Source: Isoetes taiwanensis (Eukaryota; Streptophyta; Lycopodiopsida; Isoetales; Isoetaceae). From it: a DNA stretch of 64,000 nucleotides. Below the pieces are notes generated by a model that had not been told where the DNA came from, made no database searches, and worked only from the letters and a program-made list of their open reading frames with translations. How positions within the stretch are numbered: position 1 is the stretch's first letter; the number at the start of each line of letters is the position of its first letter. Made by a program: the position numbers and the translations under genes. The stretch is taken from positions 1,119,524 to 1,183,523 of the forward strand of contig JAJEKV010000095.1 in the NCBI GenBank assembly GCA_021234155.1, in the 5' to 3' direction. Below are positions 1 to 64,000 of this stretch, in pieces.

Positions 1-200
1 CCTTTTTTTGTGTGCCCTTTTCCCTTCCATTTTACTTTTTCCCCTCCCGTTTTCCATGCCCTTTTTACCTTCCCTTTTTCCATCTCCTCTCTCTTTCCCT
101 TTTCCATGTTCCCTTTTTCTCTTCCCCTTTTCCATTTTCCTCATTTTTTTTTCCCGTGCCTCTCTCTCTTTCCCCCCTTTTCCATTCTTTTTTGGGTTGC
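1..200 (-). repeat. Pyrimidine tract, truncated copy of the Helitron-family tract
   Basis: Almost pure C/T sequence made of phrases such as GTGCCCTTTTCCCTTCC and CCATGCCCTTTTTACC. It closely matches 12357-12480 inside Helitron E3. The window begins inside it. No 5' terminus of the TAATATAAGA type follows, so this is a truncated or cut-off copy. The minus orientation is inferred from the C/T strand. Confidence 0.6.
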
Positions 201-1065
201 CCCTAGGGGGCAAACCCTCATTTGTATGGGGTTGTGGCATATCCTGAGTATATGCTGGAATATACTCAGAATATGTTGATGACTGCTCTAAACGGATTGT
301 ACCCTGTAAACTCGCGGTCATTTGTGTTCTAAATCGAGAAGAGTCCAACCTGTTAACCGGCATGGCAGACAGAAGCTCGAATTTGATGAATCCGAGTATT
401 ATCTTGGTTCGAGTACCCTGGCATTTGGACGACTTACATCGTCATAATTTTCTTCTCGTGGTTGATCCCTGACCTATCTGAATATCTACCAACAATAGAA
501 GATTGGCACTCGCAATGGAATATTAGGAGGCAAGCCAAGATTGAAAAAGAAGCCTCAGCTAAGAAGGTTAGTAAACAATTATTTCCTGGCAGAAAGACTT
601 TGGAACATTTGAAAATGGAAAATTTAGTGTTTCAATGTAGTTGAATCTGATGGGACAGTTGAGAAATGAACAGAAAGGGGAGAAAATGAATACAAATAGG
701 AGTATAGATCTGAAAGTCTGAGAAGTTTATCTGGCAATTATGATTTTCCCATCTCTAATTAGGGCTAGAATGTGGAGACATATTTGGGTAGAATGTTTAG
801 ATTTTTGGACAAAAATTTCAATCATTTGTTGTGTTGGTAAATAGAGCTGCAGTTAGGCACCGTAAGGCGGTTTTGCAACCCATGGAATACCCAATACCAT
901 CATCTATTAGAGATCAGACGCACCTATAAGGGGTCATAATAAAATTGTCTGCAAGAGGGCATGAGGTGAACACGATGTCAACTAAAAGAATATGAATAGC
1001 GTCATATTAGGGAGAGGACAAAAAACTCGGTTTGGGGCATGCAAACCTATGAAATTGCACTTTCA

Positions 1066-2744
1066 GATCTTTGAGAAGAATGCGTTTAGGGTTTAGCAGC
1101 GGCTAGGGCGGCGGCAGGCGGCCGCCCGACCTCGTGCTTCTATTTTTCTTGCACGTCTGCTGCTGGATGAGTAGCCAGTGGAGAATCTGGTTACTGGCTT
1201 ATGCATTCGGTGATTTCTTAGCGGATTTTGAGAAGGTGGACGCAGCTTCAAGTTTTGTAGCAGAGGTTTCTTTGATGTTCGCCTTAACATTCGAAGATAC
1301 TCTCCAGCACAAGACCTTGAGGTCAAGAAACTTTCTTGCCCTTTCTTCTGCGTCTAAATCAGCTTATACAGAAGCCATGATGCATCAACAAGTCGTTCTT
1401 GTTTGTTGGTGCTGCTGAAGAAGATTCAGTTACAGGGTTTTATGGTATGATCTATTTCCTTCTCTTTTGTGGGTTTCTTGGCCAGTTTATTTCGTCAGAT
1501 TTCGGGTCAGAATAGAAAAGTTGCACTCAGTGTGGCTATGCTAGGTGGCTGCTGCACTCATTGCAGTCAAGGAAATCTACTGCACTCACTGTAGTTTGGG
1601 GCTCTAAGATACTCCTGGGTTCGGTTCCTATGTTGGGGAGGTGTTCAAGCCATAATGACCAGGTCGAATGTTCTTCAGATCATTAACATGGAAGAAATAT
1701 CCATCCTTCTAAGCGGATATTTTAAGGCATTGGGATCAGTTGGAGCAGAGAATGAACTCGAACTGTGTGGTCCCTCTACCATTTGTCTGCTGAGGCACTG
1801 GTCATTACTTGGGGTATGCCACACTTCTTATCGACTGCAGGTTGGCCATTGCAAGATTGGTACTCAAGTTTTATTCAACCGGCATCTTAAGCACTAATAT
1901 TTTGCAATGGTTTTCTGATGTTGAGCAGACTTGTGTTATATTTAGTATCCTGATTCTTGTAATGCTCCTTTGTATGAAATTTTTCGGTGGATGCTCAAGG
2001 TGCAAATGACCATCAGAAATGGGTTGCTTTAGCTGAGTATTTGTAATGTCTTGGAAGGCGTTGGGGGAGTGTGAGTGCATTGTTTTTGCTCAATTTCAGG
2101 TCTAGCAGATTCTGAATGCTTTAATATGTGCGCCTTGGAAGGGGGTTAATCTTTTCATGTTGGCCCTCTTCCATCCCAGCTGGAAGGAAGGTCTGGTTGT
2201 TGGAGACAATACTATGAAAGGGGGCTCTATTAAGGTGAAGATCTAGGAGGCATTTGGATCGGGAGGACCAAATGTATTTACTATTGCTTATCAGCTTGCT
2301 GGTTGGTTGAGTACAATGTTGATGATGCCCAAGCTGGTGACAAAGTAGATGATGAAGTAGTAGACCACCCATTGGGGAGGCCTCTAGAAGGCATTGGCAT
2401 CTTGAGAAGATAGCGAGGCACTTACCTCTTGGAAAAGAGGAAGGAGTCTCCTTGTAGTACCTTTTTGCAGATGTGCAGCTTGGGGCCAAGTTAATGCGCG
2501 GGAAGACATTCCTTCACCTCTACCTTTGTCTATCAGTATTTTCGGGTGGTGTTTCTAGTGGCATCTTCTACATGCATCATGGGGTTCTTCTCCTTTTGAT
2601 GATCTCCTATAAGTGGTGTTGTTTTCCACCTCCATACCTGGGTGGTTTTAGTACTTGTGCAGACATGGTTAGGCTATCTGGCTATTATAGAGCCATGAAT
2701 AAATGTATTTACTTACATATTATTAATAAAAATAAAAATATCTT

Positions 2745-2784
<40 letters not shown>
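1066..2784 (+). mobile_element. Poly(A)-tailed retroposon (LINE-like 3' end) in an intron
   Basis: A run of 34 A at 2751-2784 follows TTAATAAAAATAAAAATATC. The 9-base direct repeat GCACTTTCA lies at 1057-1065 and right after the tail at 2785-2793, which fits a target-site duplication. A very similar 3' end with a run of T lies in the opposite orientation at 23202, pointing to one LINE-like family. No long open frame remains; short fragments around 2121-2489 are not recognised. It could instead be a retroposed non-coding transcript. Confidence 0.6.
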
Positions 2785-2785
<1 letters not shown>

Positions 2786-2865
2786 CACTTTCAAGAGAAT
2801 GCAAAGTGCAAGGGAGAGGGTAACACAAGCATCCGAAGCATACCAATATGCCAGCTTCTGTGCAG

Positions 2866-3076
2866 TTATGCTCTATGACAATATCTCTTGATGGACTTCT
2901 TGATTATGAAGATACAGATAGAGAGGAATGCACTTTTGAGGTATGCACTGCAGCTCAAGTTCAAAACTAGAGAATGGTTGACTTATTTCCCTTCTATGTA
3001 GCTTTCTCTATTTGCAGAAGTGTTTCAGAAGATGCTGCAATTCAAGATGGGAAGCGTGATATTGGATGGATTGGAG
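2866..3076 (+). CDS. Two intact exons of the RSA1/CCAR1-like gene
   Basis: Exon 2866-2940 follows TGTGCAG and ends before GTATGC. Exon 3002-3076 follows CTATGTAG and ends before GTGAGG. Both are 75 bases and phase 0, so they join without a frame break: LDGLLDYEDTDREECTFE, then LSLFAEVFQKMLQFKMG. This is the most conserved block of the family. The later in-frame AG at 3016-3017 would drop LSLFAE and break the phase, which is why I chose the acceptor at 3001. Confidence 0.75.
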
Positions 3077-3171
3077 GTGAGGGTGCTATTAGGAACTATG
3101 TTGCTTGGGACCCATTTGCGATGCAATCATGTAACCAGTTAATTGTGCATTTTGTTGCTTTACTTCTACAG

Positions 3172-3617
3172 GCCGTGCGGCAATCAAGCTACGCTCGTAG
3201 AAAGGATGAAAAAAAAAAGATTTAGGCAAGATGGTAAAACTGATGATGCAGAGCATGAAGGTCCCCATAAGCTAGCAAGTTCTCTGATAAGCCGGTAGCA
3301 CATCCAAAGATTGATAAGGCAGATACAGATGCGAAAACTAAACAAGCAGACAATGACATTGAAGCACCAGAGGAAACAAAGCCTGAAGATAATGGTTTGG
3401 GTTGCTGACAACATTGAGAAGCTCAACGATGCAAAGCTCGAAATAACAGATCAGGGCAACAAACTATCCGAGAAAACGAGCGCCAAGGAAATGAAGGATT
3501 CTTCACAAGGCAAAGACATGCCAGTAGAGCACGTTCTTAAAATTAAGTGTACTGTTGTTGCAGGAGAATGCTGAGGTACATAAAGCATAGAAGATAGTTG
3601 ACAAAGAACTTTTAAAG
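3172..3617 (+). pseudogene. Linker exon of the RSA1/CCAR1-like gene with three frame changes
   Basis: It starts in phase after CTTCTACAG (AVRQSSYARRKDEKKK) and ends with VDKELLK before GTAATC. The frame changes at the ten-A run near 3210-3219, again near 3284 (continuing as DKPVAHPKIDKADTDAK) and near 3400 (continuing as VADNIEKLNDAKLE). A TAG interrupts EVHKA near 3588. A short intron at about 3525-3563 is possible but would be unusually small for a plant. Confidence 0.55.
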
Positions 3618-3718
3618 GTAATCAATGCCATTGCAATTCTTCATGGTTGCTTAGGTGTGAAGATTTGGGTAATCAATGCCATTGCAATTCTTCGTGGTTG
3701 CTTAGGTGTGAAGATTTG
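3617..3718 (+). repeat. 51-bp tandem duplication containing a splice donor
   Basis: Two direct copies (3617-3667 and 3668-3718) differ at one position. Each begins GGTAATCAATGCC, so the donor after VDKELLK is duplicated along with intron sequence. Confidence 0.85.
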
Positions 3719-3986
3719 CAGCTAGACTTTATATCCTTACTTGTAGATTGCACTTTGCAGGCATACCGCGTTTTTGACAAGAATTGGCTTGGATTTATCA
3801 AGGTCTATTTGATTCAGTTTATTGTCTGGTAACCTATTGGTCTGGCGGTTTTGCGTTAACATGGTGGCAATAATTCAGGCTGATGATATGCGCCGGCTAT
3901 TACATTCCTTGGGAAGGTACCTGATACACCGCAATGTCAAGGTTTGTATAGTCAATTTATGCTTTCCCTCTCTCATTATTATGCTA

Positions 3987-5829
3987 TCTTATATTATAAT
4001 GTTATAGCGTGTGTCTTTAATGGAGCCCTAGATCGGACGATCAAGGATTTGATTGACCAACGGTGGAGATGATGTGTGCGTGTCTTCAACTAAAGTTTCA
4101 TCTTGACCATGGCTCCAATATGATTCACTCAATCCGACAGTCGAACGATGAAAGGGAAAAGGGAAAAAGGAAAAGGGGAAGGGAAAAGGAGAGAAGGAAA
4201 AGGAAAAGTGAGAGAGAAAGGACAAAAGGAAAAAAGGAAAAGGGAAAAGGGAAAAGGAGAAATAAGAATATGAAAAAATAAAAAATGGAAAAGGAAAAAT
4301 AGAAAACAAAAAAGGGGAAGAAGGAAAAGAAACAAAAAAGGGTAAGGAAGGGGAAAACAAAAAGAGAAGGAGAAAAGGGAAAAAGGGAAGATAAAATGAC
4401 CGATGGCCAAAATTCACTCAATCCGATAGTCAAAAAGGGAAATGGAAAAAGGAAAAAGGAAAAGGGGAAGGGAAAAAAGGAAGAGGGAAATAAAGATAAA
4501 CGGAGACAAAAACAAGAAAAAAAATGGAAAAGGAAAAAAAGAAAATGAAAGAGGGAAAAGGAAAAAAAGAAGGAAAGAAGGAAAAAGGTAAAAAGGGTAA
4601 AAGTGAAAAAGAAATGAAGTGAAAAGAAGTAAAGGAAAAAAAATAAAAACTAGGAAGGATGAAAAAGGAATTAGAAAGGATGAAAAAGGAAAGATGGGAA
4701 AAGGAAAGGAAAAGGAAATAGAAAAGGGGACAGAAAAGGAGAGGTAAAAGGGCACCAAGAAAATGGTAAGAAAGTATGGTGGGAAAAGGAGAAAAAGTTA
4801 AAGGAAAATAAGAAAAGGTGGGAAGAAGGGGACAAACAAAGCGCATGGGAAAAGTGAAATAGAAAGGAAAAAGAAAGGGAGGAAAGGGGCAAAAGAGAAT
4901 CTGGGAAAAGGGCACGAGGAAAAGGCTAAATGGGAAAGGGCGTGGAAAAAATAGGAAGAAAGAAAGGGTGAAGAAAGAGAAAAAAGGAAGCAAAAAAAGC
5001 ATCTAGAAAAAGGGTGAGGAAAAAGATGGAACAGAAAAGGAGGAAGGGGAAACGGCATAGGACAAAAGGGAGGAAGAAAAAGATGAGTAAAGGGGAAAAA
5101 GAAAGGGAAAAAAAGCATGGGAAAGGGAAAAGTAACAAGAAAAACAGGAAAGGAGAAATTGGAAAGGCAAAAAGGGGGAGGAGGATGGGGAAAGAAGGCA
5201 AAGAGGCACATAAAAAAAGTTGAGAAAAGGGAATAGAAAGAGGCATATAAAAAGGGAATAGGGAAAGGGAAAGCCAAAGGGAAAATGAAAAGGAAGCGGG
5301 AAGGGAAAGGAAAGGGAAAAAATGCACGGGATAAAGCTAAAGGATGGGGAAAAGATGAAAAGGGAATGTAAAGTTGAAAGGACAAGGGAAGCAGAAAAAG
5401 GAATGTAAAGTTGAAAAAGGGCACGAAGAAAAGGGGAGAGGGAAATGGGAAAAGAGATGGAAAAAAGGGCACGTGATCAAGAGGAAGAGGATGGGGAAAG
5501 GAAGAAAAAGGGCACATAAAAAGGTGAGCAAAAGAGAACGAAAAAAAAATGCATGGGAAACGGGAAAGAGAAAAAGAATAAGAAAAGGAAAAGGAAGGGA
5601 AAAAACAAAAGGAAAAATAGAAAGAGCTGGGGAAAGATAAAAAGAAAGGAAAAAAGTCCATCAGAAAAAAAGAGAAAGGGAAAAAGGGGAAGGGGAAAGG
5701 GAAGCCAAAGGGAGGGACAAGGGGATTAAAAAAAGAAAAAAAGAGAGAATGAAAAAATGGTAGAATGAATAGGTTTTTGTCCGCACAGATTCCTAATTTA
5801 TGCCCGGCAACGCTGGGCACCATTACTAG
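3987..5829 (+). mobile_element. Complete non-autonomous Helitron with polypurine body (Ea)
   Basis: The element starts TCTTATATTATAATG right after host A (3986) and ends CTAG (5826-5829) right before host T (5830). This is the A^T target without duplication that is typical of Helitrons. A hairpin, TGCCCGGC-AAC-GCTGGGCA (5801-5819), stands six bases before CTAG. The body at about 4145-5755 is almost all A/G. No Rep or helicase frame is present, so it depends on another element. It lies in the last intron of the RSA1-like gene in the same orientation as the gene, and serves as the reference copy for seven others here. Confidence 0.85.
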
Positions 5830-5855
5830 TCTATAAGATTCACTTTGATTGACAG

Positions 5856-5948
5856 GACCTTGTTGGTTGTGCCTTGTTGGAAAGTAAATCACGAGATGAC
5901 CGCATCATGTATGTCAGATTGATAGAGAATTTTCCAACTACCCAGTAG
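5856..5948 (+). CDS. Last exon of the RSA1/CCAR1-like gene
   Basis: It follows the acceptor TTGATTGACAG only 26 bases after the 3' end of the Helitron at 5829. It reads DLVGCALLESKSRDDRIMY and ends at TAG 5946-5948. It continues the protein of the exon at 3879-3941 in phase, so the Helitron sits inside the last intron and leaves both splice borders readable. Confidence 0.72.
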   Translation, partial: DLVGCALLESKSRDDRIMYVRLIENFPTTQ

Positions 5949-7080
5949 TGATATTGTTCTGTAGATGTCTGGCCAATATTTTCTAATTTCATGCTTTGCA
6001 TGAGGAGGCGCGTATTGAAAATCGGAAGCTTACAGATTGCAAGTTCTATCTACTTGGGGATTAAGATGTGTTAAGTACTTAAATCAGGGTTGTTAAGTCC
6101 TTCCCTTTTCCAGTTTTACATTGGCATCTTTTGTAGGAGCGAGGTTGAAATATCTTGCATCATGTGTTGTGAGCTCTGCCATACATAGCCTTTAGTAAAA
6201 TGAAAGGCTTGAGGTTTAGACCAAAGCCTTGCTTACACCTAAACTTGGTTTTGATAGAATCTCTATGGTGATGAATCAGGATAGAAATAGATACAAGGAG
6301 ATTTAAAGTAGGCACCTAAGAGCTGCTGGCATAAAGTAAGTCAGAAGCCTGTTCATGGCCTAGCCAGATTTGATGTCAATAAGTGTTGCCATGTTCTCCA
6401 CCCAAGCAGTATGGTAAAAACTCCAGGTCTATAACCTCAGCTAGAGGAATATGCAATCTTTGAGAAAAGCAAGAATCATCTTTCAGTCCCTTTAAGTTGA
6501 GTTAAAGATCATGACATCAAGTCTTTTGCAGGTTCACTTGCTTTGGAAGGGCTTCTAAAAGTTGGAGGTATTTTTTCTGTAGCATGACCTCTCAAAGTCC
6601 AAATGAAGCTCTCCAGTTTCTCCAATTTATAAGTGAAGGCCAAATAATATAAGGGAAAGGGGACATTCCTTTTTAAATCCCAATTTTTGAAAATAATTGC
6701 CCATTGATTTTCAACCCCATTACATTGTGATAAAGTCAATACTAGGAGTTCCATACAGCTTTACTATCTCATGTGCAATATCTTGGAAAAACCAACACAA
6801 ATAGCTTGTTAAATAGGTATGTAATGATTGGTGCCAATGCCCCAACCCCATGTATAATAAGCTCAGGTTGGATCTTCACAAATTTTCACAAATTGAAGAA
6901 GAAAATGAATGCCTTTACCCCCTTCCTTCAACCTTTAAACTTGACATAGAGGCTACGTAAGCTGCCCACACCTGGACATTCTCGAGTAGATCTATATCAT
7001 TTATTAGCCGATGCACTGCTAGAGAAAAGTTTCAGCATGTCCTCCCTAGCTACAATAGCAGGTCTGAAAGCCCAAGCGTG

Positions 7081-7205
7081 CTTAAGTTGCCTTTTGAGCA
7101 ATCCCCATATACCATCCATTGTGTCACATAGAGCCTTTCCTTTTCTTAAGTTGCCGTTTGAGCAATCCCCATATACCATCCATTGTGTCACATAGAGCCT
7201 TTCCT
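7081..7205. repeat. 64-bp tandem duplication
   Basis: CTTAAGTTGCC...GAGCCTTTCC is repeated directly at 7081-7144 and 7145-7205 with a single internal difference (CTTTTG versus CGTTTG). Confidence 0.85.
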
Positions 7206-7316
7206 GTTCTGCTTATATCATTTGAAAAGCAATTCCATTGGTTGGTCAGTCTCAAAGTGATAGCCAAGTAGTGTGCCTCTTTGCTTTTTGGTAAGAGTTC
7301 TGGTTACAGTAACACC

Positions 7317-7376
7317 AACCAAAGGTGCATGGTCCAAGGCCTTATTAACCAAAGGTGCATGGTCCAAGGCCTTATT
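7317..7376. repeat. 30-bp perfect tandem duplication
   Basis: AACCAAAGGTGCATGGTCCA and the following ten bases occur twice in a row. Confidence 0.85.
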
Positions 7377-8249
7377 TGATAAAAGGTATTCACTTAGCTA
7401 GTAACATAGTTTGAGATCTTTCCATATTGGTGAAAAGCACATGTGTGTTTTGTAGATTCTGGCCGCTTTTGAAATCCATTTAAAGTTTATGGATCTGTGA
7501 TAGTTCCCAAAGGTGACAACTCACATATTCTATCATTGGGAATTTGCTTTTGTCTGCAAAAGTGCTACATTCACCTGCTTCTATTTCGCATATATATAGT
7601 TGTTGGTATTGTCTGGGTCATATTTTGTCCTCCTTAACGAATACCACATGTGCTATGTGGAGAATTCTCTTGACTGTTGCAAGGAACTTTGAAGCATAGT
7701 TTGTTTGTGAGCTCAGCTTTTACAAGAGAATAATAACATTTCATGCTTGAATCCGCTATTTTCAATCAAGATCTAATGCTTAATCATTTATTAGGGACTG
7801 GATTGTTTTTCAGTTGGTAAATACAACCTTGGTTTGTGGAGTTTCACACATGGGGCATAAGATGAGAATGGTGGATTCAGAATTTTGAGGCTACAAGTTC
7901 TCCTGAAAAGTTTGCATCATGGAACAAACATGCATTAGGGCGCATAACGAGGGAGTGCTCTCAAGAATTCAAAGTTATGATATTATTAAAAGGGACATAT
8001 GGATAAATCATACATACAATGGGGATATACAATATACAAGGTCCATAATAAACCCGTCTCATTAGGTACTACAACAAACATACCTCTAAGTGGCTCAGTT
8101 CATCATTTACTATAACAAGCATGTATTTAAGGGCCATTCTTCATAATGTCATGGTATCAAATTGAAGTAACAATCTTGATTGATTGTGAAAACATGAAAT
8201 TGAAGTATGATTTAAGCCACTTCACCCTCAGGCCATGGAGGGCAACCCT

Positions 8250-9522
8250 CCGTGCGCAGCACCTTGTTTTCTTTTCTATTTCCCTTTTCCCATGCCCTTT
8301 TTCCCACCCTTTTCTTCTTTCTATTTTTCTCGTGCTTCCTTTTCCTCCTTTTCCCACCCTTTCCCTCTTCCCGTGCAATTTTCCCTTCTTTCAACCCTTC
8401 CTTTTTTTTCTCTCTTTTCCTTTCCTCATGTCCTTTTTCCCTTTCCCTCCTCTCCATCACTCCCCTGCTTCCCTTTCCCTTTTTTCCCGTTTCCTTTTCT
8501 TGATGGATTTTTTTCTTTCCGTTTTCCTCCTTTGCCGATCCTTTTCCTGTGCACTTTTTCCCTTCCTTTCCTTTTTCTTTTCCCTTTTTCCATGCCTTTT
8601 GCACATTTGTTTTATTCTCTTATTTCCTATACCCATTTTCCTCTTTTCCCCACCCTTTCTCTCTTGCCCCTTTTCTTTTCCCTTTCTTCTTTTTTCCCTT
8701 TCGTCACCATTTTCCTCTTCCCTTTTCTCTCATGCCCTTCCCCCCTTCCCTTTTCTTGTTTCCCTCTTTCTTTTTCCTTGTGACCTTTACCTAGGTTCCC
8801 TTTCCCCCTTTTCCCTTTCTTTTTTCTTTCTTCTCACTTTCCCTTTTTCTATGCCCCTTTTCTTTTCCCCTCTCCCCATCCTTTTCTAATTCCCCCTTGT
8901 CCCTTCCCTTTTCCTCATTTTTCCAACCTTTCACTGTTCCCTTTTTTTGATGCGTTTTTTCCCTTCCCTTCCCTTTCCCTCTCTTTTTTTTTTCCCTTTT
9001 CCTATGCCATTTGTCCCTTCCTTTTTCCTCTTTCCTCAACGCTTCTCTTTTTCCCCCTTTTCCCATGCTCCTTCCTTTTCCCATGTTTTTTTCTCCTCCC
9101 CATTTCCATGCTTTTTTTCTCCTTCATTTTCTCCTTTTTTCAATCTTTTCCTCTTTTCCTTTTTTTTTCATGCCCTTTACATTTACCTTTTCCACTTTAT
9201 CTCTTCCTCCTTCCCTCGTGCCATTTTCCCAGGTTCCCTTTCCCTTTTTCGTTTTCCATGCCTTTTTCTCTTCTCTTATCCCCACCCTTTTCCTTTTACC
9301 CTTTTCTCTTTTCCCTATGCCTTTTTGCCCTTCACATTCTCTCTTTCCACTTCCCTTTTCCTTTTCCCCCTTTTCATTTACCCTTTCCCCTTAAAAGATC
9401 GAAGCATGACCAATCACAGTGTTGGTAAGTCGTGCAATCAATCTAGGCCTTCGGATGCATCCAGATGATCTCGGCCATTCAAATTAGGGCTCGATGCACT
9501 ACACACTTACGGTATAACATTA
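8250..9522 (-). mobile_element. Helitron copy E1 (outermost of the nest, 3' end lost)
   Basis: A C/T tract at about 8270-9390 is followed by the family's conserved 5' region (CCAATCACAGTG, AAGTCGTGC, ATCTCGGCCATTC) and then GGTATAACATTA. Its last ten bases are separated by the insertion of E2 and lie at 13634-13643. No hairpin or CTAG is visible before the tract, so the 3' end appears deleted. The tract is very close to that of E3 (8272-9300 against 12475-13580). Confidence 0.7.
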
Positions 9523-11915
9523 CTAGTTAAGGTGCCCAGCGTTGCTGGGCATAGCTAGAAACTGTGAATGACATACTGGAGCAATTGTTAAATGTATTTA
9601 TGTTTTTAAAATTAGATAATCAAGCATTCGACCACATTTTGCACTTCCCCTTATCTTTTCCGTTTTCTTTTTTCATTTTGCCTTTGTCTATTATTATTTT
9701 TTCCTATTTTCCCCTTGCCCTTTTCCCTTTTTACATTTTTCAATTTACTTTTTTCTTTTTCCATTATTCCATTTCTTCTTTTTCTCTTTTTTGTTTCTGC
9801 TTACCCATTTTTCCTTTTCTATTTTTCCCTTCCCTTTTCTCCAATTTGTGGTTGCCCTTTTTCCCTTTCCCTGTGCCCTTTCCCCCCTCTCTTTTTCCAT
9901 TTCCCTCATCCCCTTTGCCTCGTGCCCTTCTTTCTAAGTTTTCCTTTCTGCTTTCCCCTTTCCTTTCCCTTTTCCCTTTCCTTCTCCCCACCTTTTATTT
10001 TTTCCCATTTTTCCCTTCCCTTTTCCTCTTTTGCCCAACCCCTTGAGTCTTCCTTTTTCTAGTGCCATTTTCCCTTCCTTTTCCCCCCTCCTTTTTTTTT
10101 TTCCCTCTTTCCCTTTCCCTTTTTCCATGTCCATTTTTTCCTTTGGTTTCCCCTTTCCTCACCCTTTCCCTCTTCCCTTTTTTGCCATGTCCCTTTTCTC
10201 TTCTATTTTTTCATGCTCTTTTTTGGCTCCTCTTTTCCCCTTTCTTCACCTTTTCCTCCTCCCCTCCTTTTCCTTTTTTCCTTCTCTTTTCTTTTTCTAT
10301 TTTGCTCTTTCTTTTTATTCACCTCCCCTTTCTATTTTTCCATTTTACCTCCCGTTTTTTCCCTTTTGCCTTTTTCCATTTGCTTCCACTATTTTCATGC
10401 TTGCCTTTTCCATTTTCAACCTCCTTGCTTTTCCCTTTTTCTATCCCCTCCCCTTTTCACATTCCCTTTCTCATTTTACCTTCCTTTTCTCCCATTCCAT
10501 CCCCTTCGCTTCCCTTTCCCCCTTCCCCTTTACCAATGGCCTTTTTCCCTTCCCTTTTCCTCCTCTCCCGACCCTTTCTCTATTTGGTTTTTTTTCGTGC
10601 CCTTTTTCCCTTCTATTTTTCTCTCTTCCGCCTCCTTTTTATTTCTTTTTTCCCTTTCTTTTTCTCATGTCTTTTTTTCCCTTCCCTTTATTTCTCTTCC
10701 CCTTTTTACAGTGCCATTTATTCCTTCCCTTTGCCCACCCTTTCCCTCTTTCCTTTTTTTCATAGTCTTTTTCTTACCCTTTGCTCCCTCATTTGTTCTT
10801 TTCCTTTTCCCTTTCCCCTTTCCTCCCTCCTTTCTCTTCCTTTTCTCCGCTTCTCTCCTTCTTTTCTCTTCCTCTTTTCCCCATGCCCTTTTTCCCTTTT
10901 GCCCCTCCCCTCGCTTTTTCCTTTTACCCTTTCCATCCCTTCTCTCCTCCCTTTTTCTCTTTCTTTTTTTTTCGTGTCCTTTTTCCCTTCTTTTTTTCTC
11001 CTTTCCCCACATTTTTTCTCTCCCCCTTTTCCTTTTTTTTTTATTGAAGGCGACTATTTATATTAAGTATAGGTTAAATATACAAAAAGAACCTTTTTTC
11101 CAGGGAAGTGTAACCCTATTTCAGTTTAAGATACTTTTAGAAATCTCCCCCTTTTCCACTGTCCCTTTTCGCTCCCTCCTCCTCTCCCCTTTTTCCCTTT
11201 CCATTTTCCTTTCCTTTTCCCTTTTCCTTTTCCCTTCCCTTCTCTCCACCCTTTTCCTTATCCCCTTTTTCCCTTCCCTTTTAGTCCTGTCCTCACCCTT
11301 TCCCTCTCTTTTCATAGTGTCATTTTTTCCTTTATTTTCTCTCTTTCTTTTCCTTTCTCTTTTTTGTGCTATTTTCTATTTCCTTTTCCCTTTTATTCGT
11401 GCCTTTTTTGCCTTTCACTTTGGCTTTATCTCCTCCCTTTTCCTCCTTTCCCCACCTTTTTACTCTTCCCCTTTCCCAGTGTTCCTTTTCACTCCCTCCT
11501 CCTCCCCCTTTCTTTTACCTTTCCCTTTTCTTTCCTTTTCCCTTTTCCTTTTCCCTTCCCTTTTCTCTACCATTTTCCTCATCCCTTTTTCAACTTCCCT
11601 TTTACTCCTATCCTCATCCTTTCCATCTTCTCCTTTTCATAGTGTCTTTTTTTTCTTTATTTTCCTTTCCCTTTTTCGTGCTCTTTTCGCTTTCCTTTTT
11701 TCTTTTCTTTCTTTCCCTTTTACTCGTGCCTTTTTGCCTTTCACTTTGCCTTTTTCTCCTCCCTTTTCCTTTTCCCTTTCCTCTTCAGACATTAAAGCAT
11801 GGCCAATCATGGTGGCGGGAAGTCGTGCGATAAATCTCGACCTCTGAATGCAATCGGATGATCTCAGCCATCCAAATTAGGGTTTCATTCATGACATACT
11901 TACGCTATAACATTA
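9523..11915 (-). mobile_element. Helitron copy E2, inserted in the 5' end of E1
   Basis: The + strand starts CTAGTTAAGG then GTGCCCAGC-GTT-GCTGGGCA, the reverse of a Helitron 3' end. It runs through a C/T body to the conserved 5' region and stops at CATTA (11915), where E3 begins. Its missing ten terminal bases are at 13624-13633. A non-pyrimidine interruption lies at about 11040-11145. Confidence 0.78.
11036..11150. other. Non-pyrimidine interruption within the E2 tract
   Basis: About 110 bases of ordinary composition (GAAGGCGACTATTTATATTA onward) split the C/T body of E2. It may be a small insertion or the scar of a tract-to-tract rearrangement. I see no duplicated target or terminal repeat. 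Confidence 0.4.
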
Positions 11916-13623
11916 CTAGTAATGGTGCCCAGCGTTGCTGGGCATAAGTTGAGAGCCTGTAAATGCTTTGGGATGCAGTGAGAAAAGCCCTATCCCTTTC
12001 CCTTTCCCTTTTGCTCTATCCCGCATTTCATTTTTTCTTATTTTCTCTACTTTTTTTTTTCTTTTCTTTTTTTTTCTCGTCTTTCTCACATGTTTCCTTG
12101 TTTTCCCATCCCTTTCCTTCCCCTTTCCGTGTTCCCGATAACCTTTTTCCCTTCCCTTTTGCTCCTTTCTCCACCTTTTCCCTCTTTCCTTTTTTCTTTG
12201 CCCTTTTCCCTTCCCCTTTCTCTTTTTTTATGCCTTCTCTTTTCCCCACCCTTTTTCCATGTCTTCCCTTTTTCTCAACCTTTTACTCTTTCGCCCTTTT
12301 CCATGCCTATTTTCCCTTCTCTTTTCCTCCTTTTCCCACTCTTTTCCTCCTTTTTTTTTGTGCCCTTTTCCCTTCCATTTTTCTTTTCTCCCTCCCGTTT
12401 TCCATGCCCTTTTTACCTTCCCTTTTTCCATCTCCTCACCCTTTCCCTCTTTCCCTTTTCCATGTTCTCTTTTTCTCTATTTCCCTTTTCCCATGCCCTT
12501 TTTCCCACCCTTTTCTTCTTTCTATTTTTCCCGTGCTTCCTTTTCCTCCTTTTCCCACCCTTTCCCTCTTCCCGTGCAATTTTCCCTTCTTTCAACCCTT
12601 CCTTTTTCTTTTCTCTTTTCCTTTCCTCATGTTCTTTTTCCCTTTCCCTCCCCTCCATCACTCCCCTGCAATGTAAGGTGGTTGGGGGCAGGGCCCAACC
12701 GTGCAATGTAGTGTGGTGTGTGGTCACATGTCCAGTTGGATGCTGCCTAGTGGCGTGACATTAAAACTACTATCTATCTATCTATCTTTCCCTTTTTTCC
12801 CATTTCCTTTTCTTGATGGATTTTTTTTCTTTCCCTTTTCCTCCTTTGCCGATCCTTTTCCTGTGCACTTTTTCCCTTCCTTTCCCTTTTCCATGCCTTT
12901 TGCACATTTGTTTTATTCTCTTATTTCCTATACCCATTTTCCTCTTTTCCCCACCCTTTCTCTTTTGCCCATTTTCTTTTCCCATTTTTCTTTTTTCCCT
13001 TTCTTCACCATTTTCCTCTTCCCTTTTCTCTCATGCCCTTCCCCCCTTCCCTTCCCTTTCTTTTTCCTTGTGACCTTTACCTAGGTTCCCTTTCCCCCTT
13101 TTCCCTTTCTTTTTTCTTTCTTCTCACTTTCCCTTTTTCTATGCCCCTTTTCTTTTCCCCTCTCCCTATCCATTTCTTGTTCCTTTTCTTATCTTTCCTC
13201 ATTTTTCCAACCTTTCACTCTTCCCCTTTTCTTGATGCGTTTTTTCCCTTCCCTTTCCCTCTCTTTTTTTTTCCCTTTTCCTATGCCATTTGTCCCTTCC
13301 TTTTTCCTCTTTTCTCAACGCTTCTCTTTTTCCCCCTTTTCCCATGCTCCTTCCTTTTCCCATGCTTTTTTTCTCCTCCCCTTTTCCATGTTTTTTTTCT
13401 CCTCCATTTTCTCCTTCTTTGAACCTTTTCCTCTTTCCTTTTTTTTTTCATGCCCTTTCCATTTACCTTTTCCACTTTATCTCTTCCTCCTTCCCTCGTG
13501 CCCTTTGCCCAGGTTCCCTTTCCCTTTTTCATTTTCCATGCCTTTTTCTCTTCTCTTATCCCCACCCTTTTCCCTTTTCCTTTTACCCTTTTCCCTACGC
13601 TATAACATTATAATATAAAGATA
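11916..13623 (-). mobile_element. Helitron copy E3, innermost of the nest
   Basis: It begins CTAGTAATGGTGCCCAGC on the + strand with a perfect 8-bp hairpin stem and loop GTT. It has a C/T body and ends CATTATAATATAAAGA (GA at 13620-13621, plus an extra TA). It sits exactly at the CATTA^TAAT position of E2's 5' terminus. A 119-bp foreign insert lies at 12670-12788. Confidence 0.8.
12670..12788 (+). mobile_element. Short element with (CTAT)n tail inserted in E3
   Basis: The sequence starts AATGTAAGGTGGTTGGGGG and ends GACATTAAAACTA(CTAT)4. E1 has the uninterrupted site (CCCCTGC directly followed by TTCCC near 8464), so this is a real insertion. Two relatives with longer GATA/GAAT tails lie in reverse orientation at 44606-44870 and 53081-53310. 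A constant head plus a variable microsatellite tail suggests a small non-LTR retroelement, but no polymerase III box is convincing. Confidence 0.6.
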
Positions 13624-13643
13624 TAATATAAGATAATATAAGA
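13606..13643 (-). other. Three stacked Helitron 5' termini
   Basis: CATTATAATATAAAGA (E3) is followed by TAATATAAGA (13624-13633) and TAATATAAGA (13634-13643). These are the displaced last ten bases of E2 and E1. The number of termini equals the number of nested elements. Confidence 0.8.
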
Positions 13644-13868
13644 AGATTGGGTCGTATAAAAACCACAAGTTGAGATTCCATTAATTGCAAGTAAAAGATC
13701 ATAATTAACCTCATGGTATACAAAATGATTTTGGTACTAAGAGACAAATATTATAAGAATCTTTTTCGTTTGATATGCTATGAATCAAGTTGTTTTAACA
13801 TTTAGCTCTTCATTTAGCTTCCACAAACATTTAGGTATGGACAACAATTGCATATTGATGTCATACAT
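13644..13868. other. Short AT-rich stretch, nothing recognised
   Basis: Ordinary intergenic sequence between the Helitron nest and the 53-bp repeat array. Confidence 0.5.
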
Positions 13869-14302
13869 GCATTAATTACAAGGGCCCTTGGGTAAGTCAA
13901 AGTTATTAAATATAGGTGACTGCATTAATTACAAGGGCCCTTGGGTAAGTCAAAGTTATTAAATATAGCTGACTTGCATTGCATTAATTACAAGGGCCCT
14001 TGGGTAAGTCAAAGTTATTAAATATAGGTGACTTGCATTAATTACAAGGGCCCTTGGGTAAGTCAAAGTTATTAAATATAGGTGACTTGCATTAATTACA
14101 AGGGCCCTTGGGTAAGTCAAAGTTATTAAATATAGGTGACTGAATTAATTACAAGGGCCCTTAGGTAAGTCAAAGTTATTAAATGTAGGTGACTTGCATT
14201 AATTACAAGGGCCCTTGGGTAAGTCAAAGTTATTAAATATAGGTGACCGCATTAATTACAAGGGCCCTTGGGTAAGTCAAAGTTATTAAATATAGGTGAC
14301 TG
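13869..14302 (+). repeat. Array of eight 53-54 bp repeats
   Basis: Eight direct copies contain ATTAATTACAAGGGCCCTTG and end TTATTAAATATAGGTGAC (starts near 13871, 13924, 13983, 14037, 14091, 14144, 14197 and 14251). The unit resembles the two degenerate units at the edge of the composite repeat (41093-41150), so the array looks like an expansion of that edge. AAGGGCCCTT is palindromic in each copy. Confidence 0.88.
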
Positions 14303-14343
14303 CCCCATGGGGACCTCGTGTGGTATGTCAAAACTATTATATA
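14303..14343 (-). mobile_element. Composite repeat copy A, outer edge before E4
   Basis: GCCCCATGGGGACCTCGTGTG through TTATATA matches 41098-41140. The copy is broken here by E4 and resumes at 15826. Orientation follows the integrase at 19800-20009. Confidence 0.75.
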
Positions 14344-15825
14344 CTAGAAATGGAGCCCAGCGTTGCTGGGCATAGCTAGGACTGGAGCAAATTGTAGATG
14401 AATTCACGTTCTTAATCACACAATTAGTCCACCTCCCCTTCCTTTTTATTTTTTCTTTTCCTTTTACGCTTCGATGCCCTTTTTTTCCTTCCTTTTTTTT
14501 TATTTAGCTTTTTTCTTTTTCCGCTCTTCCATTTCTGCCAACTTCCTTTTCCCCTTTTTGTTTTCCCCTTCCATTTTTATTTTTTTAATTTCGCAATCTA
14601 TTTTCTCCCATTTCTAGTTGCCCTTTCCTTTTTCCTTTTTTCACACTTTCTCCACCCCTTTTCCTTTTTCCTTTTTTGCTTCCTTTTCCATTTTTCTATT
14701 CCCTCCTTTTCCCTTTTTTCTTTTTTCTATTTTTCTCTTCTTTTTTGTTCTCTTCCCCTCCACTTCCTATTTTTCTATTTTACCCTTATTTTTTCCTCAT
14801 TCCCTTTCTTCTCCTCCCCATTTCACTTCCCCTTTTCCTTTCATCTTTTATCCTTTTCTTTTTCTCCGCTCCCCTCTCCTCTCCTCCCCTCCTCTTTGCT
14901 TCGCTTCCCTTTCTCCTTTCCCTTCCAATGGTCTTTTTCCCTTCTTTTTTCCTCCTTTCCCAGCCTTTTCTCTCTTCCACTTTTTCCTGTACAATTCTTC
15001 CCTCCCATATCCCCCTCCCTTTTCGTTTTCCTTTTCTCTTCCCTTTTCCCATATCCCTTTTCCCCACCTATTTTTTCTTCTCTTTTTCCCAGTGCCCTTT
15101 TTGCCCTTTCCTTTATTTTCGTGCCTTTTTTCCTTTCTTTTCCTCCTCCTTTGTTCTTTTCCCTTTCCTTTTTTCCATACCTTCCCTTTTTCCCTTTCCT
15201 CACACTTTCCCTCTTTCTTTTTTTTCCCTTCACTTTCCCCCCTTCCTTCTTCTAGTTTTCTCTATGCCCTTTTTTCTTCCCTTCCCCGATTCTTCCTCTC
15301 TTTTTCTTTTCCCTTTTCCTTTCTCGTCTCCCCTCCCTTTTTCTCTTTCCCTTTTCCCGTGTCTTTTTTCCCTTCCCTTTCGCCTTTCCCCACATTTTTC
15401 CTCTTCCCCCTCCCAGTGTCCCTTTTCACTCCCTCCTCCTCCCCCTTTCCTTTTTTCCTTCCCTTCTCTCTACCCTTTTCCTTTTTCCCGTACCTTTTAC
15501 TCCTGTCCTCACCCTTTCTCTCTTCTCCTTTTCGCAGTGTCTTTTTTTTCCTTCCTTTTCTCCCTTTCAATTTCTTTCCCTTTTTCTGTGCTCTTTTCCC
15601 TTTTATTTTCCCTTTTCCTTCTTTCCTTTTTACCCATGCCTTTTTGCCTTTCACTTTGCCCTTTTTTCCTCCCTTTTCCTTTTTCCTTTCCCTTTTCAAG
15701 GCATGGCCAATCACAGTGGTAGGAAGTCGTGCGATAAATTTCATTCTTCGGATGCAATTAGATGATCTCAACTGTATAAATTAGGGTTTGATTCATGACA
15801 TACGCTAAAACTTTATAATATAAGA
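14344..15825 (-). mobile_element. Helitron copy E4 with matching empty site
   Basis: The + strand begins CTAGAAATGGAGCCCAGC-GTT-GCTGGGC, has a C/T body, the conserved 5' region and the end TTTATAATATAAGA before host T (15826). The flanks TTATATA and TAGGTGACC are contiguous in the relative at about 41129-41150. That empty site supports both ends to the base. Confidence 0.85.
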
Positions 15826-16184
15826 TAGGTGACCGCCGTGGGGACACTAAGTATCTAGTGCCAGCAAATCGTTGTTACATTACAATTGACCTACTTAATA
15901 AAGATGCCATTTGTTGCTAGAGTGCAATATTATACTGCTGTGTAGAAGTCCCCTACATAGCGGAATGGAAGTAGGGCCGCACCATTCCACGTGACTAGCT
16001 GCTTAGGTTTTTTTTTTCAGGGTTGCGACTGCCATAGTTTTTCTATTCGAAGATCTTGACCTGCTTTGGATTCGATTCAGTGGAATGGTGCTTTGGATAT
16101 GGATTTTAATATTTCATTGATTGTTGTTTGCAAGTTATATGGAGTCGTCATTTTTACCTCTTCCCTAGAACCTATAAATATTTA
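15826..16184 (-). mobile_element. Composite repeat copy A, segment between E4 and E5
   Basis: TAGGTGACCGCCGTGGGGAC through CCTATAAATATTTA parallels 41142-41500 with many small indels. The whole edge segment (TGTT...AACA ends in copy B) could be an LTR, but part of its inner border also occurs elsewhere in the composite, so the LTR call is tentative. Confidence 0.6.
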
Positions 16185-18323
16185 CTAGTAATGGTGCCCA
16201 GCGTTGCTGGGCATAAGTTGAAAACCTGTATGGAAGGAAACATGTTCAGCTCAACTCCCTTTCATAAATCTTAGATAATGGAATTTAAGCTCAAAAGGTT
16301 TTTGTCCACTCGAGTATCGTTTCCATTTCTCTTTGCCTTTTGCTCTATCCCGCATTTCCCTTTTTTCTTTTCTTTTTTTCCCATTTTCCTACACACTTTC
16401 CTTTTTCTTTTTCCCTACACATTTTCTTTTCTTTTTCCCTTTTTCCTTTTCCCCTTTTCTTTTTATCCCGCTTTTCCCTTCCCTTCCCTTTCCACTTCAT
16501 GTTCTCCTTTTTCCCTTTTCCCTTTTTCTGACATTTTTTTTCCTTCCCTTTCATCCTTTCCAACCCTTCCCCTTTTTAATGTACCCTTTTTCCCTTTCCT
16601 TCCCCCTTCCTTTTCCTTTTCTATTTCCTTTTTTCTATGCCGTTTTTCCCTTCATGTCCTTTTTCTTCCTTTCTGCACCTCTTCCCTTTTTTCTCGTGCC
16701 CCTTCTCCCTACCTTTTCTTTTTTATTTTACATTGTCCTATGCTCTTTTTCCCTTCACTTTTTTCTTTTTTCTCACCCTTCCTCTCTTTCTCTTTTCATG
16801 CCCTTCCCCTCCTCTCTTTTTTCATTTCCCTCTTCCCCATTCCTCGTGCCATTTTTTCCTTTTTCCCCCTTTTTTATGTGCCCCTTTTCTTCTTTTTTCG
16901 CACCCTCTTCCCGTTTTCTTCATGCCCTTTCTCCCTTTCCTTTTTTTTTTCCCTTGTGCCGTGCTTTTTTTCCCCACTTTTTCATTTTTCTCACCCTTTC
17001 TCTCTTCTCTTTTTCATGTCATTTTCCCCCTCTCTTTTCTCATTTCCCTCTTCCCCATTCCTCGGGGCCTTTTTTTCTTCCTTTTTCATCCTTTCCTCTC
17101 TTCCCGTGTCCTTTTTCACTTTCTTCCTCCCTTTCCCTTTCCTTTTCATTTTTTCTTTCCTTTTCCCTTTTCCCCGACCTTTTTCTCCTTTCTCCATCAT
17201 CTTTCTCTTTTCCCTGTGCCCGTCCCTCCTCCTTTTTTCTTTTTTCTTTTCGCTTTTTCCATGCTCTTTTTCCCTTCTTTTTTCTCCTTTTCTCACCTTT
17301 TCCCTTTTCCCTGTGGCATTTTTCCCTTCCCCTTCCCATTTTCCATTTCCCTTCCCCCTTTTCCTCGTGCTCATTTTCCCTTCCCATTTCCCCTTTCTGT
17401 ATTCCCTTTTTTTCTCTTCTCTTTATCTTTTTGAATGCCCTTCTTCCCTTCACTTCTCTACATCATTCTCCTCTTCCCCTTTTTTCGCTTCAATTTTCCT
17501 CCTTTCCATACTCTTATCCCTTCCTCACCACTTCATTCCTTCCCTTTTTCCCTCTTCCCCTTTTCCCCTCTTCCTCGTGTCTCTTTGCCTTTTCCTTTTC
17601 ATCTTTCCACCCCCCCTTTTTCTTTTTCCTTTCCCTAACTTCCCCCCTTTTCCCGTGCCCTTTTTCTCTTTTCTCCCCTCCTTTCTTTTCCTTTTCTCTT
17701 TCCCTTTTCCATTACGCCCTTCCTTTTTCCCCACCTTTTCCATGCGCTCCTTTTCCTCCTTTCTCTATCCTCCTCTTCTTTTCCATTTGAGCGTTCTCAT
17801 TCATTTTTTTTTCGTTTTACTTTTTTCATGCTCTTTTTTCCTTCCTTTTTCCCCTTTTCTCAACCTTTCCCTTTTGCCCTTTTCCCATCTCCCTCTCCCC
17901 TTTTCTAAATGCCCATTTTCCCTTCCCTTTTTCCCTTTCCGCATGTCTTTTTTTCTTCCCCTTTCGCTTTTCCAATGCCCCTTTTCCCTTCCCTTTTCCT
18001 CCTTTCCCCACTCTTTTCTCATTGCCCTTTCTCCCTTCCTATTCCTCTCGCCCCTCTTTGTTTTCTCTTTCTTTTTCCCTTTTCCCATGCCACTTTTTCC
18101 TTTACTCATCATTTCCTTCTTCCCCCTTTTCCCATGCCCTTTTCCCCTCTTCCCCTTTCCCTCGTGCCTTTTTCCCTTCACTTTTCCTTTTTCATTCTCC
18201 CTTTTCCTTAATCTTCGATATTGCAATAAAATCATCACCGTCCGATTAAGCCAATCAAATCTACATCATTAGATTTAGGGCTTGATGGAAAACGGACACA
18301 CGCTAAAACATTATAATATAGGA
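16185..18323 (-). mobile_element. Helitron copy E5 with matching empty site
   Basis: CTAGTAATGGTGCCCAGC-GTT-GCTGGGCA at the left, a C/T body from about 16320 to 18200, then CATTATAATATAGGA before host T (18324). The relative at 41490-41510 reads ...GTTTA directly followed by TTGTTAGAC, which is the empty site. E5 and E3 share the flank after the hairpin (TAAGTTGA), forming one subfamily; E2 and E4 share TAGCTAG, forming another. Confidence 0.85.
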
Positions 18324-19110
18324 TTGTTAGACACTACAACCCCAACATTTGGTCCATGGCTAAAAACAATAGCAAAAATAAATTACGGATTTTTTTTTGA
18401 AGATTCGAAAAAAACCTACACGTAGTTATACAGTGGTGTGGTTTTTCAAGGATATGATGTAGTTTTTCTTATGAAGCCATAGCTTTCTTTTTTAAGAATG
18501 TGTGGTTTCTTAAGGAGGTGTAGTTTTTTTTTAAGGATGTGTTGTTTTCTCAGGCAATATGATTTTTTAAAGGGAAGAAAGATTTTTAATAGTCCGACTT
18601 TATTCGATTGCGTTATGAGAATTCTATCCATTTATTCTATTCTATTATGAATGAACAAAAGCCACACCTCACAGCCATCGATGCCATCGATGCTGCCAGT
18701 TAATAATAGGCCGATTGGCCTTAGTGGAGGATAAAAAGCATTTATTCATTCAAGAAAAGTGTTCATATAATAATAGTCTATAAATACAATTGAATGTGAG
18801 ATGCAATGGTGCATCCAATGTCTCACTTGTGACCCTCTTGCAGAAATCAACTTCTATGTGTCTTCTAGTAGTGTTGTGTTCTTGTAGTATCCTAGTATAT
18901 TCTTGAGAATAGTTTTTCTATAACATTAATGTAACAGTGTCCCTATTCTCCTTACCCCTTACATTGCACCTAAGGCCATGTAATAGTTGACCAAATGATC
19001 CAACCAATCACTGCACAAGAATTGAAGACCATGTAAGTTTGAACTAGTTGCCTAACCAATCAGTCATGATGTCGAGATAATCACAATAAAATTATAGGGT
19101 TGTATAAAAA
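18324..19110 (-). mobile_element. Composite repeat copy A, non-coding inner segment
   Basis: It holds the CCCCAACATTTGGTCC border, a T-rich segment with repeated TTAAGGATGTGTTGTTTTC phrases, and about 400 bases shared with 41900-42300, 43000-43260 and 51590-51790 (CACCTAAGGCCAT, GATGTCGAGATAATCACAA). Confidence 0.65.
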
Positions 19111-19794
19111 TCACATAAGTTTATGCCATAATTCTAAGGACAAACCCGGCCCCCATACCCTACCTCCATACAGCACCACCGCTTGCACCAGCACTTTGAA
19201 TAACATTCTTTTCAAACTAAATTTCTGTATATCCGCTTTCACACATTTCCTTTGCAATGCAAAAAAGGCCTTAAGCCCCCCATTTACCCACTGCTCTACT
19301 GTTTGATTCCACCTGAATTTTTTATCCACTAGAAGCCTCGAGTACTTATACGATGTAGCAATCTCTACTGTGTTTCCCTTATATGAAAAACCATAATTCT
19401 TATCTAGGATCTTCCCAAAAAGCACCACCTTAGTCTTGCCCAAGTTCACCTGTAGCCCCCTCGCATCATCAAAAGAGGCTAGGGCATCTAAATGCCTCTG
19501 CATTCCCTCCTTGCTTAGGGCAATCAACAGAATACCATGTTCATATAACAGCAAAACATATCTAGCCACAACTGCACCTTTTTCCCCATACTTCCCCACC
19601 CATTCTTCCAATCCATCAATAAAGATCCCAAAAAGTGTTGGTGACATCGGGCACCCCTGTTTAACCCCCACATCGCTAATCATCTCCTCGCCACATTCCT
19701 CAACAAATGGGGTAGAAAGAGTAACCATATCTCTTTTATATAACATTCGCACCGCATCTTTGTATTCTGCAGGCACCCCTACCCGTTTCAACAC
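19111..19794 (-). pseudogene. LINE reverse-transcriptase fragment inside the composite repeat
   Basis: A 227-residue open frame carries non-LTR reverse-transcriptase motifs: GVKQGCPMSPTLFGIFIDGL (fingers/palm), VNLGKTKVVLFG and KAFFALQRKC. The catalytic Y-A-D-D position reads YEHGIL, so both aspartates are gone. It is only the middle of an ORF2. It abuts the integrase fragment at 19800, and the same junction recurs near 43955 and 52430. Confidence 0.75.
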
Positions 19795-19799
19795 AAATA

Positions 19800-20009
19800 T
19801 TGAGTAAAAGCATATTGAGTAAAAGCATGTGATTTATAGTCACCACCATTGTCACTTTGCAATCTCTTCAATCGCCTGCCCGTTTGTGTTTCAGCCATTC
19901 CCTTAAGCTCCTTGAACTTAATTAATACCTCAGACTTGTTCTTGAGAATATAAACATGTGTATAAAGAACACAAAAATCGGCCGGATAGATAGGCTTGTC
20001 ATTCATCAC
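19800..20009 (-). pseudogene. Ty1/copia integrase core fragment
   Basis: VYILKNKSEVLIKFKELKG followed by LQSDNGGDYKSHAF is the copia integrase core around the second catalytic aspartate. The upstream part (FVDDFSRYT in the other copies) is replaced here by unrelated sequence. Downstream the frame runs into the LINE fragment rather than into copia reverse transcriptase. Confidence 0.75.
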
Positions 20010-21723
20010 AGCCGCAGAGGGGTAGCCGACTATAGGAACAATATCAGGCTACCCCGAAAAAAAGAAATGTGCACAGGCAGTATAGAAGGGTAATGGCGAC
20101 AACTTCTCATCGGGATAAAAAACCCCGCCCTTTTGGGTTTTCGAGGAAAACCCTAATGAGATATGGTCGCCAGCAACCTTGAATGTGTTGCCTGGAGAAC
20201 CGAAGAAGATGGGTCGATGGCGAAGCCCCAAAAAAGCAGGACTTCGGAAGACGGCGTAAAACCTGCAAGCAACACAAAGAACCCTAAAAAACATCCGTGA
20301 ATGGTTAGAGAACATCAAACATGCATGGCAGTGACGAGGCAAGCCGCACAACAACAACAACATAGATGAAAAATCACCCGTTAGACGTTAGGAACTGTAA
20401 ACAAACATATATAGAAATAGAAAACAGCACCGAGAGGTGATAAAAAGCATTCATTCATTCAATAAAAGTGTTCATATTCTAATATTAATATAGTTATAAG
20501 GATGAGGGGGTTTCTCATGCCCCCTCATCCACACCCCATAGATGTATGCCCATGTGTTCCCCCTTAATCCCCACCGTCCACTAAGATATGAAAGGTGGAG
20601 ATCATGACAACTCATGGGGGAGTTATGCATGGGGACATGGATGGGCATGCATGGGGTCATGCATCCCATCTCTTATCCGTCGGATGAAGAGGGGGAGGCA
20701 GGATCCTGGCCGTCGAGTGTGCCTAAGAAGGTTTTAAGAAGATTCGTAAATTGGGGCAATCAATCTGAGCCATTCGTAAAAGGGGCATCAATTTGGGCCA
20801 TTGATTATATATATGGGAAAAATTTAATACCATAGTGCAGTGGCAGTCCTCTTCTCTAGGCCCTTGAATACTGTAGATTTGAAGATGTCGGATGAGATCG
20901 CAGAGTTACCCATTTGATGCATTATCTGCAGGTTCAATCTTTTTCTAAAGGAGAGTTTCCTGTTGAGAATTTCCTGTCGATGCTTCGCCCTCTTGTGTTT
21001 TCTTCCTTGGCTCATAGCTTCTTTAGTTTTTTGATGTGCCATACATGGACCCTCCATCATTTCTAGGCGAGATTGTCCTCCTGTTTTTGTTCTTTGCACT
21101 GGACCATTGGCATATCAGGTTCTTAATTTTGATTATTTCTGTCGAGTTTCAGAGCTTGAATCTTTCGCACTGATCCTTGGCTTGGTGCAGTAAATGAGGG
21201 TAGAAAGGGGCTCATCGCAATAGACAAATTCGCTCACCCACAGGTCTTCTTCTTAATCTGCTGAGAGATTCTGATGCATGAGATTTTTTCTTTCTTTCTT
21301 CTTTTTAACACGTACTATGTCTATTGTTCAGGAAATGTTCAAGGTCAGACCTGTTATGGGCATTATACTGGGGGGGGCAGGAGCATTCATATGCCAATCG
21401 CTAGTAGGTGTAAAGATCTTTGTATGGATGTTGTCGAGGAGTAAGCCCACAGTTTTGAAGATTTATAAGTACTTCGATAAGCTCCACTAGATTCTGCGAA
21501 AGCATTACCTTTAGCGTTTTAGAGGATACAACAGCATTGCAACCAGGTAGCTTTTACATAACCTAAATAGTCCAAATTTTAGAATATGATTTATGTCTTC
21601 GTGAATTAACCGTATATCAGAAGAAAGCATTTAGACTATTAAGTTTGCTCGTAATATGTGATTACCATTGTGGCATGTGTTCCATTATTTTGTTAGATTA
21701 AATCTTTTTTTATACGTCCCCAG
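20010..21723. other. Stretch with repeat debris, no recognised gene
   Basis: It contains an inverted-repeat motif, GGGTTTTCGAGGAAAACCC (near 20136), shared in form with 22498-22518. It also has a TTCATTCATTCAATAAAAGTG phrase (20448) also found near 18743. Upstream exons of the methyltransferase gene may lie at 21200-21490, but I could not align them to the family. Confidence 0.4.
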
Positions 21724-22377
21724 ACATACCAAAGGTGGTCTTAAAGAAGGGGAAGGCCCAGATATTTCGTGATGGGTCCACAGTGGTCTACAGTGGTGCA
21801 ATAGATTGCGTGCTTGGGAGGCCACCTCCAAAAATAGGAGATTCAGTGCTAGTAACAGATGGAAGTAGGAATCCAACTGCTTCAGTATCAATGTTCAGAG
21901 TACAGATAATGCAGAATCAGATAGATGCAGAGAGGTAGGCTTGCTTCTTTTTATTAACGAAGATATGGACATCAAATCCCAGTAGGTATTATGTCTAGCA
22001 GGGACCTTGCTGCAGTACTTGACATAGAAAGATGTATTGTTTCAAGAATATCTGAAGCTGCAAGCTTGAGAAGTTCTCTTGGTTTTCCATCTGCAGCTAC
22101 CACGGCCTTCCATTTTATAAATAGCGAAGGCGATGGGCACGTGCTTATCTCTTAGGTTGTTATATGTTGGCTGATAGTCATTAATTCAGCTCCAGTAACA
22201 CAATGTATACATTTTTACAGGTTGTCTGGCCTTATTGTTAATGTATTTGGGAACCATATCGTAGTTGCATCATCTGCAGCATGGGTTGAGAAATACCAAT
22301 CAGCAATTGAACAGGCCCTTGTGAAAGCAACAGGTAAAACATGCATTTCCTGGAGACCATCAAGAGAAGTTTTAAAG

Positions 22378-23090
22378 AATAGAATAGAATAGAATAGGTT
22401 TTTAGCGTCCACGGAGACCAATTGGCCTATGGGACCCAAACAAAAAGAGAGCAGCAAGCGTATTACTGACAGGATTAAAAAACCCCGCCCCGAACGGTTT
22501 TCGAGGGAAAAACCTTAGCAGTAATAAGCATGCTGGCATACTGTACAATTGCATATGACAGTTCAATACCGTCCCGTAGGATACAAACGAGTTCGTGCAT
22601 CCATAACCTCCTGGAGGTATGACCCCAACAATCCCACTGACGCCATAGTCAATAACTGATGCAATGGCTGGCCAGGCACTAGTAATCGAACATATTACTC
22701 TCGGACATGGGCAAATACTGGGCAGATCTGGAGGGTATGACATTCATCCTCAATCGCGCCCTGGTGGCAACACTGGCAAAGCCTTTGCTCTCGTGGTTCC
22801 CGAGCCCAACGTCCTGTTTCAATGCGGAGGCGATGTGCACCCGTGCGAATGGAAGCTATAAGTTTGCGCTTCTTCATGGGCAGCTGGGTGTAAAAGTACT
22901 GGTATGGGCCTCTTATGAGCCTAGGATTGACTTGCTGCTGATAGTATGGCAGCTTAACGTGCGTCAGAGCCTCTGCATCCCAGAGCTTGCGAAGGAAAGT
23001 AGCATCTAGATACAGTTTAAGTGTCTCGCGATCTTTCTTTGTCCTAACCTGGACGCATCTGTTTGCCTGCACACCCCAGCGTGAGAACCA
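22378..23090 (-). mobile_element. 5'-truncated LINE inserted in a methyltransferase exon
   Basis: The minus frame 23072-22695 encodes a LINE ORF2 C-terminus with HRLRIETGRW and a C-x2-C-x7-H-x4-C zinc knuckle (CQCCHQGAIEDECHTLQIC). The 3' end is a (TATTC)n tail, read as AATAGAATAGAATAG at 22378-22395. It splits ...REVLK from LKEEG; TTAAAG on one side and CTGAAG on the other may be a degraded target duplication. Confidence 0.75.
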
Positions 23091-23201
23091 CTGAAGGAGG
23101 AGGGTATGGATCTTAAAGAGGCTGATATTCCTAGCAGGGAAGCTGGTGAGCTAATTCATGTAAAGCCCTTAAACCTTTGTTTCTAAGAAGTAAATTGATT
23201 A

Positions 23202-23290
23202 TTTTTTTTTTTTTTTTTTTTTTGTAGTCAAGATATTTATATTTTATTAAATAATAAAACAGGGTACATGACCTTATTAAAGGCTCCACA
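23202..23290 (-). mobile_element. Retroposon 3' end with poly(A) tail, in an intron
   Basis: A run of 22 T is followed by GTAGTCAAGATATTTATATT, the reverse of a LINE-like 3' end close to that at 2720-2784. The 5' boundary is not visible; the given end is a minimum. Confidence 0.5.
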
Positions 23291-24824
23291 ATAGGCCAGA
23301 TTCTATTTATTTCTCTTTACTTCTAACCTATGTTAGCTATGTTTGAATGTGTATAACATGTATGGTGGCAAGGGCCAGTTTTGTGGTGGTTTCAAAGTCA
23401 ATAAAAGTTAATAGAATGTCATGACAATCATTAGTGTAGAGCCAAACATTAGTACTGGATAGATGGTCACGTATATATTTTTGTTATATATTGAAACGAG
23501 GGAACTATAGTAACCCACTATACTGTCTCTTTTATCCCTCATTAGTGGTTTCTAGGCGTCCTGTTTCTACAGGTATTTGAGCATGGGATCACATATCAGG
23601 TATCTCTTCAAGGTAAAAAAATAGGATTTTATGTTGATCAGAGGGGCAATCGGCTTCTGGTACAGTCTTTATCAAATGGTAAGGCTGTACTTGATCTTAT
23701 ATTGTTATACTGGTGGGTTTGCTCTAAATGCCATGGTCGGAGGAGCGACATATGTCACAGGCAAGATTGGTTCTATGCTTAACAACTTATTGGCCTGCTT
23801 CTCTCTTAATCTAGCTTATCCTTTTATTTTTAGGAGTTGACTCGTCATCACCAGCATTGTAACTTGCTAATATAAATGCACGTCTCAACAATATTAATCA
23901 TGAGCACATCAAGTTCCACAAATCTTACATTACAGAATTTATGCGAAGTGCAATTGCAGAGAAAAAAATTATGGGACGTAGTCATTCTTGATCCACCCAA
24001 GCTAGCTCCAAAATTGGTTTGTTTCTATGGGGGTTGCTTATAAATGGGGTTGCTTCTAATGTCTGTATAAAGAGTCATCTAAGTAAAACTAATTGTGTCT
24101 TTTTTCGTTAGGCTATTTTCCTTTTTTGCATGGTCTAAATTTTAGATCTTGGATGACCCAGAGCTATGGCTAAACTTAGAGGCTAGAATCGTCTCCCGAA
24201 ATCCATGGTAGACTCTTACCTTTGTTGCTCTTAGACAATAGAACTTACCCTGCAATTCCTGTATTTTCGGCAAACAGGCAATCTGGGGGAGCCCAGATTC
24301 ACTTCGTTTCTTCCTATTCAATATCTACGAAAACAAGTGACCATGTCTTTGCCCAGTTTCGTGCTTCATCTCATTGCTTTTCCTCATTCTATTTTTTCTC
24401 CAAGATCCAAGCATGGTGAGCTGCCAGCATTCTATAACCTTTAAGTTCCTGGGAAATATCTGATTTCGAGCAGTTTAGTGGTATAATTTCTAAATTGGTC
24501 CATAAATTGTAAGCCCTAGTAATATTCCACACATTGGAGCAGTCACATCGCAAGATAAGAAAGGAGCAAAGGAGAATGAGATAATGAAAGCAGGATAAGT
24601 TTTTTGTTTTTTCTAGTGATGATCAAGTGCTGGAGGGATGTATGCTTGGCTGCTGGGAATATGTACAGGGCATTACTTATTGTGCTTTAATTGTGTACTT
24701 ATTTGACTTCTTAAGATCAGCTTGCAGGATTGAGCTTAGTTTTAAGCTTTGTTTATGGCAATATGTAGAATATGCAGAATAGGATATGCAGAATATGTAG
24801 GATAGGATATGCAGAATATGTGAC

Positions 24825-25117
24825 AGGGGGGGAATAGAGGATGAAAACCATATGATTAACGACTGCCCGATCTATGGGGACATCAGGGACAGATATAGAA
24901 ATATAAAGTGGGGGGAACCAATCCCGGGATGATGGCGATGTGAGGAATCGTTACGGGATCTGGCAGATGCGATCCAAAGAATGATGACCAGACACAGAGA
25001 GGTACACAGTGAAAGAGGGCTTGTAATATGATCTGTACAATACGGGTCATATAGCCCCACACAAATTGCTCAGCTAAAAGCTGATTGATAACGACGCATC
25101 ACTGCACGGCCAAGAAG
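24825..25117 (+). mobile_element. LINE ORF2 3' end, left part of a split LINE
   Basis: GIEDENHMINDCPIYGDIRD and RNIKWGEPIP are the zinc-knuckle tail of the same LINE type as at 22378-23090. An in-frame TGA follows PIPG, and LVI-stop comes near 25029. Its 3' UTR runs into the TIR element at 25118 and appears to resume at 33885. GAAG at 25114-25117 may be the duplicated target. Confidence 0.65.
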
Positions 25118-25190
25118 AACAAGGTTTAAAATGAAACGCACTTATTTAAGAAGTGCGTTTGAAAGATTCCTTTATAAAAATTGGAAACTT
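25118..25190 (+). repeat. Left terminal inverted repeat with subterminal hairpin
   Basis: AACAAGGTTTAAAATGAAACG is followed by the perfect 10-bp stem AAACGCACTT / AAGTGCGTTT (about 25134-25160), then TTTGAAAGATTCC. Confidence 0.7.
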
Positions 25191-25586
25191 GAAAAAAATG
25201 GACAAAATAGGGAGCAAAATAGATTGTTGAGCAAATAGCATTCGAAATACCCCAAAAAAAGCAACATTTTTGAAGCCTTTTCATTTTTTAAGAAGGGCAA
25301 AAAAAAAAAAAGCTTGTTTTGAGGAGAGAGACATTACATTTAAAAACTCATTAAGTATTTGTTGTTGAAAATAGAAGGAAATATAGTTTTGTGTTTTTGC
25401 AAGCTTAATATAAGTACTAAGAAAATCAAACATAGAAAAGAAAGAGTGCGAAATCATGAATCAAAAAAAATTGTTCTAATTAAGCATTGTTGAAGAGACA
25501 AAGTTTTTTAGGTTGAGAAATCTTCATCAAAATATATTGAAATTAAGTAGCACATAGATTACAATGAAAGATAGTTTAAAATCTTT

Positions 25587-25997
25587 GTGCGTATAAATTT
25601 ATCACGGGAGGTGGCTCTTCCCGTCCACAGGACTCTCTTTCCCCTTAGGATCGGTCTCTTGCGAGGTTATAATTGCGAGAGGCGCCCCTCCCGATTCAAT
25701 GGTGCAGTGCAGTACATTTCTCGGCTCGAGGCACCACGGGCTCGGATCGGCGAACTCCACCTCCTCATTTCTTCTTCCCGTAAGTGGAATTTTGGATTTA
25801 CGTATATGTGCCTTTTACATCGCCCGACACCATTTTTTGCTCCCAATTCCTCGTTTTCATCGGGGAAAGGATTCACAAGAGCTTATCACGGTCACGATGA
25901 AACTTATTTTGTCGGGTCTATGTCGGCGGAGACAACATTGCGCCCACAGCAAGAAGCAAAGCTGGCTTCAATGGTGCTGAGCGAGAAAATCGTCTAA
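25587..25997 (+). CDS. 136-codon frame, unknown, inside the TIR element
   Basis: Open from ATG-like context near a single palindrome copy (25591) to TAA at about 25995. It has no motif I recognise, and the opposite strand is also open over 25667-25876, so strand and reality are uncertain. It may instead be the 3' end of the minus-strand gene. Confidence 0.25.
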   Translation: MRINLSREVALPVHRTLFPLRIGLLRGYNCERRPSRFNGAVQYISRLEAPRARIGELHLLISSSRKWNFGFTYMCLLHRPTPFFAPNSSFSSGKGFTRAYHGHDETYFVGSMSAETTLRPQQEAKLASMVLSEKIV

Positions 25998-26350
25998 GAT
26001 CCGGTCCCGGTGAGAAAACCACGTATCAAATTATTAATAAGTATTTGTGGCCCGATAATGGGACACCACGGCCTTGTCGGCCAATGGGTCTCTTAATTTT
26101 TGCAAAACCGCCGGGGGCGAAGCGCGTGCGGGGAGGAGTCTTTTCATTTGCGTATTAAAGTGAACCATGGTTTTTTGGCGTCTGCTTATTTGTAAAACCC
26201 TATGTGAAAATGCTTTCGAAACAACTTACTAAGCGCGGACCACCACCATGACCCTTAGCGTTTGTTTTAAGCACGCCAAAGCTTGACACAACAATGAAAT
26301 ATTAGTAAAATAAAAACAAGGAAAATAAGTTAGCTTCGATGTGGTGTGGC

Positions 26351-26482
26351 GGTATAAATTTATACCGGGGTTGCCTTGCGGTATAAATTTATCCACAGTA
26401 TTCTAGCCGATATAAATTTATCTGAGACATTGCCTTGCTATATAAATTTAAACCTTAGGCGGTTGTGGTATAAATTTATACC
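26351..26482. repeat. Palindrome cluster 1 (five copies)
   Basis: Copies near 26351, 26379, 26408, 26438 and 26467 of GGTATAAATTTATACC or its half-degenerate form, 28-30 bases apart. The cluster lies just downstream of the last readable exon of the minus-strand gene. Confidence 0.85.
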
Positions 26483-27554
26483 GTGGAGTTACTAAAAGAA
26501 AAGCGTTAAATGTTAAGCTTACCAAATCACGGTTTTCAAAGCCGGCATTCTGAGACGGCTCCCATAGGTTTAAGCAGGCATTGTTTGTAGGTCGAATGGA
26601 AAATGATGACCCTCGGTTAGCGAGATAAGGTGACTTCCTTGAGGGCCTTCAAAAAGAGTGGACTTTGCGTCGTGAAAGCCTCCTCGTCAAAAGCGTCGTC
26701 CTTAATTTTTGAAACCATAGGGGAATATCGCAATGCATAATGTGAAGTTACGCTTCTCCAAAAGTGTCCCCGACCTCGTGCGGTCACCCTCAACAACTCG
26801 TACATGCGGTCGACCAAGCGTTGTAAATCTTTCATAAAAGTGTCAAAATTTGCTAGTGGCGACCTCCTTTCCTGTTCGATTGCCTTAAGTCTACGCCTCT
26901 CTTCCTTGGCCCTCTGAACCCGGGTTTAAAAATCAGTGCGGGGCCCCTTTTTCTTGTTACGTAAGAATATTGTGAGAAAAAGGCACAAACAAAGAACATA
27001 TTTTTAGCAAAACTTACCCGACCACTAAAGTTAACGGCGTGCTCTCTAATGATACTATCGATTAATTTACAACTTGGGTAGAAAGCTTGCACTCCTCCAG
27101 TCCTCTAGGTTTAAATTTTGCTTCATTAACTTCGGCTGGCGGTGACAATGTCTTCATTTGCAAAGAGAAACATGTTGTAAGACCAGAAAATGTAGAAGAA
27201 ACCACGGCATTGCAAATGTGGCTACGTCTTAGCTTCCTTGGCCATTTTAGATCTAATGTAAATTCCTTGGTACGACTTTTTTCAAAAGGCGAACAAAAAT
27301 TTCTTTGCTTTTTAATCCCCATAGCTGCGTCCGGTACAATGCTCATATTTTTTCTGTTTTAATTCTCCACCCTTTTTGGTTTTCCTGCGAAGACTTTGCT
27401 TGCTCTTTAAGCTCACCATCTTGAACATACAAAAATTCTTTCTTGAAGATCCCACACGTAAATGGACAAAGCGCCATTAGTTTAGTGTTGCTTAAGCGTA
27501 AGAGAATATGTTACCACGATCTACTTTCTAAATCATTATGTATGGTGTGTAGTC

Positions 27555-27900
27555 GCGGTATAAATTTATCACGATCCACGGATACGGTATAAATTTATGC
27601 TTGACTAAACCGCGGTATAAATTTATCTGCGCGACTAGGGGCGGTATAAATTTATACCTGGTGCCGATTATGATATAAATTTATACCATGCGGACGCGGT
27701 ATAAATTTTATCTGACTTAAACGCGGTATAAATTTATCTGCGACTAGGGGACGGTATAAATTTATACAGTGCACGGCCCGGTATAAATTTATACAGCTGA
27801 CTAGTCTTGGTATAAATTTATACCGTTGGGGCGCGATATAAATTTATAAATCACTATCGCGGTATAAATTTATCGCGGCCCGCGGTATAAATTTATACCG
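27555..27900. repeat. Palindrome cluster 2 (thirteen copies, about 28-bp spacing)
   Basis: Starts near 27556, 27585, 27613, 27642, 27671, 27697, 27724, 27752, 27780, 27809, 27833, 27860 and 27883. The core is TATAAATTTATA. Left flanks are mostly CGG; right flanks are ACCG in full palindromes or C-TGCG in truncated ones. Spacers of 9-16 bases differ. It lies in a gap between protein-like blocks of the minus-strand gene. Confidence 0.92.
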
Positions 27901-28961
27901 TCTTGAAGAGCACTTGTAACCGCGCTAAACATACTACAAAACATAGAAGAAGAGCATTTACTTACTTGACCATCTCGAATGCGGTGAAAGTAGTTATCGT
28001 ATTGCTTCTTTGCCATAATGGGCTTCTTATCATAGTCATAGGCGAGGCTGACACTCATCCAGCGGGGCTTTCTCGAAGCTCCTGCGGCTTGTTCTTTTGC
28101 TTTTTAAAATCCTCTCCATACATTTGTTTTAAATTCCCGCGTACTCCGCGTTGCATAAAGCGGATCTTGTCTATTAAACTCATTTTAATCTGAAGTCATT
28201 GTCGAGATTATGACTCACGGCAATGACTTTTGCTTCTTCATCGTTACACCAAGCGTATATATGTGCTTCAGCGGCTCTTCCACACGCCGTTCACGGCTTT
28301 CCTCTTTTGCTAGTTCTTTCCTTGCCTTGTAACTATGTGTGCCTCCAAACGTGGTATGTGTAATCTTGAAGTGACCTTCTTGTAATCTTTTAGTTGGTTG
28401 CCTTTGACTCTGTCCACCATAACAACTAGTGGCGACACATGGGCATGAGGATTTCTTCTCATTCTTTGTTTGATTATAGCCACATGTGCAGCATCTGACT
28501 TCCGGGACCTGTAGCACTCGACCCCATCTTCATTTTAGGTGGCCTCTTAATGGTGCTCAATGTCAAAGAAATAGTTTGCTTTAGCGGTTTTAGTGTCATT
28601 CACCCGGCTTGAGAATAGCACTTGATTTATCTGCGAGGCTTCACAACAATATCTGCTCCGGGGAGCCTACGAAGAGCTTACGTTGACTCCTCTATAGTCA
28701 AAGCCTTTGTGCCTCTAGATTTTTTTTTTGTAGGAGCACTGTGTATCTACTCTGAGGGAATGCTTTCTACCCTTTCCCTTTGTTACCCTTTGGTTCCTCT
28801 TCCTCTTCCTCTTCTTCTTCTACTTCCTCGTCCTTCTCTTCAAACTCTTAGTTAGGGTGGGGTACCACTGGACCTTTGACCAACTTTGTTTCTTAAAAAG
28901 CACTGGCCCGACATCAAAATGTCCACTATATCTGTAATGCGGGGTTAAGTTAGGAAGATGC

Positions 28962-28978
28962 CGGTATAAATTTATACG
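28962..28978. repeat. Single palindrome copy
   Basis: CGGTATAAATTTATACG, isolated between two blocks of the minus-strand gene. Confidence 0.8.
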
Positions 28979-29580
28979 TAAAGACACTAAACAATACTTA
29001 CATGGCCACTCTTGTAATTGTCGATACGTACTCATGCACATCTTTGGGTTTGCACATGCTTATTGAAGCATTTTACTTTCAAAACGTGAAGACTTCCCCT
29101 TGTCATGCATGCACTTCATTAAGATTTCATCATCGACCTCTGTAGCAATAAGGTTGACAATTTGCCCGGCGGGGTAATAATCGTCGATCTTGTACTTGCC
29201 CTTCCACGATTGATGACACAAGTAAAGATGCGCCTCGGTGGGTTTGCTCTCTCTTGCACCCCGTGGGCGTTACCGCGTCAATCTTCGGTTCGTAATACGT
29301 GGCTCTATTGGTGCGACCTTTGATGGGCCCCTTGTTTACAAACCTGATCTTGGGGCTGGAAAAAGCGTAAAGAAGGCCATTTTTATGCAAAAAGGAACCT
29401 TTTAAGCCCTTTTGTAACATAAAAGCAGTAAAAATAAAGAGTGAAAAAGAGCATAAAATCTACACTAAATTATCACTTTATTTGTGTTATTTAAGCTAAA
29501 AGCGCTTAAAGAATATTCTTTGAAATATTAAGGTTTTGCGACACTTCTTTAAGCACTAGACACCAAGATGGTTACGGATC

Positions 29581-29990
29581 GGTATAAATTTATCTGCTTC
29601 GACACGGCGGTATAAATTTATCTGCGAAACTTCCGATCGATATAAATTTATCTGCGGTGCTTTCGGCGGTATAAATTTATACCGTTCGAAACCGGTCGGT
29701 ATAAATTTATACGCATGGTGCTTTCGGCGGTATAAATTTATACCGTTCGAATTTCCGATCGGTATAAATTTATACCGCCCAGTGCTCGGCGGTATAAATT
29801 TATCGGCGTATTCTGGAGCGGTATAAATTTATACCTTCGAGCACCTAACGGTATAAATTTATACCGATCGAACTATATCGTATAAATTTATACCGCGTGT
29901 TGCAGGCGGTATAAATTTATACCGGTGGCTTCGTGCTCGGCGGTATAAATTTATACCGATCGAAATTACGATCGATATAATTTATACCGT
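29581..29990. repeat. Palindrome cluster 3 (fourteen copies, about 30-bp spacing)
   Basis: Starts near 29581, 29609, 29639, 29668, 29698, 29729, 29761, 29791, 29820, 29850, 29880, 29908, 29942 and 29974. Spacers show higher-order order: GTGCTTTCGG and TTCGAA/GATCGAA recur, and many repeats extend to CGGTATAAATTTATACCG. The cluster lies between the two divergent genes, where a shared promoter would be. Confidence 0.92.
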
Positions 29991-30106
29991 GGGCGCTACA
30001 CTCTAGCGATTAAAACAAAGAGAAACTAGAGCGATGCGGGTAGTAGACTTGCATTGGCCATGGCGGTATAGACCCGCGTATAGGCGTTCGAGAGAGCAAA
30101 TAAGGG

Positions 30107-30120
30107 GGTATATAAGCGCA
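30107..30120 (+). promoter_or_regulatory. TATA-like box between the divergent genes
   Basis: GGTATATAAGCGC lies about 330 bases before the likely start of the plus-strand gene. It is supported only by motif and position. Confidence 0.3.
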
Positions 30121-30252
30121 CCCCTTGGCGCCGACTCCGAGCTAGCATTATATAGAAAATAGGGTGGCAGCGGCAAAGTACCCTCTGCTAAGTCTTGCTT
30201 CATATAAGCTTCTCCATAAAGTTTTCAATACAAGTTAATGCGTGAGTTTTTA

Positions 30253-30395
30253 GGTATAAATTTATACCGCTCTGTTCTATGTTGCCCTCCTCGTATAAAT
30301 TTATACCATCTCAGGTATAAATTTATCTGATCTGCCGCCTTAAGTTTTTTCTTCCTGTATAAATTTATACCAACTCTCGTATAAATTTATACCGT
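30253..30395. repeat. Palindrome cluster 4 (five copies)
   Basis: Copies near 30253, 30293, 30314, 30356 and 30379, less regularly spaced (21-42 bases), just upstream of the plus-strand gene. Confidence 0.85.
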
Positions 30396-30436
30396 ATCTT
30401 CGAGAGAAAAAAGCTGCCGAGCCTCAACTCTGATTC

Positions 30437-33400
30437 ATGGGCTTCCTCCTGCAATGGCTTTCACACCTCCTCCACGGACACCGGGGAAGTAGCCGCAGAT
30501 ATTCTACATCAGACATTCCAACACCCGGACTCTGTTGAGTTTACTCGGCAAGACCACCTCGGCTTCCACCACCGGTTCAATTTACTCCACCACACCACGC
30601 TCTGAGGCGTCGTACGCCCCCCACCAATGCGTTTCACCCCACCTCGGGCTAGAGAGCTCGGACTACCTCCTCAATTCATCTTAGTGCGTCGCCCATAGTC
30701 CACGTGGTAGGCTCCCTCCACGGAGGCAAATCACACCAACTCCATCCATTTAAGCTAAATGGTACTACAACAAGTGGGGCGGTCGGCGACACGCCAACTC
30801 TGTGTTCTCACGACGCCGGGAGCTGGTCAACTCGTCACCGGCCTCGATTACTTTTTCGAGAGGAAAGCACCTCCCCAGGGCCTTGCCCACATCAAACCTC
30901 TCGGCATCTACAAGTACACCTCATGTTGATCTCTCGGGACGAAGAAACACCTCATGTTGATGTCTCGGGGCGAGGACCTACCAAAGCCACAAGACTCCAT
31001 GTTGAATTCAAAGCCCACGCAAGTAAAAATCTTAAAGCGTAACTTACACAAGGCGGCATGTACAGCCGTTAGAAGAAAGAAACTCATGGGCCGAGGCTCA
31101 CTTGCGGGCAACACATACAAAGCAGCTTGTTGTTCTCAAGCGTTGTTTGCTTAAGATTGGACTAAAGGAATTGAGGTTTGCATTGATAGTTACGGTTCAA
31201 TGACTACGCTAGACCAAAGGGGCTACTTAGCCTTCAATATTAGGCGGATGATGGTGAGAAGTTTACTTACGGTGACTGGTGGCCACGCAGATACGTCAAG
31301 CGGCCTTCAAATTGATTCATGCTTTAGGCGTGAGGCGACTTGACCGCTGAAGAAAAGGCGACAAGAATCGGGCATCAATGACTCTCGCCATTGGGAGGCA
31401 TAACGAATTCATGCTCTTCAATGTGTTTCTGGATGGAAGGTTTCTTTAAGAGTCTTGTGAGAAACTCCCCTAACAGCCCTATGTACCGCACTTGGTGACA
31501 ATTTCAGAAACCGAAGTCCTCGCGATAATTATAAGGAGATGTGTGTTGAGGTGGAGAGCGCTTTATGCGCTGCACTCTTGCTTTCGCATTATGCGGAAAA
31601 AGGAGTTTTCTCGGCGTGGCCGTTTCCCTAGAAATAGGATGTCGACATTTTGCAGATTAAAATACCGAGACAAAATGCAGGACACTTCGCACTAAAGTAA
31701 GCTTCGGGCCGTGTTCTTGCCTAGTTCTACGCAAAAGTAGGTTCTTTTCCTAAACATGTTTTCCTTTCGGATGCATTGAAGGGGCCCGAACAATACGAAC
31801 AACAATCTTTGGAAAGGAAAATTAATGAAACATAGGAAGAAAGCCTTTGGAACAACCACTCAACTACATATGGTTATTTATTGGAATGGACGGGAAGAAG
31901 ACCACCTACCACATTTTGTCGTATTGCCTAGGATCTTCTTGAGAAGAAGATTTCATACATATGTTGTTTGGTGCTGTATTTAATGGAAAACTATCTTAGA
32001 GGCATTTTTGAATTATCAAACGTTGGTATGATCCAAATCTCACTGTCACAATATTGAATAAGCTTCTTTCCAATCCTACAGAGACATGTAGGGTTCTGTA
32101 TCTTAATTTAGATAACACGACGAGGGAAATAAGAATGCGGCGTTGTTTGCCCTGCTTGTGCTATGCTAGTAAGAAACAAATCTTCAAGAAGGTGAAGATT
32201 GGTTTTCACCTTGTTAGTCATACACCACGACCAAATTGATGGATGTTACATTAGGTTCTCCTAAGCGTCTTGCTGAAAAAACAAGCACGCGGCCATGATT
32301 GAGGTCATCCAAGATTCCCTGTCGTCCGGACATCGAGTTATTGGAAGAAACTTATGATTTCAAGGAATGGATTTTTGGGAGATCAGCGCTAGGTCCTTTG
32401 TGCTATTGAGCCCATGAGAAACATTACATTTCGGCCTTCAGGATCAAAATTTCCTTGTAGATGGCAAGGCCATCTTACAAGAAGAAGGAAATATGCCACT
32501 ACATCCTTCGCATTTGGCAGCCCGGTAGCGGTATTCAATTCATTCACTTAACATCCCCAATACTAGTTCCATGCTCTCTGCCGGGTATAAATGCCTCTAA
32601 AAAGCTTGAAAGAAATCACAAGAGTAAAAGGAGGAAAGAGCATTTGACTCAAATAAATCATTGGATTGTATTGAGACAAGTATTGATCTGCTCTAACCAC
32701 TTTGGGGAAGCGGATGCTTTATAATTGGCCTCAATTTTTTCTACCGACAGCGTGACATGTTGCAAGCTTCATTACAAGGTCGAAGGCCAGTTACATTCAG
32801 CGGCCATCTAGGCAAACCCTCCTGATACCAGTTGAGAATCCAAGAGAACATGTAGAGATATTGGCTGGCTCGGATAGAGATGGCGGAGTCATATTACCGC
32901 GGCTGAAGCGCCGCGAAGCATGAAGTTACTTTCGAGTATACGAGTTCGATCTCTGAGATTCGAGAAAGGAATGCTCATAAATTTGTCGGCTAATGTGAAT
33001 GAATCACGGGAGGCCATTACGGCTAGCTAAAATCTTTGGAGAATGCTCGAGAGGATGGAATTCCCTCAATTAAAATTACCTTTGGATGAGCATTTATTTG
33101 CCAATGCTTTGATGGGAGTTATACTTTGGAGATAAAAGCGAGGAGTGGGAAAGAGAGCTAAGTCCAAAACAAGCAACTAACATCATAGATCTAAGCGGAA
33201 GTAAAAGTTCTTGCATATGACTTTGTTACATTTGCTTTGCTAATAGGATTCACGTGGTCCTCCAACTTTAATAAAAGGTCGGCATGTGGATTAGACAAAC
33301 AAGCCAAAAGGTGGCCAAAAGATGATGATGAAGACTCACTTGTAGGCAGGTGAGGAAGAAGATCGTTCGAGTACATCGATCTTTGAGTGAAGGCGAGGAT

Positions 33401-33560
33401 GAAGGCTCGGTGTCGGGGAATAAATGAGTAGAGGATGAGATGCATCCACGATCTTCTTTGCAAAATGTAAGTTTGTCAGATGGCTTCGAACATGTAAGAA
33501 ACGAGAAAGTCACGGTGATGAAGTTATACGTCAAAATATCCTATATTTTGACAATTTGTT
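30437..33560 (+). pseudogene. Plus-strand gene of the TIR element, putative transposase
   Basis: A Pro/Ser/Thr-rich N-terminal stretch starts near ATG 30437 or 30454. The core at about 31860-32700 reads MDGKK (31888), LFGAVFNGK (about 31970), WYDPNLTVTILNKLL, RVLYLNLDNTTREI (about 32088-32130), KKVKIGFHLV, HHDQID (32223-32240), DIELLEETYDFKEWIFG (32329 on) and WQPGSG...IHLTSPI. This order (D-G, L-D-N, H-x-x-x-D) matches, from memory, eukaryotic mobile-element proteins carrying the domain called DUF7869, an RNase-H-like nuclease candidate. The tail at 33300-33530 is acidic (SLSEGEDEGSVSG). Several frame changes and stops break it. The transposase role is inference. Confidence 0.55.
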
Positions 33561-33789
33561 CATAATTTTGTACAATTTTCCTGGCTTAGCAGATATATCA
33601 CTTCTTTGTCCTCTACCCTTGCTATTTTTTTATTGCCCTTTTTGCTTACACTTTATAAAAGTAACTATTTTTTGTTCTAGTTTAGGAGGATGAAAATTGC
33701 TGTTTCTAAAATTTTTGCGAGTTATGTTCAATCAACCCCTCAAAAATGGTACCTATAAATTATGAAATTGTCACACTGTCACAAAAATC

Positions 33790-33884
33790 TTAAAAATAGA
33801 CTTTTTAAGGGAATTTTTAGGGAATCTTTCAAAGATTCCTTTGAAGTCGTTCCAGCAAATAGTCGTTTCATTTTAAACTTTGTT
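33790..33884 (-). repeat. Right terminal inverted repeat with subterminal palindrome
   Basis: It ends CGTTTCATTTTAAACTTTGTT. Inside it, GGAATCTTTCAAAGATTCC (33821-33839) is a 9-bp inverted repeat around one base. Its half-site is shared with the left end. Confidence 0.7.
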
Positions 33885-34078
33885 GAAGCCAGAAATTAAA
33901 AGCGGGTCTTGGTATTAAAGGAAAAAATTGACCTTAGAAAGGCTACATTAAAGCAGTGATGTACTATTAGCACCCTTATGAGGAGCTTCGCCCATGCTAC
34001 ACAAGTCCGGGGGCCTTCACGGCACAAAAGGACATAAATGCTTATTCTATTCTATTCTATTCTATTCTATTACATATT
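33885..34078 (+). mobile_element. LINE 3' UTR and (TATTC)n tail, right part of the split LINE
   Basis: GAAG (33885-33888) is followed by non-coding sequence, then GGGGGCCTTCACGG and a run of TATTC units (34041-34071). This is the tail type of the LINE at 22378-23090. It supplies the 3' end missing from the LINE fragment at 24825-25117. Confidence 0.6.
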
Positions 34079-36968
34079 TACAAGGTATGAGATAAGCGTA
34101 AACTTGGCTTCCTTTTTGAACTAGTTCCTAGGATGATGGGCCTAAGCAAGTTATTTGCTACTATATTACATAAGGAAGTTTAGCGAAGTAATGGATTATT
34201 TGAGGAGCTATTCTTACTTAGGATAGCTTCCCAAGGACATTACTTACGACAAAAGAAATCTACGAGTTGTAGCCTGATTCACAAGTGCAATTTGGAGAAA
34301 ACCATAAGCCCCTTCTTCTGTTTATGGCTAGGAAAATCTGAGGCGTGTGGGTAGGAAACCACCGGATGTGGAGTTTTATTATCTTAAAAGCGTACTTTGG
34401 CTATATCCATGCACATAGGCGGAGGTATATTTGAAACCGAGGGGATAGGTTAACGTATATACGAAATTATTTTCGGGGGCGATATAAAGTCCAAAATACA
34501 TATTTTTAAGGTTAAATACATTATTATTAGTATTTTAACCTCAGGCGAAAAATAAATGTCCCGAAACCGGTTGCAAACTTCTTGTATACAACCACGTGGC
34601 GAAATCTTGATTTATCGCGATTTTTTTTTTTTTTTTTTTTTAAAGTTTGCGTGTAAGCTGATGGATTCGCTTATCGCGAAAAATTTACCGGCAATACGAG
34701 ATTTTTTTTTTTTTTTTGCCATATTTTTGGCGTATTATACTTCAAATTAATTGCCATATTATTGAATAATGCATTATTGAGTATAAAGCATTATACAATA
34801 CTGAACCTACCCCACATGCAGAAACACCCAGGTAGGCTGACTCTTGATCCAACTAAGTTTGACAAATGGCCACTTCCAAATTTTGTTTGACCATTCTATG
34901 GATCCACATGACCCAATCTTCTGTTATGTCTAAAGGAGAAAGTTGTTTTGTGGTTGTAGCAATCACAGTGGTAGAACAATTTTACTAGAAATATGGAATA
35001 GCAATCCATTTGTAGTTTTTATTTTTGGCTTTCGAAGCTTAAAATAAAGTCGACCCAATTTTGTGCTCTGTTTAAGCGGGGGGCTTCAAAGCCATTGTTA
35101 ACCAGGCAATATAGTTGGTATTCATACGGTTTAGAAGATCTTTGCGGGGAGAGATCGCTATCATGACAAATATAGGGAAATGCATGGCATGAATATGATG
35201 ATAGTTCATAGATCATAGAATCTGGCGGCAGGCGGTATCACGGCACCTAGTGCAATACGGAAGCATGTGGCTGCGATACATGCTCGGGTTGGGAGTATTA
35301 TAAATCATTAGATTTGTGCCGATTCGCGAGAAGATGATTTTTAGATAAGTGGAAAATTGAAGTAGATTTTTTTTAGAATTTTTAGGCATATATGAAAAGC
35401 TCTCTCGAAGCACATGTAAGCAAATTAGGTGCTTTGGATTTCTCCTCTATTTATAAGGTGATGCTATTTAAGTACTGTTGCATTCACAAGGGCAATTTGG
35501 TTTTGCATTTTGGGCATATATTTTGACAAGGAGTGAAATACATGAGTATTGATTTGTGTTGTGAAATAGCTGATTGGGAAATGGTCTAGTGGAGCGGATT
35601 TTTATAAATATATGTTTTGGGAGGATTTGGAACCATCGCGCCATTTGTTCTAGTGTAAGGTTGCTTTAAATTGCATCATTATTGCAGCTTCTGTTGCTCC
35701 TAAATCACGTAGTTATATGAAACCCGACTAAGTTATCTTCTGTTTGAATCAGCTTCAAATCAAGTCATCTAGAATGGTGGCGCTTCCAGGTTTGTAAAAG
35801 GGATTTTCTACATTATCTGGAAGTGCGATTGGGAGAAACTTATAGATATCTCCTTTTTTATCCTATTTGTTGCGCGGTCGATTTCGCCAGTATATGTTGT
35901 TGCCCGCGTCTAAGTTCGCAGGTTGGTTGACTAGCCAAAATCACTCAAATTTAACCAATTGTGTCTGTATATATTTGTAGGAAGGCCCAGCAATATGGAT
36001 GGCATTATTTATTTGGATAGCGGTGATAGCGTAAGAGGACTCCTTACAGTGCTACTTCATTTTATGCTATGCTGTAATGTAATGAAATTTGGACTTCATT
36101 TTCACAATCTAATGAGTCCACGAACATGTTTGCATTTTTGTTGCAAGAGGATTGAGTTGATGATCATGGTGTTCATCTTGACTTGATGGCAATTGTTGTT
36201 TCGCAGTTAAGAAGCCTAAAGCCTGCTTTGACCTCTAAAGTTCTGGCTGATGGTCTATATTATGAGCATTAAGGTATAATTTTGGCTTCATTATAGTGCA
36301 GTTCATCGAAGTCATCACGAGCGTGTTTTTGTTGAAGGGCCGTCGGACTTTATTCAATCAAGGTCAAATACAAGTATAAAATCTGAGGAGCCGGGGAATA
36401 AAATCTCGGCGGATAAGCGGGGCCCGCAAGTGGAAACGCTTTTGCCTAAGCATAGAGTGCACATCCAAATACTTCCTCAAAAATCAATGCCTCTTGCGAG
36501 GGTAGTAGAAAAATGATAGAGCTTTACAATGTAACCTTGAGCTTCTTGGAGGAACCACGATTATCTGCATCGGAACCTTTAGAGATTTTATTTGATCTTT
36601 TCGGATAGTCCAAAGCAACCATCCTGGCGCTGGTAGAAAGCACGGCCTTATAACTCTGTCCGGTACTTGGGTAAATTACTTAAAAGCGATTGTTGGTGTG
36701 TTTTTGGTATCTATTTGTGTTTGGTTTTCGTGGTAACATATGGCATAGCATCAACGATCTTATGCACTTCAGAGAGGTTCCATTGATGTAAGCGGCATAA
36801 ATATTTGATGTGGAGCAAACCAAGTGAATATTTGCACATAAGTGATGATTGTTTTTATTAAAATTGTTTTGAACATGCATGCATGCCATATACTGATTGG
36901 ACTACGGGATATGATAAATCATTATATCACAGTAGCGTAGTAGTTTTTGTGGATCGTGTAGAAATCTG
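34079..36968. other. AT-rich stretch, no recognised gene
   Basis: It holds two long T runs (34621-34642, 34701-34717) and an imperfect inverted repeat, GGTTAAATAC / GTATTTTAACC (34513-34543). Short frames such as 35959-36186 have no motif I know. Confidence 0.5.
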
Positions 36969-37359
36969 AGGGTGTAAATTTGATAGTGATACCCCAAAAT
37001 GAAAGCACCGGCACCTAAAGCACCTAAATTTGATCAAGGAATTGCAATTCTAATTTAGCCGAATTACAATTACCAGGCCAAACTAGTTTATTTAAAGATT
37101 GGCCGAATGATAGCAAGGCTGATACAAATTCCGCCATCCAAAATCACGCCATCGGTAGAATCAACTAAGAAATCAATCGGCGCCCAAAAGAATCAATCAC
37201 GCCATCCTCGATCCCTTCCTCCCAGGAAGAGGATTGCTATTTCTGGAATAACAACCTCAAAATTCGTTACTCTAAATTTCGTCGAGGAATAAGCACCTAA
37301 ACACTTAAAACGGTAATGAGACTGATGCTTTTGGGGTACCACTATCAAATTTACACCCT
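36969..37359. mobile_element. 391-bp MITE with 31-bp terminal inverted repeats
   Basis: The left end AGGGTGTAAATTTGATAGTG continues through ATACCCCAAAA (36969-36999). The right end (37329-37359) is its reverse complement with one mismatch in 31. No transposase frame is inside. I see no clear target duplication, so the superfamily is open. Confidence 0.85.
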
Positions 37360-37368
37360 ACAAGGCTG

Positions 37369-37752
37369 TCACAAAGCAAATCCTCGCTCTTGATTGGATG
37401 TATCTGAGTTGGTTTTACTTTGTTTATCAATTTTAGATTGCTTGCTTGATTCATGTTTTGTATAAAGGCATTCTTTGTATATATTTATGAGATGGCGATT
37501 CACCATTTCGAGGGAATTAGGTCTCGTTCTATGATGGATGCCTACGTGGAGTATATGTGAATCGAAGTTGGCTATATAGGCACCAAGAATGCTTTCTACG
37601 AGTGAGTGCAAAAACTTTAGTTCATCATACATCATTGCCTCCTGTCGGGAAGCGGCCTTCATCATCTCAAAAGTTGGATTTTTCTCAAGTTCCTCAAGAA
37701 AATTAGAAGGCGTGGGAGATGTTATGATAAATGTTGAGTTCATGCACAGCAA
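37369..37752 (-). CDS. 127-codon frame of unknown function
   Basis: It reads from an ATG at the minus-strand start with an ordinary amino-acid mix (FLEELEKNPTFEMMKAASRQ, LHSLVESILGAYIANFDSHI) and ends ten bases from the MITE. It is not low complexity and not recognised. It could be an exon or remnant of a larger element. Confidence 0.3.
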   Translation of the reverse strand: MLCMNSTFIITSPTPSNFLEELEKNPTFEMMKAASRQEAMMYDELKFLHSLVESILGAYIANFDSHILHVGIHHRTRPNSLEMVNRHLINIYKECLYTKHESSKQSKIDKQSKTNSDTSNQERGFAL

Positions 37753-38129
37753 AAGCGTCGATTAATAAATAATTAAAGATATTTAATAGCGGAGTTACTT
37801 GAGAAAAAGAAAACCTACCCGCGTATTGGCCAACATATGTGTACAACTCATATAGGTAATCTTTTGTTGATAGAAAGATCTAGTTAAAAATGGTACTCCA
37901 TAGGGCCTAAAGATGAACTCCTCATGAAGCTTCCCAAACACGCAAAAAAAGGCTTTTGATTAGAATATACCAAAAAATGCATAAACAATGCTTATATACA
38001 CTTCGGTGATGTGGCATACTCCAAATTAAGTAAATGACCATTTTCTAGTAGAGACTACACTTTAAAATCATTAAAGAAAGAACACGAGTCTGGTATAATA
38101 AACTACTAATAGTACATGACTCTAAAGTA

Positions 38130-38396
38130 AACATATTACGCCTTGTTTAATAGCTTCAATTTTCCACATGCTTGCACATTTGTGTTTTATCCCTCCTACT
38201 TTGTTTCTAGAAAAGGCTAAAAGCAATATGATTTTCATTTGGCAATTTGCACCCTAGGAAACATTACGCCTTGTGTGTCGCTCCCAATTTCCACATGTTT
38301 GCAAAATGCTCAAATATATAATCATTTGTTTTTATATCCTCTGTCTTGTTTCTAGAAAGACTAAGTCAATATGATTTTCATTTTAGCGAATTCCAT
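38130..38396. repeat. Tandem duplication of about 130 bp, diverged
   Basis: ATTACGCCTTGT...TTTCCACATG...TTGTTTCTAGAAA...AATATGATTTTCATTT occurs twice in a row with many differences. Confidence 0.75.
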
Positions 38397-41040
38397 TAGA
38401 AGCTATCACCTCCAAAATATTTTTCATAAAGCCCAGAACAATCACGAGCATGGTAAGCTATCACTTCCAACTATGACTACCACTTACTGGTGTTGAATAA
38501 AAGAAGTCGAGAAAAGATTATGAGGCCATCTGACAATTTATCAACAAGTGGAATTCATGGCTTTTGAAACGTCCTTAACCCCTCACGTTTAGCAGATATC
38601 TGAGGTAGTAAAGTGCCTTCCAATTTTTGGCTTGGAATTTTTTTGTAGAGGTTAGGTGATCTTTTGTTGATTGGAAACGCACACAAATAAAGGGAAAAAC
38701 CCCAGGTTATAGTAGAGTCACAGTTAACCCATGGACCACCTAATTATGCCCAACCTAATTAATCATATGGCCTAAAGGTTTCTCCTTAAGGCTTGGTGCT
38801 TGATTCTTGAGGCTTTCTTGCAATTGCTTATTTCCAAATCACTCCTATACTGTACTTAAAAACAGCGAGACATTGTGCCATTAGGTTTAGCTTGAAAACA
38901 TAGTTCATGCAGCATCTATAAAGCCCGGAATCAGTTCAATCAATTTGATAATATCTATATATGTGCATCCAACTGATGAAATGGAGTTAAAATTTGGCTC
39001 CGTAGATAAGGGCAAAAGCCGCATGCTGAATACTCAACTTGGTCACATATACCTTTCGAACATATGCGCGTTGTGATACAAATCCGAGGAGGAACTCTGT
39101 TGCATTACAATTGAATGAATGATGTCAGTATGTGTTGAGATGGATTTTTAACCACGAAATAACCTAAAATCTATGTAATGAACATGGCAAAATGTTTGTG
39201 TCAATAGTTGTAAAAAATTTGAGTAAGAACATTTACCACCTATTTCTTCTATCCTGCGCTTGCACACACATGTTTAATAAGCGCGCTAGAATACCGGTCC
39301 AACTACCAAGTAGGATGAATCTTGTTATCATGTTATGCGTTATGGAAAGATATCTAACGTAAGCCACAATAGGAATGAGCTGTATAAACCACAAACTAAA
39401 ACCAATATTACAAATTTGGTAAGTTACACGAATAATCCTTGAAGCGTTGTTAAAAAAGCTCTAGAACAACTCATATACAACAAAAAAGAGGGACAACTAT
39501 AAATATTATCGCGTTCCTGTGATTAAGCTGTATCTTGTGCTCTTACGGATTTGCAAATCGCGACGAAAGGAATTTCCAATGGTCACGTGCACCGGGAGCA
39601 ATTCACGACAAGCAGGCTCAAAGAGCGAAGAAAAAGAGATGCAATGCGTGTCCAGCAGTTTTCCACAAATAATAGAAATGTGAGAATTAAAAAAGTGGTG
39701 TCTCATGTCACGATGGAGACCTTTCAAATGGCTACGCCTTGTTGATCTATGAGTCGCCTTCCTTGTATTTCAAAACAAAAATTTAAAAAATGCCAAATCA
39801 AGAGCGGAAGATGTTTTTTCTATTGCCTGCATGAGTAGCCTCATTATTTGCTCATGGCTACACAATATAAGTGGAACAAATCAGCGAAGTTAAACCTTTC
39901 CGTTTACGTACCAAAACACATAAATTTGAAAGTGGATGTGTTTAACATAAACTATACCAAGTGTTTACGCATATCTAAACCCTACTTGAGTTGCATCTTA
40001 AGTTTTTTATTTGTGGCGTACTTTGTAAAAACTTTTGTAAAAAGCTGTATTCTTCCTTAGATTGGTGGTGACATTGTTGGTGCAAAGCTGAACCGTGTTG
40101 AAGGCGACATCCATTAATGATATTTGTGAAGCTGGAGTTAAGCATTTAACAAAATTAGTTGATTTATAATATCATGATACGTAGAAGTTGAGTTCATGGG
40201 ATGCAAGTCATTAAGCGAGAGATATAAGCTGAATTAAGGAACTACCATGGTGTTTGTGAACGGATTCTTATGTTTCAATATTTCATTAAGTTTGTATTTT
40301 GTTGATGATTGAGGATTTGAATACTGGGCTAAAAGATATGAAAAAAGAAAGAAGGTTGGCGTACTCCAAAAGGATCTCAAAAAGATCTCGACCTTCAAAG
40401 ATTTGTTAGTAGTCATTGTCTTTGTATATATAAATATTGGGAGGGTTTCTTCTCACTCACGATTAGTTTGCTTTTAAACACCTATAGTAATTTTATTCTA
40501 TGTATGGGGCATTGAAGCATTTAACCTTTCCTATTCACATACATTTAGTACTTTGTTAGCTCTTCTACCAACATAAATTTACCACGAGAATATCGCGGAT
40601 TTTGTTCTTAATAACGAAGCGAGATATATGCATGGATTTATTTCTCATAATTACCATTTGCCACTTTCCCTCACCCCTACCTTAACCAATATAAAATGTT
40701 TTATCAAACTATGACACAACTACTAACACATAGAGAATGGACAAAAGATGGATGTTGAGCTTTTGCATCAAGAGCTTTTTAAACTTAGAGTGACCCCAAA
40801 GGGTTGAATTATGCAGTTCTACCTTATCGGGAAGGATTTTTACTAAGGATTACAAAAGAAATAATCTTGAATCACATTAACTCACCACGTGCATCAATAT
40901 GCATCTCTTTGGATAATATTAGGGATCATCAGGCACCCAGCACTACTTTACAAGCGACGCATTGAAAGTGCGAGAAACAATTACAATTCAAAGTCCACTA
41001 CATCGTCCCTTCCACGCCGATGGCTTCCCACACTTTGATG
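38397..41040. other. AT-rich stretch, no recognised gene
   Basis: Frames at 39506-39745 and 39848-40060 are short, open on both strands or without motifs. Nothing else is evident. Confidence 0.45.
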
Positions 41041-41041
41041 A

Positions 41042-41075
41042 CTAATGCCGCGCATCGCCGGGCCTGCGTTACTAA
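41042..41075 (+). other. Possible old Helitron 3' end
   Basis: ATGCCGCGCATCGCCGGGCC followed by TGCGTTACTAA and host T resembles a Helitron 3' hairpin plus CTRR. The stem has internal mismatches and no matching 5' end was found. Confidence 0.3.
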
Positions 41076-41085
41076 TAGTTATATA

Positions 41086-43062
41086 TGTTAAGATAGGTGG
41101 CGCCATGGGGACCTCGTGTGGTATGTAAAGTTATTATATATAGGTGACCACCATGGGGACGCCGTATCTAGTGCCATCAAATGTTGTTACATACTTAATT
41201 GACCTACTTAATAAAGATGCTATTTTTGCTAGAGTGCAATATTATCTTCTTGTGTGTAGAAGTCCCCTACATGTAGGAATGGAAGTAGGGCCGCTACCGA
41301 TCCGCATTGACTAATTTGCTTAGTTTTTTTTTGAGGTTGCGGCGCCACAATTTTTCTATTCAAAGTTCTTTACGCTTTGGATTCGAATTGATGGAATGAA
41401 TTCAAGCACGGATATGAATTTTAATGTTTCATTGACTATTATTGTGCAAGTTATATGGAGTCGTCATTTTTACCTCTTCAGGTAGAACTATAAATGTTTA
41501 TTGTTAGACACTACAACCCCAACATTTGGTCCCGCATTTAAAAGCAATAGCAAAAACAAAATCTGCAGTTTTTTTTTTTTGAAGATTCTAAAAAACCTGC
41601 GCACGTAGTTATACGGAGGAGGATTAATGGTTTTTCAGGAATCTGATATATAGTTTTCTTCTGAAGCCATAACTTTCTTTTTTAAGAATGTGTGGTTTCT
41701 TAAGGAGTGTAGTTTTTTTTTTTAAGGATGTATTTGTTGTTTTCTCGAGCTGATATGATTTTTTTAAAGCGAAGAAAAGATTTTCCATGATCAGAGCCTT
41801 ATTTGATGCGTTATAGAACTCTATCATTTATTCTATTCTACTATGAATGAACAAAGCCACATTTCATAATACGCCGATGCCATCGATCTTTGCCCGATTA
41901 ATAATAAGTAGATTGGCCCAAGTGGACGATAAAAAGCATTTATTCATTCAGAAAAGTGTTCATATAATAATAGTCTATAAATACAATTGAATGTGAGATG
42001 CAATGGTGCATCAATGTCTCACTTGTGACCCTCTTGCAGAAATCAACTTCTATGTGTCTTCTAGTAGTGTTGTGTTCTTGTAGTATCCTAGTATATTCTT
42101 GAGAATAGTTTTTCTATAACATTAATGTAATGGTGTGTCCCTATTCCTTACCCGTACGGTGCACCTAAAGGCCATATAATAGTTGACCCGATGATCCAAA
42201 TAATCACTACAAGAATTGAAGACCATGTAAGTTTAGACCTTCAGTTGCCTAACCAATCAGTGATGATGTCGAGATAATCACAATAAAATCATAGGGTTGT
42301 ATAAAAAATCCGTAGACCTTCGTAGTTTGAGGTTGCGTACGCCCGCAATTTTTCTTTCAAAGGTTCTTTACACTTTGGATTCGTTGGTGGATAAGTTAGC
42401 TTTGGATAATGGATTTTAATGTTTCATTGACGGTATTATTGCAAGGATTGCTTATGGAGTCGATGTTTTCTCTTGTTAGAACCTATAAATGTTTGATGAC
42501 AGACACTAACTAACGGTCCCGCGGTAAAACAATATGAAAACAAAATCTGATTTTTGAGAATTCACAAAACCGTGGATTATCTTGATTGGTTTTCAGGATC
42601 TGATATAGTTTTTTCTTCTGAAACCACAACTGCTTTTAAGAATATTATTGGTTTCTTAAGAGGTGTAGTTTTGGAGGATGTGTTGTTTTCGAGCCGGTAT
42701 GATTTTTTAAAGCGAAGAAAAGATTTTCAGCAGTCCGTGCTTATTTCGATTCGTTATGAGAACTCATCCATTTGTTATTCTATTCTACTATGAATGAACA
42801 AAGGAAGCCACGCATTTTTCACTTAACCATCGATACCAATACGATGTTTTGCCGGTCATAGGCGATTAGCGTAGTGGAGGCATTTATTCATTCAGAAAGA
42901 GATGATGTTCCTTATAATAATAGGTCTATAAATACAATTGAATGTGAAGGATACAATGATTTGCAAATGTCTCGCAATGACCTCTTGGAAATCAACTTCT
43001 ATAATGACTACTAGTAGGTGTTGTGTTCTTGTAGTATCCTAGTATATTCTTGAGAATAGTTT
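41086..43062 (-). mobile_element. Composite repeat copy B with an internal tandem duplication
   Basis: The left edge TGTTAAGATAGGTG runs to CCCCAACA at 41517-41524. This TGTT...AACA segment of 439 bases may be an LTR. It carries the empty sites of E4 (about 41141) and E5 (41500/41501). The inner part at about 41330-42310 recurs directly at about 42330-43265 (GAGGTTGCG..., ...ACTTTGGATTCG, CTTAAGGAGTGTAG), so copy B contains its own 1.0-kb tandem duplication. Confidence 0.65.
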
Positions 43063-43289
43063 TCTATATGATAATGCCGTAGTTGATACTATTCCCCTTA
43101 CCCATTTTACACATTGCACCTAAGGCCATATAATAGTTGACCAAATGATCCAAATAATCACTTTACTGAGAATTGAAGACTTCATGTAAAGTTTGAACTA
43201 GTTGTTACCCTAACCAATCATTGATATTGAGATAATCACAATAAAATCATGGGGTTGTATAAAATCACATAATTTTTATGCCAGCAATT

Positions 43290-43960
43290 CTGGGACAAAC
43301 CGGACCCCCATACCCTACCTCCATACAACACCACTTGCACCCGGCACTTTGAATTAACATTCTCTTCAAATGAATTTAGGTATATTCACTTTAACACATT
43401 TCCTTTTGCAATGCAAAAGGCCTTAAACCCCCATTTGCACCCAACGCTCTACTGTTTGATTCCGCACGAATTTTTATCCACTAGAGCCTACAGAGCTGCT
43501 TATGCGATGTAGCAATCTCTACTATGTTTTCCCCTTATATGAAAAAACCATGAATTCTTATCTGGGGTCTTCAAAGAGAGCACCACTTTGGTCTTGTCCA
43601 GAGTTCACTTTTGTAGCCACAAAATAAATGTCAAAGGGTTAGGGCATCTAAATGCCCCTCTGCATTCCCTCCTGCTTTGAACGTCAACGCAATATCGTAT
43701 TGCATGTAAAGCAAAAGGCATCTGACCACTGGCGCACCTTTTCCCCATGCTTCCCCGCCGTTCTTCCCAGATCCGTCAGTAAAGGATCAAGGGGTGTTGG
43801 TGGGCATCCGGACGTAACGTTTAACCCCCACATGATCGCGCTCCTGCATTACGTTTCGCCGATGGAGTTGGAAGGTATTCATGTCTCTCTTATGCTTAAC
43901 GTTAAGCGCGGCATCGATGTTACCTTGCGGGCACTTACCGTTTCAACACAAAAATTGGTA
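43290..43960 (-). pseudogene. LINE reverse-transcriptase fragment, unit 1
   Basis: Degenerate counterpart of 19111-19794 (CCCCCATACCCTACCTCCATA at the 3' side, CGTTTCAACACAAA at the 5' junction). No frame is open, but nucleotide similarity to copy A is clear. Confidence 0.65.
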
Positions 43961-43964
43961 AAAG

Positions 43965-44275
43965 CATGTGATTTATATTCACTATACATTGTCGCCATGT
44001 CTCTTCAATGCGCTTTACGCCGTTTGTGTTTCAGCCATTTATGTAAACTCCTTGAACTTAGAGTAATACCTGGAGACTTGTTCTTGAGAATATAAATATG
44101 TGTATATCGAGAAAAAATCATCAACGAAGATTAAAAGTAGCGACCAACATAATGTGAATGTGGCAATGGACCACAAATGTCGAATGAACCAGGGTAAGGA
44201 AATATGAGTTGTAATCCTCAGGCACAGGAAAAGGAAACGAACACCATGCAATTTTCTAGGCACATCTAACTACGC
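43965..44275 (-). pseudogene. Ty1/copia integrase fragment, unit 1
   Basis: The minus strand reads, with frame changes, DICGPLPHSHYVGRY-like text, then FVDDFSIYTYLYSQEQ over 44150-44060. This is the start of the integrase core with its first aspartates. It extends further upstream than copy A. Confidence 0.65.
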
Positions 44276-44605
44276 CCATAGACTTTGAAGATACAGAATG
44301 AAATCAACTTTCATACATACATTGCATTCGAGGAGACCTGAAGATAGAGCTGACTTTGTGACCAAGCTTGTGGTACTGCTTAAGCAACAACAAACTTCTT
44401 CCTTTATCGGCCAGCGATGTTCAAAATCAGTGGTATGGTGCTTTGATGGGAATGTCCCATGCGGTGAAGGCAATATGCTCTGCACTACAACCTCAACTTA
44501 TTTTGGTTCCGGCTGAAACAACACGATAGAAAACAAAAATCACGGGTTGTTTTGAAAGATTTGAAAAGCAGCGGTGCTCTGAGGGTGTATTTTCAGAATA
44601 TAACG

Positions 44606-44870
44606 TAATGAATGAATGAATGAATGAATGAATAGATAGATGAATGTAAGATGGAGTAGATAGATGGATAAGATAGATGAATAGATATAGATAGATAGAT
44701 AGATGAATAGATAGATGAATGTAGATGAATGAATGTGAATAGATAGATAGATAGATGAATGAAAAGTAGTTTTAATAATCCGCGCCACTAGGCGACATCC
44801 AGCGAACAATGTGACCACACACCACTACATTGCTTGGATTTGGGCCCTTTAACCACCCCGATAGCGTCTG
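44606..44870 (-). mobile_element. GATA/GAAT-tailed short element, unit 1
   Basis: A (GAAT)n/(GATA)n run at 44606-44762 is followed by TAGTTTTAAT...GCCACTAGGCGACATCC and ACATTGCTTGGATTTGGGCC. This is the head seen at 12670-12788, in reverse. The IYLFIYLSI-type frame over it is a microsatellite artefact. Confidence 0.6.
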
Positions 44871-45217
44871 TTGAGTTTACCCCAACGATGTACCGGGGTC
44901 AATGATTGCGGGAAAGAGTTTCCAAGATTTGAAGGACCACAGCCCAACCTGGAACCATAGTTTTTTTTCTACAAGAAGCACGATGGTTTCTTAAGGAGGG
45001 TGTTCTTTTAAGGATGTGTTGTTTCTCAAGGCAGTATGGTTTTGAAAGGATGTTTAAGGTGAAGATTGTTTTAAGGTAGTGTTTTTGAAGGGTTGTGGTT
45101 TTATATGGTTTTCTAAGAATCCATGTATGACCAAGTTGTCCACATGCCATTACTCCACAAAATGGTAGCATACAAGAGTTATATGCATGCTTGACATACT
45201 TCACTAGCATTTTACTT

Positions 45218-45241
45218 CGCGCGCGCGCGCGCGTGTGTGTA
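45218..45241. repeat. Alternating (CG)n(TG)n tract
   Basis: Sixteen bases of CG alternation run into TGTGTGTG. This is a classic Z-DNA-prone sequence; unit 2 lacks it at the matching place (about 53640). Confidence 0.9.
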
Positions 45242-45975
45242 AGCTTGTAGACCATGAAATGAAGACACCCATCACTTGGCAACTTGTACAAGACACATTG
45301 ATATGAAGAACCAAAGATGGGCACTAGTTTGGCATCGTATAGGCATTTTTAAAACATTTTTTAAATCAAAGAGGTGGCTCAACCATGCCACGTGGTTCCA
45401 ACATGCCAAGGTGGCTCCAACATTCCATTTCAAACATTAATGTCCTAAAAATGCCATTTCTAATGAAATATTTTTCAATGGTTTAAGTGATTAGTGTTCA
45501 TCGATATGGCTGCGGGAGACATTCCGCATTAATGGTAAGAACCCTTAGGGTTCTAGTTGCCATGGCTCTGCCTGCATGTTCAAAAATGGTGCACCTAGTT
45601 ATCTATGAAAACAACTACGTTTCGAACTCCGAAACATAAACCCTGTGTTTTGCTAGGTTATTGTAAGGCTTAGGTTATGGAGGTCGAGTTTTGGTCATTT
45701 GCACTTGGGACATGGTCGAGAAGTTGCAGTTGAAGACACGAAGCAATATGAACCGACAGAATGGGGTTTGGATCTATTCTCCTCCTGTTGTGGCAATTAT
45801 AAGTTAAGAGCTAATTGTATATAGATTATCTTTAATAAAAGTGCCCAAAAGAGTTGGAATTATTGGCCCTGCACTTGATATTAGCCCTGTTCAGACCTAT
45901 GACAGTTGAAATCATGCAAGAAACCCTTATAAAGCTCAAGATCCAAAAAACTACTTGCTAGTTTTCTGTGAAAGT

Positions 45976-46332
45976 TCACTGGGGAATGGCAAATAGATTC
46001 AGAACGTCAACGTTACCCGGGGGACCAAGTTTCATGGGCAGAAGACCATCATTTCTCCAAGAAGCACCAAAATAGCTCATATCCAACACATTCGTAGCTA
46101 ATTGGCCTAAGAGTTGGTTGCAAAATAATGCCATGTAGAGTGTTCGTGTTTCTTTCGTTGCCAAAACTGACCGTGTAACTTGGTCCCTAGGGCAATTTCG
46201 ACATTTTGGACAATGTATGGACTTCAATGGGTAGAGTCCCGCCACACGCTTCTCCATGAGGTCCCCCAATAACAACAACAACCCCTCCCCATCGGATGAC
46301 ATGGTGCCAACTCGTGGAATATGGCACTCCAT
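45976..46332 (-). CDS. 118-codon frame of unknown function in unit 1
   Basis: ATG-started frame (MECHIPRVGTMSSDGEG, IHCPKCRNCPRDQV). The matching stretch of unit 2 (about 54370-54715) is not open, so coding is not conserved between the duplicates. Confidence 0.2.
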   Translation of the reverse strand: MECHIPRVGTMSSDGEGLLLLLGDLMEKRVAGLYPLKSIHCPKCRNCPRDQVTRSVLATKETRTLYMALFCNQLLGQLATNVLDMSYFGASWRNDGLLPMKLGPPGNVDVLNLFAIPQ

Positions 46333-49300
46333 TTTAGGTTTTGCAAGTTGTATCTAAATCAGCTTCATTGGTGCAGAGTGCGTAGTAGGATGCACAGCAC
46401 AAGGTGACATGGCAATGATATGCACTATAAGTGATGAGGTGGCATCAAAAATGTGAGTGGGGCACACTTTTTTCTGCAGCACTGGTGGGAGATGACATGT
46501 CATGAGTATGCTATGGTGGCAAACTATGAAGGTGGAAACAATGAAGAACGTAACTCTAGTCTTCTAAAGTAGGAAGTTGGTGTCTGCTTTTTATCTTTAC
46601 TCCTAAATTATAATTCAACAGGGTCTAGTTTAGATCATGTGCATCACATGCTGGGTGGATCTAAATTAGATACCACCATTAGCAACATCATTATAAGCAT
46701 GCATTGTAAGTATGGATAATGCAATATGCCGCTTTCTGTCACCAAACCCTCCCCGAATGATCTTTCATGTCAAGAATTACTCTTTATATACAAAAATACA
46801 TGAATCACATTAAAACAGTAAAAATAGAAGATTTCTAAAATGAAAATCATCTGCATCATTTTTAAAGGCTCTAAACTCGTGAAAATTTTTAAGGGACCTA
46901 ATTTTGCAGGCACACGGGCCGGCCTGTAAAAATATGCCCCAAAAGTAAGCCCGAACTGACCATTTTCCTATTTTTTCTAATATGGTCATAATACCATGCA
47001 TTTTGAACCAAATATCTAATATTGTATAAGCTCAAATGGCTACTTCGAATACTTGCTTAAATAGATAGAGCTAGTTGCCCAAACCCAAAAGAAGTCGCTA
47101 ATTCTATATAAATGTGTTTTGTTACATGTTGTATGAATTTAAATTCATGTTCTATGTATTTCAATAATGCACAGATTATCGGGTAGGGAGAATCGGAACG
47201 GATACCCCATGGTCTTCATAAAGAGGATTGAAAAGTGCCTCATGACATTTTCCAAAAGATTCTAATAATGTTAAATTTCCACCTCCATAAGTGACTTTAC
47301 CATGAGGGGGGCCCCTAATGAAATTAAGATTTGGCTAACTTAAGGCATTGCAGATTTGGGCTAAGTGGCCTAAATGCCATCCAGAACATGTTCAGTTCCC
47401 TCACTCCAATTAGTAAAACATCTAATAATATTCTAAATTACGAATAGCCAATAAAGTGCCAATTTAAATGGAGAATCCGTAGAACTGTAGAGGTGGCAAC
47501 CGTACCAAGCCGCATTCATCGTGATTTTGCCCTAACCTCAGAATTTGTGGCCAAACACCGGGCCACTAAAATTTTGCCAGCCTCTAACGTAGAATTGCTT
47601 TGAATACCATTGGGAAGACCGATCTGCATACCGACAACATACATGATGTTAACTTATTATGGCATCCATGTTCTAGATTGCTTGAAATGCAAGGCACCAA
47701 GAGCTTCATTGAACCATGTACAGGCAACTTCATTCTTTCAAGATGCCTAGATAAATTGTTTACGTTTCAATACATATGAAGTGCCTTTGTATTTAAGTTC
47801 TAGATTGCTTAAAATATTAAGGCACTGTGGGTTAATTTAGGTTTTTAGTTGTGAGAAATATTCTTAAATAATATACAAACTAAGTTCAAAAGGCAAACAA
47901 TCATTAGTTTATTCAATGCTCAACGGAGTAACTGATCCTCATATAGAATTTAGGATAACATATGCAAGAACAAATCTCTTCCACATGAATTCTCCTGACA
48001 TTATTGTTTCCATCATTCAAATATTATTTGATATTTAAACTAAATCAAAACCACAAAATATTTACAGAGTACGTACATTGACTTGCCTCTAGCATTTACT
48101 AACCTTTACCACAAAGAATCGGTAATTTAACCGCCTGATGTATTCTAAATCGACTTTGAAAACTACTACATCTTGGTTTTAATTTACATTGTGTCCTGAT
48201 GGTTTTGCCACTTGTCTAAAAGATTGACCTCAGGTCAATAGAATGCTTTTCTAAGAAAAACAACTTCATATGTTTGTAATTTCAAACCATCTCAACATTA
48301 AAACAAGTAAAACCATTGATTTTCCAAAGATAGATAATTGTTCCTATGTTATTTTTGTCTCCGCTTCTATATGCATCAAGTTTAACTTGTTCACGTAACT
48401 TTCGCTTCTTTCCTTGATTTTGTTAACTAGCCATTATTATCCTGACTCATATATTTCGTACCCCAATTTGTAAGGGGTTTTTAGGTTGCCTAATTTGCAA
48501 AGTTAATGTTCACGTTGATTGCCCTTGAATTGCGATGACTAACCAAATGCAAAACATGCTACTTCTAGTATGGTCTAAGCATTCTACATTATGTTTATGG
48601 ATCCAATTAAAACCAAACGCTGGTGCTAAGTAGCTTGGTACAAATCGCTCAAACATGTACAACTAAAACATGCATTAAAACTCTACTTGTTCAAATATGA
48701 CAACTGACATTAGATTGCCCCCATAATTGTTATGAAGTTTCAGAAAGTGCCTTAGCTTTAGGTAAGAGCTCATGGGATACTAGCTGCAACATATACATGA
48801 TCAAAGTTGCCTAAAAATACAAGGCACATTATCTTGTTATTATCTTGTTTGCTTCAAAATACTCAATTGCTGATGCTTCACATATGAGATACAAACTCTA
48901 TATGCACTTTGAGATATGGATTGCTCAAGAGGATGAACGTAACTTGATTTTGACAATTATTAGCAAGATATATTTGCCCAAACATGTTAAAGCCAGTATG
49001 CCTAGCCAATCATAGATGCATTAATCGAAAGTATTAGCAACTCACACCTCTCGCTACAAAACTATGGTGCCAAGGCGACAAGGTAATGATCGCCTTCGCC
49101 AGTGAGTCAGTCATGCGTGCATTCCAACCGCGTGATTTTAACGTAGGCCAGGGCTTGCCCTTTATGGACAACCCAAAATATGGGGAGAATTTTCCTATGA
49201 ATATCAAAAAGGAAAAAAGGAAAACATATTGGAAATAATAGCCACCAATAAAAGAAAAATGGAACTAATGCCCGCCAGAACAATCTATTTTGAATGGTTC

Positions 49301-49334
49301 AGATTAGTTAATCTATCGAGCTCAGATTGATCCA

Positions 49335-49650
49335 CCATCGATCCACAAACAAAGATGTGGGGGATTTAGCTATTCCGCTTAATCCGCTATTGCTTCCGGG
49401 CTTCATCCTGGCTTAAAAAGATATACCCCGTTTTTGCAACCGACCTCAATCTTATGCATATTTTGTTTCCAATCCATTGCAATCCGCTCCTCAGCTTCAT
49501 CCGCTTCCAAGATATGCCTTTGTTTTGCGATCCGCCTCAATCTTTATAACAATCTCAAGTATCCGGTCATACTTGCTACTGGCTTTGTCCGGGTAACTTT
49601 CTTGCATTTTGCAAAAAGCCTCTTACTTATAGATCCGTTTCACCAATATT
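49335..49650. repeat. Short imperfect subrepeats in unit 1
   Basis: Phrases such as CTTCATCCGCTTCCAAGATATG, TTTTGCAACCGACCTCAATC and TATGCATATTTTG recur about every 80 bases. The matching region of unit 2 is 57845-58090. Confidence 0.55.
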
Positions 49651-51799
49651 GCAATGGCAAGATCTAAATGTAAGCTTGCTTTTCAAAGAAGTTTCTTCAC
49701 ACTTCCTGCTAAGCACGATTTAGGAACCTTTCATTTCCATTTGAATGCTTTGATGAGCTATCCGCAATTGTTAATATGGGCTTTCTGCTACTTCCAAGTT
49801 TTCGTGTTCTTATATGCGAAACTAATGGCGGCGAATGGTAGAAAAGCCCCAACATTTTTTCTGCCCTAACTGCACCATGCCCATTCCAACCTTCAAGATA
49901 TTGCCAGATTCTACAGAGCAAAATCACCATTTCTAACTTCCCCGGAATCTCCTTTTCTATATTTGTATATGTACCCTTTTAAGTTCCTCAAGCATGGCTT
50001 TGCAATCAAGACTTGTACTACTATTGTTCGCTGTCTTAAGCATATATTATTCTTTTGCCTTAAACCGATCTATGATTGGCGGATTCCGTGCTCTCGTGAC
50101 CAAGAATGGCATATGGCAATAAGTTTTTAACATAAATGTGGTTTATATGCACCGGGCTTCTACATGGCTACCTAAGAAAACCTATGAAAGGAATCAAAGA
50201 TGCCAGCTGCAACTAGAGTTAAAATGATAATACGCATTTGAATTTGTTTCAATAAAATATGTGAGCATGAACAAGTTTTTATGAACTCGGTTTAAAGCAT
50301 GATTTGTTGTAACAAAATATGTGAATAAACTGCTTTTAAAACATGCCAAACAATAGTACATACAAGAAATGCCGATGTATATTCAAAGTTTATATATTTT
50401 GAATAAGCCGTGATTCAATGGAAAATTCCTTTGTTTCTACTATTTTCATAATCATCTAACTCAGATTCTCTCGCGGACGAAACAATCGCTAATCTAACGC
50501 TTCATATCTTTGTTGTTTCTGCCACACTAGAGTAATGTGATGGACCGTAAATGGTCCATTTGAAATGTCTACTAAAAATCTATATAAAAATCAATTTTGC
50601 AAAATCTAGTCAAGCCCTTCCTAGACTTCATATATACCGGGCCATGCTTCATGGGAAAAATATGCAAAATGTAGCCCACCTACGATATTGTGAGTTATGC
50701 CTCAAAAGTCAGAGGGGGTCACAAAACCTTCCGGGGCCATATGAAGTGAAACTGCTCTCAAGATTTTGATTTTGCCTATAATGATATTTTTCTATAATGA
50801 GATAGAGAAAAAGACCCAAAAATCCTCATGTCAACTAAGTCCGAGAGAAGGAGATATTGCCATTCAAACATGCTGTGGTCAAAACTGCTTTTCATTCTCA
50901 TTGAACCAAAGATTGGTTCCTAAGGCGCTTCAATGTATAAACAAGAACTTTTGCAAAATTGTGAGTTTCCGGAAAGCTCAAATTTGGGCAGCTACTAATA
51001 ATACATAAGTACCCCATCAACAAAAAATAATTTTAGGCCTTGAATTTGAAGTTTAGCATTTCACTCTTGATTTCAATTTGAGGGAAGTTTTAGATGTGTC
51101 TAAAAGCCCCTTTGAAAGAAAGGAGACTTTATGTCCCGAGAAAATCACACAAAGACGTAAGGTATTGTACAAGTTATTAGACAAATGGAAAAAGAATCAT
51201 TTAAAAGAGCCAAGCATGTGCTCTCAAGAATTCATGGAAGGTTTCGTACGTACCTCACAGCTATAATTTAACCTGGGTCCACGTGAACCCAAAATTCTCA
51301 CTTGAAAAATAACAACACACTCATCTTGTAGCAAAGAAGTTCAAATTGAAACCATAGTCCATAAGATGTTTTATTAGGAAAACAATGGGAAGCCTAAGTT
51401 GGACAAGTTGGTTGTGCAAATTGAAGGTTATTTTACAACACATATTATGGGCACCAATTACTAGCAAGCTTGGGAAATAGTTCAAGCATTCATCCCACAA
51501 AAATACAATGCATGAAAGTATTGGAAGATAAACAAAATGGAAAAGAATACAGAGAAAGAGCCAAGCATGTGCCTCAAGAATAGTTTTCTATAACATTAAT
51601 GTAATGGTGTCCCTATTCCCTTACCCATTACATTGCACCTAAGGCCATATAATAGTTGACCAAATGATCCCACAATCACTACACAAGAATTGAAGACCAT
51701 GTGTTTTGAACTAGTTGCCTAACCAATCGCTGATGATGTCGATAATCACAATAAATCATAGGGTTAGCAAAATCACATAATTTTATTACATAATTCTAA

Positions 51800-52435
51800 G
51801 GACAAACCGGCCCCCATAATTCTACCTCCATACAACACCACCGGCTGCAATTCACAAAGACTTCTGAATAACATTCTCTTCAAACTCAATTCCGTGATAT
51901 TCACTTTAACACATTTCCTAATGCAAAAAAGGCCTTAAGCCCCCCATTTACCCATCAGCTTCATCGCTTTGATTCCACCTGAATTTTTTTATCCACTAGA
52001 AGCCCCGAAAGTATATATAATGATGTAGCAATCTTCACTATGTTTTATGGCGAAACCCAATTCTTATCTAGGGTCTTCCAAAAGCACCACTTTAGCCTGT
52101 CCTAAGTTCACCTCAGCCCCTCAGATCATCAAAGAGGTTGTGGCATCTAAATGCTCAGATTCCTCCTCCTGCTTTGGGGTAATCAACACAATATCATGCA
52201 TAAAACATATCTAGCCACAACTGCAGACCTTTTCCCCCATACTTCCCACCCATTCTTCCATCAATAAAGATCCAAAAGTGTTGCGATGACGGCATGCCGC
52301 TTTAACCCCCACATTGCTAATCACCTTCTACATTCCCAATAAATGGGGTAGATAACCATATCTCTTTATATAACATCTCGTGACAAAGATCTTTGTCTTC
52401 CTCACAGCACCCTACCCGCTTCAACACAAAAACAG
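51800..52435 (-). pseudogene. LINE reverse-transcriptase fragment, unit 2
   Basis: Third copy of the fragment, no open frame, joined to integrase at the same place as in copies A and B (CGCTTCAACACAAAAA near 52418). Confidence 0.6.
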
Positions 52436-52439
52436 CAAA

Positions 52440-52900
52440 GCATGATTTACATTCACTACCATCATTACTTCAAGAATCTCTCTAATAATCACCGCCTGGC
52501 TTGTGTTTCAAACATTCTCTTAAAACCCTTTGAACTTAATTAATACCTCGCACTTGTTCTTGAGAATATAAACATGTGTATATCGAGAAAAATCATCAAC
52601 GAAGATTGTGCAAGTGAAATGACGATCGCCATGTGAATGCGGGTAAATGGACCACAAATGTCGTAATCGAACCGTCAAGAATAGCGAGTTAGTCAAATCT
52701 CGTGACTTGAAGAACGGGTAACTTGCGTTCTAAGAGCACATGTATCACAACCGCCCATAGACTTTGAATGCAATGATCCTTTCACCGCCTTTGTTAAGTA
52801 CTCCTGCAAGATATGGAAACCGACATGACTAAACCTGTGGTGCCATAGCAACAACAAACTACTCTTTATCCTGTCATGTATATTTAAAAAATCAGTGGTA
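52440..52900 (-). pseudogene. Ty1/copia GAG-pre-integrase and integrase start, unit 2
   Basis: The minus frame includes LLLLWHHRFSHVGFHILQEY and GGCDTCALRTQV, the His/Cys zinc-binding GAG-pre-integrase region, running toward the integrase core with frame changes. It is the best-preserved copy of this module here. Confidence 0.7.
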
Positions 52901-53080
52901 TGGATTATTTTGATAGAGATGTCCCAGCAAGTGGAGCAATAGCTGATTACTACTACAACCTCACATTTGGTTCCATACGAAAAACAACAAGAGAAAAACA
53001 AAATACTCGCTGTTTTTTGAAGATTTGAAAAGTCACACGTGAAGTTATACCTGAGGTGTGGTTGTTTTCCATGATATACC

Positions 53081-53173
53081 GATAGATGATGTATAGATGG
53101 ATAGATAGATAGATAGATGTGATAGATAGATGGGGATAGATACATAGATAGATAGATAGATGTATAGATAGAT

Positions 53174-53206
<33 letters not shown>

Positions 53207-53310
53207 TAGTTTTAATGTCACGCCACTAGGCGCATCCAACGTAATGATGTGACCACACACCACACTACATTGCTTGGTTGGGCCCCGCCCCCAACCACCT
53301 TTACATTACG
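53081..53310 (-). mobile_element. GATA-tailed short element, unit 2
   Basis: (GATA)n at 53081-53206, then TAGTTTTAATGTCACGCCAC, TAGGCGCATCCAAC and GGTTGGGCCCCGCCCCCAACC. It sits at the same place as the copy in unit 1, so it entered before the duplication. Confidence 0.65.
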
Positions 53311-56300
53311 CGCCTCATGGGATTTCACCCCAACAAGCATCGAAAGTGTGATTTCGGGCGTCTCAACTCGACCACATTTCGGGCGGTTTCATAGTTTTTT
53401 TCTAAAAGAACGCGGTGGTTTTGCTGGCGTAGTTTCTTTTACATGTTGTTTTCAAGACGATGGTTTTTGAAAGGATGTTTTTTGCTGTGCGGCTTTTTAA
53501 GGTAGTGCTTTTTGAGGTGTGGTTTTTTATATGATTTCTAAGAATCCTTAGAGCGATCTCAAGTTGTCCACATGCCATTACCTCCACAAAATGGTAGCAT
53601 ACAAGAGTTATATGGCATTGACATACTTCACTAGCATTTGAAGGCAGGTGTGCTTGTAGACTATGGTTTGCAAGATACACCTATCACTTCTGGCAACTGT
53701 ACAAGACACATTGATATGAAGAACCAAAGATGGGCACTAGTTTGGCATCGTATAGGCATTTTTAAAACATTTTTTAAATCAAAGAGGTGGCTCAACCATG
53801 CAATGGCCCTGCCATGCCAAGTGTACCTAACATTCCATTTCAAATACATCCTCAAAATGCCATTTCTAATGAAATATTTTTCAATGGTTTTCATGATTAT
53901 GTCTATCTATAGTACGCGGAGATATTCCCGATTAATGCGGTCCCCTTAGGGTTCTAGTTGCTACGGCTCTCGCGATGTTCAAAAATGGTGCACCTAGTTA
54001 TCTATGAAAACAATCCACGCTTCGAACTCAAACATAAACCCCGTGGTTTTGCTAGGTTATTGTAAGGCTTAGGTTATGGAGGTCGAAGTTTGGTCATTTG
54101 CAATTTTGGGATATGGTCGAAGCTGCGCTTGAAGACACGGCAATATGAACCGGCTGTATCGGGTCGGATCTATTCTCCTCCCCAAGAAGCAAAATGGTAC
54201 GCGGTTAACAGGCAGACGACTTAAATGCGCGCCCAAAAGAGTTGGAATTATTGGTCCCTTGACTTGATATTAGCCCCCTGCTCGCATCTATGACAGCTTG
54301 AAATCATGCAGAAACCCTTATAAAGCCTGGAAGATCCAAAAAACTACTTGCTAGTTTTCTCTCGTGAGTTCAATCGAATGGCAAATAGATTCAGAACGTC
54401 AATCGCACCTCGGGGACCAAGTTTGCTAAGACCATCATTTCTCCAAGAAGCACCAAAATAGCCCATCCAACATTAATTCGTGAGCTAATTGGCCTAAGAG
54501 TTGGCTACAAAATAATGCCATGTAGAGTGTTCGTTTCTTTCAAGTTGCCAAACTCCACTGCGGTAACTTGGTCCCTTTAGGCAATTCCCTGGCCACTTTT
54601 GGACAATGTATGACGCACGGTAGAGCACACATCACTTCCATGAGGTCCCTCCCAATAACAACAACCCCTCCCCACGTGGATGACATGGCAACTCGTGGAA
54701 TATGGCACTTTTAGGTTTTTGCAAGTTGTAGTCAAATCAGCCTGCTGGTGCAGAGAGAGTGCAATAGTGGCACACAAGCGTGACATGGCAAATGATATGG
54801 CACTCATAAGTGATGAGGTGGCATCAAATGCAGAGTAAGCAATTTTTCTGAAAGTGATTATATGCAAAATTTATGGGAGATGACATGTCATGAGTATGGT
54901 GAGGTGGCAAACTATGAAGGGGTGGAACAATGAAGAATGTGGTCCTAGTCTTCTAAAGTAGGAAGTTGGTGCTCCGTTTTTTATCTTTTACTCCTCCTAA
55001 ATTATAGACCAATAGGTCTAGTTTAGGATCATGTGCATCACATAAAGGGTGGACTGAAATTAGATACCACCATTAGCAACATCATTATAAGCATGCATTG
55101 TAAGTATGGAGCAATGCAATATGCCAGTTTTCATACCAAAACCTCCCCGAATGATCTTTTCATGTCAAGAATTACTCTTATATACAAAAATACATGAATC
55201 ACATTAAAACAGAAAAAATAGAAGATTTCTAAATGGGCAACCATCTCGCATCATTTTTAAAGGCTCTAAACTGTGAAAATTTTTATGGACCCATATATAC
55301 TTTGTATAAGTATACCGGACCGGGGCTATTCCTTGTAAAATATGCCCTAAAAAAGTGTAGCCCGAATCACCATTTTTCCTATTTTTTCTAATATGGTCAA
55401 GAATATCAATTCACATGCATTTTTGAACCAAATATCTAATATTGTATAAGCTCAAATGCATGCATTTTAGTCATATCTCTTATTAAATAGATAGGTTTTT
55501 ATTGCCCAAACCAAAGAAGTCGCTACCCTATATAAATGTGTTTTGTTACATGTTGTATGAATTTAAATTCATGCACCCTATGTATTTCAATAATAATGCA
55601 TGATTAGTCGGTAGGAGAATCTAAATCTGATACCTGCACCGCAAAGAGGATTGAAAAGTGCCTCACATTTGGATTTTCCAAAAGATTCTAATAATGTTGC
55701 CCTCCCACCCTCCATATGACATCTAATTTATGAGGGGGTCTCTAATGAATTAAGATTTGCTAACTTCTAAGGCTTCTTATGATTTGGGCCAAGTGGCCTA
55801 AATGCCATTCCAGAACATGTCTAGTTCTCACTCCAATTAGCAACATCTAATTGGCCATTCTAATGACGTGAATAGCCACAAAGTGCCACTAAATGGAGAA
55901 TCAGAGGGTAGTCCAGAGGCATCATACTGCTTCTAATTACACGATTTTGCCTCGAACTCCAGAATTTGTGGCTAAATGTTCACGGGCCACTAAAATTTTC
56001 ATTGGCTCTAACGTGTAGAATTGCTTGAATACCATTGGGGAAGACCGATCTGCATGCTGACAACATACATGAGATGTTAACTTATTATGGCATCCATGTT
56101 CTAGATTGCTTGAAATGCAAGGCACCAGTAGCTTCATTGAACCATACAATATGGTGCAACTTTTATCTTTTCTAAGATGCTCAGGATAAATTGTTTACAA
56201 GCCGCGCTTCAATACATATGAAGTGCTCTTGTATTTAAGTTCTAGATTGCTTAAAATATTAAGGCACTAGAAGCATTTAGGTTTTTGAAGTTGTGAGAGA

Positions 56301-59300
56301 AATATTTTAAATAATATACAAACCAAGTTCAAAAGGCAAACAATCCAGTTAGTTTATTCAATGCTCAACGTGAGTAATCCATTTGATCTCATATAGAATT
56401 TAGGATAACATATGCAAGAACAAATCTCTTCCAACATGAATTCTCCTTAGATTATTATTGTTTCATCATTCAAATATTATTTGATATTGAAATTAAATCG
56501 AAACCATTAAAAAAATATTTACAGTAGCATTGGTAATGATTGACTTGCCTTGAGCATTTAATTAACCTTTTTATTCACACAAAGAAATCTAAGACGTAAC
56601 CGCCTGTGATGGACTGTGAAATCTACTTCGAAAAACTACTATACATCTTGGTTTTTAATTTACAGTCCTGATGGTTTTGCCTGGCTCCAAAAGATTGACC
56701 TCGTACGGAATAGAATGCTTTAAGAAACAACTTCATATGTTTGTACCTCTACAAACCATTCAACATTAAAACAAGTGTCCATTGATTTTCCAAAGATAGA
56801 TACCGTTCCTGGTTTTGTCCGCTTCTATATACGTAACAAGTTTAACTTGTTCAATAACTTCTCGCTTTTCCTTGATTTTGTTAACTAGCCATTATTATCC
56901 TGGACTATATTTCAAATTTCAATTTGCAAGGGTTTTTAGGGTTGCCTAATTTGCAAAGTTACAAAACAAGTTCATGTTGATTGCTCTTGAATTGCGTGAT
57001 GACTAACCAAATGCAAAACATGCTACTTTCTCAAGATGGTCTAAGCATTCTTCTACATTATGTTTACAGGACCAATTAAAACCAAAAGTTAAGTTGGGCA
57101 GCTTAAGGTACAAACCGCTCAACATGCACAACTAAAACACATGCATTAAAAACTCTACTTTGTTCGTAATACGCGACAACTGATATTAGATTGCCTCATA
57201 ATTGTTATGAAGTTCTAAAGTGCTCTAGCTTTAGGTAAGAGCTCATGGGATACTAGAATGCAACATATATACATGATCAAAGTTGCCTAAAATACAAGGC
57301 ATTACTATCTTGTTATCTTGTTTGCCTAAAATACTCACCATTATGCTTCACATATGAGATACAAACTCTATAATATGCACTTTATATACTACTCATATAT
57401 TAAAACCGTAACTTGATTTGAATTATTAGGTGATATATTTCTTGCCCAAAATTACAAAGCGAAGCAGTATGCCTAGCCAATCATAGATGTATTAATCGTG
57501 CATTAGCAACTCTACACCTCTCTCGCTACAAAACTATGGTGCTAAGGCGATGGGCGGTAATGATCGCCTCGCCGCTTTAGGGCCTATGCGTGTATTCCAA
57601 CTGCATTTTAATTCAGACAGGGCTTCTGCTCCCTTATGGACAACCCAAAAATATGTGGAGAATTCTTCCTATGAATATCAAAAGGAAAAAGGAAACATAT
57701 TGGAACATTGCTAACTAATAAAAGAAAAAATGGAACTAATGCCCGCCAGTAAACAATCTATTTTGAATGGTTCGATTAGTTAATTCATTGACAGCTCACA
57801 TCTACCATCGACCTGGGCCGTAAACAAAGATGTGGGGATTTAGGGCTATTCCGCTTCTTAATCCGTTGCTTCCGCTTCATCCGCTTGGTAAGATATGCCC
57901 GGTTTTTGCAACCGACCTCAATCTTTATGCATATTTTGTTTCAATCCATTGCACCCGCCCGCTTCATCCGCCTTCCAAGTAAGATATGCCTTGGTTTTTG
58001 CAGATCCTACCACCTTTATGCAACAATGGCCCCGGCAGATCCGCTGCTAAGCTACATACTGGCTTTCATTCGGGTAATCTTTCTTAGATTTCTTTGCAAA
58101 AAGTTCTACTTATAGATCTCTGCTCACTAATATTGCAATGGCAGATCTAAATGTAAGCTAAGGCGCCAAATAAAGCTTCTTCACACTTCAAGCAATGCAT
58201 TTAGGAACCTTCATTTTCATTTGAATATGAGCTGGTCGCGAATAGGGCTAATAATATGGGCTTGCTATTTCCAAGTTTTCGTTCTTATATAAACTACGGC
58301 GGCTATGGTAGAAAGCCCCATTGATTTTTTTCGCCCTTGCAATAATCCATGGCACCGTTTATCTCCTTAACCTTCAAGATATTGGCTATGGATTCTTAAG
58401 AGTTATGGCACTGACTATTTCTAAATCCCTTCATCTTTCCTGAATCTCCTTTTCTATATTTGCATATGTACCTTTTAAGTTCTGCTATGGCTTGCAATCT
58501 GCACTTGTACTACTATTGTTCGTTGCCTTAAGCATATATTATTCTTTGCCTTAAACTGATCTATGATTGCGGATTCCGTGTGCTCTCGTGACCGCACGGC
58601 TTATGGCAAAATGCTTGCGTATCATAACAGGTTTTGAGGCGTAATTCCGGCTCTTCAAGTATGGCTACTCCAAGAAAACCAAGAAAGGAATCAAAGATGT
58701 TGCCGCTAACTAGAAAGGAACAGATAAATACGCGCTTGAATTTGTTTCAATAAAATATGTGAGCATGAACAAGTTTTATGAACTGGTTTAAAGCATGATT
58801 TGTTGTAACAAAATATGTGAATAAACTGGTTTTAAAACATGTTGTAAACAATAGTACTATACAAGAAATGCTTGATAAGAGTATTCAAAGTTTATATATT
58901 TTGAATAAGCGTATTCAATGGAAAATTTGTTTATTATAATCATCTAATCAGACTTCTCAGATTTTATGGAAAACACCGCGACCCAGTTTATCTTTGTTAT
59001 TTTGTTTAACACCAGTGGTCGTGACGGACCGAATGTCCATTTGAAATGTTCACTAAAACTGTTAAAATCAATTTTAAAATCTACTGTTCTTCCACTTCTG
59101 CATATATGCCTCGGCGTTTCATGGAAAAATGCGAAATGTAGCCGAATTTATTATTGAAAGGCGTCTCCGCAAAGTCGGCTGCTAAAACCTTCCAGTCGCG
59201 AAGCGGAACCGTTCTTTGCAAAAGATTTTTGATTTTTTGGTCATACGATATTTTATACGATAGAGAAAAAGACCTTAAAATCCTTAAGTGTCAATCCGGT

Positions 59301-60070
59301 CCGAGCGGGAGATACGCCATTCAAACATGCCGTGGTCAACCGAAAGTTGTTCATTGAACGATATTCCGGCGCTTTCTACTGGGAGCAACAAGAACTTTTG
59401 TAAAATTGTTTGCTCAAATTTGTTAATACTAATATAAAATTCTATCAACAAAAATAATTTAAATGAATTTGAAGTTTAGTATTTCAATTTTGATTTCAAT
59501 TTATGGGAAGTTTGATGTGCCCAAAAAGCCTCTTTGAAAGAAAGGAGACTTTGGTGTGTCCCGGAGAAAATCACAAAGACGGTATTAATAAATAAAAGAA
59601 CGAAAGATAAGCATAAAGTCAAGAATTCATGGAAGGTTTCGTAATACCTCACAAAGACTGTGAACCGTCCATTAACCCACCACCGGAGTAAATATTACCA
59701 TCTTGTAAAGAAGTTCAAAATTGAAACCAGTCCACATAAGATGTTTCATAAAATAATGAAGCCTGTTGACAAGTTGTCAAACCAGCGTTATTTTACAAAC
59801 ACATATTGGCGGCACCACTACCAGCAAGCAAGCCGGGAAATGTTCAAGCATTCATCCGCCAAAAATACAATGTATGAAAGTATTGGAAGATATGAAACAA
59901 ATGGAAAGAATCACAGAGAAAGAGCCGCGATGTGCCCTCAAGAATTCATGGAAGGTTTCGCCTCATACATATGCACGAACCGTCCATTTAACATACCACT
60001 CTTGAAATAACAACACACTCCATCTTGTAGCAAAAGAAGTTCAAATTGAAACCATAGTCCACATATAAGA

Positions 60071-61824
60071 CGGTGCTCAAAGATTGTCGGGCAACGTTGG
60101 GAAATATTTGTATGAAACCTATTCAAATTTCGGGGACTCATTTTAGGTACATCTAATAATAAACCAAGTCCATCATTAGCTATAAGGTTTTGCATCTGAT
60201 AACCTTCCCTTTGCTCTATCCCCGTGATATCCTTTTTCCTTTATTTTCCATTTTACTTCTCCTTCTCTTTACCCTCTTCTCCCTCCTCTCTTTTCTTCCT
60301 TTTCTCCCTGCATTTTCCTTTTCCCCTTTCCCCTTTCCCCTTTCCCCCTTTTTGATCTTTTCCTCCCTTTTTCAATCTTTCTCCACCCTTCCCATTTTTC
60401 TCATGACTTTCCCTTCCTTTTCCATTCCTTTGTTTTCTTTTTCCCCCTTCCCTTTGTCATGCCCTTTTAGCCCCTTTTCCCCAGACCTTTTTATGTTTTT
60501 CTTCCTCTCCCTGTCTCTTCTTCTTTTATCTCATGTCTTTTTTTCCCATTTCTTCTTTCTTTTTTCTCATGATGCCTTTTTTCCTCTTTCCTCCCCCCTT
60601 CCGCCTCCCTTTTTCCTTTTCCCTTCCTCTTTTTTTCATCATTTTCCACCCTTCCATTTTTCCCTGCGGCCCTTTCCTCTTCCTCTTCCCCTTCCTTTTC
60701 TCTTCCCTCTCCCTTCCCTTCCCTCTTCCCTTTCTTTTCCTCTTTTTCCTCTTTTCCCCTTTCTTTTTCCCATGTATTTTTCCATCCCTTTTTTCCACTT
60801 TTACTTTTGCATTTTTCTTCCCACTTTCCTTAATCTCTTCCCCTTTTCTCCCCGCTATTCCCCTTTTTCTTTTTTTTCCTTTCCCATGCTCTTTTTCCCC
60901 TTATTTTTAATCTCTTTCCCTCACCCTCTTTCCCTCTTCCAGCTTTTTTCCGTGGCCCTTTTTCCCTTCCTCTTTCCATTTTCCTCCTGACCTCACAGGT
61001 TCTTTTTCTTCCCTTTCCCTTTCACTTCCTCCCTCACTTCTTTTTCCCTTTTTCTCCCTTCTTTTTTTCATCTTTTTCTCTTTTTCCATGTTCCTTTTCC
61101 GCTTCAACTTTTTCTCCTTCTCTTTTCCTTTCCATTTTCCACACCTTTTTCCATTCATTTTTCCAATCTTTTTTCACATTACGCCCTTTTTCCTCCTTTT
61201 CCCACCCTTCTCCTTTCTCCCTTTTCCCTCTTCTCCTATCCCATACTTTCTCTCGTTCTCTTTGTTTCTTTCGCCTTTCCCTTTCCTCCCCTTTTCTTTC
61301 CCTCAACTTTTCCTCTTCCTCGCGCCACTTCTCCTTCCTCCCTCTCCCCATCTCTTCTCCCTTTCCCTCATGCCCTTTTCCCTTTTTCTCACTCCTTTTC
61401 CTCTCCCTTTCTATTTTCCATGCCCTTTTCCCTCCACCATTCTTATCTCCCCCCCTTCCCCTTAATCTCTTTCGCCTTCACATTTTTCGTTGCCCCTTTT
61501 TTCTTCCTCTTTCCTCCCTTCCCTTTTCTTTTCCCTTATTCTGTCCCTCACCCTCTTTCCCCTTTCTCCTTTCACATCTTTTTCCCCTCCCTTTTCTCCC
61601 TTTTTCTCCCTTTTTCGGCTCTTTTCCCCCTTTCCTTTTCCTCCGCCTTTCCCTTTTAATCTTTTGCCTCCTTTAATTTCGTCTCTGCCATTTTCCTAAG
61701 ACTGCAGCACAACAATCATGGTGGAAGAAAGGACAACTTCGGCTCCTCTCAAAATGCAATCGTGACGATCTCAACCATCTAAATTGATGCAAGACATAAT
61801 GCTTAAAACTCTTGAGGAATAAGA
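60071..61824 (-). mobile_element. Helitron copy E6, degenerate ends
   Basis: The left end CGGTGCTC...GGGCAACGTTGGGAA is a decayed hairpin. The C/T body runs from about 60195 to 61695. The right part carries the family 5' region (CAATCATGGTGG, GCAATCGTGACGATCTCAACC) and ends GGAATAAGA before host T (61825). The flanks join as AGTCCA..TAAGA^TGTTTTATTAG, seen uninterrupted at 51358-51376 in unit 1. Confidence 0.65.
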
Positions 61825-62100
61825 TGTTTTATTAGTAAAATACCGGAAGCCTGCTGATTGGGTTATTATTTTACACACATTATGGCACCACTGATTTAGC
61901 AAGCGTTTCTTGGGGAAATGTTCAAGTATTCATCCCACAAAATACAATGTACGTGAAAGTATTTGATAAATATGAAACAAAATGGAAAAGAATCAAAGCC
62001 AAGCATGTGCTCTCACAATTACGCAAGGTTTCTGTACAAGACTTAATCCTCGGTCCACGCAACCACCACTTGAAAAATAAACCTCAAACTATGGCCAAAA
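61825..62100. repeat. Third copy of the unit-end repeat
   Basis: TGTTTTATTAG, ATTTTACACACATTATGGCACC, TTCATCCCACAAAATACAATG and CTTGAAAAATAA parallel 51366-51570 and 59735-60010. Confidence 0.65.
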
Positions 62101-64000
62101 CAAGTTCAAACCTAATGATCACCATTACGCAAAGGCCATACTCCTGATAAAAATATAAACCTAAAATTTGAGATATTGTCAATCTCTTTAGAACTTTGTT
62201 AAAATAATCATGTACTGAAGCAAGCGTATTCATTAGAAAAAAATCTTTTGGGGATTTTAGTTGCTCGTGGTATTTTATAAAGTTTAACATATCAGGAAGG
62301 GTCCGCAAAATCGAGCAGAATTTACCGGATTCACTACTATAAGTTTCGAATCCGATTGTCTTGTGGACCATCATTATCCACATCACAAAAAAATGAAGGC
62401 ATAACCGGGACTCCATATTAGGGTCAAAGAATTTGAAAAGTAGTCACATATACAATCTTCTTTGTTGCTAAAAATTATGATGAGAATAGTGTCCGGGAAC
62501 TTGTGAAGTTTCTCCCCACCTGAAACCATAAACCCTGCAGCGCATGCATTGGTTTTTTGTTGCCTCGATAGAAAATTTGCAGCAACATACCTTACCTTGC
62601 GTCGAGTCTTCATACAATGATATTTCCATCAATCATAAACAACCCGCTTTAACCCTCTTTGAGCCTCTCGCCATGCAAGTAACTATGATATTTGATGTAA
62701 TGCAAATACCAGCACAAAACATAACTTTCATACCGCTAATTTCATCACCTCTTCAGCAATGTCGTTTTCTTAGCATCCTCCAAATAGGAGTCCACATTCG
62801 GTCGGCATCACATGCACCCTCGACAAATGTATACCTTTGCATATTGACAATAGAACTTTGTTCTTCGAGTCAGCTTATGTCTCGCGCATGCACTACACCC
62901 GCCTTTCTTTCTATATCCGCCGGTCGTGACACACTACATGTCCGGCGTCGCCTCGGATTTGTAATAGGTTGTATGCCTTGTTCCAAATTTCAGTTTCGAT
63001 CTTTGTCGGCGTCAGTTCCATCAAGATTTGATATCAATTCATTCTGCAGCGGAGAAATCATAAAAGCGTGGATTACCGGATTCCAATGTTTAGATTGGTG
63101 AATGCATTGTCAAAATGACCCAGCATCCCCAAAATGCCACCACTTCCAAGAGATCATCTCCTTCTCTAAACTATAATTTGATGCCAAGCACATTTTGTTG
63201 TGCACATCACACCCCGCTTTATGCTCATTATAAGCTATTGCTATCTCTCGAGCAGCAACCTCCTTGACGCATTTCTCTCAACCAGGTAAACTAAGAATCC
63301 AGACATATCTATGCCATGGACATTTCTTTTGAAGCAAAGTAACTGCTTCTTTGTCTTGCCATGCACTACAACAATGCCATTCTCCCCACAGATGCAACTT
63401 ATGGCTACCCCTTTGGGATCTCTTTTCTTGCCATCAAATTTCAGAAGTTTGATTGGAAACATTTTAGTCTGTTGGGGCTTATAGTAACGCCAATCTCGCT
63501 TTCTCTTAGATAACCACCGCAGCACAGCTTGACACTTGTAAAAGTAACTACTAAAAGAAGACATGATGGCCTTTGTATGCCTTCTTCAATTGGGCTGATA
63601 ATCGCATGAAACCCCAAACCCTCTTCTCGCTTGGAGCTTGTCATACACCTCATACCTACAATACCCTCAAGCCAATCACATAAAGTCCAAAGCTGAATTC
63701 CAAACTTGTGAGGTTTCTTTGGATTGTAAATGCAGGGGTCTTTGGAATTTCGATGGGATAATCCTCTCTGGCCAACTCAGAACCTCTTTACCTCGTGTAT
63801 ACAACTCGAAACTTCTTGTTCCATTCCTTTTCAACATTCTCAACCCGAAGATTTGTACCCTGCCTTCTTTATCTGTGGACGAAATTGTTGGGTCCTCAAA
63901 TGGAAGAACCTCTTAATTTGGTTGAAATCTTTTCATGGACATGAATCTACCAAAGTTTGCCAATTGGATCACTTCCTACCTCACCCGGACAAGCACAGGA
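62100..64000 (-). pseudogene. Possible minus-strand protein gene remnants, not identified
   Basis: Minus-strand blocks look like protein: 63916-63650 (NVEKEWNKKFRVVYTRGKEV), 63564-63241 (FYKCQAVLRWLSKRKRDWRY, GVAISCICGENGIVVVHGKT) and 62416-62084 (VHKTIGFETYSSESGKFCSI, LPDMLNFIKYHEQLKSPKDF). The style recalls F-box/kelch-like plant proteins, but no diagnostic motif is present and stops intervene. The gene would continue beyond the window. The plus frame 62544-63101 overlaps it and is probably a shadow. Confidence 0.35.

Follow-up and report, generated by a model that had tools for sequence, protein, structure and literature searches.

Structure of the element

The window, which is the whole 64-kb stretch of Isoetes taiwanensis DNA that was analysed, carries a transposon copy with terminal inverted repeats (TIRs), two broken genes on opposite strands and arrays of a palindrome. 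The features are as follows, in positions of the window.

25114..25117, no strand: GAAG, left half of the 4-bp target duplication (flank comparison)
25118..33884, no strand: transposon copy, 8767 bp; long family copies of 8.36-9.43 kb have the same ends
25118..25138, plus: left TIR AACAAGGTTTAAAATGAAACG; this end has matches across the genome
25134..25160, no strand: subterminal inverted repeat AAACGCACTT/AAGTGCGTTT, left end (positions and copy alignment)
26351..26482, no strand: palindrome cluster at the 3' part of gene 2, inside it or adjacent (palindrome scan)
26593..28531, minus: gene 2, homology-supported part, with stops and frame changes (matches to L001-type protein)
About 26593..26788, minus: gene 2, weak methyltransferase match (E 5e-4 to 0.006)
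27251..27457, minus: gene 2, weak match to the relative's gene (E 0.2-1.7)
27557..27899, no strand: palindrome array in gene 2, preceded on the minus strand by a donor-like GTAAGT at 27965 (palindrome scan)
28183..28531, minus: gene 2, ParB-like region (E down to 5e-10 against the relative's gene)
28963..28978, no strand: lone palindrome, preceded on the minus strand by a donor-like GTAAGT at 29001 (palindrome scan)
29581..29957, no strand: intergenic palindrome array with units about 30 bp apart (palindrome scan and copies)
30253..30393, no strand: second intergenic palindrome cluster (palindrome scan)
31838..32649, plus: gene 1, DUF7869 part supported by homology (E 2.3e-10; predicted DDD transposase), interrupted by stops and frame changes
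33821..33839, no strand: right-end palindrome GGAATCTTTCAAAGATTCC (positions and copy alignment)
33864..33884, minus: right TIR AACAAAGTTTAAAATGAAACG, inverted partner of the left TIR
33885..33888, no strand: GAAG, right half of the 4-bp target duplication (flank comparison)

The original prediction, made from this copy alone, described near-identical 21-base inverted ends and a second inner block shared by both ends, and both are present. The two TIRs are identical at 20 of 21 bases and are common to other copies in the genome. The inner block is TTTGAAAGATTCC at 25158-25170, and GGAATCTTTCAAAGATTCC near the 3' end contains its inverted partner as one half. The left subterminal repeat is identical in 20 of the 21 aligned rows, and the remaining row (L062) has one extra base. 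A composition unlike the rest of the window, which had also been claimed, is weakly supported, as GC per kb is 0.37-0.49 inside the element and 0.33-0.46 outside it. Scanning the window for Rfam families and tRNAs gave no matches.

A family of copies in the Isoetes genome

The family was analysed in the window's own genome (1.66 Gb, 1110 contigs). The 21-base end, allowing up to 3 mismatches, has 1377 forward and 1436 reverse matches genome-wide, against 225 and 194 for the same pattern read backwards as a control. By this estimate from end counts, the family has roughly a thousand copies. A search with the ends had been proposed in the original prediction, with copies that do not share them to count against it; the other copies have the same ends.

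Pairs were analysed among 100 listed end places, all exact matches. At least 33 convergent exact-end pairs lie less than 16 kb apart (66 of the 100 places); among the matches listed, 12 pairs span 2.1-2.3 kb, 6 span 3.5-5.9 kb, 13 span 8.3-9.4 kb and 2 exceed 12 kb, and the other 34 places have no exact partner within 16 kb. When both flanks were inspected for these 33 pairs and the window element, an exact 4-bp duplication was found in 31 of 34, bearing out the suspected GAAG duplication. Left flanks compared with the right flanks of other copies agree at 4 bp in 6 of 1122 pairings. Exact duplications of 3, 5 or 6 bp occur in none of the 34 pairs. The three pairs without an exact 4-bp duplication are one copy on C17 (L027/L028) and those on C209 and C224. 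The duplicated targets are varied, and TTAA, CCGG and CCGT are absent among the 31. Because copies were selected for perfect ends, the sample is not random.

Whole sequences were retrieved for 20 of the 33 pairs, comprising all 13 of 8.36-9.43 kb, five of about 2.2 kb, and two of 4.8 and 5.9 kb. The 4-bp duplication is present in 20/20. Among the matches listed, long copies share about 71-85% nucleotide identity with the window element over long stretches. By tblastn, each of the 13 has a plus-strand match to DUF7869 and a minus-strand match to the gene 2 protein. The terminal bases are nearly identical across all aligned copies, the shorter ones included. In six of the seven shorter copies neither gene was matched by tblastn, and L073 retains a fragment of gene 1; what they have in common with the window element is the left 190-430 bp and the palindrome regions, and among the matches listed only L079 also matches at the right end. 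The genes, palindromes and ends might have come from separate repeats brought together by chance, a concern raised by the fact that the window copy alone had first been seen. All 13 long copies repeat this gene pair between these ends, and every copy fetched whole is flanked by a duplication; such a composite locus is thereby already refuted, and we give it practically no weight.

Related elements in contigs assigned to 'Trichormus'

A scan of prokaryote genome contigs matched eight contigs (L001-L008), all from one 'Trichormus' metagenome-assembled genome (MAG). Trichormus azollae lives in the fern Azolla. Since the genes are interrupted and retroelements lie on the contigs, we regard L001-L008 as presumably Azolla DNA binned with the symbiont. 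A minus-strand gene 2 lies beside a plus-strand DUF7869 gene in five of the eight (L001-L004 and L008); the remaining three contigs are shorter than 4.2 kb. L001 has the ends AACACG...CGTGTT, and deleting 7724 bp plus one AACA reopens a pol frame. No 4-bp repeat was seen by eye at L003 and L008.

A palindrome array lies between the genes in L001-L004, and L008 has neither an array nor the front of gene 2. The motif in these arrays differs from that of Isoetes: GTCGATRCNNNGYATCGAC occurs at 37 sites on eight contigs of the MAG, against 0 in the control, and all eight contigs also yield DUF7869 or gene 2. It lies between both genes in L001-L004, at intervals of about 51 bp in L002 and L004, and has no sites in L006 and L008. 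Thus, the gene plan of the window element recurs in the presumed Azolla contigs with different palindromes.

Gene 2 encodes a putative ParB-like and DNA methyltransferase protein

Two gene remnants on opposite strands had been predicted, and homology confirms both. The stitched gene 2 of the window has no match at E<=0.001 among 5.8 billion proteins, and its identity came solely via L001-L008. A piece of L001 gene 2 matches PF01555 (N6/N4 DNA methyltransferase) with 33.9 bits against a cut-off of 26.7, and the piece bearing ADIPYG matches no Pfam family. The window gene gives only weak local matches to the methyltransferase part, and has IFPYG where other copies have DIPYG. The catalytic block was located in 8 of the 13 long copies; seven of these have DIPYG and L064 has YIPYG.

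The large exon of L001 gene 2 carries NPHATVVPFLVMVD...VIGGSHSAEARRQL...AKLLAWDHNNDNDYR, which by eye resembles ParB at the level of motifs; the searches run gave no profile or model support for this region, so that a ParB fold is putative. The ParB-like region has a dN/dS of 0.04 between L063 and L069 (dS 0.77, 124 codons), and this indicates that at least one gene 2 lineage was long under purifying selection. The other five pairs, some with frame-shifted stretches, gave 0.06, 0.15, 0.21, 0.50 and 0.52.

By tblastn, the large exon of gene 2 found no match in phages, nor did the L069 segment in plasmids. The L001 methyltransferase piece matches 145 phage records (best E 2e-5), and the five inspected are short genes for a methyltransferase, with no ParB part annotated.

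Palindrome arrays

The dozens of palindrome copies noted originally are indeed present. The palindrome GGTATAAATTTATACC has 26 sites in the window at up to 2 mismatches, all within 26351-30393, where shuffled sequences lead one to expect 0.01, and all 36 window occurrences of its core ATAAATTTAT lie inside the element. The array at 27557..27899 probably sits in an intron, judging from the donor-like site. Across the family the unit is approximately CGGTATAAATTTATACCG at intervals near 30 bp, with 437 cores in 21 sequences. The 20 fetched copies contain 124 perfect 16-mers, and their 100-bp flanks contain 0. Palindromes are kept in all seven shorter copies.

In alignments of five short copies and six of the 14 long sequences, identity is 0.985-0.993 in cores, 0.683-0.791 in spacers and 0.835-0.906 in everything else. 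The reference copy's cores were selected for being exact, and a unit may have been aligned with an adjacent one. The four bases on either side of the core reach just 0.678-0.816.

The palindromes may be sites bound by the element's own proteins. They could also be two-way TATA-box promoters or a drifting minisatellite, because TATAAATTTATA has TATAAA on both strands, one array lies between the divergent genes, and the bases beside the 10-bp core are scarcely better conserved than the spacers. However, TATA is absent from the relative's equivalently placed arrays (GTCGAT..ATCGAC), which disfavours two-way TATA promoters as the general cause. Arrays are also found in probable introns and are retained in shorter copies, and the core stands out where a minisatellite should have homogenised the spacers as well. 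We therefore consider promoters or a minisatellite improbable. If the element has a DNA-binding protein with which these sites co-evolve, their position would be expected to stay and their sequence to change, as observed between Isoetes and the presumed Azolla contigs.

Gene 1 encodes a probable DDD transposase

The whole of gene 1 would extend over about 30.4-33.5 kb of the window. The conserved part of a relative of the DUF7869 protein is predicted to have an RNase H-like, integrase-type fold with three conserved Asp, so the DUF7869 protein is a probable DDD transposase. DUF7869 occurs in plants, algae, lancelets and echinoderms, and the nearest named relatives of the window protein are from ferns and liverworts. 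In all 13 long copies the best match set for gene 1 is interrupted by one or more stops and runs through two or more frames; in L072 the listed segments hold one stop. Part of these frame changes may be due to introns. The dN/dS of three gene 1 pairs (0.31, 0.71 and 1.19) reveals little about purifying selection.

A profile search found no rve domain in the window element. DUF7869 relatives among viral contigs could not be confirmed, a tblastn search of phages with P0001 gave no match, and a fold search against a viral fold library gave none at E<=0.001. Sequence searches of PDB returned nothing useful. Separately, Foldseek gave a lead to a C-terminal BAH-like domain in the transposase, at E 0.05-0.1.

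Superfamily placement

The element had been called one of unknown superfamily. While its TIRs, 4-bp duplication, divergent genes and palindromes all stood, this part is probably wrong, because published features point to Sola. Sola elements are described as having a DDD transposase, a 4-bp target site duplication (TSD), TIRs of 11-1124 bp, lengths of mostly 2-9 kb and very variable ends (PMC10741241). The Isoetes family matches this description in its 4-bp TSD (31/34 pairs against 6/1122 cross-pairings) and in its TIRs of at least 21 bp and long copies of 8.36-9.43 kb; its predicted transposase, with three conserved Asp in a relative's predicted fold, may also be of DDD type. According to the same account, Sola is reported in moss and seems uncommon in flowering plants (PMC10741241); the repeat table for the fern Ceratopteris has a Sola row of 2739.

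Furthermore, Sola1-1_Ec32 of the brown alga Ectocarpus is described as carrying on the opposite strand a gene for ParB-like and N4C/N6A DNA methyltransferase domains, and its authors propose that proteins of this kind bind the transposon encoding them and modify it (PMC12477816). The Isoetes family has the same kind of opposite-strand accessory gene, which together with the TSD and the predicted transposase makes Sola probable. The likeness is one of published description. Sola1-1_Ec32 is 21.5 kb, against 8.4-9.4 kb here, and palindrome arrays, present in Isoetes, go unmentioned in the portion of that paper describing the element (PMC12477816). We estimate a probability of about 0.7 that the window copy is a degenerate two-gene cut-and-paste transposon, most likely of Sola and nearest to Sola1, whose palindrome arrays are bound by its own protein.

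A separate superfamily, with a distinct DUF7869 DDD lineage, a 4-bp TSD and a ParB and methyltransferase cassette gained independently, is a rather unlikely alternative. The wide taxonomic spread of DUF7869 is in its favour, and no mention of DUF7869 was found in the literature searched. Against it, what has been published on Sola agrees with the TSD length, the predicted type of transposase, the element size and the length of the TIRs, and Sola is already recorded from a moss and listed for a fern genome.

Other superfamilies differ in their ends or duplications. CACTA/EnSpm elements have 3-bp duplications, CACTA ends and subterminal arrays of short binding motifs; the Isoetes family is similar in having short-motif arrays, but these are internal, and 31 of its 34 pairs have an exact duplication of 4 bp and none of 3 bp. 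Duplications are 8 bp in hAT and 3 bp in PIF/Harbinger, and piggyBac and Kolobok target TTAA, which is found in 0 of the 31 TSDs. Mutator and Tc1/Mariner are described with duplications of 7-12 bp and 2 bp (TA), respectively (PMC10741241), and thus neither these two nor hAT and PIF/Harbinger fit the 4 bp of the window family. Ginger1/Ginger2, as described, share with it 4-bp duplications and an integrase-like catalytic fold, the latter predicted in the window family, but have TGTNR ends and CCGG/CCGT or RTATAY targets (PMC2836005), whereas the window family has AACAA ends, varied targets (31 TSDs, none CCGG or CCGT) and no rve match.

Proposed mechanism and state of the window copy

For the Sola-like transposon, gene 1 encodes a DUF7869 protein with a predicted RNase H-like fold and three Asp; this protein would make the cuts at the AACAA ends and join the element into a target with a 4-bp stagger. 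The divergent gene 2 would supply a ParB-like and N6/N4 DNA methyltransferase protein, which is our best guess for the protein that binds the palindrome arrays, the transposase being the alternative. The gene 2 protein might bind and methylate the element itself, and methylation would protect or regulate it. More tentatively, this could be a self-marking land-plant lineage in which the ParB-like methyltransferase recognises the element's own palindromes, as with parS, and methylates or coats the element; the arrays would be so vital that gene-less derivatives keep them, with a sequence that changes between lineages. This extension is possible but rather doubtful.

DUF7869, a widespread uncharacterised protein family, thereby gains a probable role, and the transposon-borne ParB and methyltransferase cassette reported from algae is extended to a genome beyond algae. 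The conserved palindrome arrays are candidate binding sites in a family of about a thousand copies, which makes the idea of a self-modifying transposon directly testable. The window copy itself is old and broken, and its many small indels, right end included, may partly be assembly errors. Because both genes are broken, mobilisation in trans is the most that could be expected of it.

Related genes and copies outside the window

Relatives of the element's genes are found on eight contigs (L001-L008) of a metagenome-assembled genome (MAG) that GTDB names 'Trichormus' (CAKZGI01, ERR2144891). These contigs carry interrupted transposon genes together with retroelements, and they are apparently host-plant DNA binned together with the cyanobacterium. 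On one of them, L002, a stretch of about 775 bp, running from the 3' portion of the DUF7869 gene (the family of gene 1, a predicted DDD transposase) towards the element end, is directly duplicated (6023-6787 and 6808-7580; 91% identity). DUF7869 relatives were also observed on a contig of a Paceibacterota MAG (L009, 3326-4249; 35% identity) and on one of a Flavobacteriaceae MAG (L010, 4-285; 40% identity); both are probably eukaryotic contamination, or perhaps genuine.

Additional domains are listed for two DUF7869 proteins: a Ulp1 protease domain (PF02902) for lancelet P0101 and an integrase core domain (PF00665) for Adiantum P0071, the latter of which may be a fused gene model.

In the I. 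taiwanensis assembly itself, two convergent pairs of the 21-base end lie 12.3 kb (C109:84872-97203) and 15.8 kb (C157:358457-374247) apart, each with an exact 4-bp target duplication. Each pair may bound a copy of the element that contains nested insertions or additional cargo.

Other sequences in the window

The window also contains retrotransposon remains and a tandem array:

19114-19833 and 22698-23150 (minus strand): the retrotransposon remains, consisting of part of a reverse transcriptase (RVT_1, E 9e-10) and a weak zf-RVT piece
13868-14301: the tandem array, in which a 54-bp unit is repeated in 8 copies with 93% matches

Long, strand-asymmetric purine/pyrimidine stretches with AAAAGG- or CCTTTT-like units and skews of up to 0.8 occupy 4000-6000, 8000-18000 and 60000-62000.
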